Positions 1-64,000 of a stretch of DNA of 64,000 bases are shown piece after piece. The notes under the pieces are model-generated. The model ran no database searches. It saw only the letters and a list, made by a program, of their open reading frames with translations, and was not told the origin of the DNA. The stretch's first letter is position 1. Each line of letters opens with the position of its first letter. Made by a program: the position numbers and the translations under genes. This stretch comes from Chaetoderma sp. LZ-2023a (Eukaryota; Mollusca; Caudofoveata; Chaetodermatida; Chaetodermatidae), in contig CM067370.1 of assembly GCA_034401795.1 (NCBI GenBank), positions 106,346,387-106,410,386 on the forward strand, in the 5' to 3' direction.

Positions 1-227
1 GCCGTCCGCTAGGATGGCTCCACGGTTTCCTCGTCTAGTGACGACTCTTCAGAGTCTGAAGACGAGGAGGCCGAGGAGGAGAGGTTGCTGCGGCCTGGGA
101 TGCCGCAGGTGGAGAATATGGAGGTCGATTCCGTCCTGGACGGAACCGGCCTCCATTTGTCTGGCTTGGCGCAAGCCAGGGCAGCGGCTCCGCCTGTGGC
201 TGAGGCTAATCTGGTACCGGGCACCGG
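1..227 (+). pseudogene. Truncated DIRS ORF1 fragment
   Basis: This fragment matches the acidic middle part of DIRS ORF1 seen at about 1863-2090 of copy A: the SESEDEEAEEERLL-type acidic stretch, then the VENMEVDSVLDGTGLHLSGL motif. It runs in from beyond the window edge and stops exactly where the left tip of copy A begins (TTCTCC at 228). Like copy A it carries the small insertion that puts a TAG in frame after GAVR. The rest of its ORF1 does not resume after copy A ends at 7358, so the other half of the target copy is missing. It is a dead remnant. Confidence 0.85.
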
Positions 228-239
228 TTCTCCTTCGAT

Positions 240-398
240 CAATACTCACCATTCTGTTACTTCTGATATACAGCTGGCCTTGACAGCGGCTCTAGGATTA
301 TAGACTTAGAAAGCTTTACCGACTCCTGGGAACCGGGTACTCGGCTCCCAACTGCCGAGTACCAGTTTACCATAGAGCTCATTCTTGTTTGCATAGCA
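240..398 (+). repeat. Left inverted terminal repeat, DIRS copy A
   Basis: This is the inverted complement of 7165-7321, from CAATACTCACC to TTGCATAGC, with few mismatches. It contains a small internal palindrome (GGTACTCGGC ... GCCGAGTACC, about 333-355). The outermost 12 bases (228-239) are unique to the left end. Confidence 0.9.
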
Positions 399-542
399 AC
401 AAGAGCAATACATGCTTTTTGCATTAAGGATTTTAGTGGTTTTTTTGTGAAACAAAAGATCTAAGTCTTTAATTTGTGATAGTTTGTGTGTTCGTGAAAG
501 GATTAACTAATGACTATGGAGCATACCGCTGAAGATAACCAG

Positions 543-1316
543 GTTGTATCGTTCTTTATTATCCATAGTTAAAAGACTTAGGTCTTCAAAATTTCGTCTG
601 TGTCGCATGTTCCAATTTCTGACCCCATAGAATCTGGGACGTGTGCTAACAACGATATATGCCAGACGATCGCCTTCTTTAAACCCCAACAGGCGAGATC
701 GGCAGATATGAAAATAGGTGTTTGCTACGGTATTTCTAACACGAATATCGGCTGACGTCATTCTCCGTAGAATCCGAGCGGGTGACGTCACACCCGGTCG
801 CTCGAATGTTTATGTGAAGAAAAATTTTTCATTAATTCGCGCATCTTGTTCTGGGTGCTGCGTACTAAAAATGGTACCAGAAACTTTAGAATGATCAAGT
901 TTACGTGCGATCACGATCGGTTTGCACTGATCGGTGGTTTCAAAATTCTTGAGTAGATGCGTGGTCTGCGGTTTTACCGTGTGATACAGCAGTTTGTTAT
1001 ACATTTTGTTGTTTTCTTCACATATCGTGATGATTTCGTTAGGAGTATAATTTATATTGATTAGTAAATATACCCCGAATGCTATGCGATATGATTCCTG
1101 GAGCCGTTGCACATCCTGGAGGATCTAATATGGGTGTGTTGATGCCCGCCGCGTTCTTGTCATCATAATCAATGCGATCGTTGTTGTAACGTGGCGGGGT
1201 GGGGTGCGGGGAGGTTACGGTTAATTTATGAGTCAAAATGAATTGAAAATTAATTGTCTGCCTTCCATCCGGGTCTCGTTCCGCTTGTTTATTGTAAGTT
1301 TGTGCTTATTTTATAG
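543..1316 (+). other. Candidate spliceosomal intron in DIRS ORF1, copy A
   Basis: The donor is CAG|GTTGTA after an ATG-initiated 9-codon exon. The acceptor is TTATTTTATAG|GCC, just before the Cys-rich start of ORF1. The TAG of the acceptor would stop translation if unspliced. The same donor, acceptor and phase recur in copies B (11688-12466) and C (24864-25631). Two CRE-like TGACGTCA octamers lie inside, at 753-760 and 783-790. Confidence 0.6.
753..790. promoter_or_regulatory. Paired TGACGTCA octamers
   Basis: Two perfect CRE/ATF-type palindromes lie 22 bases apart in the DIRS leader or intron. One of the two is kept in copy B (the first reads TGACGTCG there), and neither is perfect in copy C. 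A regulatory role is only a guess. The same octamer also recurs in an unrelated MITE family in this window. Confidence 0.25.
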
Positions 1317-3367
1317 GCCAAGCCAGCCCCGCCATCATGTGACGAATGCCATAAATTTGTCCATGTAATGTTCAAGGACCATGCTTGTTTTAGGTGTTCC
1401 CTGTGTAATATAGATCATAGGTGTAATGTTTGTGCAGTGTGGTCCGTCGAAATGATGGTTAAGTTCCTTGCCCAGAAGGACTTGGCTGGGTCTGACGCGG
1501 GGTCAGGTGGTCCGAGACGAAATCGTGGAGCGCCCGGTTCGTCCGGTGGGGGTGCTCCACGTCCCCAGCTGGAGGTGGCGGAGATGGCACTGCCGGCGTG
1601 GTTTGGTCCGGCTATGCAGGGTTTTCTGCATAGCGTTCTGCCCACGCTGGTGTCGTCCCTGCTACCAAAGGTTGGGGGGGGGAAAGTTTCTCCCCATGCC
1701 TGGTACGGATCCTGTCCTCGGACAGGATTCTGGACTGGTTACCGAGGGGGCCGTCTCGTACGGCCCCCTGGGGGTCCCGTCTGGCTTCGGCCAGACGGGT
1801 TCTGTCTCTCTGCGGCCACCTCCGGGTGGTCCAGTAGCGGTGGCCGGTCCGTCAGGTGTGGGAGCCGTCCGCTAGGACGGCTCCATGGTTGACTCATCTA
1901 GTGACGGCTCTTCGGAGTCTGAAGACGAGGAGGCCGAGGAGGAGAGGTTGCTGCGGCCCGTGAAGCCGCAGGTGGAGAATATGGAGGTTGATTCCGTCCT
2001 GGACGGAACCGGCCTCCATTTGTCTGGTTTGGCGCAAGCCAGGTCAGCGGCTCCGCCTGCGGCTGAGGCCAATACGTTACCGTGCACCGGTTCCGGGCGG
2101 CTTGGTTTGTCACCAGCCGTCACGGGAACGGGTGTGCCGGGCCAGGCGTGGTACTCACCTATCTCACCTATCTCGCCTGGTCCGGCAGCTGGACGTGGGG
2201 TGCCGTTGGCGCCCGTGTCCGGCTACGGTTCCGCGACTGTTACGGGTCCATACGGTTTTCCGTGCGGACCTACCCCATGGACCAGAGTGTTTCATGGGGT
2301 GGCGGCGGAACCGTGTGGTAGCGGAGTGCCTGGCGTGTCAGCCGTGGCTCCTTGCCGGGAGGCCGTGGCTGGCAGACCCGTGAGCACGTCAACGGGTGAC
2401 GTGTTTGCGGGGGTGTCTTCGTCGGAGGTAGATTGGTCGGATGCTCTGGCATGGCTAGCCAGGGTTGACCCATCTGTGGTTTCGGCCACGGCCGATGAAG
2501 ATGCGCCCCGTCCATCGGTTGCGTCGATTAGGACGGGGATTTTGCCCGCGGCCCGGATCCAGTCAGTGGGACTGGATCCACGGTTCATAGATTTGTTGGA
2601 TGCTATTTATAGCAAACAACTAATGACCAAGGGTCAGCTCCCTGCGGCCTCCAGGGAGGTGCGGGCAAGATGTCGTATTCTGCGGGGGGAATACGACAGG
2701 TATGGTGTAGTCCCGTCGGTCACGGAGGATGACCGATGGGTGTTGGGAGTCCAGAGTGCCGGGTCGGGTGGCCCCGCTCCGGCACTAGTGGATAAATCCC
2801 AAGTACACCAGGAAGAAGTCCTGTCCCTATGTGATGAGGGTGTGAGGGCAGCTATGAGTGCTGTCAACCACTCTTATCGTCTACTTCAGTCGGTGTGGGC
2901 TGAAGCAGGGGCAGGCCACCCTGTGCCATCTGTGGCACTTTCGGGCGTAAATGACGGCCTGGTGCTGTCTATGGACGCATTGGCAAGGGTGCAAGTGCGA
3001 GTGACTAAATCCAGGAGGCAAATGGTCATTGACCATATGCGTCCAGCTACGGCAGTCAGGGAGTGTCTTCTTGGGACGCCCCTGACAGGGCCTAGCATCT
3101 TCGGTGGCCAAGCGCGGGCCATCTTAGAGGACACCGCCAGTATCGCGCAAAATCGGTTAGCGGTAAACCTACAGCTAGAGCTAGTGCGGCAAGCGAACGC
3201 CCTAGGGGCTGTGGGGAAAGCGCTAACGGGACAGCCTTCAAAGAAGCAGAAGAAGCATAAGGGCAAGGCGAAAGCCAGGCCTGTTGCGACTTCTGCTTCA
3301 GCTGGGTTTTCAGAGCCGCCACCGGCGAAGAAGCCCAGGAAGGTTGTAGAGGCGCCTACCCTCCCCA

Positions 3368-5665
3368 ATGTTGCTCTTGACCGCCCTAGGGGCGGGAAGG
3401 GGAAGGGTAAGGCCTCAAAGGGCGGACAGAAGGGGCCGAAGCGTACCTGAGGGTACGAAAGCTCCCTTCATATCCGCCTGGACCGCGCCTGTGCGACAGG
3501 AACAGCGGTGCCAGTTATACCCATCGTCTAGAACGAAATGGTTCTCACTCTCTCTCGTTAAGAAAGGGGGGGGGGGGCGGACTGCGAGCCGGACAACCCC
3601 GTTAGACGTCGAGGCGTCTATGGTGGGTGGAAGGCTCATGCGTTTCGTCGAGGCCTGGCGAGGTGTGACGTCAGACAGTCTGGTCCTGGGATGGTTATCC
3701 CAGGGTTACATGCCGGAGTGGTGGGACTTTCCGCCACAAAATCTGTCTTTGGCACCTGTCTGGACACCCGTACCAAGGGAGCCAGACAAGTTAGAAGCCA
3801 TTCAAAAGAAAGTGTCGGGTTTGCTTCTGAAGGGAGCAATAAAACCAGCAAACCAAAACACTCCAGGCTTCTATTCAAACATGTTCCTTGTCCCCAAGAG
3901 CACAGGGGGATGGAGACCCATACTCAATCTCAGGCCATTAAATTGGTTTATCCATACGCCTCGGTTCCAGATGGAAACGCCAAGGTCGGTAATGGCGGGA
4001 TTGAGGAAAGGAATGTGGTGTGTATCGATCGATCTGAAAGATGCATATTTCCACATTCCTATGAATCGGAGTTGGCACAGGTTTCTGAGATTTGCGTTTC
4101 AGAATCAAGTATGGGAGTTTACAGTTCTCCCGTTCGGCCTGTCAACAGCTCCGAGGGTTTTCACAAGAGTGGTCCTTGCGGTGACAGCGTTTCTCAGAAA
4201 AGAGAACGTGGCGCTACACACCTACATAGACGACTGGCTGCTCAAGGCAGACTCGGCAGCCAGGTTGAACGTGGATACTGCTCTGACTCTGAAGTTACTT
4301 TCAGATCTAGGCTGGATAGTCAACGAGGAGAAATCCGAGTTGGCGCCCACTCAACATTTCGTTTATTTGGGGATGCGATTCGACCTCGAGGAGGGCAGGG
4401 TTTACCCGTCAGAGCCCAGAGTGGTGTCTCTGTTAGCCATCCTCAGGAGTTTTCGAGTGGGAAACCACATTCAGGCGAGGCGGTTCCTTCAGATGCTGGG
4501 CATGATGGTCTCCATGGAGCAGGTTATCCCGTACGCTGGTATAATGCGAAGGCCTATCCAGTTGTATCTGATGTCTCTGTGGAAACAGAGAACAGAACCC
4601 CTGTCAAAACTGGTGCCAGTTTTGGAGCCGATAATATCGCATCTTCTCTGGTGGAAACAGCGTCAGGATCTCCTATTAGGGGTTTCGCTGCACCTACCCC
4701 ACCCCCAGCTGTCCGTCTACACGGATGCATCGCTGGAAGGGTGGGGTGCCTGCCTGGGAGAACACCAGGTCTCGGGCACATGGACTCTCCCGGAGAGTCA
4801 GCTGCATATCAATCTGTTGGAAATGATGGCAGTGGAACTGGCGTTGGAAGAGTTCCTTCCGATGATCAGGGGCAAGGTGATATTGATACGGTCGGACAAT
4901 TCGACAGTAGTATCATATATAAATCGCCAAGGCGGGACCAGGTCGCCCACCCTGTGCATCAGGGTGTGGCACTTGATTCAATGGTGCAGGAATTACTCGG
5001 TTGTTTTGAAAGCAGCTCATATTCCTGGCCAATTGAACATTCTGGCGGATGCTTTGTCTCGCAGACAGAGAATCTTGCCAACAGAATGGTCCCTCAACCC
5101 TCCGGTTCTGCGACGGATCTTCGAGCATTGGGGCAAACCCAACATGGACTTGTTCGCCACAAAGGAAAATGCTCAAATCATGACATATGTCTCGCCGATT
5201 CCAAATCCAAATGCCGTCGATACAGACGCTCTGGCGATAAGCTGGAGAGGGATGCACGCTTACGCATACCCACCCACCATTCTTCTACTGAAGGTATTGG
5301 TGAAGGTCAGGGAGGAACCGTCTCTCGTCCTGCTAATAGCGCCGTATTGGCCGAGCAGGGCATGGTTCAGGGATCTTCTAGATCTGCTGGTGGAAAATCC
5401 TGTGCAGTTGCCCGAGATTCCGAACATAATCTCCCAGGCCAAGGGACGCTTCCTACATGAGCGTCCCGAAATGTTCAAATTGACTGCGTGGATGTTGTCA
5501 AACAACGTTCCACGTCGGAAGGCTTTTCTCGACAGGCTGCTGATTTCATCGCGGCTGCGAGAAGGAGGTCAACCTTCAAGTCATATAACAACAAGGTTAA
5601 CAGATTTGCAGACTGGTGTGAAGAAAAGGGTATTGATACCTTTCAATCCACTATTCAGCAAATAG
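3368..5665 (+). CDS. DIRS ORF2: reverse transcriptase-RNase H-methyltransferase-like, copy A
   Basis: A 765-residue polyprotein that copies element RNA into DNA. The RT core shows IDLKDAYFHIP (motif A, about 221-231), VLPFGLSTAP (motif B, about 253-262) and YIDD (286-289). RNase H follows with its four acidic positions: YTDAS (D453), NLLEMM (E485), RSDNS (D510) and ADALSR (D561). Residues 594-675 (DLFATKEN ... AYPPT ... LLIAPYWPS) look like the phage-type adenine methyltransferase-like domain known downstream of RNase H in DIRS elements, but the usual NPPY/DPPY is replaced by YPPT, so activity is doubtful. ATG at 3368 is kept in copy C and lost in copy B. It overlaps ORF1 (frame 1) by 83 bases and the recombinase frame by a long stretch. 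All RT and RNase H catalytic residues are intact. Confidence 0.93.
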   Translation: MLLLTALGAGRGRVRPQRADRRGRSVPEGTKAPFISAWTAPVRQEQRCQLYPSSRTKWFSLSLVKKGGGGRTASRTTPLDVEASMVGGRLMRFVEAWRGVTSDSLVLGWLSQGYMPEWWDFPPQNLSLAPVWTPVPREPDKLEAIQKKVSGLLLKGAIKPANQNTPGFYSNMFLVPKSTGGWRPILNLRPLNWFIHTPRFQMETPRSVMAGLRKGMWCVSIDLKDAYFHIPMNRSWHRFLRFAFQNQVWEFTVLPFGLSTAPRVFTRVVLAVTAFLRKENVALHTYIDDWLLKADSAARLNVDTALTLKLLSDLGWIVNEEKSELAPTQHFVYLGMRFDLEEGRVYPSEPRVVSLLAILRSFRVGNHIQARRFLQMLGMMVSMEQVIPYAGIMRRPIQLYLMSLWKQRTEPLSKLVPVLEPIISHLLWWKQRQDLLLGVSLHLPHPQLSVYTDASLEGWGACLGEHQVSGTWTLPESQLHINLLEMMAVELALEEFLPMIRGKVILIRSDNSTVVSYINRQGGTRSPTLCIRVWHLIQWCRNYSVVLKAAHIPGQLNILADALSRRQRILPTEWSLNPPVLRRIFEHWGKPNMDLFATKENAQIMTYVSPIPNPNAVDTDALAISWRGMHAYAYPPTILLLKVLVKVREEPSLVLLIAPYWPSRAWFRDLLDLLVENPVQLPEIPNIISQAKGRFLHERPEMFKLTAWMLSNNVPRRKAFLDRLLISSRLREGGQPSSHITTRLTDLQTGVKKRVLIPFNPLFSK
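3560..5457 (+). other. Long alternative open frame overlapping RT (possible N-extension of recombinase)
   Basis: Frame 1 has no stop from 3560 to 5457, about 632 codons, entirely inside ORF2 (frame 2). It is in phase with the recombinase ORF that follows and is separated from it in copy A only by TGA at 5458-5460. Copies B and C have CGA at that place, so the frame runs through into the recombinase there. The encoded peptide is Ser/Gly/Arg-rich with no domain I recognise. It could be a true dual-coding N-terminal extension or an open shadow frame caused by composition. Confidence 0.45.
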
Positions 5666-6507
5666 CAGACTTTCTCTGTGAGCTGTTCTTTTCAGGACTA
5701 GCTCCTGTCACAGTTGCTGGATACAAGTCAGCTTTGGCATCAGTTATCCCTTGTCTAACCAACAGGGATAATCCAGAAGTGGCCCAGTTGAATGTGATGG
5801 TGAAGGGAATGAGCAATCTCCGACCGAGACAACCGGTAGTCATTCCAGCCTGGAGTCTATCCTTAGTGCTTAATGTACTGGCCAAGCACCCTTTCGAACC
5901 ATTGCGTTCGGCTAGTCTAAAGCATTTGACTCTAAAGGCGGTCTTTCTATTGGCAGCTTCCTCAGCTAGAAGGCGCAGTGAGATCCATGCGCTTTCGGCA
6001 GAGAGGAACCGATTTATTGTTTCTGGAGAAGGTCTGCGTCTTCTGCCAAGAGCAGAGTTTATGTCAAAGAACCAATCTTTGAGATATCCCGGCAAACCGA
6101 TCATTATACCGAAGTTAACTAGGTTTGATCGTGATGCCAGTGTCTGGTGCCCGGTCCGTGCTTTGACTAAGTACAAGAAACGGACTGACTCGTTACGGTC
6201 GAATGATAGACATCTGTGGATCTGCCATAAAAAGCCTTATGGCGCCGCATCCATGGATACTATCTCTCGTTGGGTGGTCGAATGCATTCAGACTACTCAC
6301 GAGATGGCGACTGGGCACCAGGTACAGGGCGTAAGGGCACACGATGTCAGAGGAATAGCCGCCTCGACCGCCCTTTACAGTGGTGTTCCGTTAGAGGACA
6401 TCATGGCCGTTGCACAATGGCACTGTGAGTCCTCATTCACGGATTACTATATGAGGGATGTGTCAGACTCAGCCAATCCACTCGCTTTAGCTGTTTTGAA
6501 ACGATAG
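5461..6507 (+). CDS. DIRS tyrosine recombinase, copy A
   Basis: Site-specific recombinase expected to integrate the circular DNA form of the element in place of an integrase. The span given is the open frame after TGA at 5458-5460; no ATG lies near the start, and counting from GTG at 5488 gives 339 residues. An N-terminal SAM-like/core-binding part (FIAAARRRSTFKSYNNK ... WCEEKGID) is followed by the catalytic domain with Arg in SARRRSE (about 162), HDVR (His285, Arg288), QWH (Trp311/His312) and the Tyr nucleophile in FTDYYMRD (320 or 321). All of the R-H-R-H/W-Y set is present, so this copy could be active. It overlaps the end of ORF2 by about 200 bases in another frame. Translation may rely on a frameshift, reinitiation or the overlapping upstream frame. 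Confidence 0.9.
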   Translation, partial: ASRNVQIDCVDVVKQRSTSEGFSRQAADFIAAARRRSTFKSYNNKVNRFADWCEEKGIDTFQSTIQQIADFLCELFFSGLAPVTVAGYKSALASVIPCLTNRDNPEVAQLNVMVKGMSNLRPRQPVVIPAWSLSLVLNVLAKHPFEPLRSASLKHLTLKAVFLLAASSARRRSEIHALSAERNRFIVSGEGLRLLPRAEFMSKNQSLRYPGKPIIIPKLTRFDRDASVWCPVRALTKYKKRTDSLRSNDRHLWICHKKPYGAASMDTISRWVVECIQTTHEMATGHQVQGVRAHDVRGIAASTALYSGVPLEDIMAVAQWHCESSFTDYYMRDVSDSANPLALAVLKR

Positions 6508-7008
6508 TTAGTGACCACACTGCTTTTCCCCTTTTTTCACTTTGGTAAGAAAAGAATCTAAAGCAGGCATGGTCAGGCGAGAGGATGTCAACCAGATTGT
6601 GTCACTGATGGCCGAACCGGTGAATGGTTGGAGGCGGTATGTCTGAAGTCCTGTTATCATAAGGTAATTCAATAAGTGAGAGTTTTTTGTATTATGTATA
6701 TGTATCATGTTCATTCATTTTATATATTCATGCTCATTCCCAGGCTAATACATGGAATATGCAGGGAGTAGTTAACCCTCTTGGCATATTGGTGTTTTCA
6801 GGCGAGATACATGTTCGTTAGTTCTCTCCCTTTTCTTAGGAGGAAAAAGAGGGGGGGGGGCTGTGACGCGAATGTGATTCGGTTCCGTGAACTTGACGGT
6901 CCTTTTAGGTCTCCGTTAGTCAAGTTTGAAGTCTAAAATCTTTCTCCAAGGGGCAAAATTAGCATTTATGGCTTGCCCCTTCCCACCAGGTTACTGATCA
7001 AATCTGGT
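6508..7008 (+). other. DIRS 3' untranslated region, copy A
   Basis: This is a non-coding tail between the recombinase stop and the internal complementary region. It includes a G-run at about 6850-6860 after GGAGGAAAAAGA. The equivalent regions of B and C share variants (TTTCACCC, AACCTAAAG) that differ from A. Confidence 0.7.
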
Positions 7009-7110
7009 GTATATCAGAAGCAACAGAATGGTGAGTATTGATCGAAGGAGAATGTAGGAAATGTCAATTTCCCTTTCTCCGAGATCTAACAATACTCACC
7101 ATTCTGTTAC
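7009..7110 (+). repeat. Internal complementary region (ICR), DIRS copy A
   Basis: Two abutting segments: 7009-7052 is the reverse complement of the left element end (228-271), and 7053-7110 is the reverse complement of the right end (7301-7358). Together they store the circular junction of the two termini, the hallmark DIRS feature thought to template end completion and circle formation. Confidence 0.92.
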
Positions 7111-7164
7111 GGACCCAGCCTCCCAGCCCCACGGAGGCAAGCCATAGTTTTCTCTTGTTTGGTG

Positions 7165-7321
7165 GCTATGCAAACAATATGAGCTCTATGGTAAACGGGT
7201 ACTCGGCAGTGGGGAGCCGGGTACCCGGTTCCCAGGAGTCGGTAAAGCTTTCTAAGTCTATAATCCTAGAGCCGCTGTCAGGGCCAGCTGTATATCAGAG
7301 GTAACAGAATGGTGAGTATTG
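7165..7321 (-). repeat. Right inverted terminal repeat, DIRS copy A
   Basis: Inverted copy of 240-398. The right tip 7322-7358 (from TTAGATCTCGG to TTTCCTGCA) is unique to this end and is represented in the ICR. Confidence 0.9.
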
Positions 7322-8222
7322 TTAGATCTCGGAGAAAGGGAAATTGACATTTCCTGCAATCTCCGGCGAGTCACAGTTTTCAGTGCCCTATTGTCTGTAG
7401 TATGTTTAGCCCCATAATTTCACCTACATAGACTTGAGCCTTAATATACTAGGTATATTCCGAATCTAACAAATTCTAGATGAAATAATTTTATTAGGCA
7501 AAAATTGGCTTAAATGTTGGGTTTTTCGTGCTTTTCGGTGCCCTACTGTCTGTATGTAATATGGTCGGCTCAAGAACTTCGCTCGCATAGACGTAGAGGG
7601 ATTTGAATACGATAGTTATATTGGAAATTCGGCCGTGAAGTAATTTCGTAGTATACGATTTCATCCCGTAAATTCGTTTCAATTTTGGCAGATCTGCGGG
7701 TTTTCAATGCCCTACTATTATCTGTCTGCAATAGGTTTGGCCACATAATTTCACCGATATGGTTAGGTAGCGATATGAACACGCTAATGAATCTTGAGTT
7801 TTCTACCACGTAGTAATTTCGTAATATTCAATCTAGTAGCCACGGGCAGCTGTCAAATGCCAACGATTTACTATATTCGGTATCAGAATGTCTGTTCTCG
7901 ATTTGTAATAATTTTGTTTATATATGGATGTATATAACTCAATATGAGCTCTAGTGCTTTTGCACAATTCTACCATCAAGTAATCTCATCGTAGGTAGTT
8001 ACATATTCGCCGTATGACCCCATTATAATATGGTTGGTTCACATTCACCTCATTCAGATAGGTGTCCATATGTCCTGGCATATCGCTCATAATGGGTTCG
8101 GCACCAGAATGTCACCCATATGTTTAGATAGGTATAGGCATACGCTTACGGAGTAGTGAGATTTAAAACTATCTACCATGAAATAATTTCGGCTCAAATT
8201 TAGGCCGATTCATGGTTTTCGT

Positions 8223-8410
8223 TGCACCCAGTCAAATTAGTTTCAAAATGGTCATCAGCTTACCTGTATAGTTACCTTGAAATTGGAAGTCTGGGAATTC
8301 ATTATTCAGCGTATATATAGACATCGATTCCCACACGCAAAAAATGGGTGGAGCTTAGCTAGAAACAGGCGTGGCATACCTAGAAATGGATCCCTCTATT
8401 GAAATTGGCA
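8223..8410 (+). repeat. Fold-back MITE family 1, 3' half
   Basis: Right half of the family: CAAATTAGTTTCAAAAT, AGCTTACCTGTATAG, then GGAGCTTAGCTAG. The left half is absent. Confidence 0.7.
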
Positions 8411-8624
8411 TGAGCAAGTTGAGCATTACAGGGCTAAAACCACTTGTTAATGCGTGGTCCACACAATATGGACCACTTGTATTAAGAGAGCACCCGTATT
8501 TATAGGTCACATATTTTAATAAGGCCAATCATAGATTGTAGACCCTTGCCATCACGAGCGCACATAGACCCGAATACAATACACTCATCCTCTGACGGAG
8601 CGAGGGTAATTAATACCAATTGCT

Positions 8625-9016
8625 AATGGACCTTTTCAGGTTGTCTATCCATCATATTACGTCATATGACGCCGTAATTAATTAAGCGACGCGTAGGATA
8701 ACGTCATAATAATGACGTCATGACTGACTCGATTTAGTCCATCTTAAATTCTTAATAATCTGACAAGTTGTACGAATTGTGTTTTTGTTATTTAATTAAA
8801 ATGCTGTTGAATATTTTGAAAGTAATTTGACTGGCCGCTGTTAGCAGCAACAGGACCCAGTAAATTTAGTGTCAAAATATTCCACGGCTTACATGTATAG
8901 TTTTCTTGAAATTTATCGGCTAGTAGTTCAGAAATCCATCGATCCCAACTCGAGAGTGGTATGGGTGGAGTTTAGCTAGCGATGGGCAGTGCATAGCTAA
9001 ACTGGAAAGGTTCATT
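8625..9016 (+). repeat. Fold-back MITE family 1, full copy
   Basis: The ends are inverted: AATGGACCTTTTC at the left and GGAAAGGTTCATT at the right. Inside lie TGACGTCA motifs and a palindromic core (GTTGAATATTTTGAAA ... TTTAGTGTCAAAATATTC). About 390 bases and non-coding, so it was probably mobilised in trans. Confidence 0.75.
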
Positions 9017-10389
9017 GTATTAATAAACCACCACAGTTTTCAGTGCCCTATTGTCTGTAGTATGTTCAGGCCCATAATTTACCCCACATAGACTTGAGCT
9101 GTAATATGCTAGTTATATTCCGAATCTAACAAATTCTAGATGAAGTAATTTTAATATGCAAAATTTAGCTTAAATGATGGTGTATTCGTGGTTTTCGGTG
9201 CCCTACTTTCCGTAATATGGTGGGTTCCAGAACTTCGCTCACATAGACGTATAGGAGTTTGAATATGCTAGTTACATTGGGAATTTAGAAGAATTCGAAC
9301 GTGAAGTATTTTCGTAGTATGCGATTTCATCGCATAAATTTGTTCCAATGTTGGCAGATCTGTGGTTTTCAATACCATACCGTCTGCAATATGTGTGGCT
9401 ACATAATTTCACCCATATGGTTAGATAGGGATATGAATACGCTAATGAATCTTGAGATTTCTACCACGCAGTAATTTCGTAATATTCAATTTAGTAGCCA
9501 CGGACAGTTGTCAAATGCCAACAATTTACTATATTCAGTATTAGAATCTCAGTTCTCGGTTTGTAATCATTTTTTTTACATATAGCTGTATATAATTGAA
9601 TATGTACTACTACTTTTGTACGATTCTACCATCAAGTAATTTGGTAATATGTAGTTACATATTCGCCATATGGCCCTATTGTAATATTCACCACATTCGG
9701 ATAGGTGTCGATATGTCCTGACATATCGCTCATAATGGGTTCGGCCCAGAATATCACCCATATGTTTAGATAGGTATAGGCATAAGCTTTCGACGTAGTG
9801 AGATTTAAAAATTTTATAACGTAAATAAGCTCAAACTTAGGATAATTCATGGTTTTCATTGCAATACGTTCACCCCCAGAATTTCACCCAAAAATACTTT
9901 TAGGAAATATGCTAGTTCTATTCCGAATTTAAAAAAATTCTACATGAACGTAATTTCATAGTACACAATTCCATACCGAAAATTGGCGCAAATTCTGTCA
10001 GATCAACGAATTTCTGTACCACACTGTTTGCAATAGGTTCGACCCCAGAAGTTCACCCATATGGTTAGATACGTATATGAATACGCTAATAAAGTATCAA
10101 AGGTTTAAAAAATGTTTTATACAGTAATTTCGTGATATGCAATTTAATAGTGGCACAACATTGTCAAATTCCAATAATGTACTATATTCGGTACCAGAAT
10201 ATCTCTACCTGCCTTGTAGCCAGTTTTCGAACATAGGGCCATGTAGAACTCACTATGTTCTCGTGCTGTGCGAAATATTATAATAATTCTACCACCAAAT
10301 GTTTATTATAGTAATGTGAAAATATTTCTATATATCCCATATTATTAGCCGCGTGTACTGGTAGAACCTGACTTATCAGGCTAATACCC

Positions 10390-10720
10390 TAACATTTGTA
10401 CATATGGTCAACAAGATCGTCATCATTACAACGGTTGAGGCCGATTTTGGCCCTTTTGTCGAGTCATTTGAAAAAACATTTCATTTAATAGTTTGTCACT
10501 GTTTCCAGTAAAGATACCGTTTAATAGGTGACATAGATATGATAGCTAAATGAAACAGATCACGATAGGTCCCACTGGGTCTTCAGTCAGAATGTTTTCT
10601 ACTACTATATCATTTTCGTTGGAGAAAACTAGGTTCACGGTATTGGTTCTATCCTGGCCACTTAACTTTGTTGAAAAGGTTATCTGTCGGTACAGATCGG
10701 GGTCCTGTATTGCATCAAAA
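10390..10720 (-). pseudogene. LINE endonuclease-domain relic
   Basis: On the minus strand, a short open stretch at about 10545-10720 resembles the end of the APE-type endonuclease of CR1/Jockey-like LINEs. Visible are DAIQDPDLYRQIT, then NTVNLVFSNENDIV in the place of the family's TLDLVFTNE block, then IKRYLYWK near 10500. Stops interrupt the downstream part. The catalytic SDH of the family is degraded to GPI. It is very decayed. Confidence 0.5.
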
Positions 10721-11388
10721 ATATACTTGCTTTGTGCATTTCACTAGCGTTGCAGTGTATATTTCACCAATATATTTCCGGGTAATAAGCTCTTCACGTC
10801 TGTTTAAGAAGGTATCAAGATTTAGGTTTAAAATATTCTTTACAGTTATTCTTTAATATGTTTGAATGGGTGTCAGGGTCTGTACTGCTTCTTGCGCTTA
10901 TTTTCTCCTGACTGGGTTGCCAGTTCTGTTGATTTCTTTATCTTTACAAGTTGTTGATACCTAATGACCCAAATTTGATCCGTTACGCACTGTTGATGCA
11001 GTAGTGCAATTTTCTCATCACTGGCTGCTCTTAATTTTGTCTGTTCCTCTCTCTGTTAAGGAGTTTGGCCTGGAGAAAAAGGATGGATGAAAAAATTGTT
11101 GGACTGACCAAAAATATAAGCTGCTTTTCCTAGCCCATGGCTAATACTGCTCATATCTTTTTGCAAGAAATATTCTTCCTTTTGTGTTTATTGTCCGCGT
11201 ATATTTTTGTCATAAGTGGCTTGTATGCCTTTATATAACTTCATTTTTACATGAAACAGTTGAGTTTATTCTCAGAATTATAATAACCTCCGGGCACGCT
11301 AAATACCATTGATGCCTTGCATCAATATGTGTACTTGTTTACCCTTTCATGGCGAAGCGGGCTAGAACTAGTCTCTGCAAAGCCCCAT
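10721..11388. other. No recognisable feature
   Basis: I see no gene or clear repeat here. Some of it may belong to the LINE relic to the left, but no motif supports that. Confidence 0.5.
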
Positions 11389-11400
11389 TTCTCCTTCGAT

Positions 11401-11557
11401 CAATACTCACCATTCTATTACTCCTGATACAAGCTATCCTGAATAGCTGACCCTAGGACTATAGACTTAGTAAGCTTTACCGACTCATGGAACCGGGCAC
11501 TCGGCTCCGAACTGCCGAGTACCCGTTTGCCATGAAGCTCATTCTTGTTTGCATAGC
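11401..11557 (+). repeat. Left inverted terminal repeat, DIRS copy B
   Basis: Diverged inverted counterpart of 17838-17994, with many more mismatches than within A or C. This supports a recombinant origin of copy B. Confidence 0.85.
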
Positions 11558-11663
11558 AACAAGAGCTACATGCTTTTTGTGCAGTTGGAGTCTTAAGTTT
11601 CTAAGTCTTTTTCTGTGTATTTTGATAGCTTTGTGCGCTCTCTAAGGATTATATTAGATTACC

Positions 11664-14253
11664 ATGGAAGGAGCCGATGATAACCAGGTTGTATAATTCC
11701 ATGTCATTCCATAGTTAAAAGACTTAGGTCTTCAAAATTTCGTCTGTGTCGCATGTTCCAATTTCTGACCCCGAATCTGGGACGTGTGCTAACAACGAAA
11801 TATGCCAGATTGATCGCCTTCCTTTAACCCCAACAGGCGATCGGCAGATATGAAATAAGGTGTTGGCTTTACGGTGTTTTAACACGAAAATCGGCTGACG
11901 TCGTTCTCCGTAAGATCCGAGCGGGTGACGTCACACCCGTGTTGTCTCGGATTTTCATGTGAAGAAAATGTTTCATTAATTCGCGCATCTGATTCTGGGT
12001 GCTGCGTACTCTATTGGTACCAGAAAGACTTTGGAATTTTCAAGTTTTGCGTGTTATCACGATCTGTTTGCAATGATCGGTGGTTTCAAAATTCTTGATT
12101 TAGATGTGTGGTCTGCGGTTTTACCGTGTGCTACAGCAGTTTGTTTACATTTTGTTGTTTCTTCACATATCGTTTTGGCCTTAGTTTTGGAGTACAATTT
12201 ATATTGATTAGTAAATATACCCCGAATGCTATGCGATATGATTCCTGGTTCCGTTATACATCCTTGAGGATCAGTTTATGGGTGTATTATTGCCCGCTTA
12301 GTTCTTGTCGTCATAATCAATGGGATCTTTGCTGTAACGTTGCGGGGTGGGGTGCGGGAGGGAGGGTTAACATTTAATTTATGATCAAATTATTTGAAAA
12401 TTAATTGTCTGCCTTCCATTCCTGTTTCGTTCCGCTTGCTTATTGTAGGTTTGTGCTTATTTATAGGCCAAGCCAGCCCCGCCATCATGTGACGAGTGCC
12501 ATAAATTCATGAGGGTTCTATTAAAGGACCATGTTTGTTTCCGTTGCACCAAATGTAATCTTGACAGTAGGTGTAACGTTTGTGCAGTGTGGTCGTCCGA
12601 CATGATGGTCAAGTTCCTTGCCCAGAAGGACTTGGCAGGGTCTGACGCGGGGTCAGGCGGTAAGAAAGCAAATCGTGGAGCGTCCGTTTCGGCAACTGGA
12701 GGTTGTGGAGACGGCACCACCGGCGTGGTTTGGTCCTGCTATGCAAGGCTTCTTGCATAGCGTTCTGCCTATGCTGGTGTCGTCCCTGCTTCCAACAGTT
12801 GTAGGGCAGTCTCTTCCCGTGCTTGGTTCAGACCCTGTCCTTGGACAGGGTTCTGGACTGGCCACCAAGGGAGCCGTCTCATACGGCTCCCTGGCAGTCT
12901 CGTCGGGCTCTGGCCTGATGGGCTCTGTCTCTCTGCGGCCACCTCTGGGTGGTCCAGTAGTGGTGGCCGGTCCATCAGGCAGGGACGACACATCGGGGTC
13001 TGAAGACGAGGAGGCCGAGGAGAGATTGCTGTGGCCTGAGATGCCGTGGGTAGAGAGCATGGAGGTCGATTCCATCCTGGATGGAACCGTCCTCCATCTG
13101 TCTGGCTTGGCGCAAGCCAGGGCAGTGGCTCCTCCCATGATTGAGGCCACTCCGGTACCGGGCACTGGTCTCGTGATGGTTGGTTTGCCGCCAACCGACA
13201 CGGTCACAGGTGTGGCTGGCCAGGCGTGGTACTCACCTATCTCGCCTGGTCCAGTGGTCAGGCATGGGGTGCCGTTGGTGCCCGTGTTTGGCCACGGTTC
13301 TTCAACCGTTATGGGTCCACACGGTTTTCCGTGCAGGCTTACTCCATGGACTGGTGTTTTTCATGGAGTGGCAGCTGAACCGTACGGTACCGAAGTTCCT
13401 GGCATATCAGCAATGGCTCCTAGCTGGGAGGCCGTTGCTGGTAGGGCCGTGAACATGTCAACGGGTGACGTGTTCACGGGAGTGTCCTCCTCGGAGACAG
13501 ACTGGTCAGAGGCTCTGGCTTGGCTAGTCATGGTAGACCCGTCTGTGGTTTCGACCACGGCCGAAGAGGATGCACCCCGTCCATCGGTGGCATCGATTAG
13601 GACGGGGATCTTTCCCGCAGTCCAATAGACTGGATCCAAGGTTTATGGAGTTATTGGATGCTATTTATAGCAAACAACTCCTGACCAAGGGCTAGCTTCC
13701 TACGGCCTCCAGGTAGGTGCGGGAGAGGTGTCGTATCCCACGGGGGGGGGGGGATATGACAGATATGGTGTCGTCCCAACGGTCACCGAGGATGACCACT
13801 GGGTGCTGGGTGTCCAGAGTGCTGGAGCGGGTGGCCCCGCCCCAGCGCTGGTGGACAAGTCTCAGGTACACCATGACGAAGTCCTGTCCCTATGCGATGA
13901 GGGGGTGAGGGCGGGCCATCTTAGAAGACACTGCCAACATTGCGCAGAATCGGTTGGCGGTTAATCTACAGCTGGAGCTAGTACATCAGGGGCACGCACT
14001 AGGGGCTGTATCCTAGCTGCTAACCGGGCAGCCTTCTAAGACGCAGAAGAAGCACAAAAGCAAGGCGAAAGCTAAGCCTAGTGCTGCTTCTGCTTCTACT
14101 GGGTCTTCTCAGTCGCCTCTGGCGAAGAAGGCCAAGAAGGCTGTGGAGGCCCCTACCCTCCCCAATATTGCTCCTGATCGCCCGAGAGGCGGGAAGGGCA
14201 AGGGGAAGGGTAAGTCCTCTAAGGGCGGAAAGAATGGAGCGAATCGTACCTGA
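11664..14253 (+). pseudogene. DIRS ORF1 (Gag-like), copy B
   Basis: Exon 1 is 11664-11687 (M-E-G-A-D-D-N-Q, with a good ACCATGG start context), the candidate intron is 11688-12466, and exon 2 starts at 12467 with the Cys-rich CDECH ... CFRC ... CNVC head. Exon 1 is one codon shorter than in A and C, yet stays in frame. Lesions: about 26 bases are missing near 12690 (frameshift), TAG follows IFPAVQ near 13626, a G-run adds a shift near 13744, and about 266 bases are deleted near 13915 at a GGGC junction. Unlike A and C, it reads through the position of their G-tract frameshift. Confidence 0.75.
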
Positions 14254-16355
14254 GGGTACGAGGGCTCCCTTCGTATCTGCCTGGATCGCACCTGTACAAC
14301 AGGAACAGCGGTGCCAGTTAGACCGGCCAAGCCAAGACCAAAATGGTTCTCACTCTCTCTCGTCAAGATTAGGCGTCGATGCGTCTATAGTGGGTGGAAG
14401 GCTCATGTGTTTTGTTGAGGCTTGGCGAGGTGTGACGTCAGACAGTCTGGTCCTGGGATGGTTATTCCAGGGGTACATGCCGGAGTGGTGGGATTTTCCA
14501 CCACAGAATCTGTCTTTGGCACCTGTCTGGACACCCGTACCAAGGGAACCAGACAAGTTAGAAGCCATTCAAAACGAAGTGTCAGGTTTGCTTTTGAAGG
14601 GAGCAATAAAACCAGCAAACCGGAACACTCCAGGCTTCTATTCAAACATGTTCCTTGTCCCCAAGAGCACAGGTGGATGGAGACCCATACTCAATCTCAG
14701 GCCATTAAATTGGTTTATCCATACGCCTCGGTTTGAGATGGAAACTCCGAGGTCGGTAATGGCACGATTGAGGAAGGGAATGTGGTGTGTATCGATCGAT
14801 CTGAAAGATGCATATTTCCACATTCCAATGAACAGGGGTTGTCACAGGTTTCTGAGATTTGCGTTTCAGAATCAAGTGTGGGAGTTTGTAGTCCTCCCAT
14901 TTGGCCTGTCGACAACTCCACGGGGTTTCCTTGTGGTGACAGCGTTTCTCAGAAAAGAGAACGTGGCGCTTCACACATACATGGATGATTGGCTGATCAA
15001 AGCAGACACATCAGCCAGGTTAGAGGTGGATACTGCTCTGACTCTGAAGTTACTTTCAGATCTAGGCTGGATAGTCAACAAGGAGAAAGAGCCCAGAGTG
15101 GTGTCTCTGTTAGCCATCCTCAAGAGTTTTCGATTGGGAAACCACATTCAGGTGAGGCGGTTTCTTCAGATGCTGGGCATGATGGTCTCCATGGAGCAGG
15201 TTATCCCGTACGATGCTCTAATGCGAAGGCCTATCCAGTTGTATCTGATGTCTCTGTGGAAACAGAGAACAGAACCCCTGTCAAAGCTGGTGACAGTTTT
15301 GGAGCCGATAATGTCGCATCTTGTATGGTGGAAAAAGCGTCAGAATCTCCTATTAGGGGGTTTCGCTGCACGTACCCCACCCCCAGCTGTCCGTGTACAC
15401 GGATGCATCACTGGAGGGATGGGGGCGTGCCTGGGAGAACACCCGGTCTCGGGCACATGGACTCTCCAAGAGAGCCAGCTGCATATCAATCTGTTGCAAA
15501 TGATGGCAGTGGAACTGGCATTGGAAAGGTTTCTTCCAAAAGTCAGGGGCAAGGCGATATTGATACAGTCGGACAACTCGACAAGTATCATACATAAATC
15601 GCCAAGGCGGGACCAAGTCACCCACACTATGTATCAAAGTGTGGCACTTGATTCAATGGTGCAGGAATTACTCGGTTGTTTTGAAAGCAGCTCACATCCC
15701 TGGGCTATTGAACATTCTGGCAGATACTTTGTCTCGGAGACAGAGAATTCTGCCAACAGAATGGTCTCTCAACCCTCCAGTTCTTCACAGGATCTTTGAG
15801 CATTGGGGCAAACCCAACGTGGACTTGTTCGCCACAAAGGAAAATGCTCAAATCATGACTTATGTCTCGCCGATTCCAGATCCAAATGCCGTCGATACAG
15901 ACGCTCTGGCGATAAGCTGGAGAGGGATGCACGCTTATGCGTACCTACCCACCATTCTTCTGCCGAAGATATTGGTGAAGATCAGAGAGGAACCGTGTCT
16001 TGTCCTGCTAATAGTGCCATTTTATCCCAGCAGGGCGTGGTTCACGGATCTTCTAGTTCTGCTGGTGGACAATCCAGTGCAGTTACCCGAGATTCCGAAT
16101 ATAATCTCGCAGTCCAAGAGATGCTTCCTACACGAGCATCCCGAAATATTCAAATTGACTGTGTGGATGTTATCAAACAACGTTCCACGTCGGAAGGCTT
16201 TTCTCGACAGGCTGCGAATTTCATCGCGGCTGCGAGAAGGAGGTCAACCTTCAAGTCATATAACAACAAGGTTAACAGATTTGCAGACTGGTGTGAAGAA
16301 AAGGGTATTGATACCTTTCAATCCACTATCAGCAAATAGCAGACTTTCTCTGTGA
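14166..16355 (+). pseudogene. DIRS ORF2 (RT-RNase H), copy B
   Basis: The family start codon is ATT here (14166). RT motif A (IDLKDAYFHIP), motif B (LPFGLSTTP) and YMDD are visible. A 15-base deletion lies just after motif B near 14930, and a 78-base in-frame deletion near 15088 removes the segment between YMDD and the connection domain. RNase H is frameshifted, and the frame resumes near 15639 with the methyltransferase-like block (DLFATKEN, YLPPT, LLIVPFYPS). Not functional. Confidence 0.8.
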
Positions 16356-17181
16356 GCTGTTCTTTTGAGGACTAGCTCCCGTCACAGTTGCTGGATACAA
16401 GTCAGCTTTGGCATCAGTTATCCCTTGTCTAGCCAACAGGGATAATCCAGAAGTGGCCCAGTTGAATGTGATGGTGAAGGGAATGAGCAATCTCCGACCG
16501 AGACAACCGGTAGTCATTCCAGCCTGGAGTCTATCCTTAGTGCTTAATGTACTGGCCAAGCACCCTTTCGAACCATTGCGTTCGGCTAGTCTAAAGCATT
16601 TGACTCTACAGGCGGTTTTTCTATTGACAGCTTCCTCAGCTAGAAGGCGCAGTGAGATCCATGCACTTTCAGCAGAGAGGGACCGATTTATTGTCTCTGG
16701 AGAAGGTCTGCGTCTTCTGCCAAGAGCAGAGGTTATGTCAAAGAACAAATCTTTGAGATATCCCGGCAAACCGATCATTATACCGAAACTAACTAGGTTT
16801 GATCGTGATGCCAGTGTCTGGTGCCCAGTCCATGCTTTGACTAAGTACAAAAGACGGACAGACTCGTTACGGTCGAATGATAGACATCTGTGGATCTGCC
16901 ATAAGAAACCATATGGTGCTGCATCCATGGATTCTATCTCTCGTTGGGTAGTCGAATGCATTCAGACTACCCATGAGATTGCGACTGGGCACCAGGTGCA
17001 ATGCGCAAGGGCACACAATGTTAGAGGAATAGCCGCCTCGACCGCCCTTTACAATGGTGTTCCGTTATAGGACATCATGGCCATTGCACAATGGCACTGT
17101 GAGTCCTCATTCACGGATTACTATATGAGGGATGTGTCAGACTCAGCCAATCCACTCGCTTTAGCTGTTTTGAAACGATAG
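16163..17181 (+). pseudogene. DIRS tyrosine recombinase, copy B
   Basis: Same protein as in copy A. One T is deleted at about 16329, TGA lies at 16366-16368 in the original frame, and TAG at 17068-17070 replaces GAG (VPL-stop) between the HxxR motif and the Tyr. The HNVR motif and TDYY are still visible. All three lesions also occur in copy C. Confidence 0.85.
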
Positions 17182-17681
17182 TTAGTGACCACACTGCTTT
17201 TCACCCTTTTCTCACTTCGGTAAGAAAAGAACCTAAAGCAGGCATGGTCAGGCGAGAGGATGTCAACCAGATTGTGTCACTGATGGCCGAACCGGTGAAT
17301 GGTTGGAGGCGGTACGTCTGAAGTCCAATTATCATAAGGTAATTCAATAGTGAGAGTTTTTTGTATTATGGATATGTATCATGTTCATTCATCTTATATA
17401 TTCATGCTCATTCCCAGGCTAATACATGGAGTATGCAGGGAGCAGTTAACCCTCTTGGCATATTTGTGTTTTCAGGCGAGATACATGTTCGTTAGTTCTC
17501 TCCCTTTTCTTAGGAGGAAAAAGGGGGGGGGGACTGTGACGCGAATGTGATTCGGTTCCGTGAACTTGACGGTCCTTTTAGGTCTCCGTTAGTCAAGTTT
17601 GAAGTCTAAAATCTTTCTCCAAGGGGCAAAATTAGCATTTATGGCTTGCCCCTTCCCACCAGGTTACTGATCAAATCTGGT

Positions 17682-17783
17682 GTATATCAGAAGTAACAGA
17701 ATGGTGAGTATTGATCGAAGGAGAATGCAGGAAATGTCAATTTCCCTTTCTCCGAGATCTAACAATACTCACCATTCTGTTAC
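17682..17783 (+). repeat. Internal complementary region, DIRS copy B
   Basis: 17682-17725 complements a left tip of the A/C type. 17726-17783 complements the right end of copy B itself (to 18031). Confidence 0.88.
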
Positions 17784-17837
17784 GGACCCAGCCTCCCAGC
17801 CCCACGGAGGCAAGCCATAGTTTTCTCTTGTTTGGTG

Positions 17838-17994
17838 GCTATGCAAACAATATGAGCTCTATGGTAAACGGGTACTCGGCAGTTGGGAGCCGAGTACCCG
17901 GTTCCCAGGAGTCGGTAAAGCTTTCTAAGTCTATAATCCTAGAGCCGCTGTCAGGGCCAGCTGTATATCAGAAGTAACAGAATGGTGAGTATTG
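17838..17994 (-). repeat. Right inverted terminal repeat, DIRS copy B
   Basis: Nearly identical to the right ITR of copy A and much closer to it than to the left ITR of copy B. Confidence 0.88.
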
Positions 17995-18031
17995 TTAGAT
18001 CTCGGAGAAAGGGAAATTGACATTTCCTGCA

Positions 18032-18995
18032 TTCTCCAAAGGTTGTCATGTCACATATCATTTTCAAGACAATGATAAGTAGTCTACAGTACAAGGAATT
18101 ATTTTGATCTTGAGTCAAACTGAGGGTAGGGGGCGGGGTCAAAAGGTCAAAAGTGGGCACCAATCGATTGTAACGCAACTCCTCCTAGACCATTACACAT
18201 CCAAATATGTATCATGCTGATGGTTTTGAAAATGTTTCTTCTTTTTTCAGACTATGAACTTTGCTTATGTTTGGACCATTTGCCTTTCGGTTATCCCAGG
18301 GTGTCAGTTGTCATTAGAATGACTTCAGGTTACTCCTGTGAAGAAAGGTTTTATGGTTCAGTGTCCAAGCTATGCTTGCCCGATTGGTAGTACCATGGGT
18401 GTTTTGAATCGGCATGTTGATTGCAAAATTTCAAAATGAGACTGTATCCACTGGTCCATCACATCCTGTGATGTACAATTAATATACAGCACAGGTAAGC
18501 TATTTGCTATCTTCTGATAGCGTTTGTGGAATTTTGGTATGAGCCCACATTTCCCACCCTGGGGTGGGAAATGTGGGGTAAAAAATATAATTTTTTTCAA
18601 AGGTGGTCATGTCACATATCATTTTGAAGCCAATGATGAGTAGACTACAGCACAAGGAATTATTTTGATCTTGGGTCAAACTGAGGGTAGGGTGCGGAGT
18701 CAAAAGTGGGCACCAATCGATTGTAACGCAACTCCCAGACCATTTCACATAGAAACTTGAAACTTTCGGTATGATTACACATATGGCCAGGGATGTGCAT
18801 GACACATTGGCATTTTGATATCACCCCAGGGGCAGGGCTGGATGAAATAGTGGGCAGAAAATAAATTTTATCAAATGTGGTCATGTCACATATAATTTTG
18901 AAGCTTGTAGTTAGTAGACTACAGAACAACAAATTATTTTGTTCTTGAATCAAGCTGAGGGCATTGGCCAGGGGCCAAATGGGCAATCTAATTCT
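18032..18995. repeat. Three diverged tandem units (GTCATGTCACATATCATTTT family)
   Basis: Units start near 18042, 18604 and 18885 with GTCATGTCACATAT. They continue with TAGACTACAG, AATTATTTTGATCTTG and CAAACTGAGGG. The first two also share GGGCACCAATCGATTGTAACG. No coding potential. Copy B sits at the left edge of this array. Confidence 0.7.
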
Positions 18996-19249
18996 ATATA
19001 TGTAGGCTACATGGCTTGGGCATTATTTTTTCGCAGAATATTTAGTCCTGGGTAGACCGGCTCCTGCGGCAGCCGGATGCTGCGGTAACTTTAAAAAGCA
19101 AGATATTGGTATCTTCTGATATCTCTTGTTGTCAACAATGGCTCACCGGATATCTACATAATTTTACAGCAGCGTTATATAACCATGCCAAGTTCGCTTT
19201 GGCAATCACACTATCAATGACTTTACAGGCGTGACATTGTACGCTTTAG

Positions 19250-19350
19250 CGTTCTTGCTTAATGGTACAACTATAATGACCGGCTCGATGACTGACCCAG
19301 TCTATCCAGTGGTAAAATTTTAAAACTAGTCTTCTCTTGGCTTTTTGATA
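19250..19350 (-). repeat. Fold-back family 2, partial copy
   Basis: Contains GACCGGCTCGATGACTGA and CCAGTGGTAAAATTTT followed by TCTTCTCTTGGC, which match the centre and one arm of the family. Confidence 0.55.
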
Positions 19351-19444
19351 TTCTTCACCGGATTTACCGATTATAGGATAGCCTTTCCCTCGTGAAAGTT
19401 TGCAATAGCATTTAGCAGGCCAACTTGTATTATTTTTGAAACCC

Positions 19445-20200
19445 ATTTTTATACCCCGCCAAAAAACCTGGTGGGGTATTATGTAATGCCGCCGTCCGTC
19501 CGGGCGGGTGGCGGGCGGGCGTGCAGGCGGCAGAGTGGTTTCCGGATGATAACTCCGTTACCGTTTATCGGATCGCATTGAAACTTCGTAGGGTGGTTGG
19601 ACTAGGTCTGGGGAAGAAACCTCTCGAAATCAACGATGATCCGAAATCCAAGATGGCCGCCAGCCACCGGCGTCCTTCTTGAAAATTGGTTTCCGGATGA
19701 TAACTCCGTTACCGTTTATCAGATCGCTTTGAAACTTCATGGAGTAGTTAGACTAGGTCTGGGGAAGAAACCTATCGAAATTGACAATGATCCGAAATCC
19801 AAGATGGCCGCCAGCCACCTGTGGCCATCTTGAAAATTGGTTTCCGGATGATAACTCTGTTACCGTTTATCGCATCGCTTTGAAACTGCATGGAGTGGTT
19901 AGACTAGGTCTGGGGAAGAAACCTATCGAAATTGACAATGATCCGAAATCCAAGATGGCCGCCAGCCACCGTTGGCCATCTTGAAAATTGGTTTCCGAAT
20001 GATAACTCTGTTACCGTTTATCGCATCGCTTTGAAACTTCATAGAGTGGTTCGACTACCTCTGGTGGAGAAACCTATCTAGATTGACAATGATCCGAAAT
20101 CCAAGATGGCCACCAGCCACCAGCGTCCTTCTTGAAAATTGGTTTCCGGATGATAACTCTGTTACCGTTTATCGCATTGCTTTGAAACATCTCCCAGCAA
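19445..20200 (+). repeat. Pearl-like element with ~151 bp core repeats
   Basis: A terminus-like palindrome (ATACCCCGCCAAAAAACC, then GGTGGGGTATTAT) is followed by a CCGTCCGTCCGGGCGGG stretch. Then come four and a half tandem copies of a ~151-153 base unit (GAAAATTGGTTTCCGGATG ... AAATCCAAGATGGCCGCC) at about 19530, 19681, 19834, 19984 and 20134. Open frames here are only the repeat read through. The same terminus occurs inverted near 55630-55680. Confidence 0.75.
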
Positions 20201-20330
20201 CATCGGCTTAAAAATTTGCACCAGTCTTTGCAGTGACTAGAAAGATGCAATCTATACGCAACAGTCGGTAACGTAACTAACCGTAATCTTAATTATGAAC
20301 ATGGTCAGAGAATCTAAACAATCGCCCTCG

Positions 20331-20332
<2 letters not shown>

Positions 20333-20377
<45 letters not shown>
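20333..20377. repeat. (ATT)n microsatellite
   Basis: About 15 ATT/TTA units in a row. Confidence 0.95.
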
Positions 20378-20389
20378 GTGATAATTATT

Positions 20390-22070
20390 ACAATTTTGGC
20401 GAAAAATAGAATTTTCGCCAATATATCGATGGATTCCATTATGCTGTCTGTCCGTCCGTCCGTCCGTCCGTCCGTCCGTTCGTCCACCCACCCGCCCGTC
20501 TGCCTGTCTTTCGGTGCCCAGCATGGCTTCAACCCACTTGGGCACACGCTTTCTTATATCAAGGAGATGGAGCACAATGATATTGAGGTTATGATGTCAG
20601 AGTTTTTGGTCACGGTGACCTTGTTGTAAAACTGCTTTTTCGGTTGGGTTTCGCGCTAGCCTCAACCTTTGCTCTAACCTCTTACATCTTGGCATGACCT
20701 CACCTTATTGGGGCTAACTTGGACACGTGCTTCCTTTTATCAAGGTGATGGAGCACAATGATATTGAGGTCATAAGGTCAAAGTTCAAGGCCACTGTGAC
20801 CTTGGTTATAAGACTCAATTTTTTACAGCTAAGTGTTGCGTTTAGCTCACCATATCATCTACTATCTTGGCATGGCTTGACCCTTGGAGAATGCACTTCC
20901 AATCAGCAAAATGCAACATGATGTGCCTCACCAAAAATGACTTACGCTGGAACAAACACATCGCAGAGACATGCAGTAAATCGTACAGAACATTAGTAGT
21001 ATTGCGGAGAAATGTATCATTCTGTTCACAAAGAGTCATACATGGGGCTGATTAGACCAGTTTTGGAATATGCAAATACAATTTGGGACCCCCATCAAAT
21101 AACTCGTCAGGACAAAATAGAAAATGTGCAGAAATGTGGAGCTAGAATCATCACCTCAAACTATAGCTACGAACCAGGCAGTATGACAAATATAATGGAA
21201 ACCCTAAAACTCCTACCATTGAAGGACAGACGGAAACAAAGCCGCCTTATTCTGTTTTACAAAGGTCTACAGCAACAAGCAAAACTACCATTGAGCAATC
21301 TACAAAAAAAACAAAAACATGTATAACAGCCATCTTCAATCAAATTTTTGCGAGAACCGACACCTTATAATTCAGATTTATTCCGAGTACGATAAGGGAT
21401 CAGAACAAACCGTCACACGATCTTCTAACCAGTTCAGAAAACTCAACAAATCCTACTATTAAATTTACAGAATTAATCAGAGGAAAACAACATATCTAAC
21501 TTAGCTACTTGACCAATGTGCGGCGAAAGAATGTCCCACGGACGTGTCGCCATAACTAATCAGGATAAGGATCAGGACCCTATTGGGACTAAACCTGGAC
21601 ACATTCGTCCTTACATCAAGTGGATGGAGCACAATGATATTGAGGTCAAGGTTCAAGGCTGCGGTGACCTTGGTATAAAACTCTACTTTTTACGGTTACG
21701 GTTTGCGTTTAGCTCAACATATCGTCTTATATCTCGGCATGGCTTCATCCTATTAGGACTAAACCTGGACACATGCTTCCTTATATCAAGGGGTGGATTA
21801 CAATGATATTCATGTCATGAGATCAAAGTCACTGTGACCTTGGTATAAAATTTGGTAAAAACTACTTTGTATGGTTACGTTTTGTGTTTAGTTCAATATA
21901 TCTCTTACCTTGGGACTAAGCTTGGAACCATGCTTCCTTATATCAAGCAGAATAAGCACAATGATATTGAGGTCATGAGGTCAAAGTTCAAGGTCACTGT
22001 GTCCTTGGTAGAAAAGTCTATTTTTTCACGGTTAAACTTTTGGTTTAGTTCAACATAGCGTCTTCTATCT
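20390..22070 (+). repeat. Pearl-like element with ~165 bp core repeats
   Basis: Starts with a small palindrome (TTGGCGAAAAATAG ... TTTTCGCCAA), then a (GTCC)n microsatellite at 20440-20500. Core units follow, each holding GGAGCACAATGATATTGAGG and GTCACTGTGACCTTGG, at about 20565, 20748, 21625, 21790 and 21950. A LINE fragment interrupts the array at 20866-21330. Confidence 0.7.
20866..21330 (+). pseudogene. Non-LTR RT C-terminal fragment
   Basis: Translated pieces match the region after the RT palm of CR1/Jockey-type LINEs: SAKCNMMCLT, LRWNKHIAETCSK, RPVLEYANTIWDP, KIENVQKCGARI and KDRRKQSRLILFYKG. One frameshift lies near 21045 between the two halves. No catalytic motif is included. It lies inside the pearl-like array. 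Confidence 0.8.
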
Positions 22071-22229
22071 CCGGTTTGTGTATAAAGATTCACGTTTTCT
22101 GTTTCGGGTATTCGGGATGTCCACTTTTCCTGCTTTGCTTTTATGCTTACTGTTCTTAATTAGTATTTATTTGGTCTTAAACTAATCTATAGGGCTATTG
22201 TGATTTCTTGTTTTGACTATTGATCGTCC

Positions 22230-22300
22230 TTAGTAGCGTACATGCGTGCGTGCGTGTGCGCGCGCGCGTCTGTGTGTGTGTGCGTGCGAGCGCGCGTATG
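22230..22300. repeat. GT/GC-rich microsatellite
   Basis: A run of GTGCGTGC, CGCGCG and TGTGTGTG; it gives a spurious Cys/Val/Arg open frame. Confidence 0.9.
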
Positions 22301-22309
22301 GTACGAGTG

Positions 22310-24085
22310 GGACCGTACATTAGGATTCTACAACTTTGGCCATGGTCCGAATAATTCGGGGAAAAAAATATGGAGAATCAGAAAATATAAAGTTGTTACA
22401 ATGTCACAAAAACTGAAGGGTCTTCAATCTCTGATCGGCCTTCTTATAACGAATATTACAATAACAATAGCCTAATCATTCTTTGGGCGTCAAAAGATAT
22501 AGGATTTGAAATACGTGTTTTAACAGTGGAGTAACGGCAGCGATAACAGTCATTAGTAAACAAACATATTTAGGAAACATACACAATGCACCGCCTTGTG
22601 TCGTATCACAAGCGTACACCTGCCCTACTTTGACGTACGTTGCATATTTAACAAGCTAGCCTTGCGCGCGACATCAACACTTTACCGCACACGGTCTAAC
22701 ATATGAACAAACTTACAAGAGCATAGAGGAATGCTGGTAAATCTTGAAACTAGTTTAACAAAAAGCTGTTGCTGCCTCTTCCAGTTAAATTAATTTCAAA
22801 ATAATCGACACATATTTGGCTACTTCGCCAAAAATGTATCGTATCTACGTTGAGTCTGTGAACGGGTTAATGAAGAGGTTGTATGGCTGTATAGATAAGC
22901 ATTTAATATCGGGTGTAATATCTACAAATGCGACAAGGCAAGACGGGCGAGTGCTTTGTATAATGTCCTCTAGTATACAAGCAAGCTACCTCAAACTAGT
23001 TATTGCGCGGGAGTCGATCGATATAAAGTGGACACAAATATATGTCTATAGATAGTAGATAGGATATTGCTAGATGTACATTTACAACCATTAAACGCTC
23101 TGTTAAATCAGTTCTGACTAATATCTCGGGCAGGTAGGAGGTGACATATTTCCTCTAACGAAGATTTACTGCTAAAAGATATTGATTCAATCGAGAAGTG
23201 AGATCATAAAATATAACGGTTATTTTAGCAAAGGTAGGCATACAGTCTAAACCTCAGAAATAACTTAACATGTTTGAAAAAACCGTCAAATAAAATGTAC
23301 TGTTGAATATTTTTAACATAATTGAAGAATGTCATCCAATCCAATTATGTTCAAACTATGCAGTTGATCAGGTCAATTTCTTACTAACTAACGCGTTTCC
23401 GATTTTGTTTTGGAAGCATGAAACATGTTAACTTATTTATGAGAAGTGACTTTAGACTCCGTCTCACTGTCTTCATGATCGCTGTTTTTAGCATTGTATT
23501 TTCAACTTTACGTTTGTTACACGTACGCCTACGCGTACACGCATAAATAAACGTGCGTAGGCCGTACGTGAAGTGAGTCCAGGATACCAGCCAATCGCCC
23601 AGGTGAGCTGTTTGAATCTAATTTAACTGGGGCATGTTGCGCCCATAGACAACAACATCTTCAAGGAAAATTGTTTCAAATATATAGCCTACGCAACACG
23701 ATTCTTATTGTAAATAACTTGTCGCGGTTGGTTTTCCATGTTTAAGGGCTCGAGTAGGGTTACTTTCAAATATATCTAAACCATTTGTACCATGGATTAC
23801 CAGATTCTCAATTTCAAAAAGAACTATACGGGTAAGCTGTTCAATATTTTAAAATCTGTTACATGATCGTTGTTTTGAGCATTGTATTTTCAACTTTACA
23901 CGCATAAATAAACATGGGTTGAATGTGTCGAGAAAACAAGCAGGGTGGGTTGCGAGTTAAACCCATACTAAACAGAGCATGTAACCTTGGTAAACAGAAC
24001 ATGTGTTATAACATTAGTGAGTCGCATGGCAGAATGTCTTCAGACGAAAAACGGCGTAGTAAGAAAGATAGCAAGTCTATATTGA
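22310..24085. other. No gene recognised; short direct repeat
   Basis: No domain or convincing open frame was seen. A short segment containing GCATTGTATTTTCAACTTTA and ACACGCATAAATAAAC occurs at about 23490-23555 and again at 23878-23912. Confidence 0.5.
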
Positions 24086-24089
24086 GGAT

Positions 24090-24480
24090 AATTGATGAAT
24101 CCGATCTGTCAGTCAAGTATATGACATCATAATCAATTACGTAACATGTGGACTGATGTCACAGTCAAAATGCGTAATGAGTAACGTAGCTAAGTACGTC
24201 ATGAACTTTTAAAGTCCGTCAGTTGTACGAATTGTATGTCTATCGTTTAATAAAAAGTATGTTGAATATTTTGAAACTAATATGACTGGGCGCCATTGTG
24301 ACATAGGCAGCAACAGAACTCGGTCAAATTAGTTAAAAGATATCCAACGGCTTACCTGTGTAGCTATACCTTGATATTAGGAGTCTGGGAATTGAGGGTT
24401 CGATCGATCCAAACACGGCCAAAGCGTTGGCGGAGTTTAGCTAGAAATGGGAGGGGCATAGCTAACAGTGGATTCCTCCA
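24090..24480 (+). repeat. Fold-back MITE family 1, near-complete diverged copy
   Basis: Contains ATGACATCATAATCAATTAC, the core TGTTGAATATTTTGAAAC ... CGGTCAAATTAGTTAAAA, and the 3' part GGAGTTTAGCTAGAAATGGG. Confidence 0.7.
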
Positions 24481-24572
24481 TTTGGCTGGATGATGGTGGT
24501 GTCTACGACAAGAACTTGCAGTGTTAGGTATTAACTATTTTACAGTCTACAAATTGCCAATTCTCCTTCGAT

Positions 24573-24730
24573 CAATACTCACCATTCTGTTACTTCTGAT
24601 ATACAGCTGGCCCTGACAGCGGCTCTATGATTATAGACTTAGAAAGCTTTACCGACTCCTGGGAACCGGGTACTCGGCTCCCAACTGCCGAGTACCCGTT
24701 TACCATAGAGCTCATTCTTGTTTGCATAGC
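24573..24730 (+). repeat. Left inverted terminal repeat, DIRS copy C
   Basis: Runs from CAATACTCACC to TTGCATAGC; the inverted partner is 31468-31693. Confidence 0.9.
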
Positions 24731-24836
24731 AACAAGAGCAATACATTCTTTTTGCATTAAGGATTTTAGTGTTTTAAATAATCTAAGTCTTTAATCAGTG
24801 ATAGTTTGTGTGTTCTGAAAGGATTAACTAAGGACT

Positions 24837-27754
24837 ATGGAGAATACCGCCCAAGACAACCAGGTTGTATTGTTCTTTATTATCCATAGTTAAAAGACTT
24901 AGGTCTCTAAATTTCGTTGTGTCGCATGTTCCAATTTCTGACCCCATAGAATCTGAGACGTGTGCTAACAACGATATATGCCAGACGATCGCCTTCTTTA
25001 ACCCCAACAGGCGATCGGCAGATATGAAAATAGGTGTTTGCTACGGTATTTCTAACACGAATATCGGCTGACGTCGTTCTCCGTAGAATCCGAGCGGGTG
25101 TCGTCACACCCGGTCGCTCGGATGTTTATGTGAAGAAAAATTTTTTCATTAATTCGCGCATCTTATTCTGGGTGCTGCGTACTAAAAATGGTATCGGAAA
25201 CTTTAGAATGATCAAGTTTACGTGCGATCACGATCGGTTTGCAATGATCGGTGGTTTCAAAATTCTTGAGTAGATGTGTGGTCTGCGGTTTTACCGTGTG
25301 AGACAGCAGTTTGTTATACATTTTGTTGTTTTCTTCACATATCGTGCTGCTTTCGTTAGGAGTATAATTTATATTGATTAGTAAATATACCCTGAATGCT
25401 ATGCGATATGATTCCTGGAGCCGTTACACATCCTGGAGGATCTATTATGGGTGTGTTGTGCCCGCCGCGTACTTGTCGTCATAATCAATGCGATCGTTGT
25501 TGTAACGTGGCGGGGTGGGGTGCGGGGAGGTTACGGTTAATTTATGAGTCAAAATATTTGAAAATTAATTGTCTGCCTTCCATCCGGGTCTCGTTCCGCT
25601 TGTTTATTGTAGGTTTGTGCTTATTTTATAGGCCAAGCCAGCCCCGCCATCATGTGACGACTGCCATAAGTTTGTCCGTGTAATGTTCAAGGACCATGTC
25701 TGTTTTAGGTGTGCCCTGTGTAATATAGATCATAGGTGTAATGTTTGTGCAGTGTGGTCCGTCGAAACGATGGTTAAGTTCCTTGCCCAGAAGGACTTGG
25801 CTGGGTCTGACGCGGGGTCAGGCGGTCCGAGAGGAAATCATGGAGCGCCCGGTTCGGCCGGTGGGGGTGCTCCACGTCCCCAGCTGGAGGTGGTGGAGAT
25901 GGCACCGCCGGCGTGGTTTGGTCCGGCTATGCAGGGTTTTCTGCATAGCGTTCTGCCCACGCTGGTGTCGTCCCTGCTACCAAAGGTTGGGGGCAGTTTC
26001 TCCCCATGCCTGGTACGGATCCTGTCCTCGGACAGGATTCTGGACTGGTTACCGAGGGGGCCGTCTCGTACGGCCCCCTGGCGGTCCCGTCTGGCTTCGG
26101 CCAGACGGGTTCTGTCTCTCTGCGGCCACCTCCGGGTGGTCCAGTAGCGGTGGCCGGTCCGTCAGGTGTGGGAGCCGTCCGCTCCACGGTTGACTCGTCT
26201 AGTGACGGCTCTTCGGAGTCTGAAGACGAGGAGGCCGAGGAGGAGAGGTTGCTGCGGCCCGTGAAGCCGCAGGTTGAGAATATGGAGGTTGATTCCGTCC
26301 TGGACGGAAGCGGCCTCCATTTGTCTGGTTTGGCGCAAGCCAGGTCAGCGGCTCCGCCTGCGGCTGAGGCCAATCCGTTACCTTTCACTGGTTCCGCGCG
26401 GCTTGGTTTGTCACAAGCCGCCAGGGGAACGGGTGTGCCGGGCCAGGCATGGTACTCACCTATCTCGCCTGGTCCGGCAGCCGGACGTGGGGTGCCGTTG
26501 GCGCCCGTGTCCGGCTATGGTTCCGCGACTGTTACGGGTCCGTACGGTTTTCCGTGCGGACCTACCCCATGGACCGGAGTGTTTCATGGGGTGGCGGCGG
26601 AACCGTGTGGTAGCGGAGTGCCTGGCGTATCAGCCGTGGCTCCTTGCCGGGAGGCCGTGGCTGGCAGACCCGTAAGCACGTCAACGGGTGACGTGTTTGC
26701 GGGGGTATCTTCTTCGGAGGTAGATTGGTCAGATGCTCTGGCGTGGCTAGCCAGAGTGGACCCGTCTGTGGTTTCGGCCACGGCCGATGAAGATGCGCCC
26801 CGTCCGTCGGTTGCGTCGATTAGGACGGGGACTTTGCCCGCGGCCCGGATCCAGTCAGTGGGACTGGATCCACGGTTCACTGATTTGTTGGATGCTATTT
26901 ATAGCAAACAACTAATGACCAAGGGTCAGCTCCCTGCGGCCTCCAGGGAGGTGCGGGCAAGGTGTCGTATTCCGCGGGGTGAATACGACAGGTATGGTGT
27001 AGTCCCGTCGGTCACGGAGGATGACCGATGGGTACTGGGCGTCCAGAGTGCCGGGTCGGGTGGTCCCGGTCCGGCACTAGTGGATAAGTCCCAGGTACAC
27101 CAGGAAGAAGTCCTGGCCCTATGCGATGAGGGTGTGAGGGCAACGATGAGCGCTGTCAATCACTCTTATCGTCTACTTCAGTCGGTGTGGGCTGAAGCGG
27201 GGGCAGGCCACCCTGTGCCACCTGTGGCGCTATCGTGCGTTAATGACGGCTTGGTGCTGTCAATGGACGCATTGGCAAGGGTGCAAGCGCGAGTGACGAA
27301 GTCCAGGAGGCAAATGGTCATTGACCATATGCGTCCGGCTACGGCAGTCAGGGAACGTCTTCTTGGGACGCCCATGACAGGGCCTAGCATCTTTGGTGGC
27401 CAAGCGCGGGCCATCTTAGAGGACACCGCCAGTATTGCGCAGAATCGGTTAGCGGTAAATCTACAGCTAGAGCTAGTGCGGAAAGCACACGCACTAGGGG
27501 CTGTGGGCAAACCGCTAACGGGACAGCCTTCAAAGAAACAGAAAAAGCATAAGAGCAAGGCGAAAGCCAGGCCTGTTGCGACTTCTGTTTCGGCTGGGTT
27601 CTCGGAGCCGCCGCCGGCGAACAAACCCAGGAAGGTTGTAGAGGCGCCTACCCTCCCCAATGTTGCTCCTGACCACCCTAGAGGTGGGAAGGGCAAGGGG
27701 AAGGGTAAGGGTAAGGCCTCAAAGGGCGGACAGATGGGGCCGAAGCGTACCTGA
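24837..27754 (+). pseudogene. DIRS ORF1 (Gag-like), copy C
   Basis: Exon 1 is 24837-24863 (M-E-N-T-A-Q-D-N-Q), the candidate intron is 24864-25631, and exon 2 starts at 25632 with the Cys-rich head. The frame shifts by -1 at the G5 tract near 25987. The second frame then runs open from before 26006 to 27754 with the acidic stretch, the Pro/Gly region and the Lys-rich tail. Copy C lacks the 9-base insertion that makes the TAG in copy A, so the G-tract shift is its only visible lesion. Confidence 0.78.
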
Positions 27755-29786
27755 GGGTACGCAAGCTCCCTTCATATCCGCCTGGACCGCACCTGTGCGA
27801 CAGGAACAGCGGTGCCAGTTATACCCGTCGTGCCTAGAACGAAATGGTTCTCACTCTCTCTCGTTAAATAAGAGGGGGGGGCGGACTGCGAGCCGGACAA
27901 CCCCGTTAGACGTCGAGGTGTCTATGGTGGGTGGAACGCTCATGCGTTTCGTCGAGGCCTGGCGAGGTGTGACGTCAGACAGTCTGGTACTGGGATGGTT
28001 ATCCCAGGGTTACATGCCGGAGTGGTGGGACTTTCCGCCACAAAATCTGTCTTTGGCACCTGTCTGGACACCCGTACCAAGGGAGCCAGACAAGTTAGAA
28101 GCCGTTCAAAAGGAAGTGTCGGGTTTGCTTCTGAAGGGAGCAATAAAACCAGCAAACCAGAACACTCCAGGCTTCTATTCAAACATGTTCCTTGTCCCCA
28201 AGAGCACGGGGGGATGGAGACCCATACTCAATCTCAGGCCATTAAATTGGTTTATCCATACGCCTCGGTTCCAGATGGAAACGCCGAGGTCGGTAATGGC
28301 GGGATTGAGGAAAGGAATGTGGTGTGTATTGATCGATCTGAAAGATGCATATTTCCACATTCCGATGAATCGGAGTTGGCACAGGTTTCTGAGATTTGCG
28401 TTTCAGAATCAAGTATGGGAGTTTACAGTTCTCCCGTTTGGCCTGTTGACAGCTCCGAGGGTTTTCACAAGAGTGGTCCTTGCGGTGACAGCGTTTCTCA
28501 GAAAAGAGAACGTGGCGCTACACACCTACATAGACGACTGGCTGCTCAAGGCAGACTCGGCAGCCAGGTTGAACGTGGATACTGCTCTGACTCTGAAGTT
28601 ACTTTCAGATCTAGGCTGGATAGTCAACGAGGAGAAATCCGAGTTGACGCCCACTCAACATTTCGTTTATTTGGGGATGCGATTCGACCTCGAGGAGGGC
28701 AGGGTTTACCCATCAGTGCCCAGAGTGGTGTCTCTGTTAGCCATCCTCAGGAGTTTTCGAGTGGGAAACCACATTCAGGCGAGGCGGTTCCTTCAGATGC
28801 TGGGCATGATGGTCTCCATGGAGCAGGTTATCCCGTACGCTGCTCTAATGCGAAGGCCTATCCAGTTGTATCTGATGTCTCTGTGGAAACAGAGAACAGA
28901 ATCCCTGTCAAAACTGGTGCCAGTTTTGGAGCCAATAATATCGCATCTTCTATGGTGGAAACAGCGTCAGAATCTCCTATTAGGGGTTTCGCTGCACCTA
29001 CCCCACCCCCAGCTGTCCGTCTACACGGATGCATCGCTGGAAGGGTGGGGTGCCTGCCTGGGAGAACACCAGGTCTCGGGCACATGGACTCTCCCGGAGA
29101 GTCAGCTGCATATCAATCTGTTGGAAATGATGGCAGTGGAACTGGCGTTGGAAGAGTTTCTTCCGATGATCAGGGGCAAGGTGATATTGATATGGTCGGT
29201 CAATTCGACAGTAGTATCATATATAAATCGCCAAGGCGGGACCAGGTCGCCCACTCTGTGTATCAGGGTGTGGCACTTGATTCAATGGTGCAGGAATTAC
29301 TCGGTTGTTTTGAAAGCAGCTCGTATTCCTGGCCGATTGAACATTCTGGCGGATGCTTTGTCTCGCAGACAGAGAATCCTGCCAACAGAATGGTCCCTCA
29401 ACCCTCCAGTTCTGCGACGGATCTTCGAGCATTGGGGCAAACCCAACGTGGACTTGTTCGCCACAAAGGAAAATGCTCAAATCATGACATATGTCTCGCC
29501 GATTACAGATCCAAATGCCGTCGATACAGACGCTCTGGCGATAAGCTGGAGAGGGATGCACGCTTACGCGTACCCACCCACCATTCTTCTACCGAAGGTA
29601 TTGGTGAAGGTCAGGGAGGAACCGTGTCTGGTCCTGCTAATAGCGCCGTATTGGCCGAGCAGGGCGTGGTTCACGGATCTTCTAGATCTGCTGGTGGAAA
29701 ATCCTGTGCAGTTGCCCGCGATTCCGAACATAATCTCCCAGGCCAAGGGACGCTTCCTACACGAGCGTCCCGAAATGTTCAATTGA
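27660..29786 (+). pseudogene. DIRS ORF2 (RT-RNase H-methyltransferase-like), copy C
   Basis: 708 residues, starting at the same ATG as copy A. RT motifs IDLKDAYFHIP, LPFGLLTAP and YIDD are present. In RNase H, the third acidic residue is replaced: RSDNS in copy A is WSVNS here (Asp to Val), which should abolish RNase H. One A is missing near 29780 (TTCAATTG for TTCAAATTG), which ends the frame at MFN and fuses the overlapping frame to the ORF2 tail instead. The methyltransferase-like block is present (DLFATKEN, AYPPT, LLIAPYWPS). Confidence 0.85.
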
Positions 29787-29790
29787 CTGC

Positions 29791-30809
29791 GTGGATGTTA
29801 TCAAACAACGTTCCACGTCGGAAGGCTTTTCTCGACAGGCTGCTGATTTCATCGCGGCTGCGAGAAGGAGGTCAACCTTCAAGTCATATAACAACAAGGT
29901 TAACAGATTTGCAGACTGGTGTGAAGAAAAGGGTATTGATACCTTTCAATCCACTATCAGCAAATAGCAGACTTTCACTGTGAGCTGTTCTTTTGAGGAC
30001 TAGCTCCCGTCACAGTTGCTGGGTACAAGTCAGCTTTGGCATCAGTTATCCCTTGTCTAGCCAACAGGGATAGTCCAGAGGTGGCCCAGTTAAATGTGAT
30101 GTTGAAGGGAATGAGCAATCTCCGACCGAGACAACCGGTAGTCATTCCAGCCTGGAGTCTATCTTTAGTGCTTAATGTACTGGCCAAGCACCCTTTCGAA
30201 CCGTTGCGTTCGGCTAGTCTAAAGCATTTGACTCTAAAGGCGGTCTTTCTATTGGCAGCTTCCTCAGCTAGAAGGCGCAGTGAGATCCATGTGCTTTCGG
30301 CAGAGAGGAACCGATTTATTGTTTCTGGAGAAGGTCTGCGTCTTCTGCCAAGAGCAGAGGTTATGTCAAAGAACCAATCTTTGAGATATCCCGGCAAACC
30401 GATCATCATACCGAAGTTAACCAGGTTTGATCGTGATGCCAGTGTCTGGTGCCCGGTCCGTGCTTTGACTAAGTACAAGAAACGGACTGACTCGTTACGG
30501 TCGAACGATAGACATCTGTGGATCTGCCATAAAAAGTCTTATGGCGCCGCATCCATGGATACTATCTCTCGTTTGGTGGTCGAATGCATTCAGACTACTC
30601 ACGAGATGGCGACTGGGCACCAGGTGCAAGGCGTAAGGGCACACAATGTCAGAGGAATAGCCGCCTCGACCGCCCTTTACAATGGTGTTCCGTTATAGGA
30701 CATCATGGCCGTTGCACAATGGCACTGTGAGTCCTCATTCACGGATTACTATATGAGGGATGTGTCAGACTCAGCCAATCCACTCGCTTTAGCTGTTTTC
30801 AAACGATAG
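29791..30809 (+). pseudogene. DIRS tyrosine recombinase, copy C
   Basis: Same three lesions as copy B: a missing T near 29957, TGA at 29994-29996 and TAG at 30696-30698. HNVR and TDYYMRD are still visible. Not translatable as one protein. Confidence 0.85.
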
Positions 30810-31310
30810 TTAGTGACCACACTGCTTTTCACCCTTTTCTCACTTTGGTAAGAAAAGAACCTAAAGCAGGCATGGTCAGGCGAGAGGATGTCAACCAGAT
30901 TGTGTCACCGATGGCCGAACCGGTGAATGGTTGGAGGCGGTACGTCTGAAGTCCAATTATCATAAGGTAATTCAATAAGTGAGAGTTTTTTGTATTATGT
31001 ATATGTATCATGTTCATTCATCTTATATATTCATGCTCATTCCCAGGCTAATACTTGGAATATGCAGGGAGTAGTTAACCCTCTTGGCATATTTGTGTTT
31101 TCAGGCGAGATACATGTTCGTTAGTTCTCTCCATTTTCTTAGGAGGAAAAAGGGGGGGGGGGCTGTGACGCGAATGTGATTCGGTTCCGTGAACTTGACG
31201 GTCCTTTTAGGTCTCCGTTAGTCAAGTTTGAAGTCTAAAATCTTTCTCCAAGGGGCAAAATTAGCATTTATGGCTTGCCCCTTCCCACCAGGTTACTGAT
31301 CAAATCTGGT

Positions 31311-31412
31311 GTATATCAGAAGTAACAGAATGGTGAGTATTGATCGAAGGAGAATGCAGGAAATGTCAATTTCCCTTTCTCCGAGATCTAACAATACTCA
31401 CCATTCTGTTAC
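31311..31412 (+). repeat. Internal complementary region, DIRS copy C
   Basis: 31311-31354 complements the left tip (24561-24604). 31355-31412 complements the right end. Confidence 0.9.
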
Positions 31413-31467
31413 GGACCCAGCCTCCCAGCCCCACGGAGGCAAGCCATAGTTTTCTCTTGTTTGGTGG

Positions 31468-31693
31468 CTATGCAAACAATATGAGTTCTATGGTAAACGG
31501 GTACTCGGCAGTTGGGAGCCGAGTATCCGGTTCCCAGGAGTCGGTAAAGCTTTCTAAGTCTATAATCCTAGAGCCGCTGTCAGGGCCAGCTGTATAGAGC
31601 TCATATTGTTTGCATAGCCACCAAACAAGAGAAAACTATGGCTTGCCTCCGTGGGGCTGGGAGGCTGGGTCCGTAACAGAATGGTGAGTATTG
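31468..31693 (-). repeat. Right inverted terminal repeat, DIRS copy C, with 81-bp inverted insertion
   Basis: Normal until the GCCAGCTGTATA end. Then 31597-31677 is the reverse complement of 31408-31488, placed before the terminal GTAACAGAATGG block. Confidence 0.88.
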
Positions 31694-31737
31694 TTAGATC
31701 TCGGAGAAAGGGAAATTGACATTTCCTGCAATCCTTA

Positions 31738-31880
31738 TGATATAAAGGAATTCTATTGAATATTTTGAAAATAATTTGACTGTGAGCTCTTCCGGGCTGC
31801 GGCAGCAACAGGGTCCAGTCAAATTAGTTTCAAAAATATACTGCACCGTTCATGCATAGTTGTTTTGAAATTGAGATGTT
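31738..31880 (+). repeat. Fold-back MITE family 1, core
   Basis: Palindromic core TATTGAATATTTTGAAA ... GTCAAATTAGTTTCAAAA, directly at the right flank of DIRS copy C. Confidence 0.65.
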
Positions 31881-32570
31881 GGAATTTCAAGTGTTAAATG
31901 ATTAGGAGGCTTTATTGTAGTGGTTTCTTTTGAGACATGTTTGTGGACGTTTGAGACATGTTTGATGAGATGCCAGTCAAATCCTATCATTTGCACGTAG
32001 ACCGCCTACACCAACATATATGCAGAGACTTTACTCTGTGCACTAGACAGAGGTGGTCGCTATAGACAGCGGGTCGTTATAGAGAGGTTCTGGTCTTAAT
32101 GGGTCGATAAAGCGGATTAAACACATTTGACTGTATAATACCAATACCACTTTCCAATGTACATGCATTAAGATGCAATACATATTTCGCTGAATATTTT
32201 GAAACAAATTAACCTCTACTCAAGTTTTAAATTTGAAGATATTCAACAACGCATCGGTAGACTTTGCTTAAAACCGACATATTGGTGTTCAAGGTTTGAA
32301 ATTTTAAAAAATTGCCCATTTAGCCAAATTGGGGAAATTTTCACTCGCCACTGGTCCCATTCATACCATGCCGGTATCAAATAATTTTTTTGCTTCTCAA
32401 GATGTCCAAGGAAGAACCCCCTGAACAACAACGTGCATCAAAGTGACCTTGGAAGATTGAGATCGAGATATTCTCAGATAGCACTCGTTCCTTTCAAATA
32501 GAATGTCTCCAGAATTTAAGAGTTATGGTAGCCGCGCTAGTTTGTTAAGGGTAATAACAATATTCAAATA
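31881..32570. other. No recognisable feature
   Basis: A trace of the family 1 core motif (GAATATTTTGAAACAAATTA) lies at about 32193-32213. No gene was seen. Confidence 0.5.
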
Positions 32571-32686
32571 TAGTACCTTTTAAGAGTAACTTTATTTATT
32601 TTTGACGAACTTTCGCATATTGGCGATGAAGGACATTTATGTGCGAAAGCTTCTCAAAGTAAATAAAGTTAGTTTTAAAAAGTACT
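32571..32686. repeat. Fold-back element (116 bp hairpin)
   Basis: The arms AGTACCTTTTAAGAGTAACT ... and its complement ending TTTTAAAAAGTACT pair over about 48 bases around a short loop. Confidence 0.8.
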
Positions 32687-33188
32687 ACCTTGCAATCCCA
32701 TTATTATCCAGGATTACAGACACTGTGTGAACATATAGATCTTAATGGAGATTTCTAGGAGGGACGAGGTGGGGGTGATGACCATTCAAAACTGACGTGG
32801 GGAAGCCCATTCAAGCTCCACTTCAAGTTATAACCTATAACTACACGGGGATGGGCGGCAAGAATACACCAGCCATGGTCATGTGTGTCATCTTTGTGAA
32901 ACGGCTAAACAGATTGTATAGGCGTGGATCTATCATAATAAAGTATATAATAGGCCTACACTTCTATTTTTTCTATTGGACAAGGACAACATGATCGGGA
33001 TTGACAGGGAATTTCCCTATCAAAACCCAGAGAAATGTGAACTGGCATTGATCAGGTCGAAATTTACCTGATTATGCTATGGTTATTGAATACAATATGC
33101 ACATATACATCAACAATAGGCAAGACTAGGACGATTCACCTTTTCATAATATAAAAGACAGTATGCCTAATTTGTAAATAGCGGGTTT

Positions 33189-33460
33189 GAAAATAGATAT
33201 AAATAGTCTTATAACTCGCGTGCATAATATCAATATATATCGTGGAGTATCCAGTTTCGGTGAGGCGTGTTTCTTCTAACTTAGTGCTGGATAAGGGATA
33301 AAGTCACTAACAAATTAAGTCAATTTATTTTTAAATATTTATGGTATTTATTAAATTATTAGCAATTTCTGCTTAGGCGCCCCGAAACTGGATACTCCAT
33401 GCTATATCTACTGTTGATATTATGCACACGAGTTATAAGACTTTATATCTATTTACAAAA
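33189..33460. repeat. Fold-back element (long hairpin, ~110 bp loop)
   Basis: Left arm 33189-33268 (AAATAGATATAAATAGTCTT ... GGAGTATCCAGTTTCGG) pairs with 33376-33460 (CCGAAACTGGATACTCCA ... GACTTTATATCTATTT). Non-coding MITE-like structure. Confidence 0.8.
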
Positions 33461-33505
33461 TAGCTATGTTCATCTATTCCGATTTCTCTGACTCTGCCCT
33501 ATGCT

Positions 33506-34120
33506 AATTCACCTTTCCAGTTTTTCCATCAATCATATGACGTCATAATGAACTACGTGCCGTGTATGCTGACGTCATAATAATGACGTCATAATCGTGA
33601 CGTCATGAATGATTCAGGTTATACATGGATAGTTTTCTGGAAATTGATAGCCAGGGAGTTCAGAGTCCCTCTTTAACGCTTAATAGTCCGACACGTTGAA
33701 TGAATTGTATGGCTTGGCTATTTAATAAACATGCTGTTGAATATTTTGAAATTAATTTGACTGGGCGCTATGGACTTGTTAAGTGATGATGTATTTCCGT
33801 GTTCAGCTCGATTCTTAAATACACAAAACAATGTTTTTGTTTAACAACAAATGCTGACGTTATAAACACGCACTTATGATGTAATAAAGCAAAATACACA
33901 CTTTCGGGTTGCGAATCACGCGCAGTGACGTGATACTTAACAAGCCCATTGCTGCCATAACAGTCGAATTAGTTTCAAAATATTCAACAGCCTACCTGCA
34001 TAGTTTTCTGGAAATTGATAGGGAGTTAAGAGATCAATCGATCGATCTTAACACGAGCGTGGTGTGGGTTGAGCTTAGATAGAGATGGGCAGCGCATAGC
34101 TAAAGTTCGAAAGGTCCATT
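33506..34120 (+). repeat. Fold-back MITE family 1, full copy split by another insert
   Basis: Left terminus AATTCACCTTTCC and right terminus GAAAGGTCCATT. Five TGACGTCA-like motifs lie near 33538-33605. The hairpin loop is interrupted by a 176-base insert. Confidence 0.75.
33772..33947. mobile_element. Small MITE-like insert in the hairpin loop
   Basis: The ends are inverted: GGACTTGTTAAGT at the left and ACTTAACAAGCCC at the right. It breaks the palindrome of family 1 exactly in its loop. Flanking AT/AT could be a 2-base duplication. Confidence 0.5.
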
Positions 34121-35036
34121 CTGATTTGACTCCCGTCATATCAGAATCGGCATAGAGCAGAGTCAGAGAACTCGGGACTAATAATGTTCACTATTTTTCG
34201 TGGCCTTTAAATGTCATCAGTTAAATTGCTGTTGTATATGCCAGCTACCGTCAGTTCGCTTGATGTAATTAGGTATATGCTACATTAGGCCCACTAGCCT
34301 AGCACAGCATTTTGAACGAAATTTATTAACCATACGCATAGATGGAACAAAATTCATTTACGAGTTGTGGTGGTTTAAATAATAAAGAAAATACATTTTA
34401 AGGTCGTTTTGGACCACATATCCTAAATGCAGCTATGTAATCAGCTTGCATTGTAGTCACTTGTCAACATATTCTTAATCCGTAGCATAACTCTAGGCTA
34501 GTTCACGAATTCGCGTCCAACGCGATATGTTGATATGCTCTGACAAGATCTCGCATGGGATTGACTTTCAATGAAATACATTTATTTTCACCGTAGTTTT
34601 GTCCCATGAAAAAAAATTATTCGTCAAAGCTCTTGTTTTTTTGGAGCATGGGACTAAAAAGCAATCAATGAATTCGCTTCAAATTTGGTACGTCCATACC
34701 ATGCGGCAAAACCAGTGGATTGTATTCTCGCAGAACTTTTCACGTTCACCAGAGCTATCTTTCCGGGAAAAACGTTAAATTCGCAAAAGACTGTTTGATC
34801 CTGTAAAAATGCATGGGTCTAGTGGGAATTTTAAACTTTGTAGATTAGTTCCTGGGGTGGGGTGGGGTGTGGGGTGGGGGGTGGGGGGGGGGCATTCTAT
34901 AGCGGGGTGATTATTCGTCCCTTTTCCTTTTTCACTTTATTTCACCCAAGCTTTACACATACCATCTAGACTAAACAGTATAAGAACCCCAAGGGCCTGT
35001 TACACTCACCTGCACCATTAGCATTTGGACCATTTT
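34121..35036. other. No gene; G-rich tract
   Basis: No gene seen. At 34855-34893 there is a (GGGGT)n-like run with many G4 or longer tracts that could form a quadruplex. Confidence 0.6.
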
Positions 35037-35183
35037 TAGCTCACCCGGCCAGAATGACCAAGTAAGCTTATGCCGTGGCGACCGTCTGTAGTCCGTCCGT
35101 CGTCTGTCTGTCTGTCTGTCATGCTGTCTGTCCGTCATGCTGTCTGTCTGTCATGCTGTCTGTCATGCTGTCTGTCTGTCTGT

Positions 35184-35270
<87 letters not shown>

Positions 35271-35272
35271 CA

Positions 35273-35333
<61 letters not shown>

Positions 35334-38300
35334 GCCTGCCTGCCTGCCCGTCCATCGACGGTTCCTTTAAACGACTTCTTCTCAAGTACCACTGGGCCGA
35401 TTTCAATTATATTCTACAGGAATCCTTAGGAGATCCTTAGGGCATAGAGATTCAAGTTTATGCAAACGAAGACGATCGGCCAATTTGGCTGGCGGCCATC
35501 TTGGATTTTGGCTGATTTTTTAGAAATCTTTAAAACATCTCAGAAACCGCTTAGGGAATCGATTCAAATCTCAGGAAATATCATCTAGGGCGAAAGCTAA
35601 TCCAAGTTTGTTCAAGAGAATTTGATTGACCTAATGGTTCGGTGGCCATCTCGGATGGCCTAGTTTTCGCCTAAACGACTTCTTCTCTAGAACCGCTGAA
35701 GGGATCAGGCCGAAACTCGGGAGATATGATAAGGGACTAAGCGCCATTAAATTTTGTTCAAGGGAATTTTATCTGTCAAAAAATATGGCCGCACTCGGCC
35801 AATCAAAATGTAGCGTGCTTGGCGGCCATATTGGATTTTTTTATTTGCTGGATTTTGAAGCCGAAAAAGGTTTTATATAGCCTATATTTTTCGGTATTCT
35901 GATTTCAAATTTGCCGTTTTCGAAACTGTCGGATAAACAGTTTGGCGACGATCTTGGATCATTTTCCCGCCAAAAGCTCCCATACTAAAGCAATGGCAAA
36001 TTTAAAATGTCTTCTCGAGAACCACTGGATCCTAAGGGCATAGAGATTCAGGTTTGTTCAAACAAAGCCAATTTAAAAATCTTCTCCAAAATCGCTTGGA
36101 GCATCGATTCAAACCTCATAAATAAGATCTAGGGGAAGACCTGATCCAAGTTTGTTCAAGGCAACTTGATTGGCCAAATAGTTTGGTGGCCATCTTGGAT
36201 GACCTCGTTTTCGCGAAAACTGCTTCTTCTCCAGAATCGCTGAACTGACCGGGCCGAAACTTTGGCGATATGATTAGGGCCATTAACGTTTGTTCAAGGG
36301 AAGTTGATAAGTAAAAAACATGGTCGCCATGGACCAACCAAAATGTAGTATGTTTGGCGGCCATATTGGATATTTTTAATTAATGGATTGTGTAGCCGAA
36401 ATTGGTTTTATAGAGTTTTTTATGTATTCTGATTTTAATTTTGCCAATTTCGAAACTTCGAATAAGCGGTTTGTCGGCTATCTTGGATCTTTTTTCCCGC
36501 CAAAAAACTCTCATACTAAAGCAATGGGAAATGTAAAACGTTTTCTCGAGAACCACTGGGCTGATTTCAAGTATATTTGACAGGAAGTATCCTTTGGGAA
36601 TAGGGAGACACGTTTGTTCAAAGGAAGAAGATCGGCCAATTTGGCCCTCGACCATCTTGGATTTTGGCCGACTTTGAGAAACGTCTTTAAAACTTTTCTC
36701 CGAAATTGTTTGGAGGATCGATGCAAACCTCATGAAATATAATCTAGGGCAAGAGCTGAAACAAGTTTGTTCGATGGAACTTGATTTGCTAAATGGTTCA
36801 GCGGCCATCTTGGATGACTATGGATGACCTGGTTTTCGTGAAAACGAGTTTTTCTCTGAACCGCTGAATGAATCGGGATGAAATTTGGCAGATATGATAA
36901 GGCCCAAATATTTCTCAGAAAATCATAAAAAGACGTACCTATTAGCCACTGGGGCAATTTTATTAAAACTTGGCTTAACTTGTTTAGGAGGAAATTCGAT
37001 TTGTACATTTTTCAAGTGGTCATCTCGTTTTATTCGGCCGTGCCAGTGGGCAATAATGTCATGTGAGCGATACAGGCCCCTCAGGCCTCGTGTTAAATAA
37101 ACACAATGGATCATTTTCGGAAAATCGGAGATGAACCTCCCCCCTCCGCACACCCCACGGTAATCAAATCGACCAAGCAAAATTCTCGTTGGATATGTTG
37201 ACATACCACCATAGGATCGTTTCGCTCAAGTTTTATTTAAGATGGGCACCAAAAACGCGACCAATCAGAATTCTTTAATATAAATTCTATAACCTACCAC
37301 CGTAAGATCCTTGGACAAATTTGGGTTAAAATCCACCAAGCGGTTTCAAGGAGATGTGCTTTGACATATTTTCATAAAATCTAGGATTTTCACCAAAAGC
37401 ATAACCAAGCAAAATTCTGATTAGAAGTTCTAGAGTCTATCAAGATAGGGCCCTTCGACCCAAATTCGCTTGGAATCTGTCAAGCATCTAAGCCTCGCTT
37501 TGATAATTTCCAGTAAACATTTCATAAAATCTAAGATTTTCACCCCAAAAAAAGGACCAAGTAAAATTATGAATAGGCCTATATGTTATGGTGAAGCCTA
37601 CCACCATAGACACCTTCCAGCTAATTTCCAGCTGGTTTCAAATTTGGTTGAAATCCACCAATCGGTTAAGGAGGAGAAGTGTTTTGACTCTTTCCTAAAA
37701 TCCAAGCTATTCAACCCAAAAATTGACCAAATTGACCAATTAAAATTCTGAATAGCTGTTCAGGAGCATAGCACGATAGGGCCCATCTAGCCAAATATGG
37801 TTGAAATCAACCAGACAGTTTAGCAGCAGATGCGTTTTGTCACTTTCCGGTAAATTTGTACAAAATCTAAGATTTTCACCAAAAACATTGATAATCAAAA
37901 ATCTCAAGAGAAGTTCTAGAATCTACCTTCCATAGAATCCTCAACAAAGTCAAATTTCGTTGAAATCTGTCAAGAAGCTAATGAGATGCATTATGCCAAT
38001 TGTTGGTACATTTTTTTTTACAAAACTAAGATTTTTACCCAAAATGTTCACCAATTCTGAATAGAGGTTCTAGAGCCTACCACTATACGTTCCTTCCAGG
38101 GAAATGTAGTTGAAATCTGTAGAGATGTTAAGGAGGCAATGCATTTCGACACTTGATTTTGACCACAAAAAGATTGACCAATCAAAATTCTGAATAGAAA
38201 TTCTAAGAGCCTATCACGATAGGATTCTTCAAGGCAAATTTAGTTGAAAATCCCTTAAGGAGCTAAGGAGGGGGAGATACGTTTTGACACTGTCCGGTAA

Positions 38301-38852
38301 ATTTGTAAAAATAAAATCTAAAATTTTCAACCAATAAATTGACCAATCAAAAATCTGAATAGAAGTTCTAGACACTACCTCCATAAGATCTTCCTAGCCA
38401 AATTTGGTTGAAATCTGTCAAGAAGCTAGTATGGGGATACGTTTCTACACTTTGGTAAAAAATTTTTACACATTCTAAGATTTTCACCCGAAAAATTGGT
38501 GAATCAAAAATGTGAATAGATGTTCTAGAGCCTCCCACTATAGGACCCTTCCAGACAAATTTAGTTGGAATCCGTCAAGAAGCTAAGGGGGTACGTTTTG
38601 ACACTTTCCTGTAAATTTGTATAAAATCTAAGATTTATTACCAAAAAATTGAGGAATCAAAAATCTGAATAGAAGTTCTAGAGCCTACCTCTGTAGGATC
38701 CGTCCAGGCAAATTTGGCTAAAATTCGCCAAGCGGTTTATGAGGAGACGCGTTTTAAAGCAAAAGTTGATGCATGGATGGACACCTAGACGGACAGAAGA
38801 CGGACGGTCGACACGGCATATGCTCATTTGGCCAATCTGTCCAGGTGAGCTA
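35037..38852 (+). mobile_element. Large pearl-like element (3.8 kb) with terminal inverted repeats
   Basis: The left end TAGCTCACCCGGCCAGAATG and the right end CCAATCTGTCCAGGTGAGCTA are inverted copies over about 65 bases, reaching into (TCCG/TCTG) sequence. A tetranucleotide microsatellite fills 35090-35350. Then come repeats of about 530 bases containing GGCCATCTTGGATTTT and TTCTTCTCGAGAACCACTGG (35365-36900), and a diverged ~150-165 base array (GACCAATCAAAATTCTGAAT, TCTAGAGCCTACC) at 37230-38760. There is no transposase, so it was presumably moved in trans. The layout matches pearl/Helentron-associated elements of molluscs. Confidence 0.75.
35090..35350. repeat. (TGTC/TGCC)n microsatellite
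   Basis: Long tetranucleotide run, (CTGT)n then (CCTG)n then (CTGT)n. Cys-Leu-Pro-Ala and Arg-Gln-Thr-Asp open frames here are artefacts. Confidence 0.97.
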
Positions 38853-39159
38853 ATAATATGGCGAGTAGAAATGCGTGTCGTCTTCGTCGTCGTCGTGCTG
38901 CAGCAGTAACAGCAGCAGTATCAGTAGCTAGATCACGGTCAGGTCAATTCCAAATCTCGAGTGACTTAAGTTAACTCTCGTCGTATCCTGCTGTAGAACA
39001 AATGTAAGCTAACAAAAATGCGGTGTCTGACGTAGCCTATATCCCTAGGTATTTAGGCTACAGTGTTTTACTGTCGAATGGTGTTTAACGATATTTTTGA
39101 GGTGATATATGACAAGGTCAGTTTCCATACCTGGCATATTGCTGTCATATACATAGTTG

Positions 39160-39570
39160 TTATTAACCTCTCTTGTGTCAACTTAACCCTTTAGTGGTAA
39201 AACTGACCAAAACCCCCATCCTTGCAAAGGTGTTCAGACATGGCTATTTGAAAGGGCTAGAAGAGTATTTTTGAAAATTTTACCACTAGAATGACTGGCT
39301 CGATAACCGAGCCAGTCATTCTAGTGGTAAATCTTCAAAATACTCTTCTCTCGGCCTACAGATAGACACTGGCTAAGTACAAACTTTAATTTTCTTTACT
39401 ATTACCACTTTAATGGTCAAGCCGACGAAAAAAAAATTCAGTGGTAGATTTACAAAAAATAGTCTTCTAAAATTAAAATATCTTGAAGAATATTTCCCAG
39501 CAAAATGTTTAATTGATATATCAAGTAGTATTTTGAGCGCCTTGAGACGCTGTTAACACAAGAGAGGTTA
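39160..39570. repeat. Fold-back family 2, copy
   Basis: The centre ACCACTAGAATGACTGGCTC / GAGCCAGTCATTCTAGTGGT is an almost perfect palindrome at 39285-39335. The outer arms AACCTCTCTTGTGTCAAC (about 39165) and GTTAACACAAGAGAGGTTA (about 39552) are also inverted. Confidence 0.78.
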
Positions 39571-39759
39571 CTGCCCACCTACACGCTCTAGCTCTAATAC
39601 CCGCGTGTGTATGAGGGCTCCACAACTTTGGTATTGATAGGCTACGAAAGAGATAGCGGTAGTCAGAAAAGTCCTGAAAATTCAAAATTTTAAATAGTTG
39701 ATCTGGTCCCAACCAATATGAGCTCATAACCTCGTTACAAGGGAACTAGGCATATACAG

Positions 39760-39850
39760 GAAATCTGTTGAATATTTTGAAAATAATTTGGCTGGAACAG
39801 CTCCAAGTCACATTAGTTGCAAAATATTCGACATAAATTCTCCATGCCTC
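39760..39850 (+). repeat. Fold-back MITE family 1, core
   Basis: CTGTTGAATATTTTGAAAAT ... CACATTAGTTGCAAAATATT palindrome. Confidence 0.65.
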
Positions 39851-40009
39851 ATAAGGACGTCGCCACACTTTGTCTGTGAAGGTTAAAGCGTAATACAAGT
39901 ATGAAACACAGCATTACATATTTGTTTGACAATACATGTTCCTTGCCTTTCATTTAATAATATACGTACAGCATGGCATGAGCAAATGTATATCTGATCA
40001 TGTGGCTTT

Positions 40010-41672
40010 TTATTCCCCCCTCCCCCCCCCCCCCCTCTGGAAGACGGCTGGGGGGATATAGCGAGCAGCATGCCCGTCCGTCCGTCTGTCCGTCCGTCCG
40101 TCCATCTGTCCCCGTCTTGTCAACGCAACTCCTCCTAGAGGTCTCAATGGATTAACTGAAAATTGTGTCCACATTATCAGTATCATGTGCGGATGTGCAT
40201 GTGCTTTTTTCGCGTCAGAAATATTGTTCATTACAGAGTTATCCCCCTTTATATATCTTAAAACCGATACATAAACTGCATTGCCAATCATTTCTTGTCA
40301 AAGCAACTCCTACAGTTTAGCTCCGATTCTTTTGAAAATTGGTCCATCCATCTCTGACAATCATTTCTTGTCAACGCAACTCCTCCTAGAGGTCTCAATT
40401 GATTAACTTTAAATTTTGTCCACATTATCAAAATTATGTGCAGATGTGCATGTGCTTTTTTTGCGGCCGAAAAATTGTTCATTACAGAGTTATCTCCCTT
40501 TAAATACCTTAAAACTGATACATAAACTGTATTGCCAATCATTTCTTGTCAACGCAACTCTTCCTACAGTTTGGAGCTGATTCTTTTGTAAATTGGTATG
40601 TGTTATCATTACCATATGTAGGAGTGCAGGTGCTATCCGTCTACCTGTACGTCCATCCGTCTGTCCAAAATGTATGTATGTCCGTCTGTCAGTCCATCCA
40701 TCTTTGACAACCATTTCTTGTCAACGCAACTCATAGAGATCTCAATGGATTAACTTTAAATTTTGTCGACATTATCAGTATCATGTGCAGATGTGCATGT
40801 GCTTTTTTCGCGTCCGACAAATTGGTCATTACAGAGTTATCCCCCTTTAAAAATCTTAAAGCTGATACATAACCTGCATTGCCAATCATTTATTGTCAAC
40901 GCAACTCCTCATAGAGGTCTCAATGGATTAACTTTAAATTTTGTCGACATTATCAGTATCATGTGCAGATGTGCATGTGCTTTTTTCGAGACCGAAAAGT
41001 TTTTCATTACAGAGTTATCCCCCTTTATAAATATCTTAAAGCCAATACATAAACTGCACTGCCAATCATTTGTCAACGCAACTCCTACAGTTTAGCTGCG
41101 ATTCTTTTGAAACTTGGTAAGTGTTATCATTACGACATGAAGATATGCATGTGCTATCCGTATACTTGTACATCCATCCATCTGTCCAAAATGTATGTTC
41201 GTCTGTCGGTCCATCCTTGTCAATACAACGCCTACAGTTTAGTTACAATTCTTTTGAAACATGGTAAATCTAGTCATTACCATCCAAAGATGTGCATGTG
41301 CTTTTTTCGCGGCCAGAAAAGTATTCATTACAGCGTTATCTCCCTTTAAATACCTTTAAGCCAATACATAAACTGCAGTACCAATCATTTCTTGTCAACA
41401 CAACTCCTACAATTTAGCTGTGATTCTAGTGAAACGTAGTAAGGGTTCTCATTACCACTTGAAGATATGCATGTGCTATCCGTATGCCTGTACATCCATG
41501 CGTCTGTATAGAATGTATGTGTGTCAGTCTGTCGGCCCGTCCATTTCTGGCAATCATTTCAAGATGTCAACACAACTACAGTTTAGCTACGATGTTTGTT
41601 TATCTGAAATGTTTGGATCCGGGGATGGGGTGGGGGGGGGGATATGCCGTCTTCTGATGGCTCTTGTTACAT
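40010..41672 (+). repeat. Pearl-like element with CAACGCAACTCCTCC core repeats
   Basis: It begins with a C-run and GGAAGACGGCTGGGGGGATAT, then (TCCG/TCTG)n at about 40075-40115. Diverged core units follow (GTCAACGCAACTCCTCCTAG, ATGTGCAGATGTGCATGTGC, ACAGAGTTATCCCCCTTT). It ends with GGGGGGATATGCCGTCTTCT, so the GAAGACGGC / GCCGTCTTC pair is inverted at the two ends. Confidence 0.7.
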
Positions 41673-41818
41673 TCACCTGCACATAACCAATAGAACTTAG
41701 GCTGAATATCACTCTCTAAAATGTTTATCAAGCCGGTAGACACTGTTTATGTCACTGGGCTCTTTGTGGTATTAGACAAGTACTGCAGTCTTCTAATGTA
41801 TTAGCACAATTCTTATTT

Positions 41819-41828
41819 CCTCTTTTAG
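41819..41828 (+). other. Candidate 3' splice site upstream of the 844-codon gene
   Basis: The pyrimidine-rich CTTATTTCCTCTTTTAG ends at 41828. A CTAAT branch-point-like motif lies at 41793-41797. This suggests that the ATG lies in a later exon after a non-coding first exon. Confidence 0.55.
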
Positions 41829-41896
41829 GTCTGCAATGTGGTGTGTGACATCAGGATTGGGATATAATCAATGAAATTGCACCGAAATAACGACTG

Positions 41897-44431
41897 ATGG
41901 CACGCCGTTATTCTGCGGGAGACAGTTTCGAAAGGAGCTTGAATTCCGGTTCACGTAGTGAATCTAGTGAGCAATGGTCATCTCCGAGCTCCAGGCCAGG
42001 TTTGAACCGAACATTCAGCGTGTCCTATCTGTACACCCCCAAAACTATCAGAGGATTTGGTGCTGTATTCGTTATTAAGGACCGCTGTAGGCATGCCAAT
42101 GGGCTAGTATACAAGTCCTCTTCTAAATCACCAGGTCATGCCATAGGAAAGTCATACACATGGAAACCTGGGTCATCTATGATCAGAGAGGAAGACTGGA
42201 GGCAGATTGAAGCCGAACGCTGCAAACGAAATTTGGCTTTAAAGGCTGAACTTGATCATGCTGAGTTATCGGAGCTCAGTGTAAAGATGGCCAGCAAGGA
42301 ATACATTACGGACATGAGAAAACGAAAGAAGGAGTTAGTTGATGAGGCAAATTCTAGCCAAGTTGTGCATGTAGTTAATAAGGACAGACATGCCCATTCG
42401 GCAATTGAGGATGATATCTCTGATGAAGATATGTTAGCTTTAAGTAAATCGTTGCGGGCTTCTGCAAAGCGTCGACCGATGCTATTTGGAATGAGCGTGC
42501 ATAGTGATCTAAGCGATGGTTCCATTCGGAGTTCGAATTTTGACGACCATGGACAACACTTTCCTGATTTTCGTATGTCTGTTTATAAATCAGAACTTGT
42601 GAGGGGAAATATAAAGTCACTTGATGATGATTTAGAAGATGATTTGTTAAGGGCTGCTAAGGGTGTGATGCCAGATGAGGCATCTGCTTTTCCGCTGGGA
42701 CTGATAGACTCAGAAAATTCAGAAACTATGCAAGCTGTGCGCAATGCTGAACAAGTTGATGAGGAAAATTCTAGCGATATCGTTGCCATACTAGAAAAAG
42801 ACAAACAATTTAGTGCCACAGGTGGAGATCACATTACTCACGAAGACATGTCAAGTCTCAGCAAATCATTACGAACTTCTGTGAAGCGTAGACCAATGCT
42901 ATTTGAAACGAGTGCACATAGTGAACAAAAGGATGGTGCCACTAGTTCGAGTCATGGTAAGGGAGAAGGTGACTTTCCGGCTTTCCATATGTCTGTATAT
43001 AAATCGGAACTTGTGAGAGGAAGCATCCAGGCACAGGATGATGATTTGGATAATGACTTACTAAGTGCTGCCAAAGATTTGGTGCAAGATAGAGCGTTTA
43101 CCGCTCACTGGGAACCGATTGACGTAAATAAACGAGGACATATTCCGGTGCTACCCCGTGAAATGGAAGAGCTCTCAGGAACAAATGACACGACACTTGA
43201 CATAGACATTATACAGTTCGAGGATATACCAGAAAATCATTCATTTCTCATTCCAACATCGTATCAAGCAGGTGATAGCACTAGTCCTGTTGAATTAATT
43301 CCATTGATTCCATTGTCGTTGCTTGAATCAATGTCACATAACCATGATTCCGTGGATGATAATATTGAAACTACTGACAATGGAAACATGATTAAAATTA
43401 ATGCTTCATCTTCTATCGAATACGAAACAAAGACTCGCAATACCACAGCTATTTCCAATCAAGGAATTGAGTTGCAAAACACAAGTTGCTCATATCGTAG
43501 TTCTAATGAGGGTATAATCTTAGAGAAAGGAAATGCAAATTCAGGTAAACTAAACAGAGATTGTGAAATAAGTGATACTGTTTATGTGCATCATGGATCG
43601 GATTCAGATAACAACACTACATCAAAATCAGGAATCAACCAATATGCAAATTCTGACAGTTACAACTATAGAGGTGACAATGTTTACGATTGTGTGAAGG
43701 AAGTAGTTATGTCTTCTGATTTAGATTTAGCCCCTTCAGGCTCAGATATTATTAAATTATTAGATACCAAAGATAACACGGTCAGATCTGACTCTCATGA
43801 CATTACATTAAGTGAAAGTAGCGGTGCAGCTAGTAGTCTACAAGAGGTTAAGACAAGTAGGCACGTGGCTGCCACTACAGATAGTATCATACTACCGAGT
43901 ATGGATGACTATTATGAAAACTGTGGTTTCCTTTCTAAGGCAAATTCAGATATAAATTACACCACTACTGACCAAACTGCTAAAGGAAACAATGAAATAG
44001 AACAAACAACTTTGGATAATAAGAATGTGGCGAATGCATTGACAAGTAGTGAGATCCTAGACCAGACATTTGAGTCCACTGTGGCAGATTCTGCACCATT
44101 GCTCAGATGTTCTGGAATAGGCAGATCATCTATTGGTATGGCTGGTCGCTATGGGGCATCTAAAACCTTTATCGTGCCAAACTCTATAGAGGATCTGAAA
44201 GGATTAGATGCTCTGCAGGAAGATGCAGAAACTACAGAGTCGTCAGAGATTGGTATGTCAATTGAGATGGAGTCGTTCTCTTCTGACACACCTCTCTTAC
44301 CATCAGGAGAGTATAGCATAAATCGAACATATGACGCATTGACTGAACTTGAAACTTCATACGCTGATGTGACTGATTCAACTCTATCATTCAATGAAAC
44401 TAATGAGTTGAATGTATCTTTGTTGATTTGA
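41897..44431 (+). CDS. Unrecognised acidic, Ser-rich 844-residue protein with internal duplication
   Basis: I do not recognise this protein. The ATG is well supported: an in-frame TAA lies just upstream (41888-41890) and a good 3' splice site ends at 41828. Residues about 35-150 look the most ordered (TFSVSYLYTPKTIRGFGAVF, YTWKPGS, then a charged likely helical stretch REEDWRQIEAERCKRN). Residues 146-258 and 285-396 are a tandem duplication of about 112 residues (VDEANSSQVV / VDEENSSDIV; SLSKSLR, KRRPMLF, MSVYKSELVRG, DDDLDNDLLSAAK blocks). The rest to the C-terminus is Ser/Thr/Asp/Asn-rich and probably disordered. No signal peptide, membrane segment or enzyme motif is visible. It is the only long open frame here without transposon features. 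It may be one exon of a larger gene; no close AATAAA was seen downstream. Confidence 0.8.
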   Translation: MARRYSAGDSFERSLNSGSRSESSEQWSSPSSRPGLNRTFSVSYLYTPKTIRGFGAVFVIKDRCRHANGLVYKSSSKSPGHAIGKSYTWKPGSSMIREEDWRQIEAERCKRNLALKAELDHAELSELSVKMASKEYITDMRKRKKELVDEANSSQVVHVVNKDRHAHSAIEDDISDEDMLALSKSLRASAKRRPMLFGMSVHSDLSDGSIRSSNFDDHGQHFPDFRMSVYKSELVRGNIKSLDDDLEDDLLRAAKGVMPDEASAFPLGLIDSENSETMQAVRNAEQVDEENSSDIVAILEKDKQFSATGGDHITHEDMSSLSKSLRTSVKRRPMLFETSAHSEQKDGATSSSHGKGEGDFPAFHMSVYKSELVRGSIQAQDDDLDNDLLSAAKDLVQDRAFTAHWEPIDVNKRGHIPVLPREMEELSGTNDTTLDIDIIQFEDIPENHSFLIPTSYQAGDSTSPVELIPLIPLSLLESMSHNHDSVDDNIETTDNGNMIKINASSSIEYETKTRNTTAISNQGIELQNTSCSYRSSNEGIILEKGNANSGKLNRDCEISDTVYVHHGSDSDNNTTSKSGINQYANSDSYNYRGDNVYDCVKEVVMSSDLDLAPSGSDIIKLLDTKDNTVRSDSHDITLSESSGAASSLQEVKTSRHVAATTDSIILPSMDDYYENCGFLSKANSDINYTTTDQTAKGNNEIEQTTLDNKNVANALTSSEILDQTFESTVADSAPLLRCSGIGRSSIGMAGRYGASKTFIVPNSIEDLKGLDALQEDAETTESSEIGMSIEMESFSSDTPLLPSGEYSINRTYDALTELETSYADVTDSTLSFNETNELNVSLLI

Positions 44432-44514
44432 TCAAACTTAATGCATATATATTGAGGACTCCTGGTATCTCTCCATTTTGTTAAATATAGACCCAGATAT
44501 TAATTAGTATCTTG

Positions 44515-44710
44515 CTTAATCCTTTCATGATGAAATCGGCCCAAACCGGCCTCTGCAGTGGTCTTGAGGAATGTCCATTTGCAGTCCAAGAGTATTTTTG
44601 AAATTTTACCACTGGAATGACTAGCTCTGCAACCGAGCCAGCCATTCCAGTGTTAAATTTTCAAAAATACTCTTCTCTTGGCCTGCAAGTGGACATTCAA
44701 TAAGTAAATA
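44515..44710. repeat. Fold-back family 2, copy
   Basis: AAGAGTATTTTTGAAATTTT and CCACTGGAATGACTAGCTC pair with the mirrored right arm ending CAAAAATACTCTTCTCTTGG and GCAAGTGGACATT. It starts 84 bases after the stop of the 844-codon gene, so it may lie in the 3' UTR. Confidence 0.8.
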
Positions 44711-45024
44711 TTTTAATTTTCGAAGAAATTTAGTCATTGAAATGTTAACAATATCCAGTTCTTTATATTAGTTTTGTTTGGCATGTGAATTATTTAAGTG
44801 AATGAGGTACATAGTGATGGACGAGCAGACAGACAGCTATGTAGGTAATACATGTTTGAATGAATATATGGAATATTCCTAAAAGTTCACTGCGGCATCG
44901 TTGTACAGTATTTCATACGATATAAGTTTAATTCAAAACAATGTATTCTATTATAGGACTGTGTAAATTCCTCATTTATATTCATACATTGGTGGTCCAT
45001 ATCGCATATATCAGTAGGGAATAG

Positions 45025-45440
45025 AGGAATCAAGTCTGTCCGTCAAGCATATGGCATCATAATCAATTACGTCACCGGTAGGCTGACATCACAATCAAAT
45101 ACGTCGTAAATGCTTAATAGCCCATCAAGTTGTACCGATTGGATGTATTTACTATGTAATAGACATTCTGTTGAATATTTTGAAACTAATTTGACTGTGC
45201 GGTGTTGCTGCCATAGGCATACATGTAGGCCCTATAGTTTTCTGGAAATTGATATTCAGGGAGTTCAGGATTCGATCGACCCTAACACCATTCTCGCAAC
45301 ACCATCGGACCGTACTAATTACGTCTGGCTGTCTGGAGTTACGACGTCACGGAGGATTAACCCTCTGCCGGCGGGAGAATGCCCTAACACGGGCAAAGAC
45401 GGAGCTTAGGTAGCGATGGATGGGACATAGTTAAACTGGA
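45025..45440 (+). repeat. Fold-back MITE family 1, near-complete copy
   Basis: ATCATAATCAATTACGTCAC, the core CTGTTGAATATTTTGAAACT (right palindrome arm mostly lost), and the 3' end GGAGCTTAGGTAGCGATGG. An unrelated ~80-base piece is inserted near 45290-45370. Confidence 0.7.
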
Positions 45441-45905
45441 TTATCCATTGAAGAGGCATGATGTGTTTTGCGGTAGAAATCACTGGCCATCGTAAAGAAC
45501 TATGTAGCAACCGCATATCATGGGAATTCCAACACTCAAACCAATGTCTAAAACTGTATTGTTTCCTTGAAATTATATTATTCTGGACCTAGGTTAGGCC
45601 GCCGCCCAAAATCCACCTTAGTTCACAGTATGCTACCTCAGAATGCTGGATGTTAGCTACAAACGGTTCTTATTTAATACCCAACACGCTAAGCCATCTC
45701 ACACGAACATTTTAAAGTCTTGTTTATCTTTATTTTGTCTGTTTCCTGTTCTTCTCCTTTTCTCTTCTGACTCTGACACTTACAACCTTCTTACTGTTAC
45801 TTTAGGAGCTCTATCTGTCTGTCGTTCACGTATGTCTCTACGATACCACCGCACGTGCACATGGCCGTCTGTGATTTATCTAATTGACAATGGATAATGA
45901 TATAA

Positions 45906-48900
45906 CTAGTTACCGTGCGGCTATTGGGCTGTTTCATTGCTACTCAACTAAATTCACAGGTTACAGAGGCACATCCCCTTCCTTCCGTGAAATATTTAGG
46001 AACTTTCGAGGACTCTACGCAGCCCAGCTACCACACTTTTCATATCAACTATCAAAATAATGTATCGGCCGTGTTAATAATCTACAGGCTCCTTTCTCAG
46101 GCCGGTGAAATAAAAACTAATCCAGGCCCCACCAACAGTAGTGATATTTCTATCGCTCACCTCAATGTATGTGGCCTTAAAGATAAAATCCATCTTATTG
46201 AAGCTAATTTGTCCCAGTTTGATATTATTGCTGTTACTGAAAGTCACCTCACGCCAAATATCAACTCTAATACCATTAAACTGCCAGGCTTCCAGGAGCC
46301 GTATCGGAGGGACCGTCAGCATGCGTGGGGAGGAGTATGTGTCTACATATCTGAAAACCTTGCTACCTCCCGTCGTTTTGAATACGAATGACCTAGCATT
46401 GAGATGATATGGATAGAGATTCACGACCGGCCTGAATTGCTAATGTGTGTCATTTATCGTCCACCCAACAGGAATGTCGATAAATGGCAAACTCTTTCTG
46501 ATAATATAGAGAATGTTCGTGACTTAAATCCAAATAAAACTCTTGTCCTACTTGGGGATCTTAATGATCATCTGCTCAATACATCCAAGCACCATTTACA
46601 AGACATTATTTTTACACTAGGCTTCCATCAGTTAATAACAGAACCGACTCGGCCTGTTGCAAACACATTACTCGATCCAATTATTATCAACAGTGCTAGA
46701 GTAGTAAAACACAGTGGAATACTTGCACCCTTTTGCAGTGATCACACTCCTGTATATCTGGTTGTAACATCTTCCATACCTAAGCGTAAATCCTACAAAC
46801 GTCGTATATGGGACTATGCAAACGCTGATTGGGACTTATTCAGGAATCAGCTATCCAACGCACCCTGGAATAACATTTCCGATGTTAATGGTGTTGACAT
46901 CTGGTGCCAGACAATCACCACAAATATTATTGATGCTGCTAATGCAAGTATTCCCAATAAAACTATTACTATAAATCCCAATGGCAAAGCATGGATGTCC
47001 AATAAAATAAAACATGAGATGCGAATTATAGAAAAGTTATTTAGGAAGTCAAGGAAAACTAAACAAGAGCAAGATGTGGCCAACTTTAAGAAACAGAGAA
47101 ACCTGGTCAACACACTAGTTCGGACAGCTAAACAAAACTTTAAAGATAAATTAACTGACAAAATTAAAAACGGACTCACAGGCTCCAGACAGTGGTGGAA
47201 AATATGTAAGTCCTTCTTAGCTGACACTATCTCCAATTTTAATGAACTGCCCCCTTTAAAACGTGAAGATGGCTCATTTACTTACGATTCTTCTGAAAAG
47301 GCAGATCTACATAACCTTTACTTTTCTAATATCGCCACAATTGACGACACCAATGCCCACCTACCTCCTCTATCTCCGTAAACGGAGAATACTTTAAACT
47401 CAATCACAATAACTAATTTCGATGTCTCAGATGTACTGTCTAATCTGGATACTTCTAAAGCCGTTGGCCCAGACAGATTAAGCCCGAAACTGTTATATGA
47501 GAGTAAGGCCGTCTTGGTCCCAATACTAGCGCAGTTCTTTAATCATTCCATTATTAGCGCACATTTTCTGACCCCATGGAAAATTGCTAATGTAACTCCT
47601 ATTTTTAAAAAAGGTGAAAAGAACCAATGTTCAAATTACCGACCAATATCTCTCTTGAGCTGCCTAAGCAAAGTTATGGAGAGAACTGTTTTTAAACATA
47701 TTTACAACTACATTAGACACGATATAACTCCATACCAATCCGGATATCTTCCGTCAAATTCTACAGTAAACCAACTGTTAGACACCTACACTGATACCGC
47801 TCAGGCTCTCGATGATCAAAAGGAGATACTGTTCTAGTTCTTTGATATTTCTAAAGCATTCGATCGAGTGTGGCATCGTGGTCTTCTACAAAAATTGAGA
47901 AATTTCGGTATCTGTGGAAATTTACTGGCATGTTTTGAAAGCTATCTCGAAAACCGTTATCAGCGAGTAGTTATAAACGGCAATGAATCTGCCTTACTTC
48001 GCTTGCACGCTGGAGTGCCACAAGGTTCAGTCCTTGGTCCCTTGCTATTTTTAGTCTTTATTAATGACATGCCCAGCGATATTTTAAACAATATTAGACT
48101 GTTTGCTGATGCTACCTGCCTATATGTAATGTCTGAAAACTTAGAAGCACACTGAAACAATAGACCATGATATCCTGATCATGACGCAATGGGCTAACAC
48201 ATGGCTTGTCGAATTTAATGCCTCCAAAACTACTAGTCTGTTTCTTTCTCTGCGTAATGAGCCCACTGTCTTTCCAGTTAAATTCAGAAATTCTGAAATA
48301 CTCCCGTAAAACAACCATAAACATCTTGGCATTACCTTCAATAACAAAGGCACTTGGCTTACTCACGTGGAAAACTTAATAACAAATGCTCAACACAAAC
48401 TTTCTTTACTCAACGGCCTAAAATATATCCTAGACCGGAAATGTCTTGAAATTATGTACAAAAGCTTTATTAGGCCATCTCTAGAATACGCAGACGTTGT
48501 CTGGGATAATATACCACAGTATCTTGTAACACGACTGGAGGATATCCAAAAAGACGCTCTCAGAACAGTATGTGGAATGACACGTAGTGCTCGTACGGAA
48601 GACTTGTACACCGAAACAGGAATAGAAACGCTTTCACATAGACGGGAATCTCACAGACTAGTTATGCTATATAAAATTATCAACGGGATGACGTGTGAAA
48701 TTCTGAATAATCACCTTCCCGCATTATCCCAGGCACGAAACCCCTACAACATTCGTCACGCAAACCTATTTACTCCATTTCGTTGCCGAATTGAGCTCTT
48801 CCGAGGATCCTTTTTTCCAGCAAGATTCCGCGCATGGAATACTCTCCCAGCGCCGGTCACGTGTTCCATTACTCTCACGGAATTCAAGAGCAAACTTAAA

Positions 48901-49272
48901 GCCATGTCGCCTATACGACCGCCTCCTCCCTGGTAGTATGTCGGCCAAAGGTTAGCTAATGTAATCCTATGTAGGCTTCGCAATGGCTGTAGTAATTTAA
49001 ATCGGCATCTATTTGAAAATTTTCTGTCAGACTCAGCTAGCTGCCCATGTGGATACACTGATGAATCCACAAATCACTATCTCCTCCACTGCCCTCTTTT
49101 TAACGACCAAAGAGTCTCTCTCCAAAATCAGCTCGTCCTAAAGAATATCTCTCTTGCCACACTGACAGCTAATCAACTTCTATACGGCATTAACAATGTC
49201 GACTTGGAAAAGAATATTACAATATGTAACGCCGTATGCCAATACATGGTCAATACCAACCGCTTTAAGTAA
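45906..49272 (+). pseudogene. LINE ORF2: endonuclease-reverse transcriptase
   Basis: The N-terminus carries a 2A-like motif (GEIKTNPGP, about 46104-46130). The APE endonuclease follows (AHLNVCGLKDKI, ITESHL-type VTESHL, YRPPN, LLGDLND, CSDHTPV). After a linker, RT motifs are DKLSPK-like DRLSPKLL, YRPISLLSCLSKV, FDISKAFDRVWH, GVPQGSVLGPLLF and FADAT. The last should be F/YADD; the second catalytic Asp is Ala, so the enzyme is dead. In-frame stops lie at 46389, 47379 and 47835, and the frame shifts near 48155. The C-terminus resumes to a CPCG ... NHYLLHC putative zinc motif near 49050-49105 and stops at 49270-49272. Confidence 0.9.
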
Positions 49273-49486
49273 CTTCCTATTTGTTAAATTCGCAACTATA
49301 AGAGCGAAATGCAAACAGCCCAACATATACAAGCATGGTGAACGCAGCATTAAGAGCTCCTCACCTTACCGTTCTCACTCTTGTCAACTTCTTAGTTCAT
49401 ACCATGTTTCTCATATTCTCCTCTCCTCTCTTTTTGTCTCTCTTTCCCTAACTCTCCCCCACCCACACACATACACACTCCATCCC

Positions 49487-49489
49487 AAC

Positions 49490-49570
<81 letters not shown>
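49487..49570. repeat. (CT)n microsatellite
   Basis: About 80 bases of CT repeat in the 3' part of the LINE. Confidence 0.97.
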
Positions 49571-49574
<4 letters not shown>

Positions 49575-50197
49575 ATGCACACACGCACGCCAATACGTAC
49601 GCACACACGCACATATTCACGTACACATACGTAAGCGTGCGAACTACCTAGACAATTGTAATCAGTGGTTGATATAAATTATCATTTAACTAGTTATGCA
49701 TACGTTACTATTTAATTATGTTTTATTATACCCCATCTTGATGTATTTATTAATGTATTGTATTTGTATGTATGGGAGACACGTGTATAAGACTTATGTC
49801 TTGCTGTGCTCCCATTGAACAAAATAAAATTCTGTTTAAACCAATGTCTAAAATTGGTGAAATTAGCTACGATTGATAAGCATGTAATAAACACGTGATT
49901 GATTACCTAATGTGTTACGATTTTTACATATTTCTGTTTAACACATTGCACTGAAATGGCAGACACCTGGATTACATTTACTCCCATACGACAACTGGTG
50001 TTCGCTTGCGGTGGCCGATGTAGTTGCTGTAATACGCATTTGTCCTAAAGACGTGTGTAGGCACGTTCCTTCACCGGCTGTATAATCAGTAAGCGTATGA
50101 TATCTATATGATAATCCTTTTCAAAATATTCAAAATCAGTTCTATATGAGATCCATGAAATGAATACCCTAGGAGTTTGGGATTAAATGGCTAATAA

Positions 50198-50275
50198 TAT
50201 AATAAAGGAGAACTAAGAAATACATTAACATATTCAGTCATGTCTGGTCGAGGAAAGGGAGGCCAAGTTATGTAA
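50198..50275 (+). pseudogene. Possible 5' fragment of a histone H2A (or H4) gene
   Basis: ATG at 50240 begins M-S-G-R-G-K-G-G, the shared N-terminus of animal H2A and H4. The next codons (CAA GTT ATG TAA) resemble a decayed H2A continuation and stop. A TATA-like TATAATAAA lies at 50198-50206 and an ATTCAG cap-like motif near 50232, a spacing usual for histone genes. Only 33 bases of coding match, so chance is possible. Confidence 0.35.
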
Positions 50276-50485
50276 ATCTTATGTTCTAAATCTCCAGTTT
50301 TATTTCAGTGTATTTTCTGTGTGTAAGAACTATCTATTTAGTGCTATTGCTAACAACTGTTCTGCCCGGCGCCCTTGGTACATGTACATTGTTTTAGTCA
50401 TGGCATACACTGCTGTGAATGAGGGTGTTTTCGCGACATATAGTATGGAACCGCGTTATCGTTACAATCTTGTGAGGGAAAATAC

Positions 50486-50895
50486 AATTCACCTTTCCAG
50501 AGTATCCATCCATCATCAGACCTCGTATGACGTCATAATGAGCTCAGCGCGTTATGATGACGTCACAGCCATTACGTCACAAAGGGTTCTATATAGACGT
50601 CACCAAATCTCAAATGGTCAAACACGTTGTATGAATTGTGTCTTTGTAATTCTTTGCTATTTAATGAACATACTGTTGAATATGTTTAAACTAATTTGAC
50701 TAGGCGCTGTTTCTGCCTTAGGCAGCAACAGCACCCAGTCAAATCAGTTTCTAAATATTCAACAGCTTACCCGTGTAGTTTTTTGGAAATTGATAGTCAG
50801 AATGTTCAGAGATCGACCGATCCCAACACGAGCGAGGTGTGGGTGAAGCTTAGCTAGAGATGGACGGGGCATAGCGAAAACCGGAAAGGTCCATT
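50486..50895 (+). repeat. Fold-back MITE family 1, reference full copy
   Basis: Termini AATTCACCTTTCC and GGAAAGGTCCATT (inverted). TATGACGTCATAA, ATGACGTCAC and TTACGTCAC boxes lie on the left side. The central hairpin CTGTTGAATATGTTTAAAC ... GTTTCTAAATATTCAACAG has arms of about 45 bases around TGCCTTAGGCA. Confidence 0.82.
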
Positions 50896-50901
50896 AGAGT
50901 G

Positions 50902-52455
50902 AATGTTTCGGTTTAGAGGATCTGGAATGTCTCGCGCGAGCTTATATTGAACATTCTTCGTGAATGTCGTATCAACATTAGCAAATTGCTAAGCATCTTT
51001 AAGAAAGATAAGATCAATGAATGGTTTGTTGCGAGCGAATCTGCGGAAATCACGAAAACTTTTTTGGACATTGGTTCCGTTAAGAAAATGGACAAGACGT
51101 TTGCCTTTTCGAGCGCAGACAAGCGTGTGGTGGAAGTATGTGCCCACTGGCTAGACGTAGATGTGGGGAACCGTTTCGTTCATAATTTAATGGAGCGTCT
51201 TTCGCGGGTGCGCGCGCTGCAAGTGAAACGTGAAATGGTGACAGTTGATGACGTTACACTTGACAGTTCAATCAGAATCGTGACCCTGGAAGGCGCTGAG
51301 GAGTAGATAGGCAGTCTGCCGTCCACCATCACTATGGGGGACGGCATGACGCTTTTGTTCGCAATCAGGGGTAGGCCACCAATTTGCCTTAAGTGTCGGC
51401 AGCCGGGTCACTTGAGGAGAGACTGTCAGGAGCGTCCTAGTGGTGGAGGTGGCGGTGGCCGTTCGTGGGCGAACGTAGTTCGGGCTCCACCCACGGCAGT
51501 TGTGGAGGAGAAGATTCTAGACACGCGTCCGCAACCGGTCCCAGCACCAGGTGTGTCGGAGACCACGCAGGAGGAGATGGCGGTAAAGAGAGTGGTGGAG
51601 GCAGCAGTGGTAGCTGTCGAGCAGATGGCGCTGTTTGGACACATTTTGCAAACTATTAGATTGGTTCGTCTCTTAGAAGGCATAATGCAGATTTGGCGTC
51701 TAATCTCAGGCCATACACATTCGACGGATCACCTTTCTATAATAGATGTTTGAAAGCTTACTTTCAATTTCAGACACTATCCCGATCATGACTGGTCAAA
51801 GAAAATTTCACTCCCGTGAATTTTATCTCTTACTGCTTAAGAAGAGGTCAGTTGACCTGCAGATTAAGATTCGTTTCCCAACCATTGATTTTGCGTCATC
51901 CTGGCGTAATATTAATTCTAAATTCCTAGATCCGTCACTTAGAACAGTGCTGTTTAAGCTCTGTCATGGCGTTTTACCTGTCGGTGAATACCTCAGGAAG
52001 ATCAAACTTGGTACCTCATTTGTCTGTCCATTCTGTCAATATCCTCTTGAAACAGCCGAGCACCTGTTCTAATCATGTCGCTTCATTCAGCCCTTAATTA
52101 ATTTTATAAAAACTGTATTGCTGAACTCTCCCTTGATCAAACAAAATTAGATGCCACATTGATGAAATTTCTCTGTTTTTCAGGCTCCAGTGGAAGGCAT
52201 AATAACGATCTCATTATTTATCTGACTACGCTGGCTATAAATTCTATTTGGAGCTTCAGAGTCCCTTTAAAACAGGGCAATCTTACTAACCCGACGTCTA
52301 CCGGTCTGGCAGCTGCCTTCTTTGTTAATTTAAAATTCAGAATTATTCTTGACAGATTTAGATTGCCAGACGCGGAATTCCAAAAATATTGGATTGATTC
52401 TAAATTATTCTGTTCGATTGGGAACGATAATCAGTTAGTTTATAATTTTGACTAA
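50902..52455 (+). pseudogene. Internally deleted LINE: CCHC ORF1 joined to RT C-terminal part
   Basis: The left part (50920-51650, one TAG at 51304) encodes a helical segment followed by GRPPICLKCRQPGHLRRDC, a CCHC zinc knuckle like that of Tx1/L1-type LINE ORF1. From about 51740 a different frame shows the C-terminal zinc-binding RT tail (LFKLCHGVLPVGEYLRK, FVCPFCQYPLETAEHLF) with TAA at 52069, then continues in phase-broken pieces to 52455. Endonuclease and RT palm are absent, so about 3 kb or more seem deleted. Clade assignment is tentative. Confidence 0.75.
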
Positions 52456-52469
52456 CTCCAGATAGGATA

Positions 52470-52610
52470 CATATGTGCAGATGCATGCGCATGTGCGCAC
52501 GTATGTGTGTATGTGTATGTATCTGTATGCCTGCATACATGTATACATATGAGCATATACGTATGTGTGAGTATATGCGTATGCGCGGGCGTATATGCAT
52601 GTATTATAGG
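52470..52610. repeat. (TATG/CATA)n microsatellite
   Basis: Alternating TATGTGTATG-type repeats at the 3' end of the LINE remnant. Confidence 0.9.
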
Positions 52611-52829
52611 CCTTGGCATAGCGCGCGCAATGGCATTCCCTTAAAGCCTGGAATGTCATACTATAAATACTACGTTATTTACTACGCCGTCCCATTCATA
52701 ACTTTCTCCTATTGTCAGCTCCAAGCCGGAGATGAGTATGGAAGGCCATCACCGCCAAAAATACAAAACGCAAATGGAACAGGCTAATTCCAAATGGACC
52801 AGAAAGAAATACCAAACAATCCAGGCAAC

Positions 52830-52990
52830 GCCGTCAGACAACTACGACAACCAGAACTGGCATCAATGATAAACAGAACAGACAACTACGACAAACAGAA
52901 CGGACAATAATGAAAAACAGAACAGACATCAATGGCATACAGAACAGACATCAATGACAAACAGAACAGACAACTACGCCAAATGAAATA
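52830..52990. repeat. ~20-bp minisatellite
   Basis: Repeats of ACAAACAGAACAGACA with CAACTACG or TCAATG variants, about eight copies. Confidence 0.85.
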
Positions 52991-53239
52991 GGCTAAAGTC
53001 GAATAGGCTATTTAGTCAAACAAACAGAGGGCGCCACTCTCGTCTCTATCCAAGAGAAGATAACTCTTCAGCCTCACTTGGTACCCCATAGAGGTATTGA
53101 CTAGAGAAAGCGCGCCCTATACTCCACTATTACACTCTACGTCTAGGGCTCAGCCAGGCCGGTTTTGCTTTTAGTAGGCAAACGAGCGACTAGCGGCTCT
53201 ATGTATACAAACAAACCCTTGTTGCGTAAAAACTGCTCG

Positions 53240-53930
53240 AGCTTTTTAAATAAACATATCGGTTAAGTACAACGAAATCCCTTTCAAAATAGTCAGTTAA
53301 TATTCATTACTGTTGTTGCTATATGCCGTGTCTAAAACCACTGTTGTGTCAAAATTACTTGAGATTTTAAAATAAAATTTGGAACATATATAGAAGGGTC
53401 TTTTTTTTAATAATCCCCGATTTTCAGGCATCTTAACAGTAAATTTTGTCAAGTAGACCCCTCATTTCAACGAAATTCCTTTCAAAATAGTCAGCAATAT
53501 TCATTACTGTTGTTGCTCTATACCGTGTCTAAGTAGTCAACAAACAAACCACTGTTGAGTCAAAACTAATTACGAGTTTTAAAAATTAAAATTGGAACAT
53601 AATTTAAATTATTTAGATGGACGTATATTTTAAATAATCCCCGATTGTCAGTGATATTTGTACCTGAATCAGCGAAATCATTTTCAAAATGGCTAACAAT
53701 CTTCGTATTTACCGTACCTCCCATTATATAGGCATATTATCAACATAAGTAAACATGTGTTAAATGGTAGAGAGAAATCAGCTTACTTTAAAACTGAGAT
53801 TGGAAACTTTAGATGTCTGAGAGAGTAAGTTTTCAGAAATATTCTACCAGTTCTATATTTAGCCACCTTGAAATGTTAACGAGTATTATAACGTTTGCTA
53901 AAAAGTAACTTAGTCAAATTGTTTTCAAAA
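53240..53930. repeat. ~205-bp tandem repeat, three units
   Basis: Units share CAACGAAATCCCTTTCAAAA, TATTCATTACTGTTGTTGC, CCACTGTTG and AATCCCCGATT. They start near 53262, 53468 and 53675, increasingly diverged. Confidence 0.75.
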
Positions 53931-54694
53931 TGACTTGTGATATTTTTTAATATAATCGGCGGAACAGTCACCCCCAACAATTGTGATAAATATATTAGGC
54001 CCTATTCCTATTGTGGCCACGCCCCTTCTCCATTCCATCCACCACCACCAACCCCCTCCAAAAAGAAACAATCATGGGCAAATGTGAGAAATGGCTGCCC
54101 GGTCTTCTGCGTCCAGGCTAAGCTGATCAGTAAAATTCTCAAGCTTTCAGGGGGTCTTGGAAGGGAATAATGAGTATTCATGAATAAAGCTATGATTAAA
54201 GACGGCATGATTGAGGACTGGATACATCATCATACTTGCCAAACCAAGATATTATGCACTCTCTTGATATAGGTATTAACATGTGTCCAAATTTAATTGC
54301 AATAGGGTGAACAAATCCTGAGGTAAAGACAGACGCAAAGTAGTTAATTTACAGAAAAATTAAAGGAAAACCTAACTTGAAAAACTTGAATATTGCTCAA
54401 GGTCACGATGGCATTGACCTTGTGACCTCACTTTCATTTCACTACCTTTGCGTAACCATGTGTCCAAATTTAGTTTCAATAAGGCAACCATGTGTTCGAA
54501 TTTAGTTTCAATAGGATTAACTAATATAAGACAATATATGCAGAGCGTAAACCATTACCAAGAACCTAACCACAGACAAACATACAGATTAACCAAGGCA
54601 ATCACTGTATTTGTGAAAATTCTAATTTTCCCCAATTACTATGGAACGTTTTGTTTTCATCATTTTAATTTCAAAATATTTAACATAATAAAGT

Positions 54695-55065
54695 GGTAAA
54701 ATGGTGCTTAATCTTGGTATGCATGGCTGCTATGGGTAAATATATCTTAGGAACAAACAAATAGATCAGAAAAATTTAGAGATTTATTAAAAATAATAAC
54801 CTGATAAACGAGAGAAATCAGATTGCAGACCCTCGCCCTCCCATATTTTGTCACATAAAGTTTTCAGATTTTCCAGATTTTTTTGGATTTTTTATTTTTT
54901 CAGACCATGCCAAAAGTTGTAGAATCCTAAGTGTTAAACTGTGAATCAAATTGGACCAGCAGTTCACAAGATATCCATAGATTCCGATTTTGATCCGATC
55001 TGGACCCATTTTTTACTCGGCTCCATATGCCTGGAAATCATCATGCACGGCAAGTTCCTTCGCTG
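54695..55065 (+). repeat. Dispersed repeat, copy 1
   Basis: Contains TACTTAATCTTGGT-like, GGTAAATATATCTTAG and AACAAACAAAT, then TTGCAGACCCTC, AAAGTTTTCAGATT, AAAAGTTGTAGAATCCTA and CTGGAAATCATCATG. A second copy is split between 55677-55790 and 56278-56550. Confidence 0.7.
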
Positions 55066-55224
55066 TGTTAATGAGCATGCCTTGAATGCAAAACTGACCC
55101 ATTTCAAAAATTGCAAAAACCAATTTTATTCGCTATCAATTCGTGTCATAATTAGTAACCACAAAACAGAGATTTCATTGAGCGTTCAGTCAAATCATAA
55201 TGAGTCGAGTGACACGATGCAGCG

Positions 55225-55455
55225 GGATAGCCACCCACTCCTCTTGTAACACATGATGTATGCGACCAAGCAGTGCCATCGCTCACTCTACTGTAAACAG
55301 CTCGCTTCAACTGATCTCACAAATGCTCTATGGAATTGAGATCTGGAGAGTTAGTTCACAAAATTCTCTCAATTCCATGGGTAGTCAAAAAGTCATTAAC
55401 GGCTCTTCCCCGGTGTGGACGTGCATTGTCATCAATGAAGAGAATTGATTATGTC
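55225..55455 (-). pseudogene. Tc1/mariner transposase relic
   Basis: On the minus strand the translation shows the end of a DDE transposase: IDDNARPHRGRAV, TTHGIERIL, NSPDLNSIEHL and DQLKRAVYSRV. Two TGA codons stand where Tc1 proteins have Trp. The frame then breaks, but LQEEWVAIP follows nearby. Only the C-terminal third remains. It abuts the pearl-type repeat at 55505. Confidence 0.8.
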
Positions 55456-55504
55456 TCTGGATTGTGACGTCAAGCTATATGTCACATAGTTGATTATAAC
55501 GTCA

Positions 55505-55685
55505 TGTGATTGATCCATAAACTGGATTCCTCCATTTCGATAGGTCTGTTCCCCAGAGTAGTCCAAACAGCCTATGAAGGGTTTCAAAGCGATCCGATAA
55601 ATAGTAACCAGAGTTATCATCCAGAAACCACTCTGCCACCCGCCCGGACGGCGCCATCACAAAATACTTGGTGGGGTATAAAAAT
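55505..55685 (-). repeat. Pearl-like core repeat and terminus (inverted copy of 19445 type)
   Basis: Reverse complement of the 19445-19640 region: CCACCCGCCCGGACGG, CAAAATACTTGGTGGGGTAT and the GATCCGATAAATAGTAACC side match. Confidence 0.7.
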
Positions 55686-55871
55686 GATACTTAATCTTGG
55701 TGTGAAATGGGTAAATATATCTTAGTAACAAACAAATGGATCAGATTAATCTACATTTATTAGAAATAATAACATGATAAATTAGATGCATATTTACACA
55801 AATACACAGTAGCTTCATTGTGAAATAGAGATACTGACATACTACAGGATAATGATAACAAATATTATTTT

Positions 55872-56040
55872 AACCCTTTAATCGTCATGCCAGACAAAAA
55901 TCGGTCTCTACAGTGGTCTGGCGGAATGTCGATTTGAAGGACAAGAAACAAATATATTTGAAATTTTATCACTGGAATGACTGGCTCGATTACAAAGCCA
56001 GTCGTTCCCATGGTAAAAGTAAAAAAACAGCCAACGAATA
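55872..56040. repeat. Fold-back family 2, copy
   Basis: TAACCCTTTAATCGTCA, CACTGGAATGACTGGCTCG and GCCAGTCGTTCCCATGGTAA. Confidence 0.75.
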
Positions 56041-56124
56041 GGCAATCACTACTTAAGCAAAACTTTAATAAAAACTTTTTGGACAAATCTTTACCATCAA
56101 AGCATTAACTGCCGTTGTCTATGG

Positions 56125-56200
56125 CGGCTTCAAGTCAGATTGATTTCAAAATATCCAACAGCCTACCTGTATGCTTGTTTTGAAATTGAATTATGAAGCA
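56125..56200 (+). repeat. Fold-back MITE family 1, right core
   Basis: CAAGTCAGATTGATTTCAAA followed by CAACAGCCTACCTGTATG. Confidence 0.6.
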
Positions 56201-56679
56201 TAGATCTTTATCATCATTGTCACTCTATTGTTATATCATCATATCATTATAATCATACCATTTGTACAATTACAATCAGAGGTTGCAGACCCTTTGTCCA
56301 CTCGATTTTCTCACCATGCACAAAGTTTTCTGATTATCAGGATGTTATGAGATTTTCTGTATTTTTTCGGATTGTGCCGAAAGTTGTGGAATCCTAGTGT
56401 ATGGTCACATGCTTTCTCGTGTTGAAACGTGGGCCATACTGGACCAGTAGTTTCTGAGATATTCATAGATCCATAATTAGATCCGATCCGTTCCAGATTC
56501 TTTCAACCGGATCACGGCCGATATTCTGGAAATCATCGTGTACGGAAGTTTTTTTAGATACAGACGTGTGCGGTCAAAAGTACCCTCTTCCCCTTACAGG
56601 GAAATGGTAACAAATTCAATTTATTTACAAATCCAGGTCACATTTTACACAAATGTACAACATTTACAAATAACTATGT

Positions 56680-57030
56680 ACATATATATTATTACAAATA
56701 TTATTATCATCATTATTACAATCACTAGTACCGTCACCAGCACTGGCTACCTTGATCATTATTATCATTTTGATTATTATCGTCATCATCATCAGTATTA
56801 CCATCATATCACTGTCAACATTATGGCATTATAAAAAATATGTTATTATGATTATTATAACTTTAACATTATACAACTTATTTCATTTTAACACCAATAT
56901 TATTCTTATTACAAACATATTATCTTTATATCATTGTCATTTTGTAGAATTGAGCCATCATAGATGTAACAATATAATATAAATAATTGCATTATCAATT
57001 ATATCATTCTGTCGCTATATCATTATCATT
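56680..57030. repeat. AT-rich ATT/ATC low-complexity tract
   Basis: Long run of ATTATTATC-like triplets giving Ile-rich false frames. Confidence 0.85.
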
Positions 57031-57194
57031 GCGGGTGTCCTTAATTTGGCAATAATTTCAGCACTATTGTGGAATAATCTACAAGTATTATACAGACATT
57101 ATACAAAGTAAATTCAATTAACGGTAAGATAGATCTATACAGAACTGAAAGATAGTTTTTGGGCCTTTATATTAGCACAAAACTAAGGCGTCAA

Positions 57195-57260
57195 GTCCAA
57201 AACAGTTTCAAAATATTCCGCAGCTTATCTGCATGATTTGAAATTGAATCACCCCAGCTT
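57195..57260 (+). repeat. Fold-back MITE family 1, right core
   Basis: CAGTTTCAAAATATTCCGCA followed by GCTTATCTGCATGATTTGAA. Confidence 0.55.
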
Positions 57261-57444
57261 GAAAGTGATAATTACTCCACAATCAAGTTGATTTATTTTC
57301 ACATTGGGAGATATATTACAGAGGTAACAGAAAGCTGTTGCTATCGAGAACAGCAACATATTTTAGCATAACCAATTCAAAAAGCAAAACAGTTTCACAT
57401 GTGGAAGATTTATAAGTCTAAGAGCAATGAAAGCCAATAATCAT

Positions 57445-57665
57445 TTTGACCATTAAATGGTCAAAAAAGCCAGTTTTGCTGAATCAGTGTCCATTCGCCG
57501 GACAAGACTATTTTAGAAAATTTAGAACTAGAATGACTGATTCTGTTACCGAGCCAGTCCTCCGAGTGGTACATTTTTTTTAATGGCCTCCTGACCTGCG
57601 AATGGACATTGTCCAAGACCACTGCAGAGCCTGTCGGTGGCTCAGTTGACCACTAAATGGCCAAA
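57445..57665. repeat. Fold-back family 2, copy
   Basis: CCATTAAATGGTCAAAAAAG at the left and TTGACCACTAAATGGCCAAA at the right. The centre is GAACTAGAATGACTGATTCT and CCGAGCCAGTC, with GGACATTGTCCAAGACCACT in the right arm. Confidence 0.78.
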
Positions 57666-58654
57666 GGTGATCGTACATCATTATCATGCCATATTACTGA
57701 CCTTGAAACAGAATTGATTTGGTCAATTTGCTTCTGACATTACGACCGTTGATACCTTCTGTGCATAGCCGGCCAACATGAAAGTGCTTCACTGTAGTGT
57801 ATTCCTTTATGATTAATTTAATTAGCGACATTACATGACTTTCAGGAAAATCAGAATGATATATATGCTCACTAAGGGAGGGAAATAACTGTCCCAATGG
57901 AAGACATGACAATACCTTGCATTGTACTTGTAGTAACAGATTTCGTGAGCTATCAGGCCTACCATTGACAATGAACCCTCTTATATGCACTTTTCAGTTA
58001 TGTTGCAAATTTTAACAACGTCCGGTGACGGCACTGTTAATCCACCATTGTTTTTTAGACCAAAAATTCAGAAAAGTTAACTGCATCGGCTGCAGCTGTT
58101 AAGGCTGCTGAACATGTGCTACAAGAAAGGCTCCTCAACAATTTTCGAACAATAAATCCTGCAATATACACAACAATATTCTGTGCATATACAGACAGAC
58201 TGCAACACTGCAAAATTATAACAAGCTGGGAATAATCATGCTCATTTGATACAACATCTACATCAGCTGTATTGTCATTACCTGGAGGCAAAACTTCAAA
58301 CCCACGACTTAAAGAACACTGCGTGCGTGCGTGCGTGCGTGCGTGTGTCATTGTACGTTTCTAATTCTGCTTGCTGCTGGAGAGGTGTACCAACTATTAT
58401 TACCCCTGAGTAATGTCACATGACCAAATGTTGTTATTTAATTGGTTAAGATGAGGGATGGATGATCTTGTATTTCCATCACGCGAGGGCAATACCACAC
58501 GGTATCCCCCGCACGAAAAACGTGATTTAGTTTTACTGCGCAGCTAACCATAAAGCTCTTTATAATAATATGCATGTTGCCAAAATGGCGGATACGCGCC
58601 CGCTTCGGAATTGTTGAATTTCAAGATTTCAAGTGACTCAATTTCAAGACAACT

Positions 58655-58720
58655 ATACGTGAACGTTGTTGCATATTTTGAAACTAATTTGACGGGAGCT
58701 GTTGTTGCAGCAAGGTTTTA
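58655..58720 (+). repeat. Fold-back MITE family 1, left core
   Basis: GTTGCATATTTTGAAACTAA followed by TTTGACGGGAGCTGTTGTTG, inside the split transposase. Confidence 0.6.
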
Positions 58721-58979
58721 TATCCCGCAAAATACTTGTATTCGAATAGCGAATGCATTACTCGACAAATTAAAAATGGCGAGTTAATTATCGATCGCAA
58801 ACTCTCTAGAGCGACCACAACCATAGACGGCGTTTTTGGCGTACAGCCAAGGCAAAACGTGTCAATTTTAGTCTTGCAGAACTATCCTAGAGGTGTCTAA
58901 TTCAAGAAGTGCTTATCTAATTATATTGTCACGTTATGATCAAATCTCTATCTTCGACGTCTGAGGGGTAATAAATTCG

Positions 58980-59091
58980 TTACACCAGTGTTTTGACGCG
59001 GGTAAAGGCTGTGTCACCTCACGCGCAAACAATTATATTTGTTTGCGCGTGTGGTAACAGCCTGTACCCCAGTCAAAACACTGGTGTAACT
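58980..59091. repeat. Fold-back element (112 bp hairpin)
   Basis: Arms of about 52 bases (GTTACACCAGTGTTTTGAC ... CACGCGCAAACA) pair around an 8-base loop with about 85% complementarity. Confidence 0.85.
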
Positions 59092-60881
59092 AATAATATA
59101 CCTATATCACCCTGCGGGGTAAAATTGCTACGTACGCTGATAGGCTGCACGAAACTGCTGAGATGATGGGTTGTTGTTCCAACGTCTACCGCGTATCAAA
59201 CTGAAAAACCATCAAGCATAACAGGAAGAGCCATACATGCTGCTACAGACACAATTATTGGTGTACGATTTCATTCAGTAATCATTGGTACCCCCTTTAG
59301 TTGAAGACAACAGAGGTACTGAAGGGAATACCCCTGTTTAAGACTATATTCTCGGCCTCAACGTGGCGCAGGGGTGTAACCCACTGGGTGTCAATCCAGA
59401 CATTTGGAGGGGCTAACCAGAGCATTATGCACAACGCTAATGAAATAACACTTGGAAGGGAGTTGTGGAGAAAGGATACCCAGAACGGACTTTTAGATTC
59501 ACGTAGGACAGCTTTATACCCTTTAGCATAAGCATTTCTTGAATTTAGCATGTCAAACAGACGATCAAAGAAAGACCAGAACTCAGCAGTGAGTCCACAT
59601 TCAATGAACTCGGGCAATTCTAACACATTCTCCACAAAATCTAAAGCCTTAGATACAGATGAACTTAAAGCTTGCACTGCAAGCTTCACTTTCATCTTTT
59701 GCTAATACCATTCGATGTGATTCCTTCGCAATCGGTTTGCCAGCCGGAAACCTTCACTTGTTTGCAGATCATACAATTTCTTAACGTAAGACCGCTGAAC
59801 TTGCTTACCATACATGTTTACTAAAATACCATTATGGGCAAATGAATTTCTGATAAGCTTAATTATGTGGCAGGGATCTAGAAATACAAATACCTTTGTG
59901 GTGGGATCGACAGGATTGGCAAAATAGGGCTGGATGGTAATAATATCTGGTCCCAGCACTGCAGCTAGATGATTGGCCATGAATATGTTAACAGTTGATC
60001 CATCAAAAGTCAAAGATACAATAGAAGCCCCGCAATCATGAACTTTCAAGATCACCTGTTGGACAAGATTAGCCTTATCAATGGCACACATACCATCAAT
60101 AAGGAAATATGCAATTGGAATTTTCCAGGAGCTATTTATAGCTACAACCATAAATACAAGCGCCTCTTTGGCCACAGGAACTGAATCTACGACGGCACCA
60201 ATACCAAGATCAAAATAACCAACAAAGTTTTACCCATCCCACTATACCACTTGCTTAAGTGCCATTTCATCAAAGATGAGGGCACACGAAAGTGGCACAC
60301 TTGCAGAACTAGCCTGATGTTTAATTGCATTGAATGCCTCCTCTGTAAAACCTGGTGAACCGTCAACCGTCGAATACCATGTTCTAAGAGTGCTTGGGTG
60401 TGGAAGGCAGAATTTCAATGCATCACGTACATAGCTGTATGCGTTGGGTGAATAAAAGCTCAACATTAAGGCAAATGATTTCAGTGTTTCGCTATAGTGA
60501 CCTTTGTCAGCCAGACGCTGTTTCTTAAACAAATCAAGGCTTACACTAGAAAAATAATTTTCTAAAACTACCAATCCATTTTCATTTAGAAGATTTTTCT
60601 CTTTAAGTTCTGTGAAAACCTCCTTCATAATATTAATAGTGTTTTTTGCCTCTTAATTCGCTTTCTGGATGTCGCTAATGTATTTTGATAGTGCTTTACG
60701 GATTTTTCCTTTTCATCGAGAATGTCGTTATATTTGCGCTTTAACTTACGGGGACTTAAATCACTAAAATAATTATGGTCAATAGAAACATCCTGGTTTC
60801 ACTTGGTGGATCTTCAGCCTTTGATGTGCTGGAAACATGCAAGAGTTCTCTCACTGCTGGTAATTTTCTCTCATGTAACAC

Positions 60882-60944
60882 CTGAAATATAACAGACAAT
60901 TCATTCACACAATGCCAATGATGACAATAAATCTACTTACTTAC
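60882..60944 (-). other. Candidate short intron of the P-like transposase
   Basis: On the minus strand a strong donor (GTAAGTAAGT from 60944) and an acceptor (TTATATTTCAG ending at 60882) frame 63 bases. An upstream exon, if real, would cover about 60945-61080; no domain is recognisable there. Confidence 0.35.
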
Positions 60945-61219
60945 TCATCGCAGCATAATGAGACATCAGTAAAACACAACATGTAAATATGACTGCTTTC
61001 CTCACGAGAATGATGTTCATATTGTATGCCCTCTGCAGAAATTCCAGACTTTTCCATAACTAATTTAGCATTTCATCCCTCGGTATGGCTCATTTATTTG
61101 TACAAAATGTATCAATTGAAAAATTGATGTGTACATTGTGGCGTGGCTGTCATTTTCATTTTACATTACAACTAGAGAGGAGAGATGAGAAAGAGACATG
61201 AGAGAATGTCTTGTGTAAC

Positions 61220-61330
61220 ATGCTTTGTTTTCTGACACCCAGTGGACTTGAACCACTACAGCCAATGCCCTTGGGAGAGACGAGCTGCGACTATCAAGCA
61301 CCTAGTAGATGTAACGCACGCGCTACAAGA
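61220..61330 (-). ncRNA. tRNA-like / SINE head relic (uncertain)
   Basis: On the minus strand GGTTCAAGTCC is a good pol III B box inside a T-arm-like context (TAGTG-loop-CACTG). A weak A box (TAGCGCGTGCG) lies about 70 bases upstream. The 5' acceptor strand does not pair, so a functional tRNA is unlikely. Confidence 0.3.
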
Positions 61331-61359
61331 TATGAGTCCAGTTCAGTCTTCAGATTTCA

Positions 61360-61470
61360 GTCCAGTTGCAGACCAACAGAATATTTTTGAGATTTTACAA
61401 CTGTAATGACAGGCTCGATTATCGTCTTATCGAGCCAGTCATTCCAGCGGTAAAGTGTCAAAAATACTTA
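61360..61470. repeat. Fold-back family 2, copy
   Basis: GAATATTTTTGAGATTTTAC, AATGACAGGCTCGAT, then ATCGAGCCAGTCATTCCAGC and GTCAAAAATACTT. Confidence 0.75.
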
Positions 61471-61974
61471 AATTGTGTACATAGATATAATGTATTGAAA
61501 TAAGTCTTTTTAACACATGATTTAATTTCAGATAACTTAATATAATTTTTTTAATTGTGAAATTTAATTACAGACAATAGTCGCCAATTCAAATTCACGA
61601 CTAAAAAATATGTATCTATATACGGAATGAAATCATCGTGATGGCTAAGATTTATTTTGTTCCATTACATCTACTCACATAATTTGAGCTTCTAAAAGTA
61701 TACAATTTAATTTTTTTCAACAATTTTATTTTCAAGCATTCTGGTGTGAATATGCACATTACATGTAAATCAGACATTTAAGGCAACAATCCCATACTAA
61801 CACATACACGTCAAAGCGGAATATAATTTATGCAAAAACTTGGATTTTATATAAACCCTGTCATTCAACGTGCCAGGAAGATTAGTACTTACCTATTAAT
61901 GCGTAAGAAAAAATAAGCTACCTGTGCTTAGTGTTATGTAGAGTTTGATGCGTCCTGACATATTTTGTTGAAAT

Positions 61975-62200
61975 CAATCAAGTCATTCCTGAGAAGACAT
62001 TTAAAGTTTCCAATTGTTTTCCTATAGGAGTTTTGGCGGGAAAGAATTCAAGATGGCCACCAAATCCGTAGTCATGTTAGCCCTTAAGTTACATTTCCCA
62101 GATTTTGGCCTGATCAGTTCAGAGGTTTTGTAGAAATAAATTTTGCGAAAACTCAGCCATCCAGGATGGCCACCAAGCAATCCAACTAATCAGCCTCTTT
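61975..62200 (-). repeat. Fragment of the 35037-38852 type core repeat
   Basis: TTTTGGCGGGAAAGAATTCA, AAGATGGCCACCAA and CAGCCATCCAGGATGGCCACC match the reverse complement of the 36140-36510 type repeat. Confidence 0.6.
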
Positions 62201-62994
62201 TGAATAAACTCGCTTCAACTCTTTCTCTAGATCAAGTTTTTTTTAATGTTTTTTTAATGTTGAATATGATAGGAAAATGGAATGTTTTTTTAAACAGTGC
62301 TGCTACATAGCAGAAACAGTTTTCAGCAGCACTGTCCTAAAATTCACGATTTATCCAGTTATAATATAAAAGCAAACTGAATAATCTTAGAGTAGAATTG
62401 CTAAAGTTCAAGCATGGCTTGTAGTCACTAGGGCTTGTAGAATTTACTAATCACTATACCTGCTCAGCAGCTAGTAACTTATCAAAGTTAATGTTAAGCC
62501 TCAAAGACAGCTGAAAATCATGAAAGCCTGAAAAAGAGTTAACATGTGTTCCTTGGAATTAAATGTCATGTCTGTCCTTACAGTCTATAAACACCACAGC
62601 TCCCATCAAATTCATTTGTTATAATAAATAGAGGACTTATTCTGGTTGCAATATGCCATGTTGATGACACTATAATAAGCATATATATAAAAGATGCTCG
62701 AATGCTAATATCCGTATCGAGTTCAGCAAGCACTTGACCATTAAATTAATCATCTCCTTAAAGATAAAATTAAGTTTTGTAGCGAGTGCACACACAGAAC
62801 TCGAGGTAAGGATCAGTGTTTCTCATGGCATCTAAATTTTTTAGGTTTCATTGACCACATCCGTAATTTAGGGGTCTTAAACTGCAATCTGGATTTCCCG
62901 TGCTTTCTTATTCATGCTAAAATTGCCATAAAGGGGATGGACTAGTATCATAGGCAACCATATATGCACATTTAATATCATTAAATTGTCACTA
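62201..62994. other. No recognisable feature
   Basis: No gene or clear repeat seen, apart from a short inverted pair near 62300 (CAGTGCTGCTACATAGC / CAGCAGCACTG). Confidence 0.5.
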
Positions 62995-63210
62995 TTGTCA
63001 TAGAAAACGTCCATATGCAGACCAAGAGATTAATCATTATTTAAAAGAAATGTATAAATGGAATGTCTGGTTAGATGTTATCGAGCCAACCACTCCTGTG
63101 TGACAAACTTTCAATATAAAAAATAGCCTTGTTTTCGTGTGCAAATGGACAACTCTGAAGGCCAGTACATTACAGAGGTAGTTTTGGCTTGAGTGTTAAA
63201 GGGTTAATGT
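62995..63210. repeat. Fold-back family 2, diverged copy
   Basis: GTCCATATGCAGACCAAGAG, TTATCGAGCCAACCACTCC, CAAATGGACAACTCTGAAGG and the end GTGTTAAAGGGTTAA. Confidence 0.65.
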
Positions 63211-63929
63211 TAAATGCAAAAAACGTAATGACTAAAGACCCAGGTTTTGTATCAAGGATACAGTGGCCTAGGCCGAACTACTTAACTCTCACAGTGATTC
63301 CTGACAGTACACACATGCAAGTATTCATTGCTAGTTCTGATGTAAGCTTAACCAATCCCGAAATAAAAGCCAAACCAAAGTCCTAAACGTGAAACTTAAC
63401 GGAAATAGGAAAAGTGATACCTATGCTTCGCTTCTGCTTCAAATGTGAGACAAAAAGTATCAACAAAACGTTGCGAAATAATACAAGTTGTATATATTCA
63501 TTGAATTATTAAGGGGTCAAAACTGTTTAAGATGAGCTGGAAAGTCAAACAGAGTCGGAACTGCATCACAAGTCAGTCTTCTACATTCCCTAGCTCCGCC
63601 TTCAAAGCATGCAGATGTGAAATGCTGGCTGCAAATCTGTTGGTATTTCAATGGTCTCCAATTCTCTTCTCATGTGTGTCAGCCATCTTTTGAGCAGTTG
63701 TGTTGGTCGTCTCAAGAGCCCTCCCTAGGTAAATGGACCCTGAAAATTGGTTGGTAGATTAGATTATATATCAAACAAACTGAATAAAAGAATTTAACCA
63801 CTGCCGTGACTATTCACGGCCATGTTGGCATTGTTCCCCTGCCAACACCCCCACCCCACACCCCACCCCACCAACTGTATCATGGAGGTTTCCGGCAAAA
63901 TTGTTTTATAGCTGTTTGGTGTTGTTTCG
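63211..63929. other. No gene recognised
   Basis: No domain or supported open frame. A C-rich (CCCCACC)n stretch lies at about 63845-63870. Confidence 0.5.
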
Positions 63930-64000
63930 GCGGGGACGCCCCACTAGTCCAACAACCCAGTAGTCCGACAACACAATAGTCCGACAATTTTACACACTAG
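63930..64000. repeat. AGTCCGACAACACA minisatellite, running off the window
   Basis: Repeats of about 17-19 bases: CTAGTCCAACAACCCAG, TAGTCCGACAACACAA, TAGTCCGACAATTTTAC. Confidence 0.7.

Follow-up and report, generated by a model that had tools for sequence, protein, structure and literature searches.

The locus described here raises the question of how the first open reading frame of a retrotransposon is translated when it has no conserved start codon of its own. In a 64-kb stretch of the genome of the mollusc Chaetoderma sp. LZ-2023a (the window; host genome 2.44 Gb), we found three copies of a DIRS1-like element whose ORF1 (Gag-like) begins at an acceptor-like site and whose probable start ATG lies on a tiny open frame far upstream. 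We consider it likely, with a probability of roughly two in three, that ORF1 is a two-exon gene whose AUG would be joined to it by splicing, while unspliced RNA would serve as the template.

Comparison of the window with itself (blastn) detected three related elements, A, B and C, all on the plus strand (Table 1). The elements have inverted terminal repeats and internal complementary regions; in A, the latter comprise a region near its right end (228-272 versus 7052-7008, 97.8%) and a second complementary pair (7047-7110 versus 7364-7301, 96.9%). Copy B is a mosaic, with ~80-84% identity to A until ~15088 and 94.6% thereafter. At the right end of C (31352-31733), a 140-base terminal stretch occurs in two inverted copies. 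A fourth copy, D (locus L031), lies immediately left of the window and has the same layout, with the micro-exon MENTADENQ; it is interrupted inside ORF1 at the start of A (1-230; L031:4370-6230), and the self-comparison found no continuation of D within the window.

Table 1. Positions in the window of the three DIRS1-like copies and their predicted parts.
Feature	Positions	Strand	Basis or remark
DIRS1-like element copy A	228..7364 (right end ~7364)	+	blastn self-comparison; inverted repeats
Left inverted terminal repeat of A	228..408	+	240-408 and 7149-7321 reverse-complementary, 92.5%
Micro-exon 1 of A, MEHTAEDNQ	516..542	+	sequence
Putative intron of A, GTTGTA...TTTTATAG	543..1316 (774 nt; acceptor 1317)	+	sequence, conservation
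Two TGACGTCA sites in intron of A	753..790	+	sequence
Exon 2 of A, ORF1 (Gag-like)	1317..3450	+	frame change near 1680
RT / RNase H (weak Dam-like match)	3350..5665	+	PF00078, PF17917, PF05869 in A
Tyrosine recombinase ORF	5461..6507	+	PF02899 N-terminal SAM-like domain
Copy B	11389..18037	+	diverged subfamily in 5' half, A-like in 3' part
Micro-exon 1 of B, MEGADDNQ	11664..11687	+	sequence
Putative intron of B	11688..12466 (779 nt; acceptor 12467)	+	sequence
Exon 2 start of B	12467..13628	+	frame broken
Copy C	24561..31733 (end ~31733)	+	96% identity to A; right end rearranged
Micro-exon 1 of C, MENTAQDNQ	24837..24863	+	sequence
Putative intron of C	24864..25631 (768 nt; acceptor 25632)	+	sequence
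Exon 2 (ORF1) of C	25632..27754	+	frame broken

The reverse transcriptase (PF00078) was detected above the cut-off in all three copies (1.3e-22 in A, 4e-22 in C and 2.2e-15 in B). The RNase H match (PF17917, cut-off 24.8 bits) falls just under the cut-off in A (2.8e-05, 24.6 bits) and lower in C (19.3 bits), with no match in B, and the methyltransferase (PF05869) stays below the cut-off (E 0.012 in A and 0.029 in C); a search of the host genome with the PF05869 profile gave no match, so it revealed no further DIRS families. The recombinase is represented in A by its N-terminal domain only (PF02899, 8.1e-05, 23.3 bits, cut-off 22.3), and at E 0.1 the profile search listed no catalytic integrase domain. 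The first 112 codons of the recombinase ORF are without methionine, with the SAM-like domain at residues 32-96; this frame therefore also needs another start route (frameshift, re-initiation or splicing). No LAP2alpha-type Gag domain (PF11560) was matched in ORF1 in the window or in the host genome; since 14 control genomes were likewise without a match, its absence from the genome is not established. Searches with the RT region detected no relatives in phages (protein query from the RT-region frame) or in viral contigs (RT-region fragment as query). The assignment of A, B and C to the DIRS1-like elements is supported by these sequence features, although catalytic recombinase and methyltransferase domains remain putative. 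Their terminal and internal repeats, RT, near-threshold RNase H match and recombinase SAM-like domain fit the anatomy given in the available text of PMC3266345, and the DIRS1-like elements of vertebrates and others likewise have inverted terminal repeats, internal complementary regions, an ORF1, and regions corresponding to the RT, the putative RNase H and the putative recombinase.

The CpG observed/expected ratio is 0.55-0.98 across 4-kb blocks of the window, a range that points to an invertebrate host. Outside the three copies, we found a tandem array with a 151-base period (19536-20288; copies 68-93% like the reference), an endonuclease-like match below the cut-off (46392-47381) and, above its cut-off, a zinc knuckle (51307-51753); we take 46392-51753 to be LINE-like remains. 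On the minus strand, 59702-60229 encodes TNP-like RNase H and GTP-binding insertion domains, as in P-element/THAP9-type transposases.

The earlier note described an ATG with 7-8 further codons, CAG/GTTGTA and, 768-779 bases on, TATAG/GCC; its coordinates and its three peptides are exact in A, B and C. An additional in-frame ATG is present in A at 510, and the leader upstream of the micro-exon has other ATGs (one in A, one in D and three in B), which would matter only if transcription begins upstream of them. That length changes are whole codons rests on a single such difference among the window copies, but frame and length are kept genome-wide. The pattern ATGGAN{6,36}AACCAGGTTGTA, covering micro-exon and donor, matches 6241 places in the genome and its reversed form 3, so the layout is more than chance. 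One hundred matches were listed, all from contig C1 and within its first 48 Mb. Three of these are nested inside another, so the total of 6241 includes ~3% double hits. Among the matches listed, the distance from ATG to donor is 24 or 27 bases at 96 of 97 distinct sites. Because the pattern requires ATGGA and the donor, it is uninformative on copies that have lost them.

We therefore also rely on 61 aligned copies chosen by their acceptor (A, B and C of the window, L002-L031, and L033-L061 minus L060, which was omitted as it has no acceptor match). Disruption of the exon-1 frame in other copies had been named beforehand as grounds for giving up the two-exon reading; the frame runs from an in-frame ATG to the donor without a stop in 59 of the 61. 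The copies share ancestry, so such counts are not independent events. The earlier note also proposed selection on a coding exon, and the frame kept in nearly all copies agrees with this, but third-position changes are in excess in exon 2 and not in exon 1. Variable exon-1 columns number 3/1/4 and 3/3/4 by codon position, and the 25 exon-1 haplotypes listed are short and mostly acidic, again with no such excess. Start, frame and length of exon 1 are thus kept, and selection on its residues cannot be claimed.

Downstream of the acceptor, ORF1 is broken in all three window copies, which alone therefore cannot show that the frame matters. DNA searches with the A region (40 matches; best 40 of 4614 candidates scored) and the B region (42 matches; best 40 of 4948 candidates scored) supplied 30 loci each for reading; as these are the best-scoring places only, both sets are biased towards sequences closely related to A and B. 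From the acceptor, each of the 29 A-type loci (L002-L030) reads on in frame 0 for at least 94 codons; six of them have no stop throughout the 568 codons fetched, and another has none for 563 codons. Sharing 97-98% identity with A, these loci provide little independent evidence. Where B-type loci have both donor and acceptor, the open stretch of frame 0 measures 1 to 323 codons; these decayed copies are older and damaged.

The claim that the Cys-rich region has no start codon when unspliced holds, with an in-frame TAG immediately before GCC and the first methionine only at codon 15-18 in the window copies. A, C and L063 have their first in-frame methionine past the acceptor at codon 18 and B at codon 15; L062, L066 and L068 have none before codon 46. 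The methionine at codon 18 is missing in B, D, L062, L066 and L068, and codon 16 of exon 2 is a stop in D. In eight copies from several subfamilies (L067 was excluded because of an early frameshift), codons 1-15 of exon 2 have 4/3/11 variable columns and 39/21/119 pair differences by codon position. This start of exon 2 is protein-constrained and has no conserved methionine, which places the start of translation upstream or at a non-AUG codon. The ORF1 codons after the acceptor look translated, and their start probably lies upstream; splicing would be the simplest route to it.

The donor GTTGTA is exact in 60 of the 61 aligned copies, the other having one deletion, with zero substitutions. Such invariance is shared by only 8 of 742 hexamers in the intron, or 8 of 431 once those near CpG are set aside. 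GTTGTA deviates from the standard donor at positions +3 to +6 and scores -3.7 on a human matrix, compared with 8.6 for CAG/GTAAGT; among all GT dinucleotides of the window, it ranks at the 64th percentile. By the same human matrix, the acceptor ranks first in its region in both A and C, and equal second in B (99th percentile of the window). The aligned copies were selected by the acceptor, so its conservation is partly built in. Seven outlying copies were added: L062, a 92% relative of B, and L063-L068 from the micro-exon pattern list, in which the donor is present by choice as the pattern requires it. The acceptor is present in five of the seven; L064 is interrupted by another copy, and L065 has internal intron deletions with the coding side kept and an acceptor not matched by the pattern used. 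Copies that differ by as much as 18% in the intron and 26% over the opening 300 bases of exon 2 retain both splice sites; weak as the donor is, the two sites would join Gag in frame across subfamilies. Joining of the micro-exon to the RT or recombinase ORF was also considered and rejected, as A, B and C share no acceptor scoring at least 4.5 near the starts of these ORFs.

The weak donor is what one would expect if ORF1 were instead translated from unspliced RNA, beginning at a non-AUG codon or at an internal entry site past the TAG, with the upstream ATG heading a short regulatory ORF. We regard this as unlikely: it leaves unexplained why GTTGTA is strictly kept at the end of the upstream frame, why that frame measures 24 or 27 bases in 96 of 97 listed sites, and why a top-scoring acceptor falls exactly at the start of the ORF1 frame. 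The pairing of a strong acceptor with a weak donor could also mean that the acceptor takes another 5' exon, either a trans-spliced leader or a host exon upstream of the insertion, and the available text of PMC4495291 infers that a co-opted DIRS1-like gag probably brought a splice acceptor with it. We give this very little credence, as it would make an in-frame, length-constrained micro-exon with an invariant donor superfluous, and no Rfam family reached threshold in the 64-kb window.

The two-exon reading gains a further element from the intron, which outconserves its flanking exons, an unusual feature absent from the earlier note. When gaps are ignored, conservation of the intron exceeds that of the initial 300 bases of exon 2 in all 28 pairs of eight sequences. 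Majority bases of subfamilies A and B differ at 10.6% of intron positions (78/735), compared with 22.6% of exon-2 third positions (26/115), 41.8% of the leader (38/91) and 37.0% of exon 1 (10/27); the intron difference of copies A and B is 11.6% (88/757), versus 28% at fourfold sites of ORF1 (59/212). Leader and exon 1 (409-542 and the B equivalents) differ by ~40% between A and B, and the terminal repeat before them and the intron after them by ~11%; they appear as a fast-changing island between conserved repeat and intron. Intersubfamily recombination could account for part of the intron conservation, B being a mosaic. Conservation of such an island, with variable exons on either side, nevertheless argues that the intron itself has a function; it may carry a cis-signal. 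The intron of A folds with low predicted energy as a single sequence (z -3.3, 20 shuffles). A conserved RNA fold gains no support from covariation across nine sequences, in which the covariation term is +1.96 and double changes occur at 9 of 224 pairs. Translation of unspliced ORF1 would be favoured by a conserved 774-nt stretch of such low folding energy, though the fold lacks covariation support.

The window contains 14 TGACGTCA sites, which we take to be CRE-like, compared with 0.81 expected. Four of them lie within 70 bases at 33538-33605. The sites in the intron, together with its conservation above the exons, would suit an internal promoter for Gag mRNA, the micro-exon then being a remnant or part of another RNA; however, only 3 of the 14 sites fall within the three introns, the two intron sites of A are both altered in C, several other copies have changes in one or both of them, and an RNA begun there would still have no conserved AUG ahead of the Cys-rich codons. 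We consider such a promoter very improbable.

The two-exon reading suggests the following course of events, in which we infer the splicing itself, its incompleteness, the choice of template and the intron signal from the sequence. The left terminal repeat would drive a full-length RNA. In part of this RNA, the spliceosome would link the micro-exon, made up of the AUG and 7-8 largely acidic codons with Asn-Gln at the end, to the Cys-rich domain in phase 0, giving the Gag mRNA. Reading of unspliced RNA from the micro-exon AUG ends after 18 codons in A and 10 in B, and such a short peptide means that no Gag comes from this AUG without splicing. The weak donor would keep splicing incomplete, and the unspliced RNA would act as template for the DNA copy; a signal that marks or protects this unspliced form probably resides in the conserved intron. 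More tentatively, and with the odds against it, the intron could be a genome label for export, packaging or reverse transcription, with Gag strictly splice-dependent and the weak donor sorting the transcripts.

That only unspliced RNA can be the template, as the earlier note argued, agrees with the lack of intron-less copies but follows from it no better than the absence of splicing does. The spliced 38-base junction, with up to 3 mismatches, occurs at 0 places in the genome, versus 6241 unspliced donor places, in a search without a positive control; this fits either spliced RNA that is not reverse-transcribed or no splicing, and to that extent favours translation of unspliced ORF1. Alternatively, splicing could be real and the intron persist through DNA copied from antisense or otherwise unspliceable RNA and not through regulated retention. 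We see only a slim chance of this, for which there are precedents: in the available parts of the sources, both inverted terminal repeats of Dictyostelium DIRS-1 are promoters, the right one held to drive antisense RNA (PMC4482531), and an antisense template is proposed for Penelope elements (PMC3846280).

A spliced Gag mRNA derived from a two-exon gene would have partial parallels. In copia and BARE1, a facultative intron yields spliced Gag RNA alongside full-length RNA; as far as the available text of PMC3735527 goes, splicing removes pol in copia and a 104-nt stretch in BARE1, so that only Gag is made. In contrast to both, the DIRS1-like element described here would gain its Gag start codon by splicing. 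In simple retroviruses, splice choice splits the RNA between genome and mRNA, and packaging signals usually lie between donor and gag. Retroviral Gag is made from unspliced RNA, whereas Gag here would come from spliced RNA. Penelope-like elements, in which introns were reportedly described by Arkhipova in 2003, likewise retain a spliceosomal intron in genomic copies, but have another kind of RT and integration. A copy of Pen5 in Adineta has its intron inside the ORF, according to the available text of PMC3846280. Spliced Gag mRNA is thus known in retrotransposons; a Gag start codon on a separate micro-exon may be new.

We found no account of an intron in a DIRS ORF1 in the open literature, a scope outside which the founding Goodwin and Poulter papers fall. 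The words 'intron' and 'splic' are absent from the main text of the overview PMC3266345 and of the Xenopus study PMC9210276, and no DIRS ORF1 intron is described in the available portions of these two or of PMC3212892, PMC12477816, PMC6431247, PMC3846280, PMC4482531 and PMC3735527. The Xenopus DIRS families have a LAP2alpha domain in ORF1, by the accessible text of PMC9210276, and ORF1 here has no such match. A DIRS1-like gag was co-opted as the LAP2alpha exon of TMPO and ZNF451 (PMC4495291, available text), a study that also detected LAP2alpha-like gag in soft-shell and painted turtle, anole and coelacanth. That exon and ORF1 here both stand behind a splice acceptor, an acceptor-like site being native here, but by profile they belong to different Gag families.

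How one retrotransposon RNA can be both mRNA and template is an old question, and here a single splice event would separate the two roles. The family offers thousands of copies and several subfamilies for comparison. For ORF1 proteins of this kind, ORF finders that require an ATG will put the start in the wrong place. The acceptor may be a possible source of the one inferred for DIRS gag co-option in the available text of PMC4495291. If the intron did act as a genome label, the sorting of template from Gag mRNA would be the mirror image of that in retroviruses, and a ready-made acceptor would account for the two occasions, TMPO and ZNF451, on which DIRS gag turned into a host exon.
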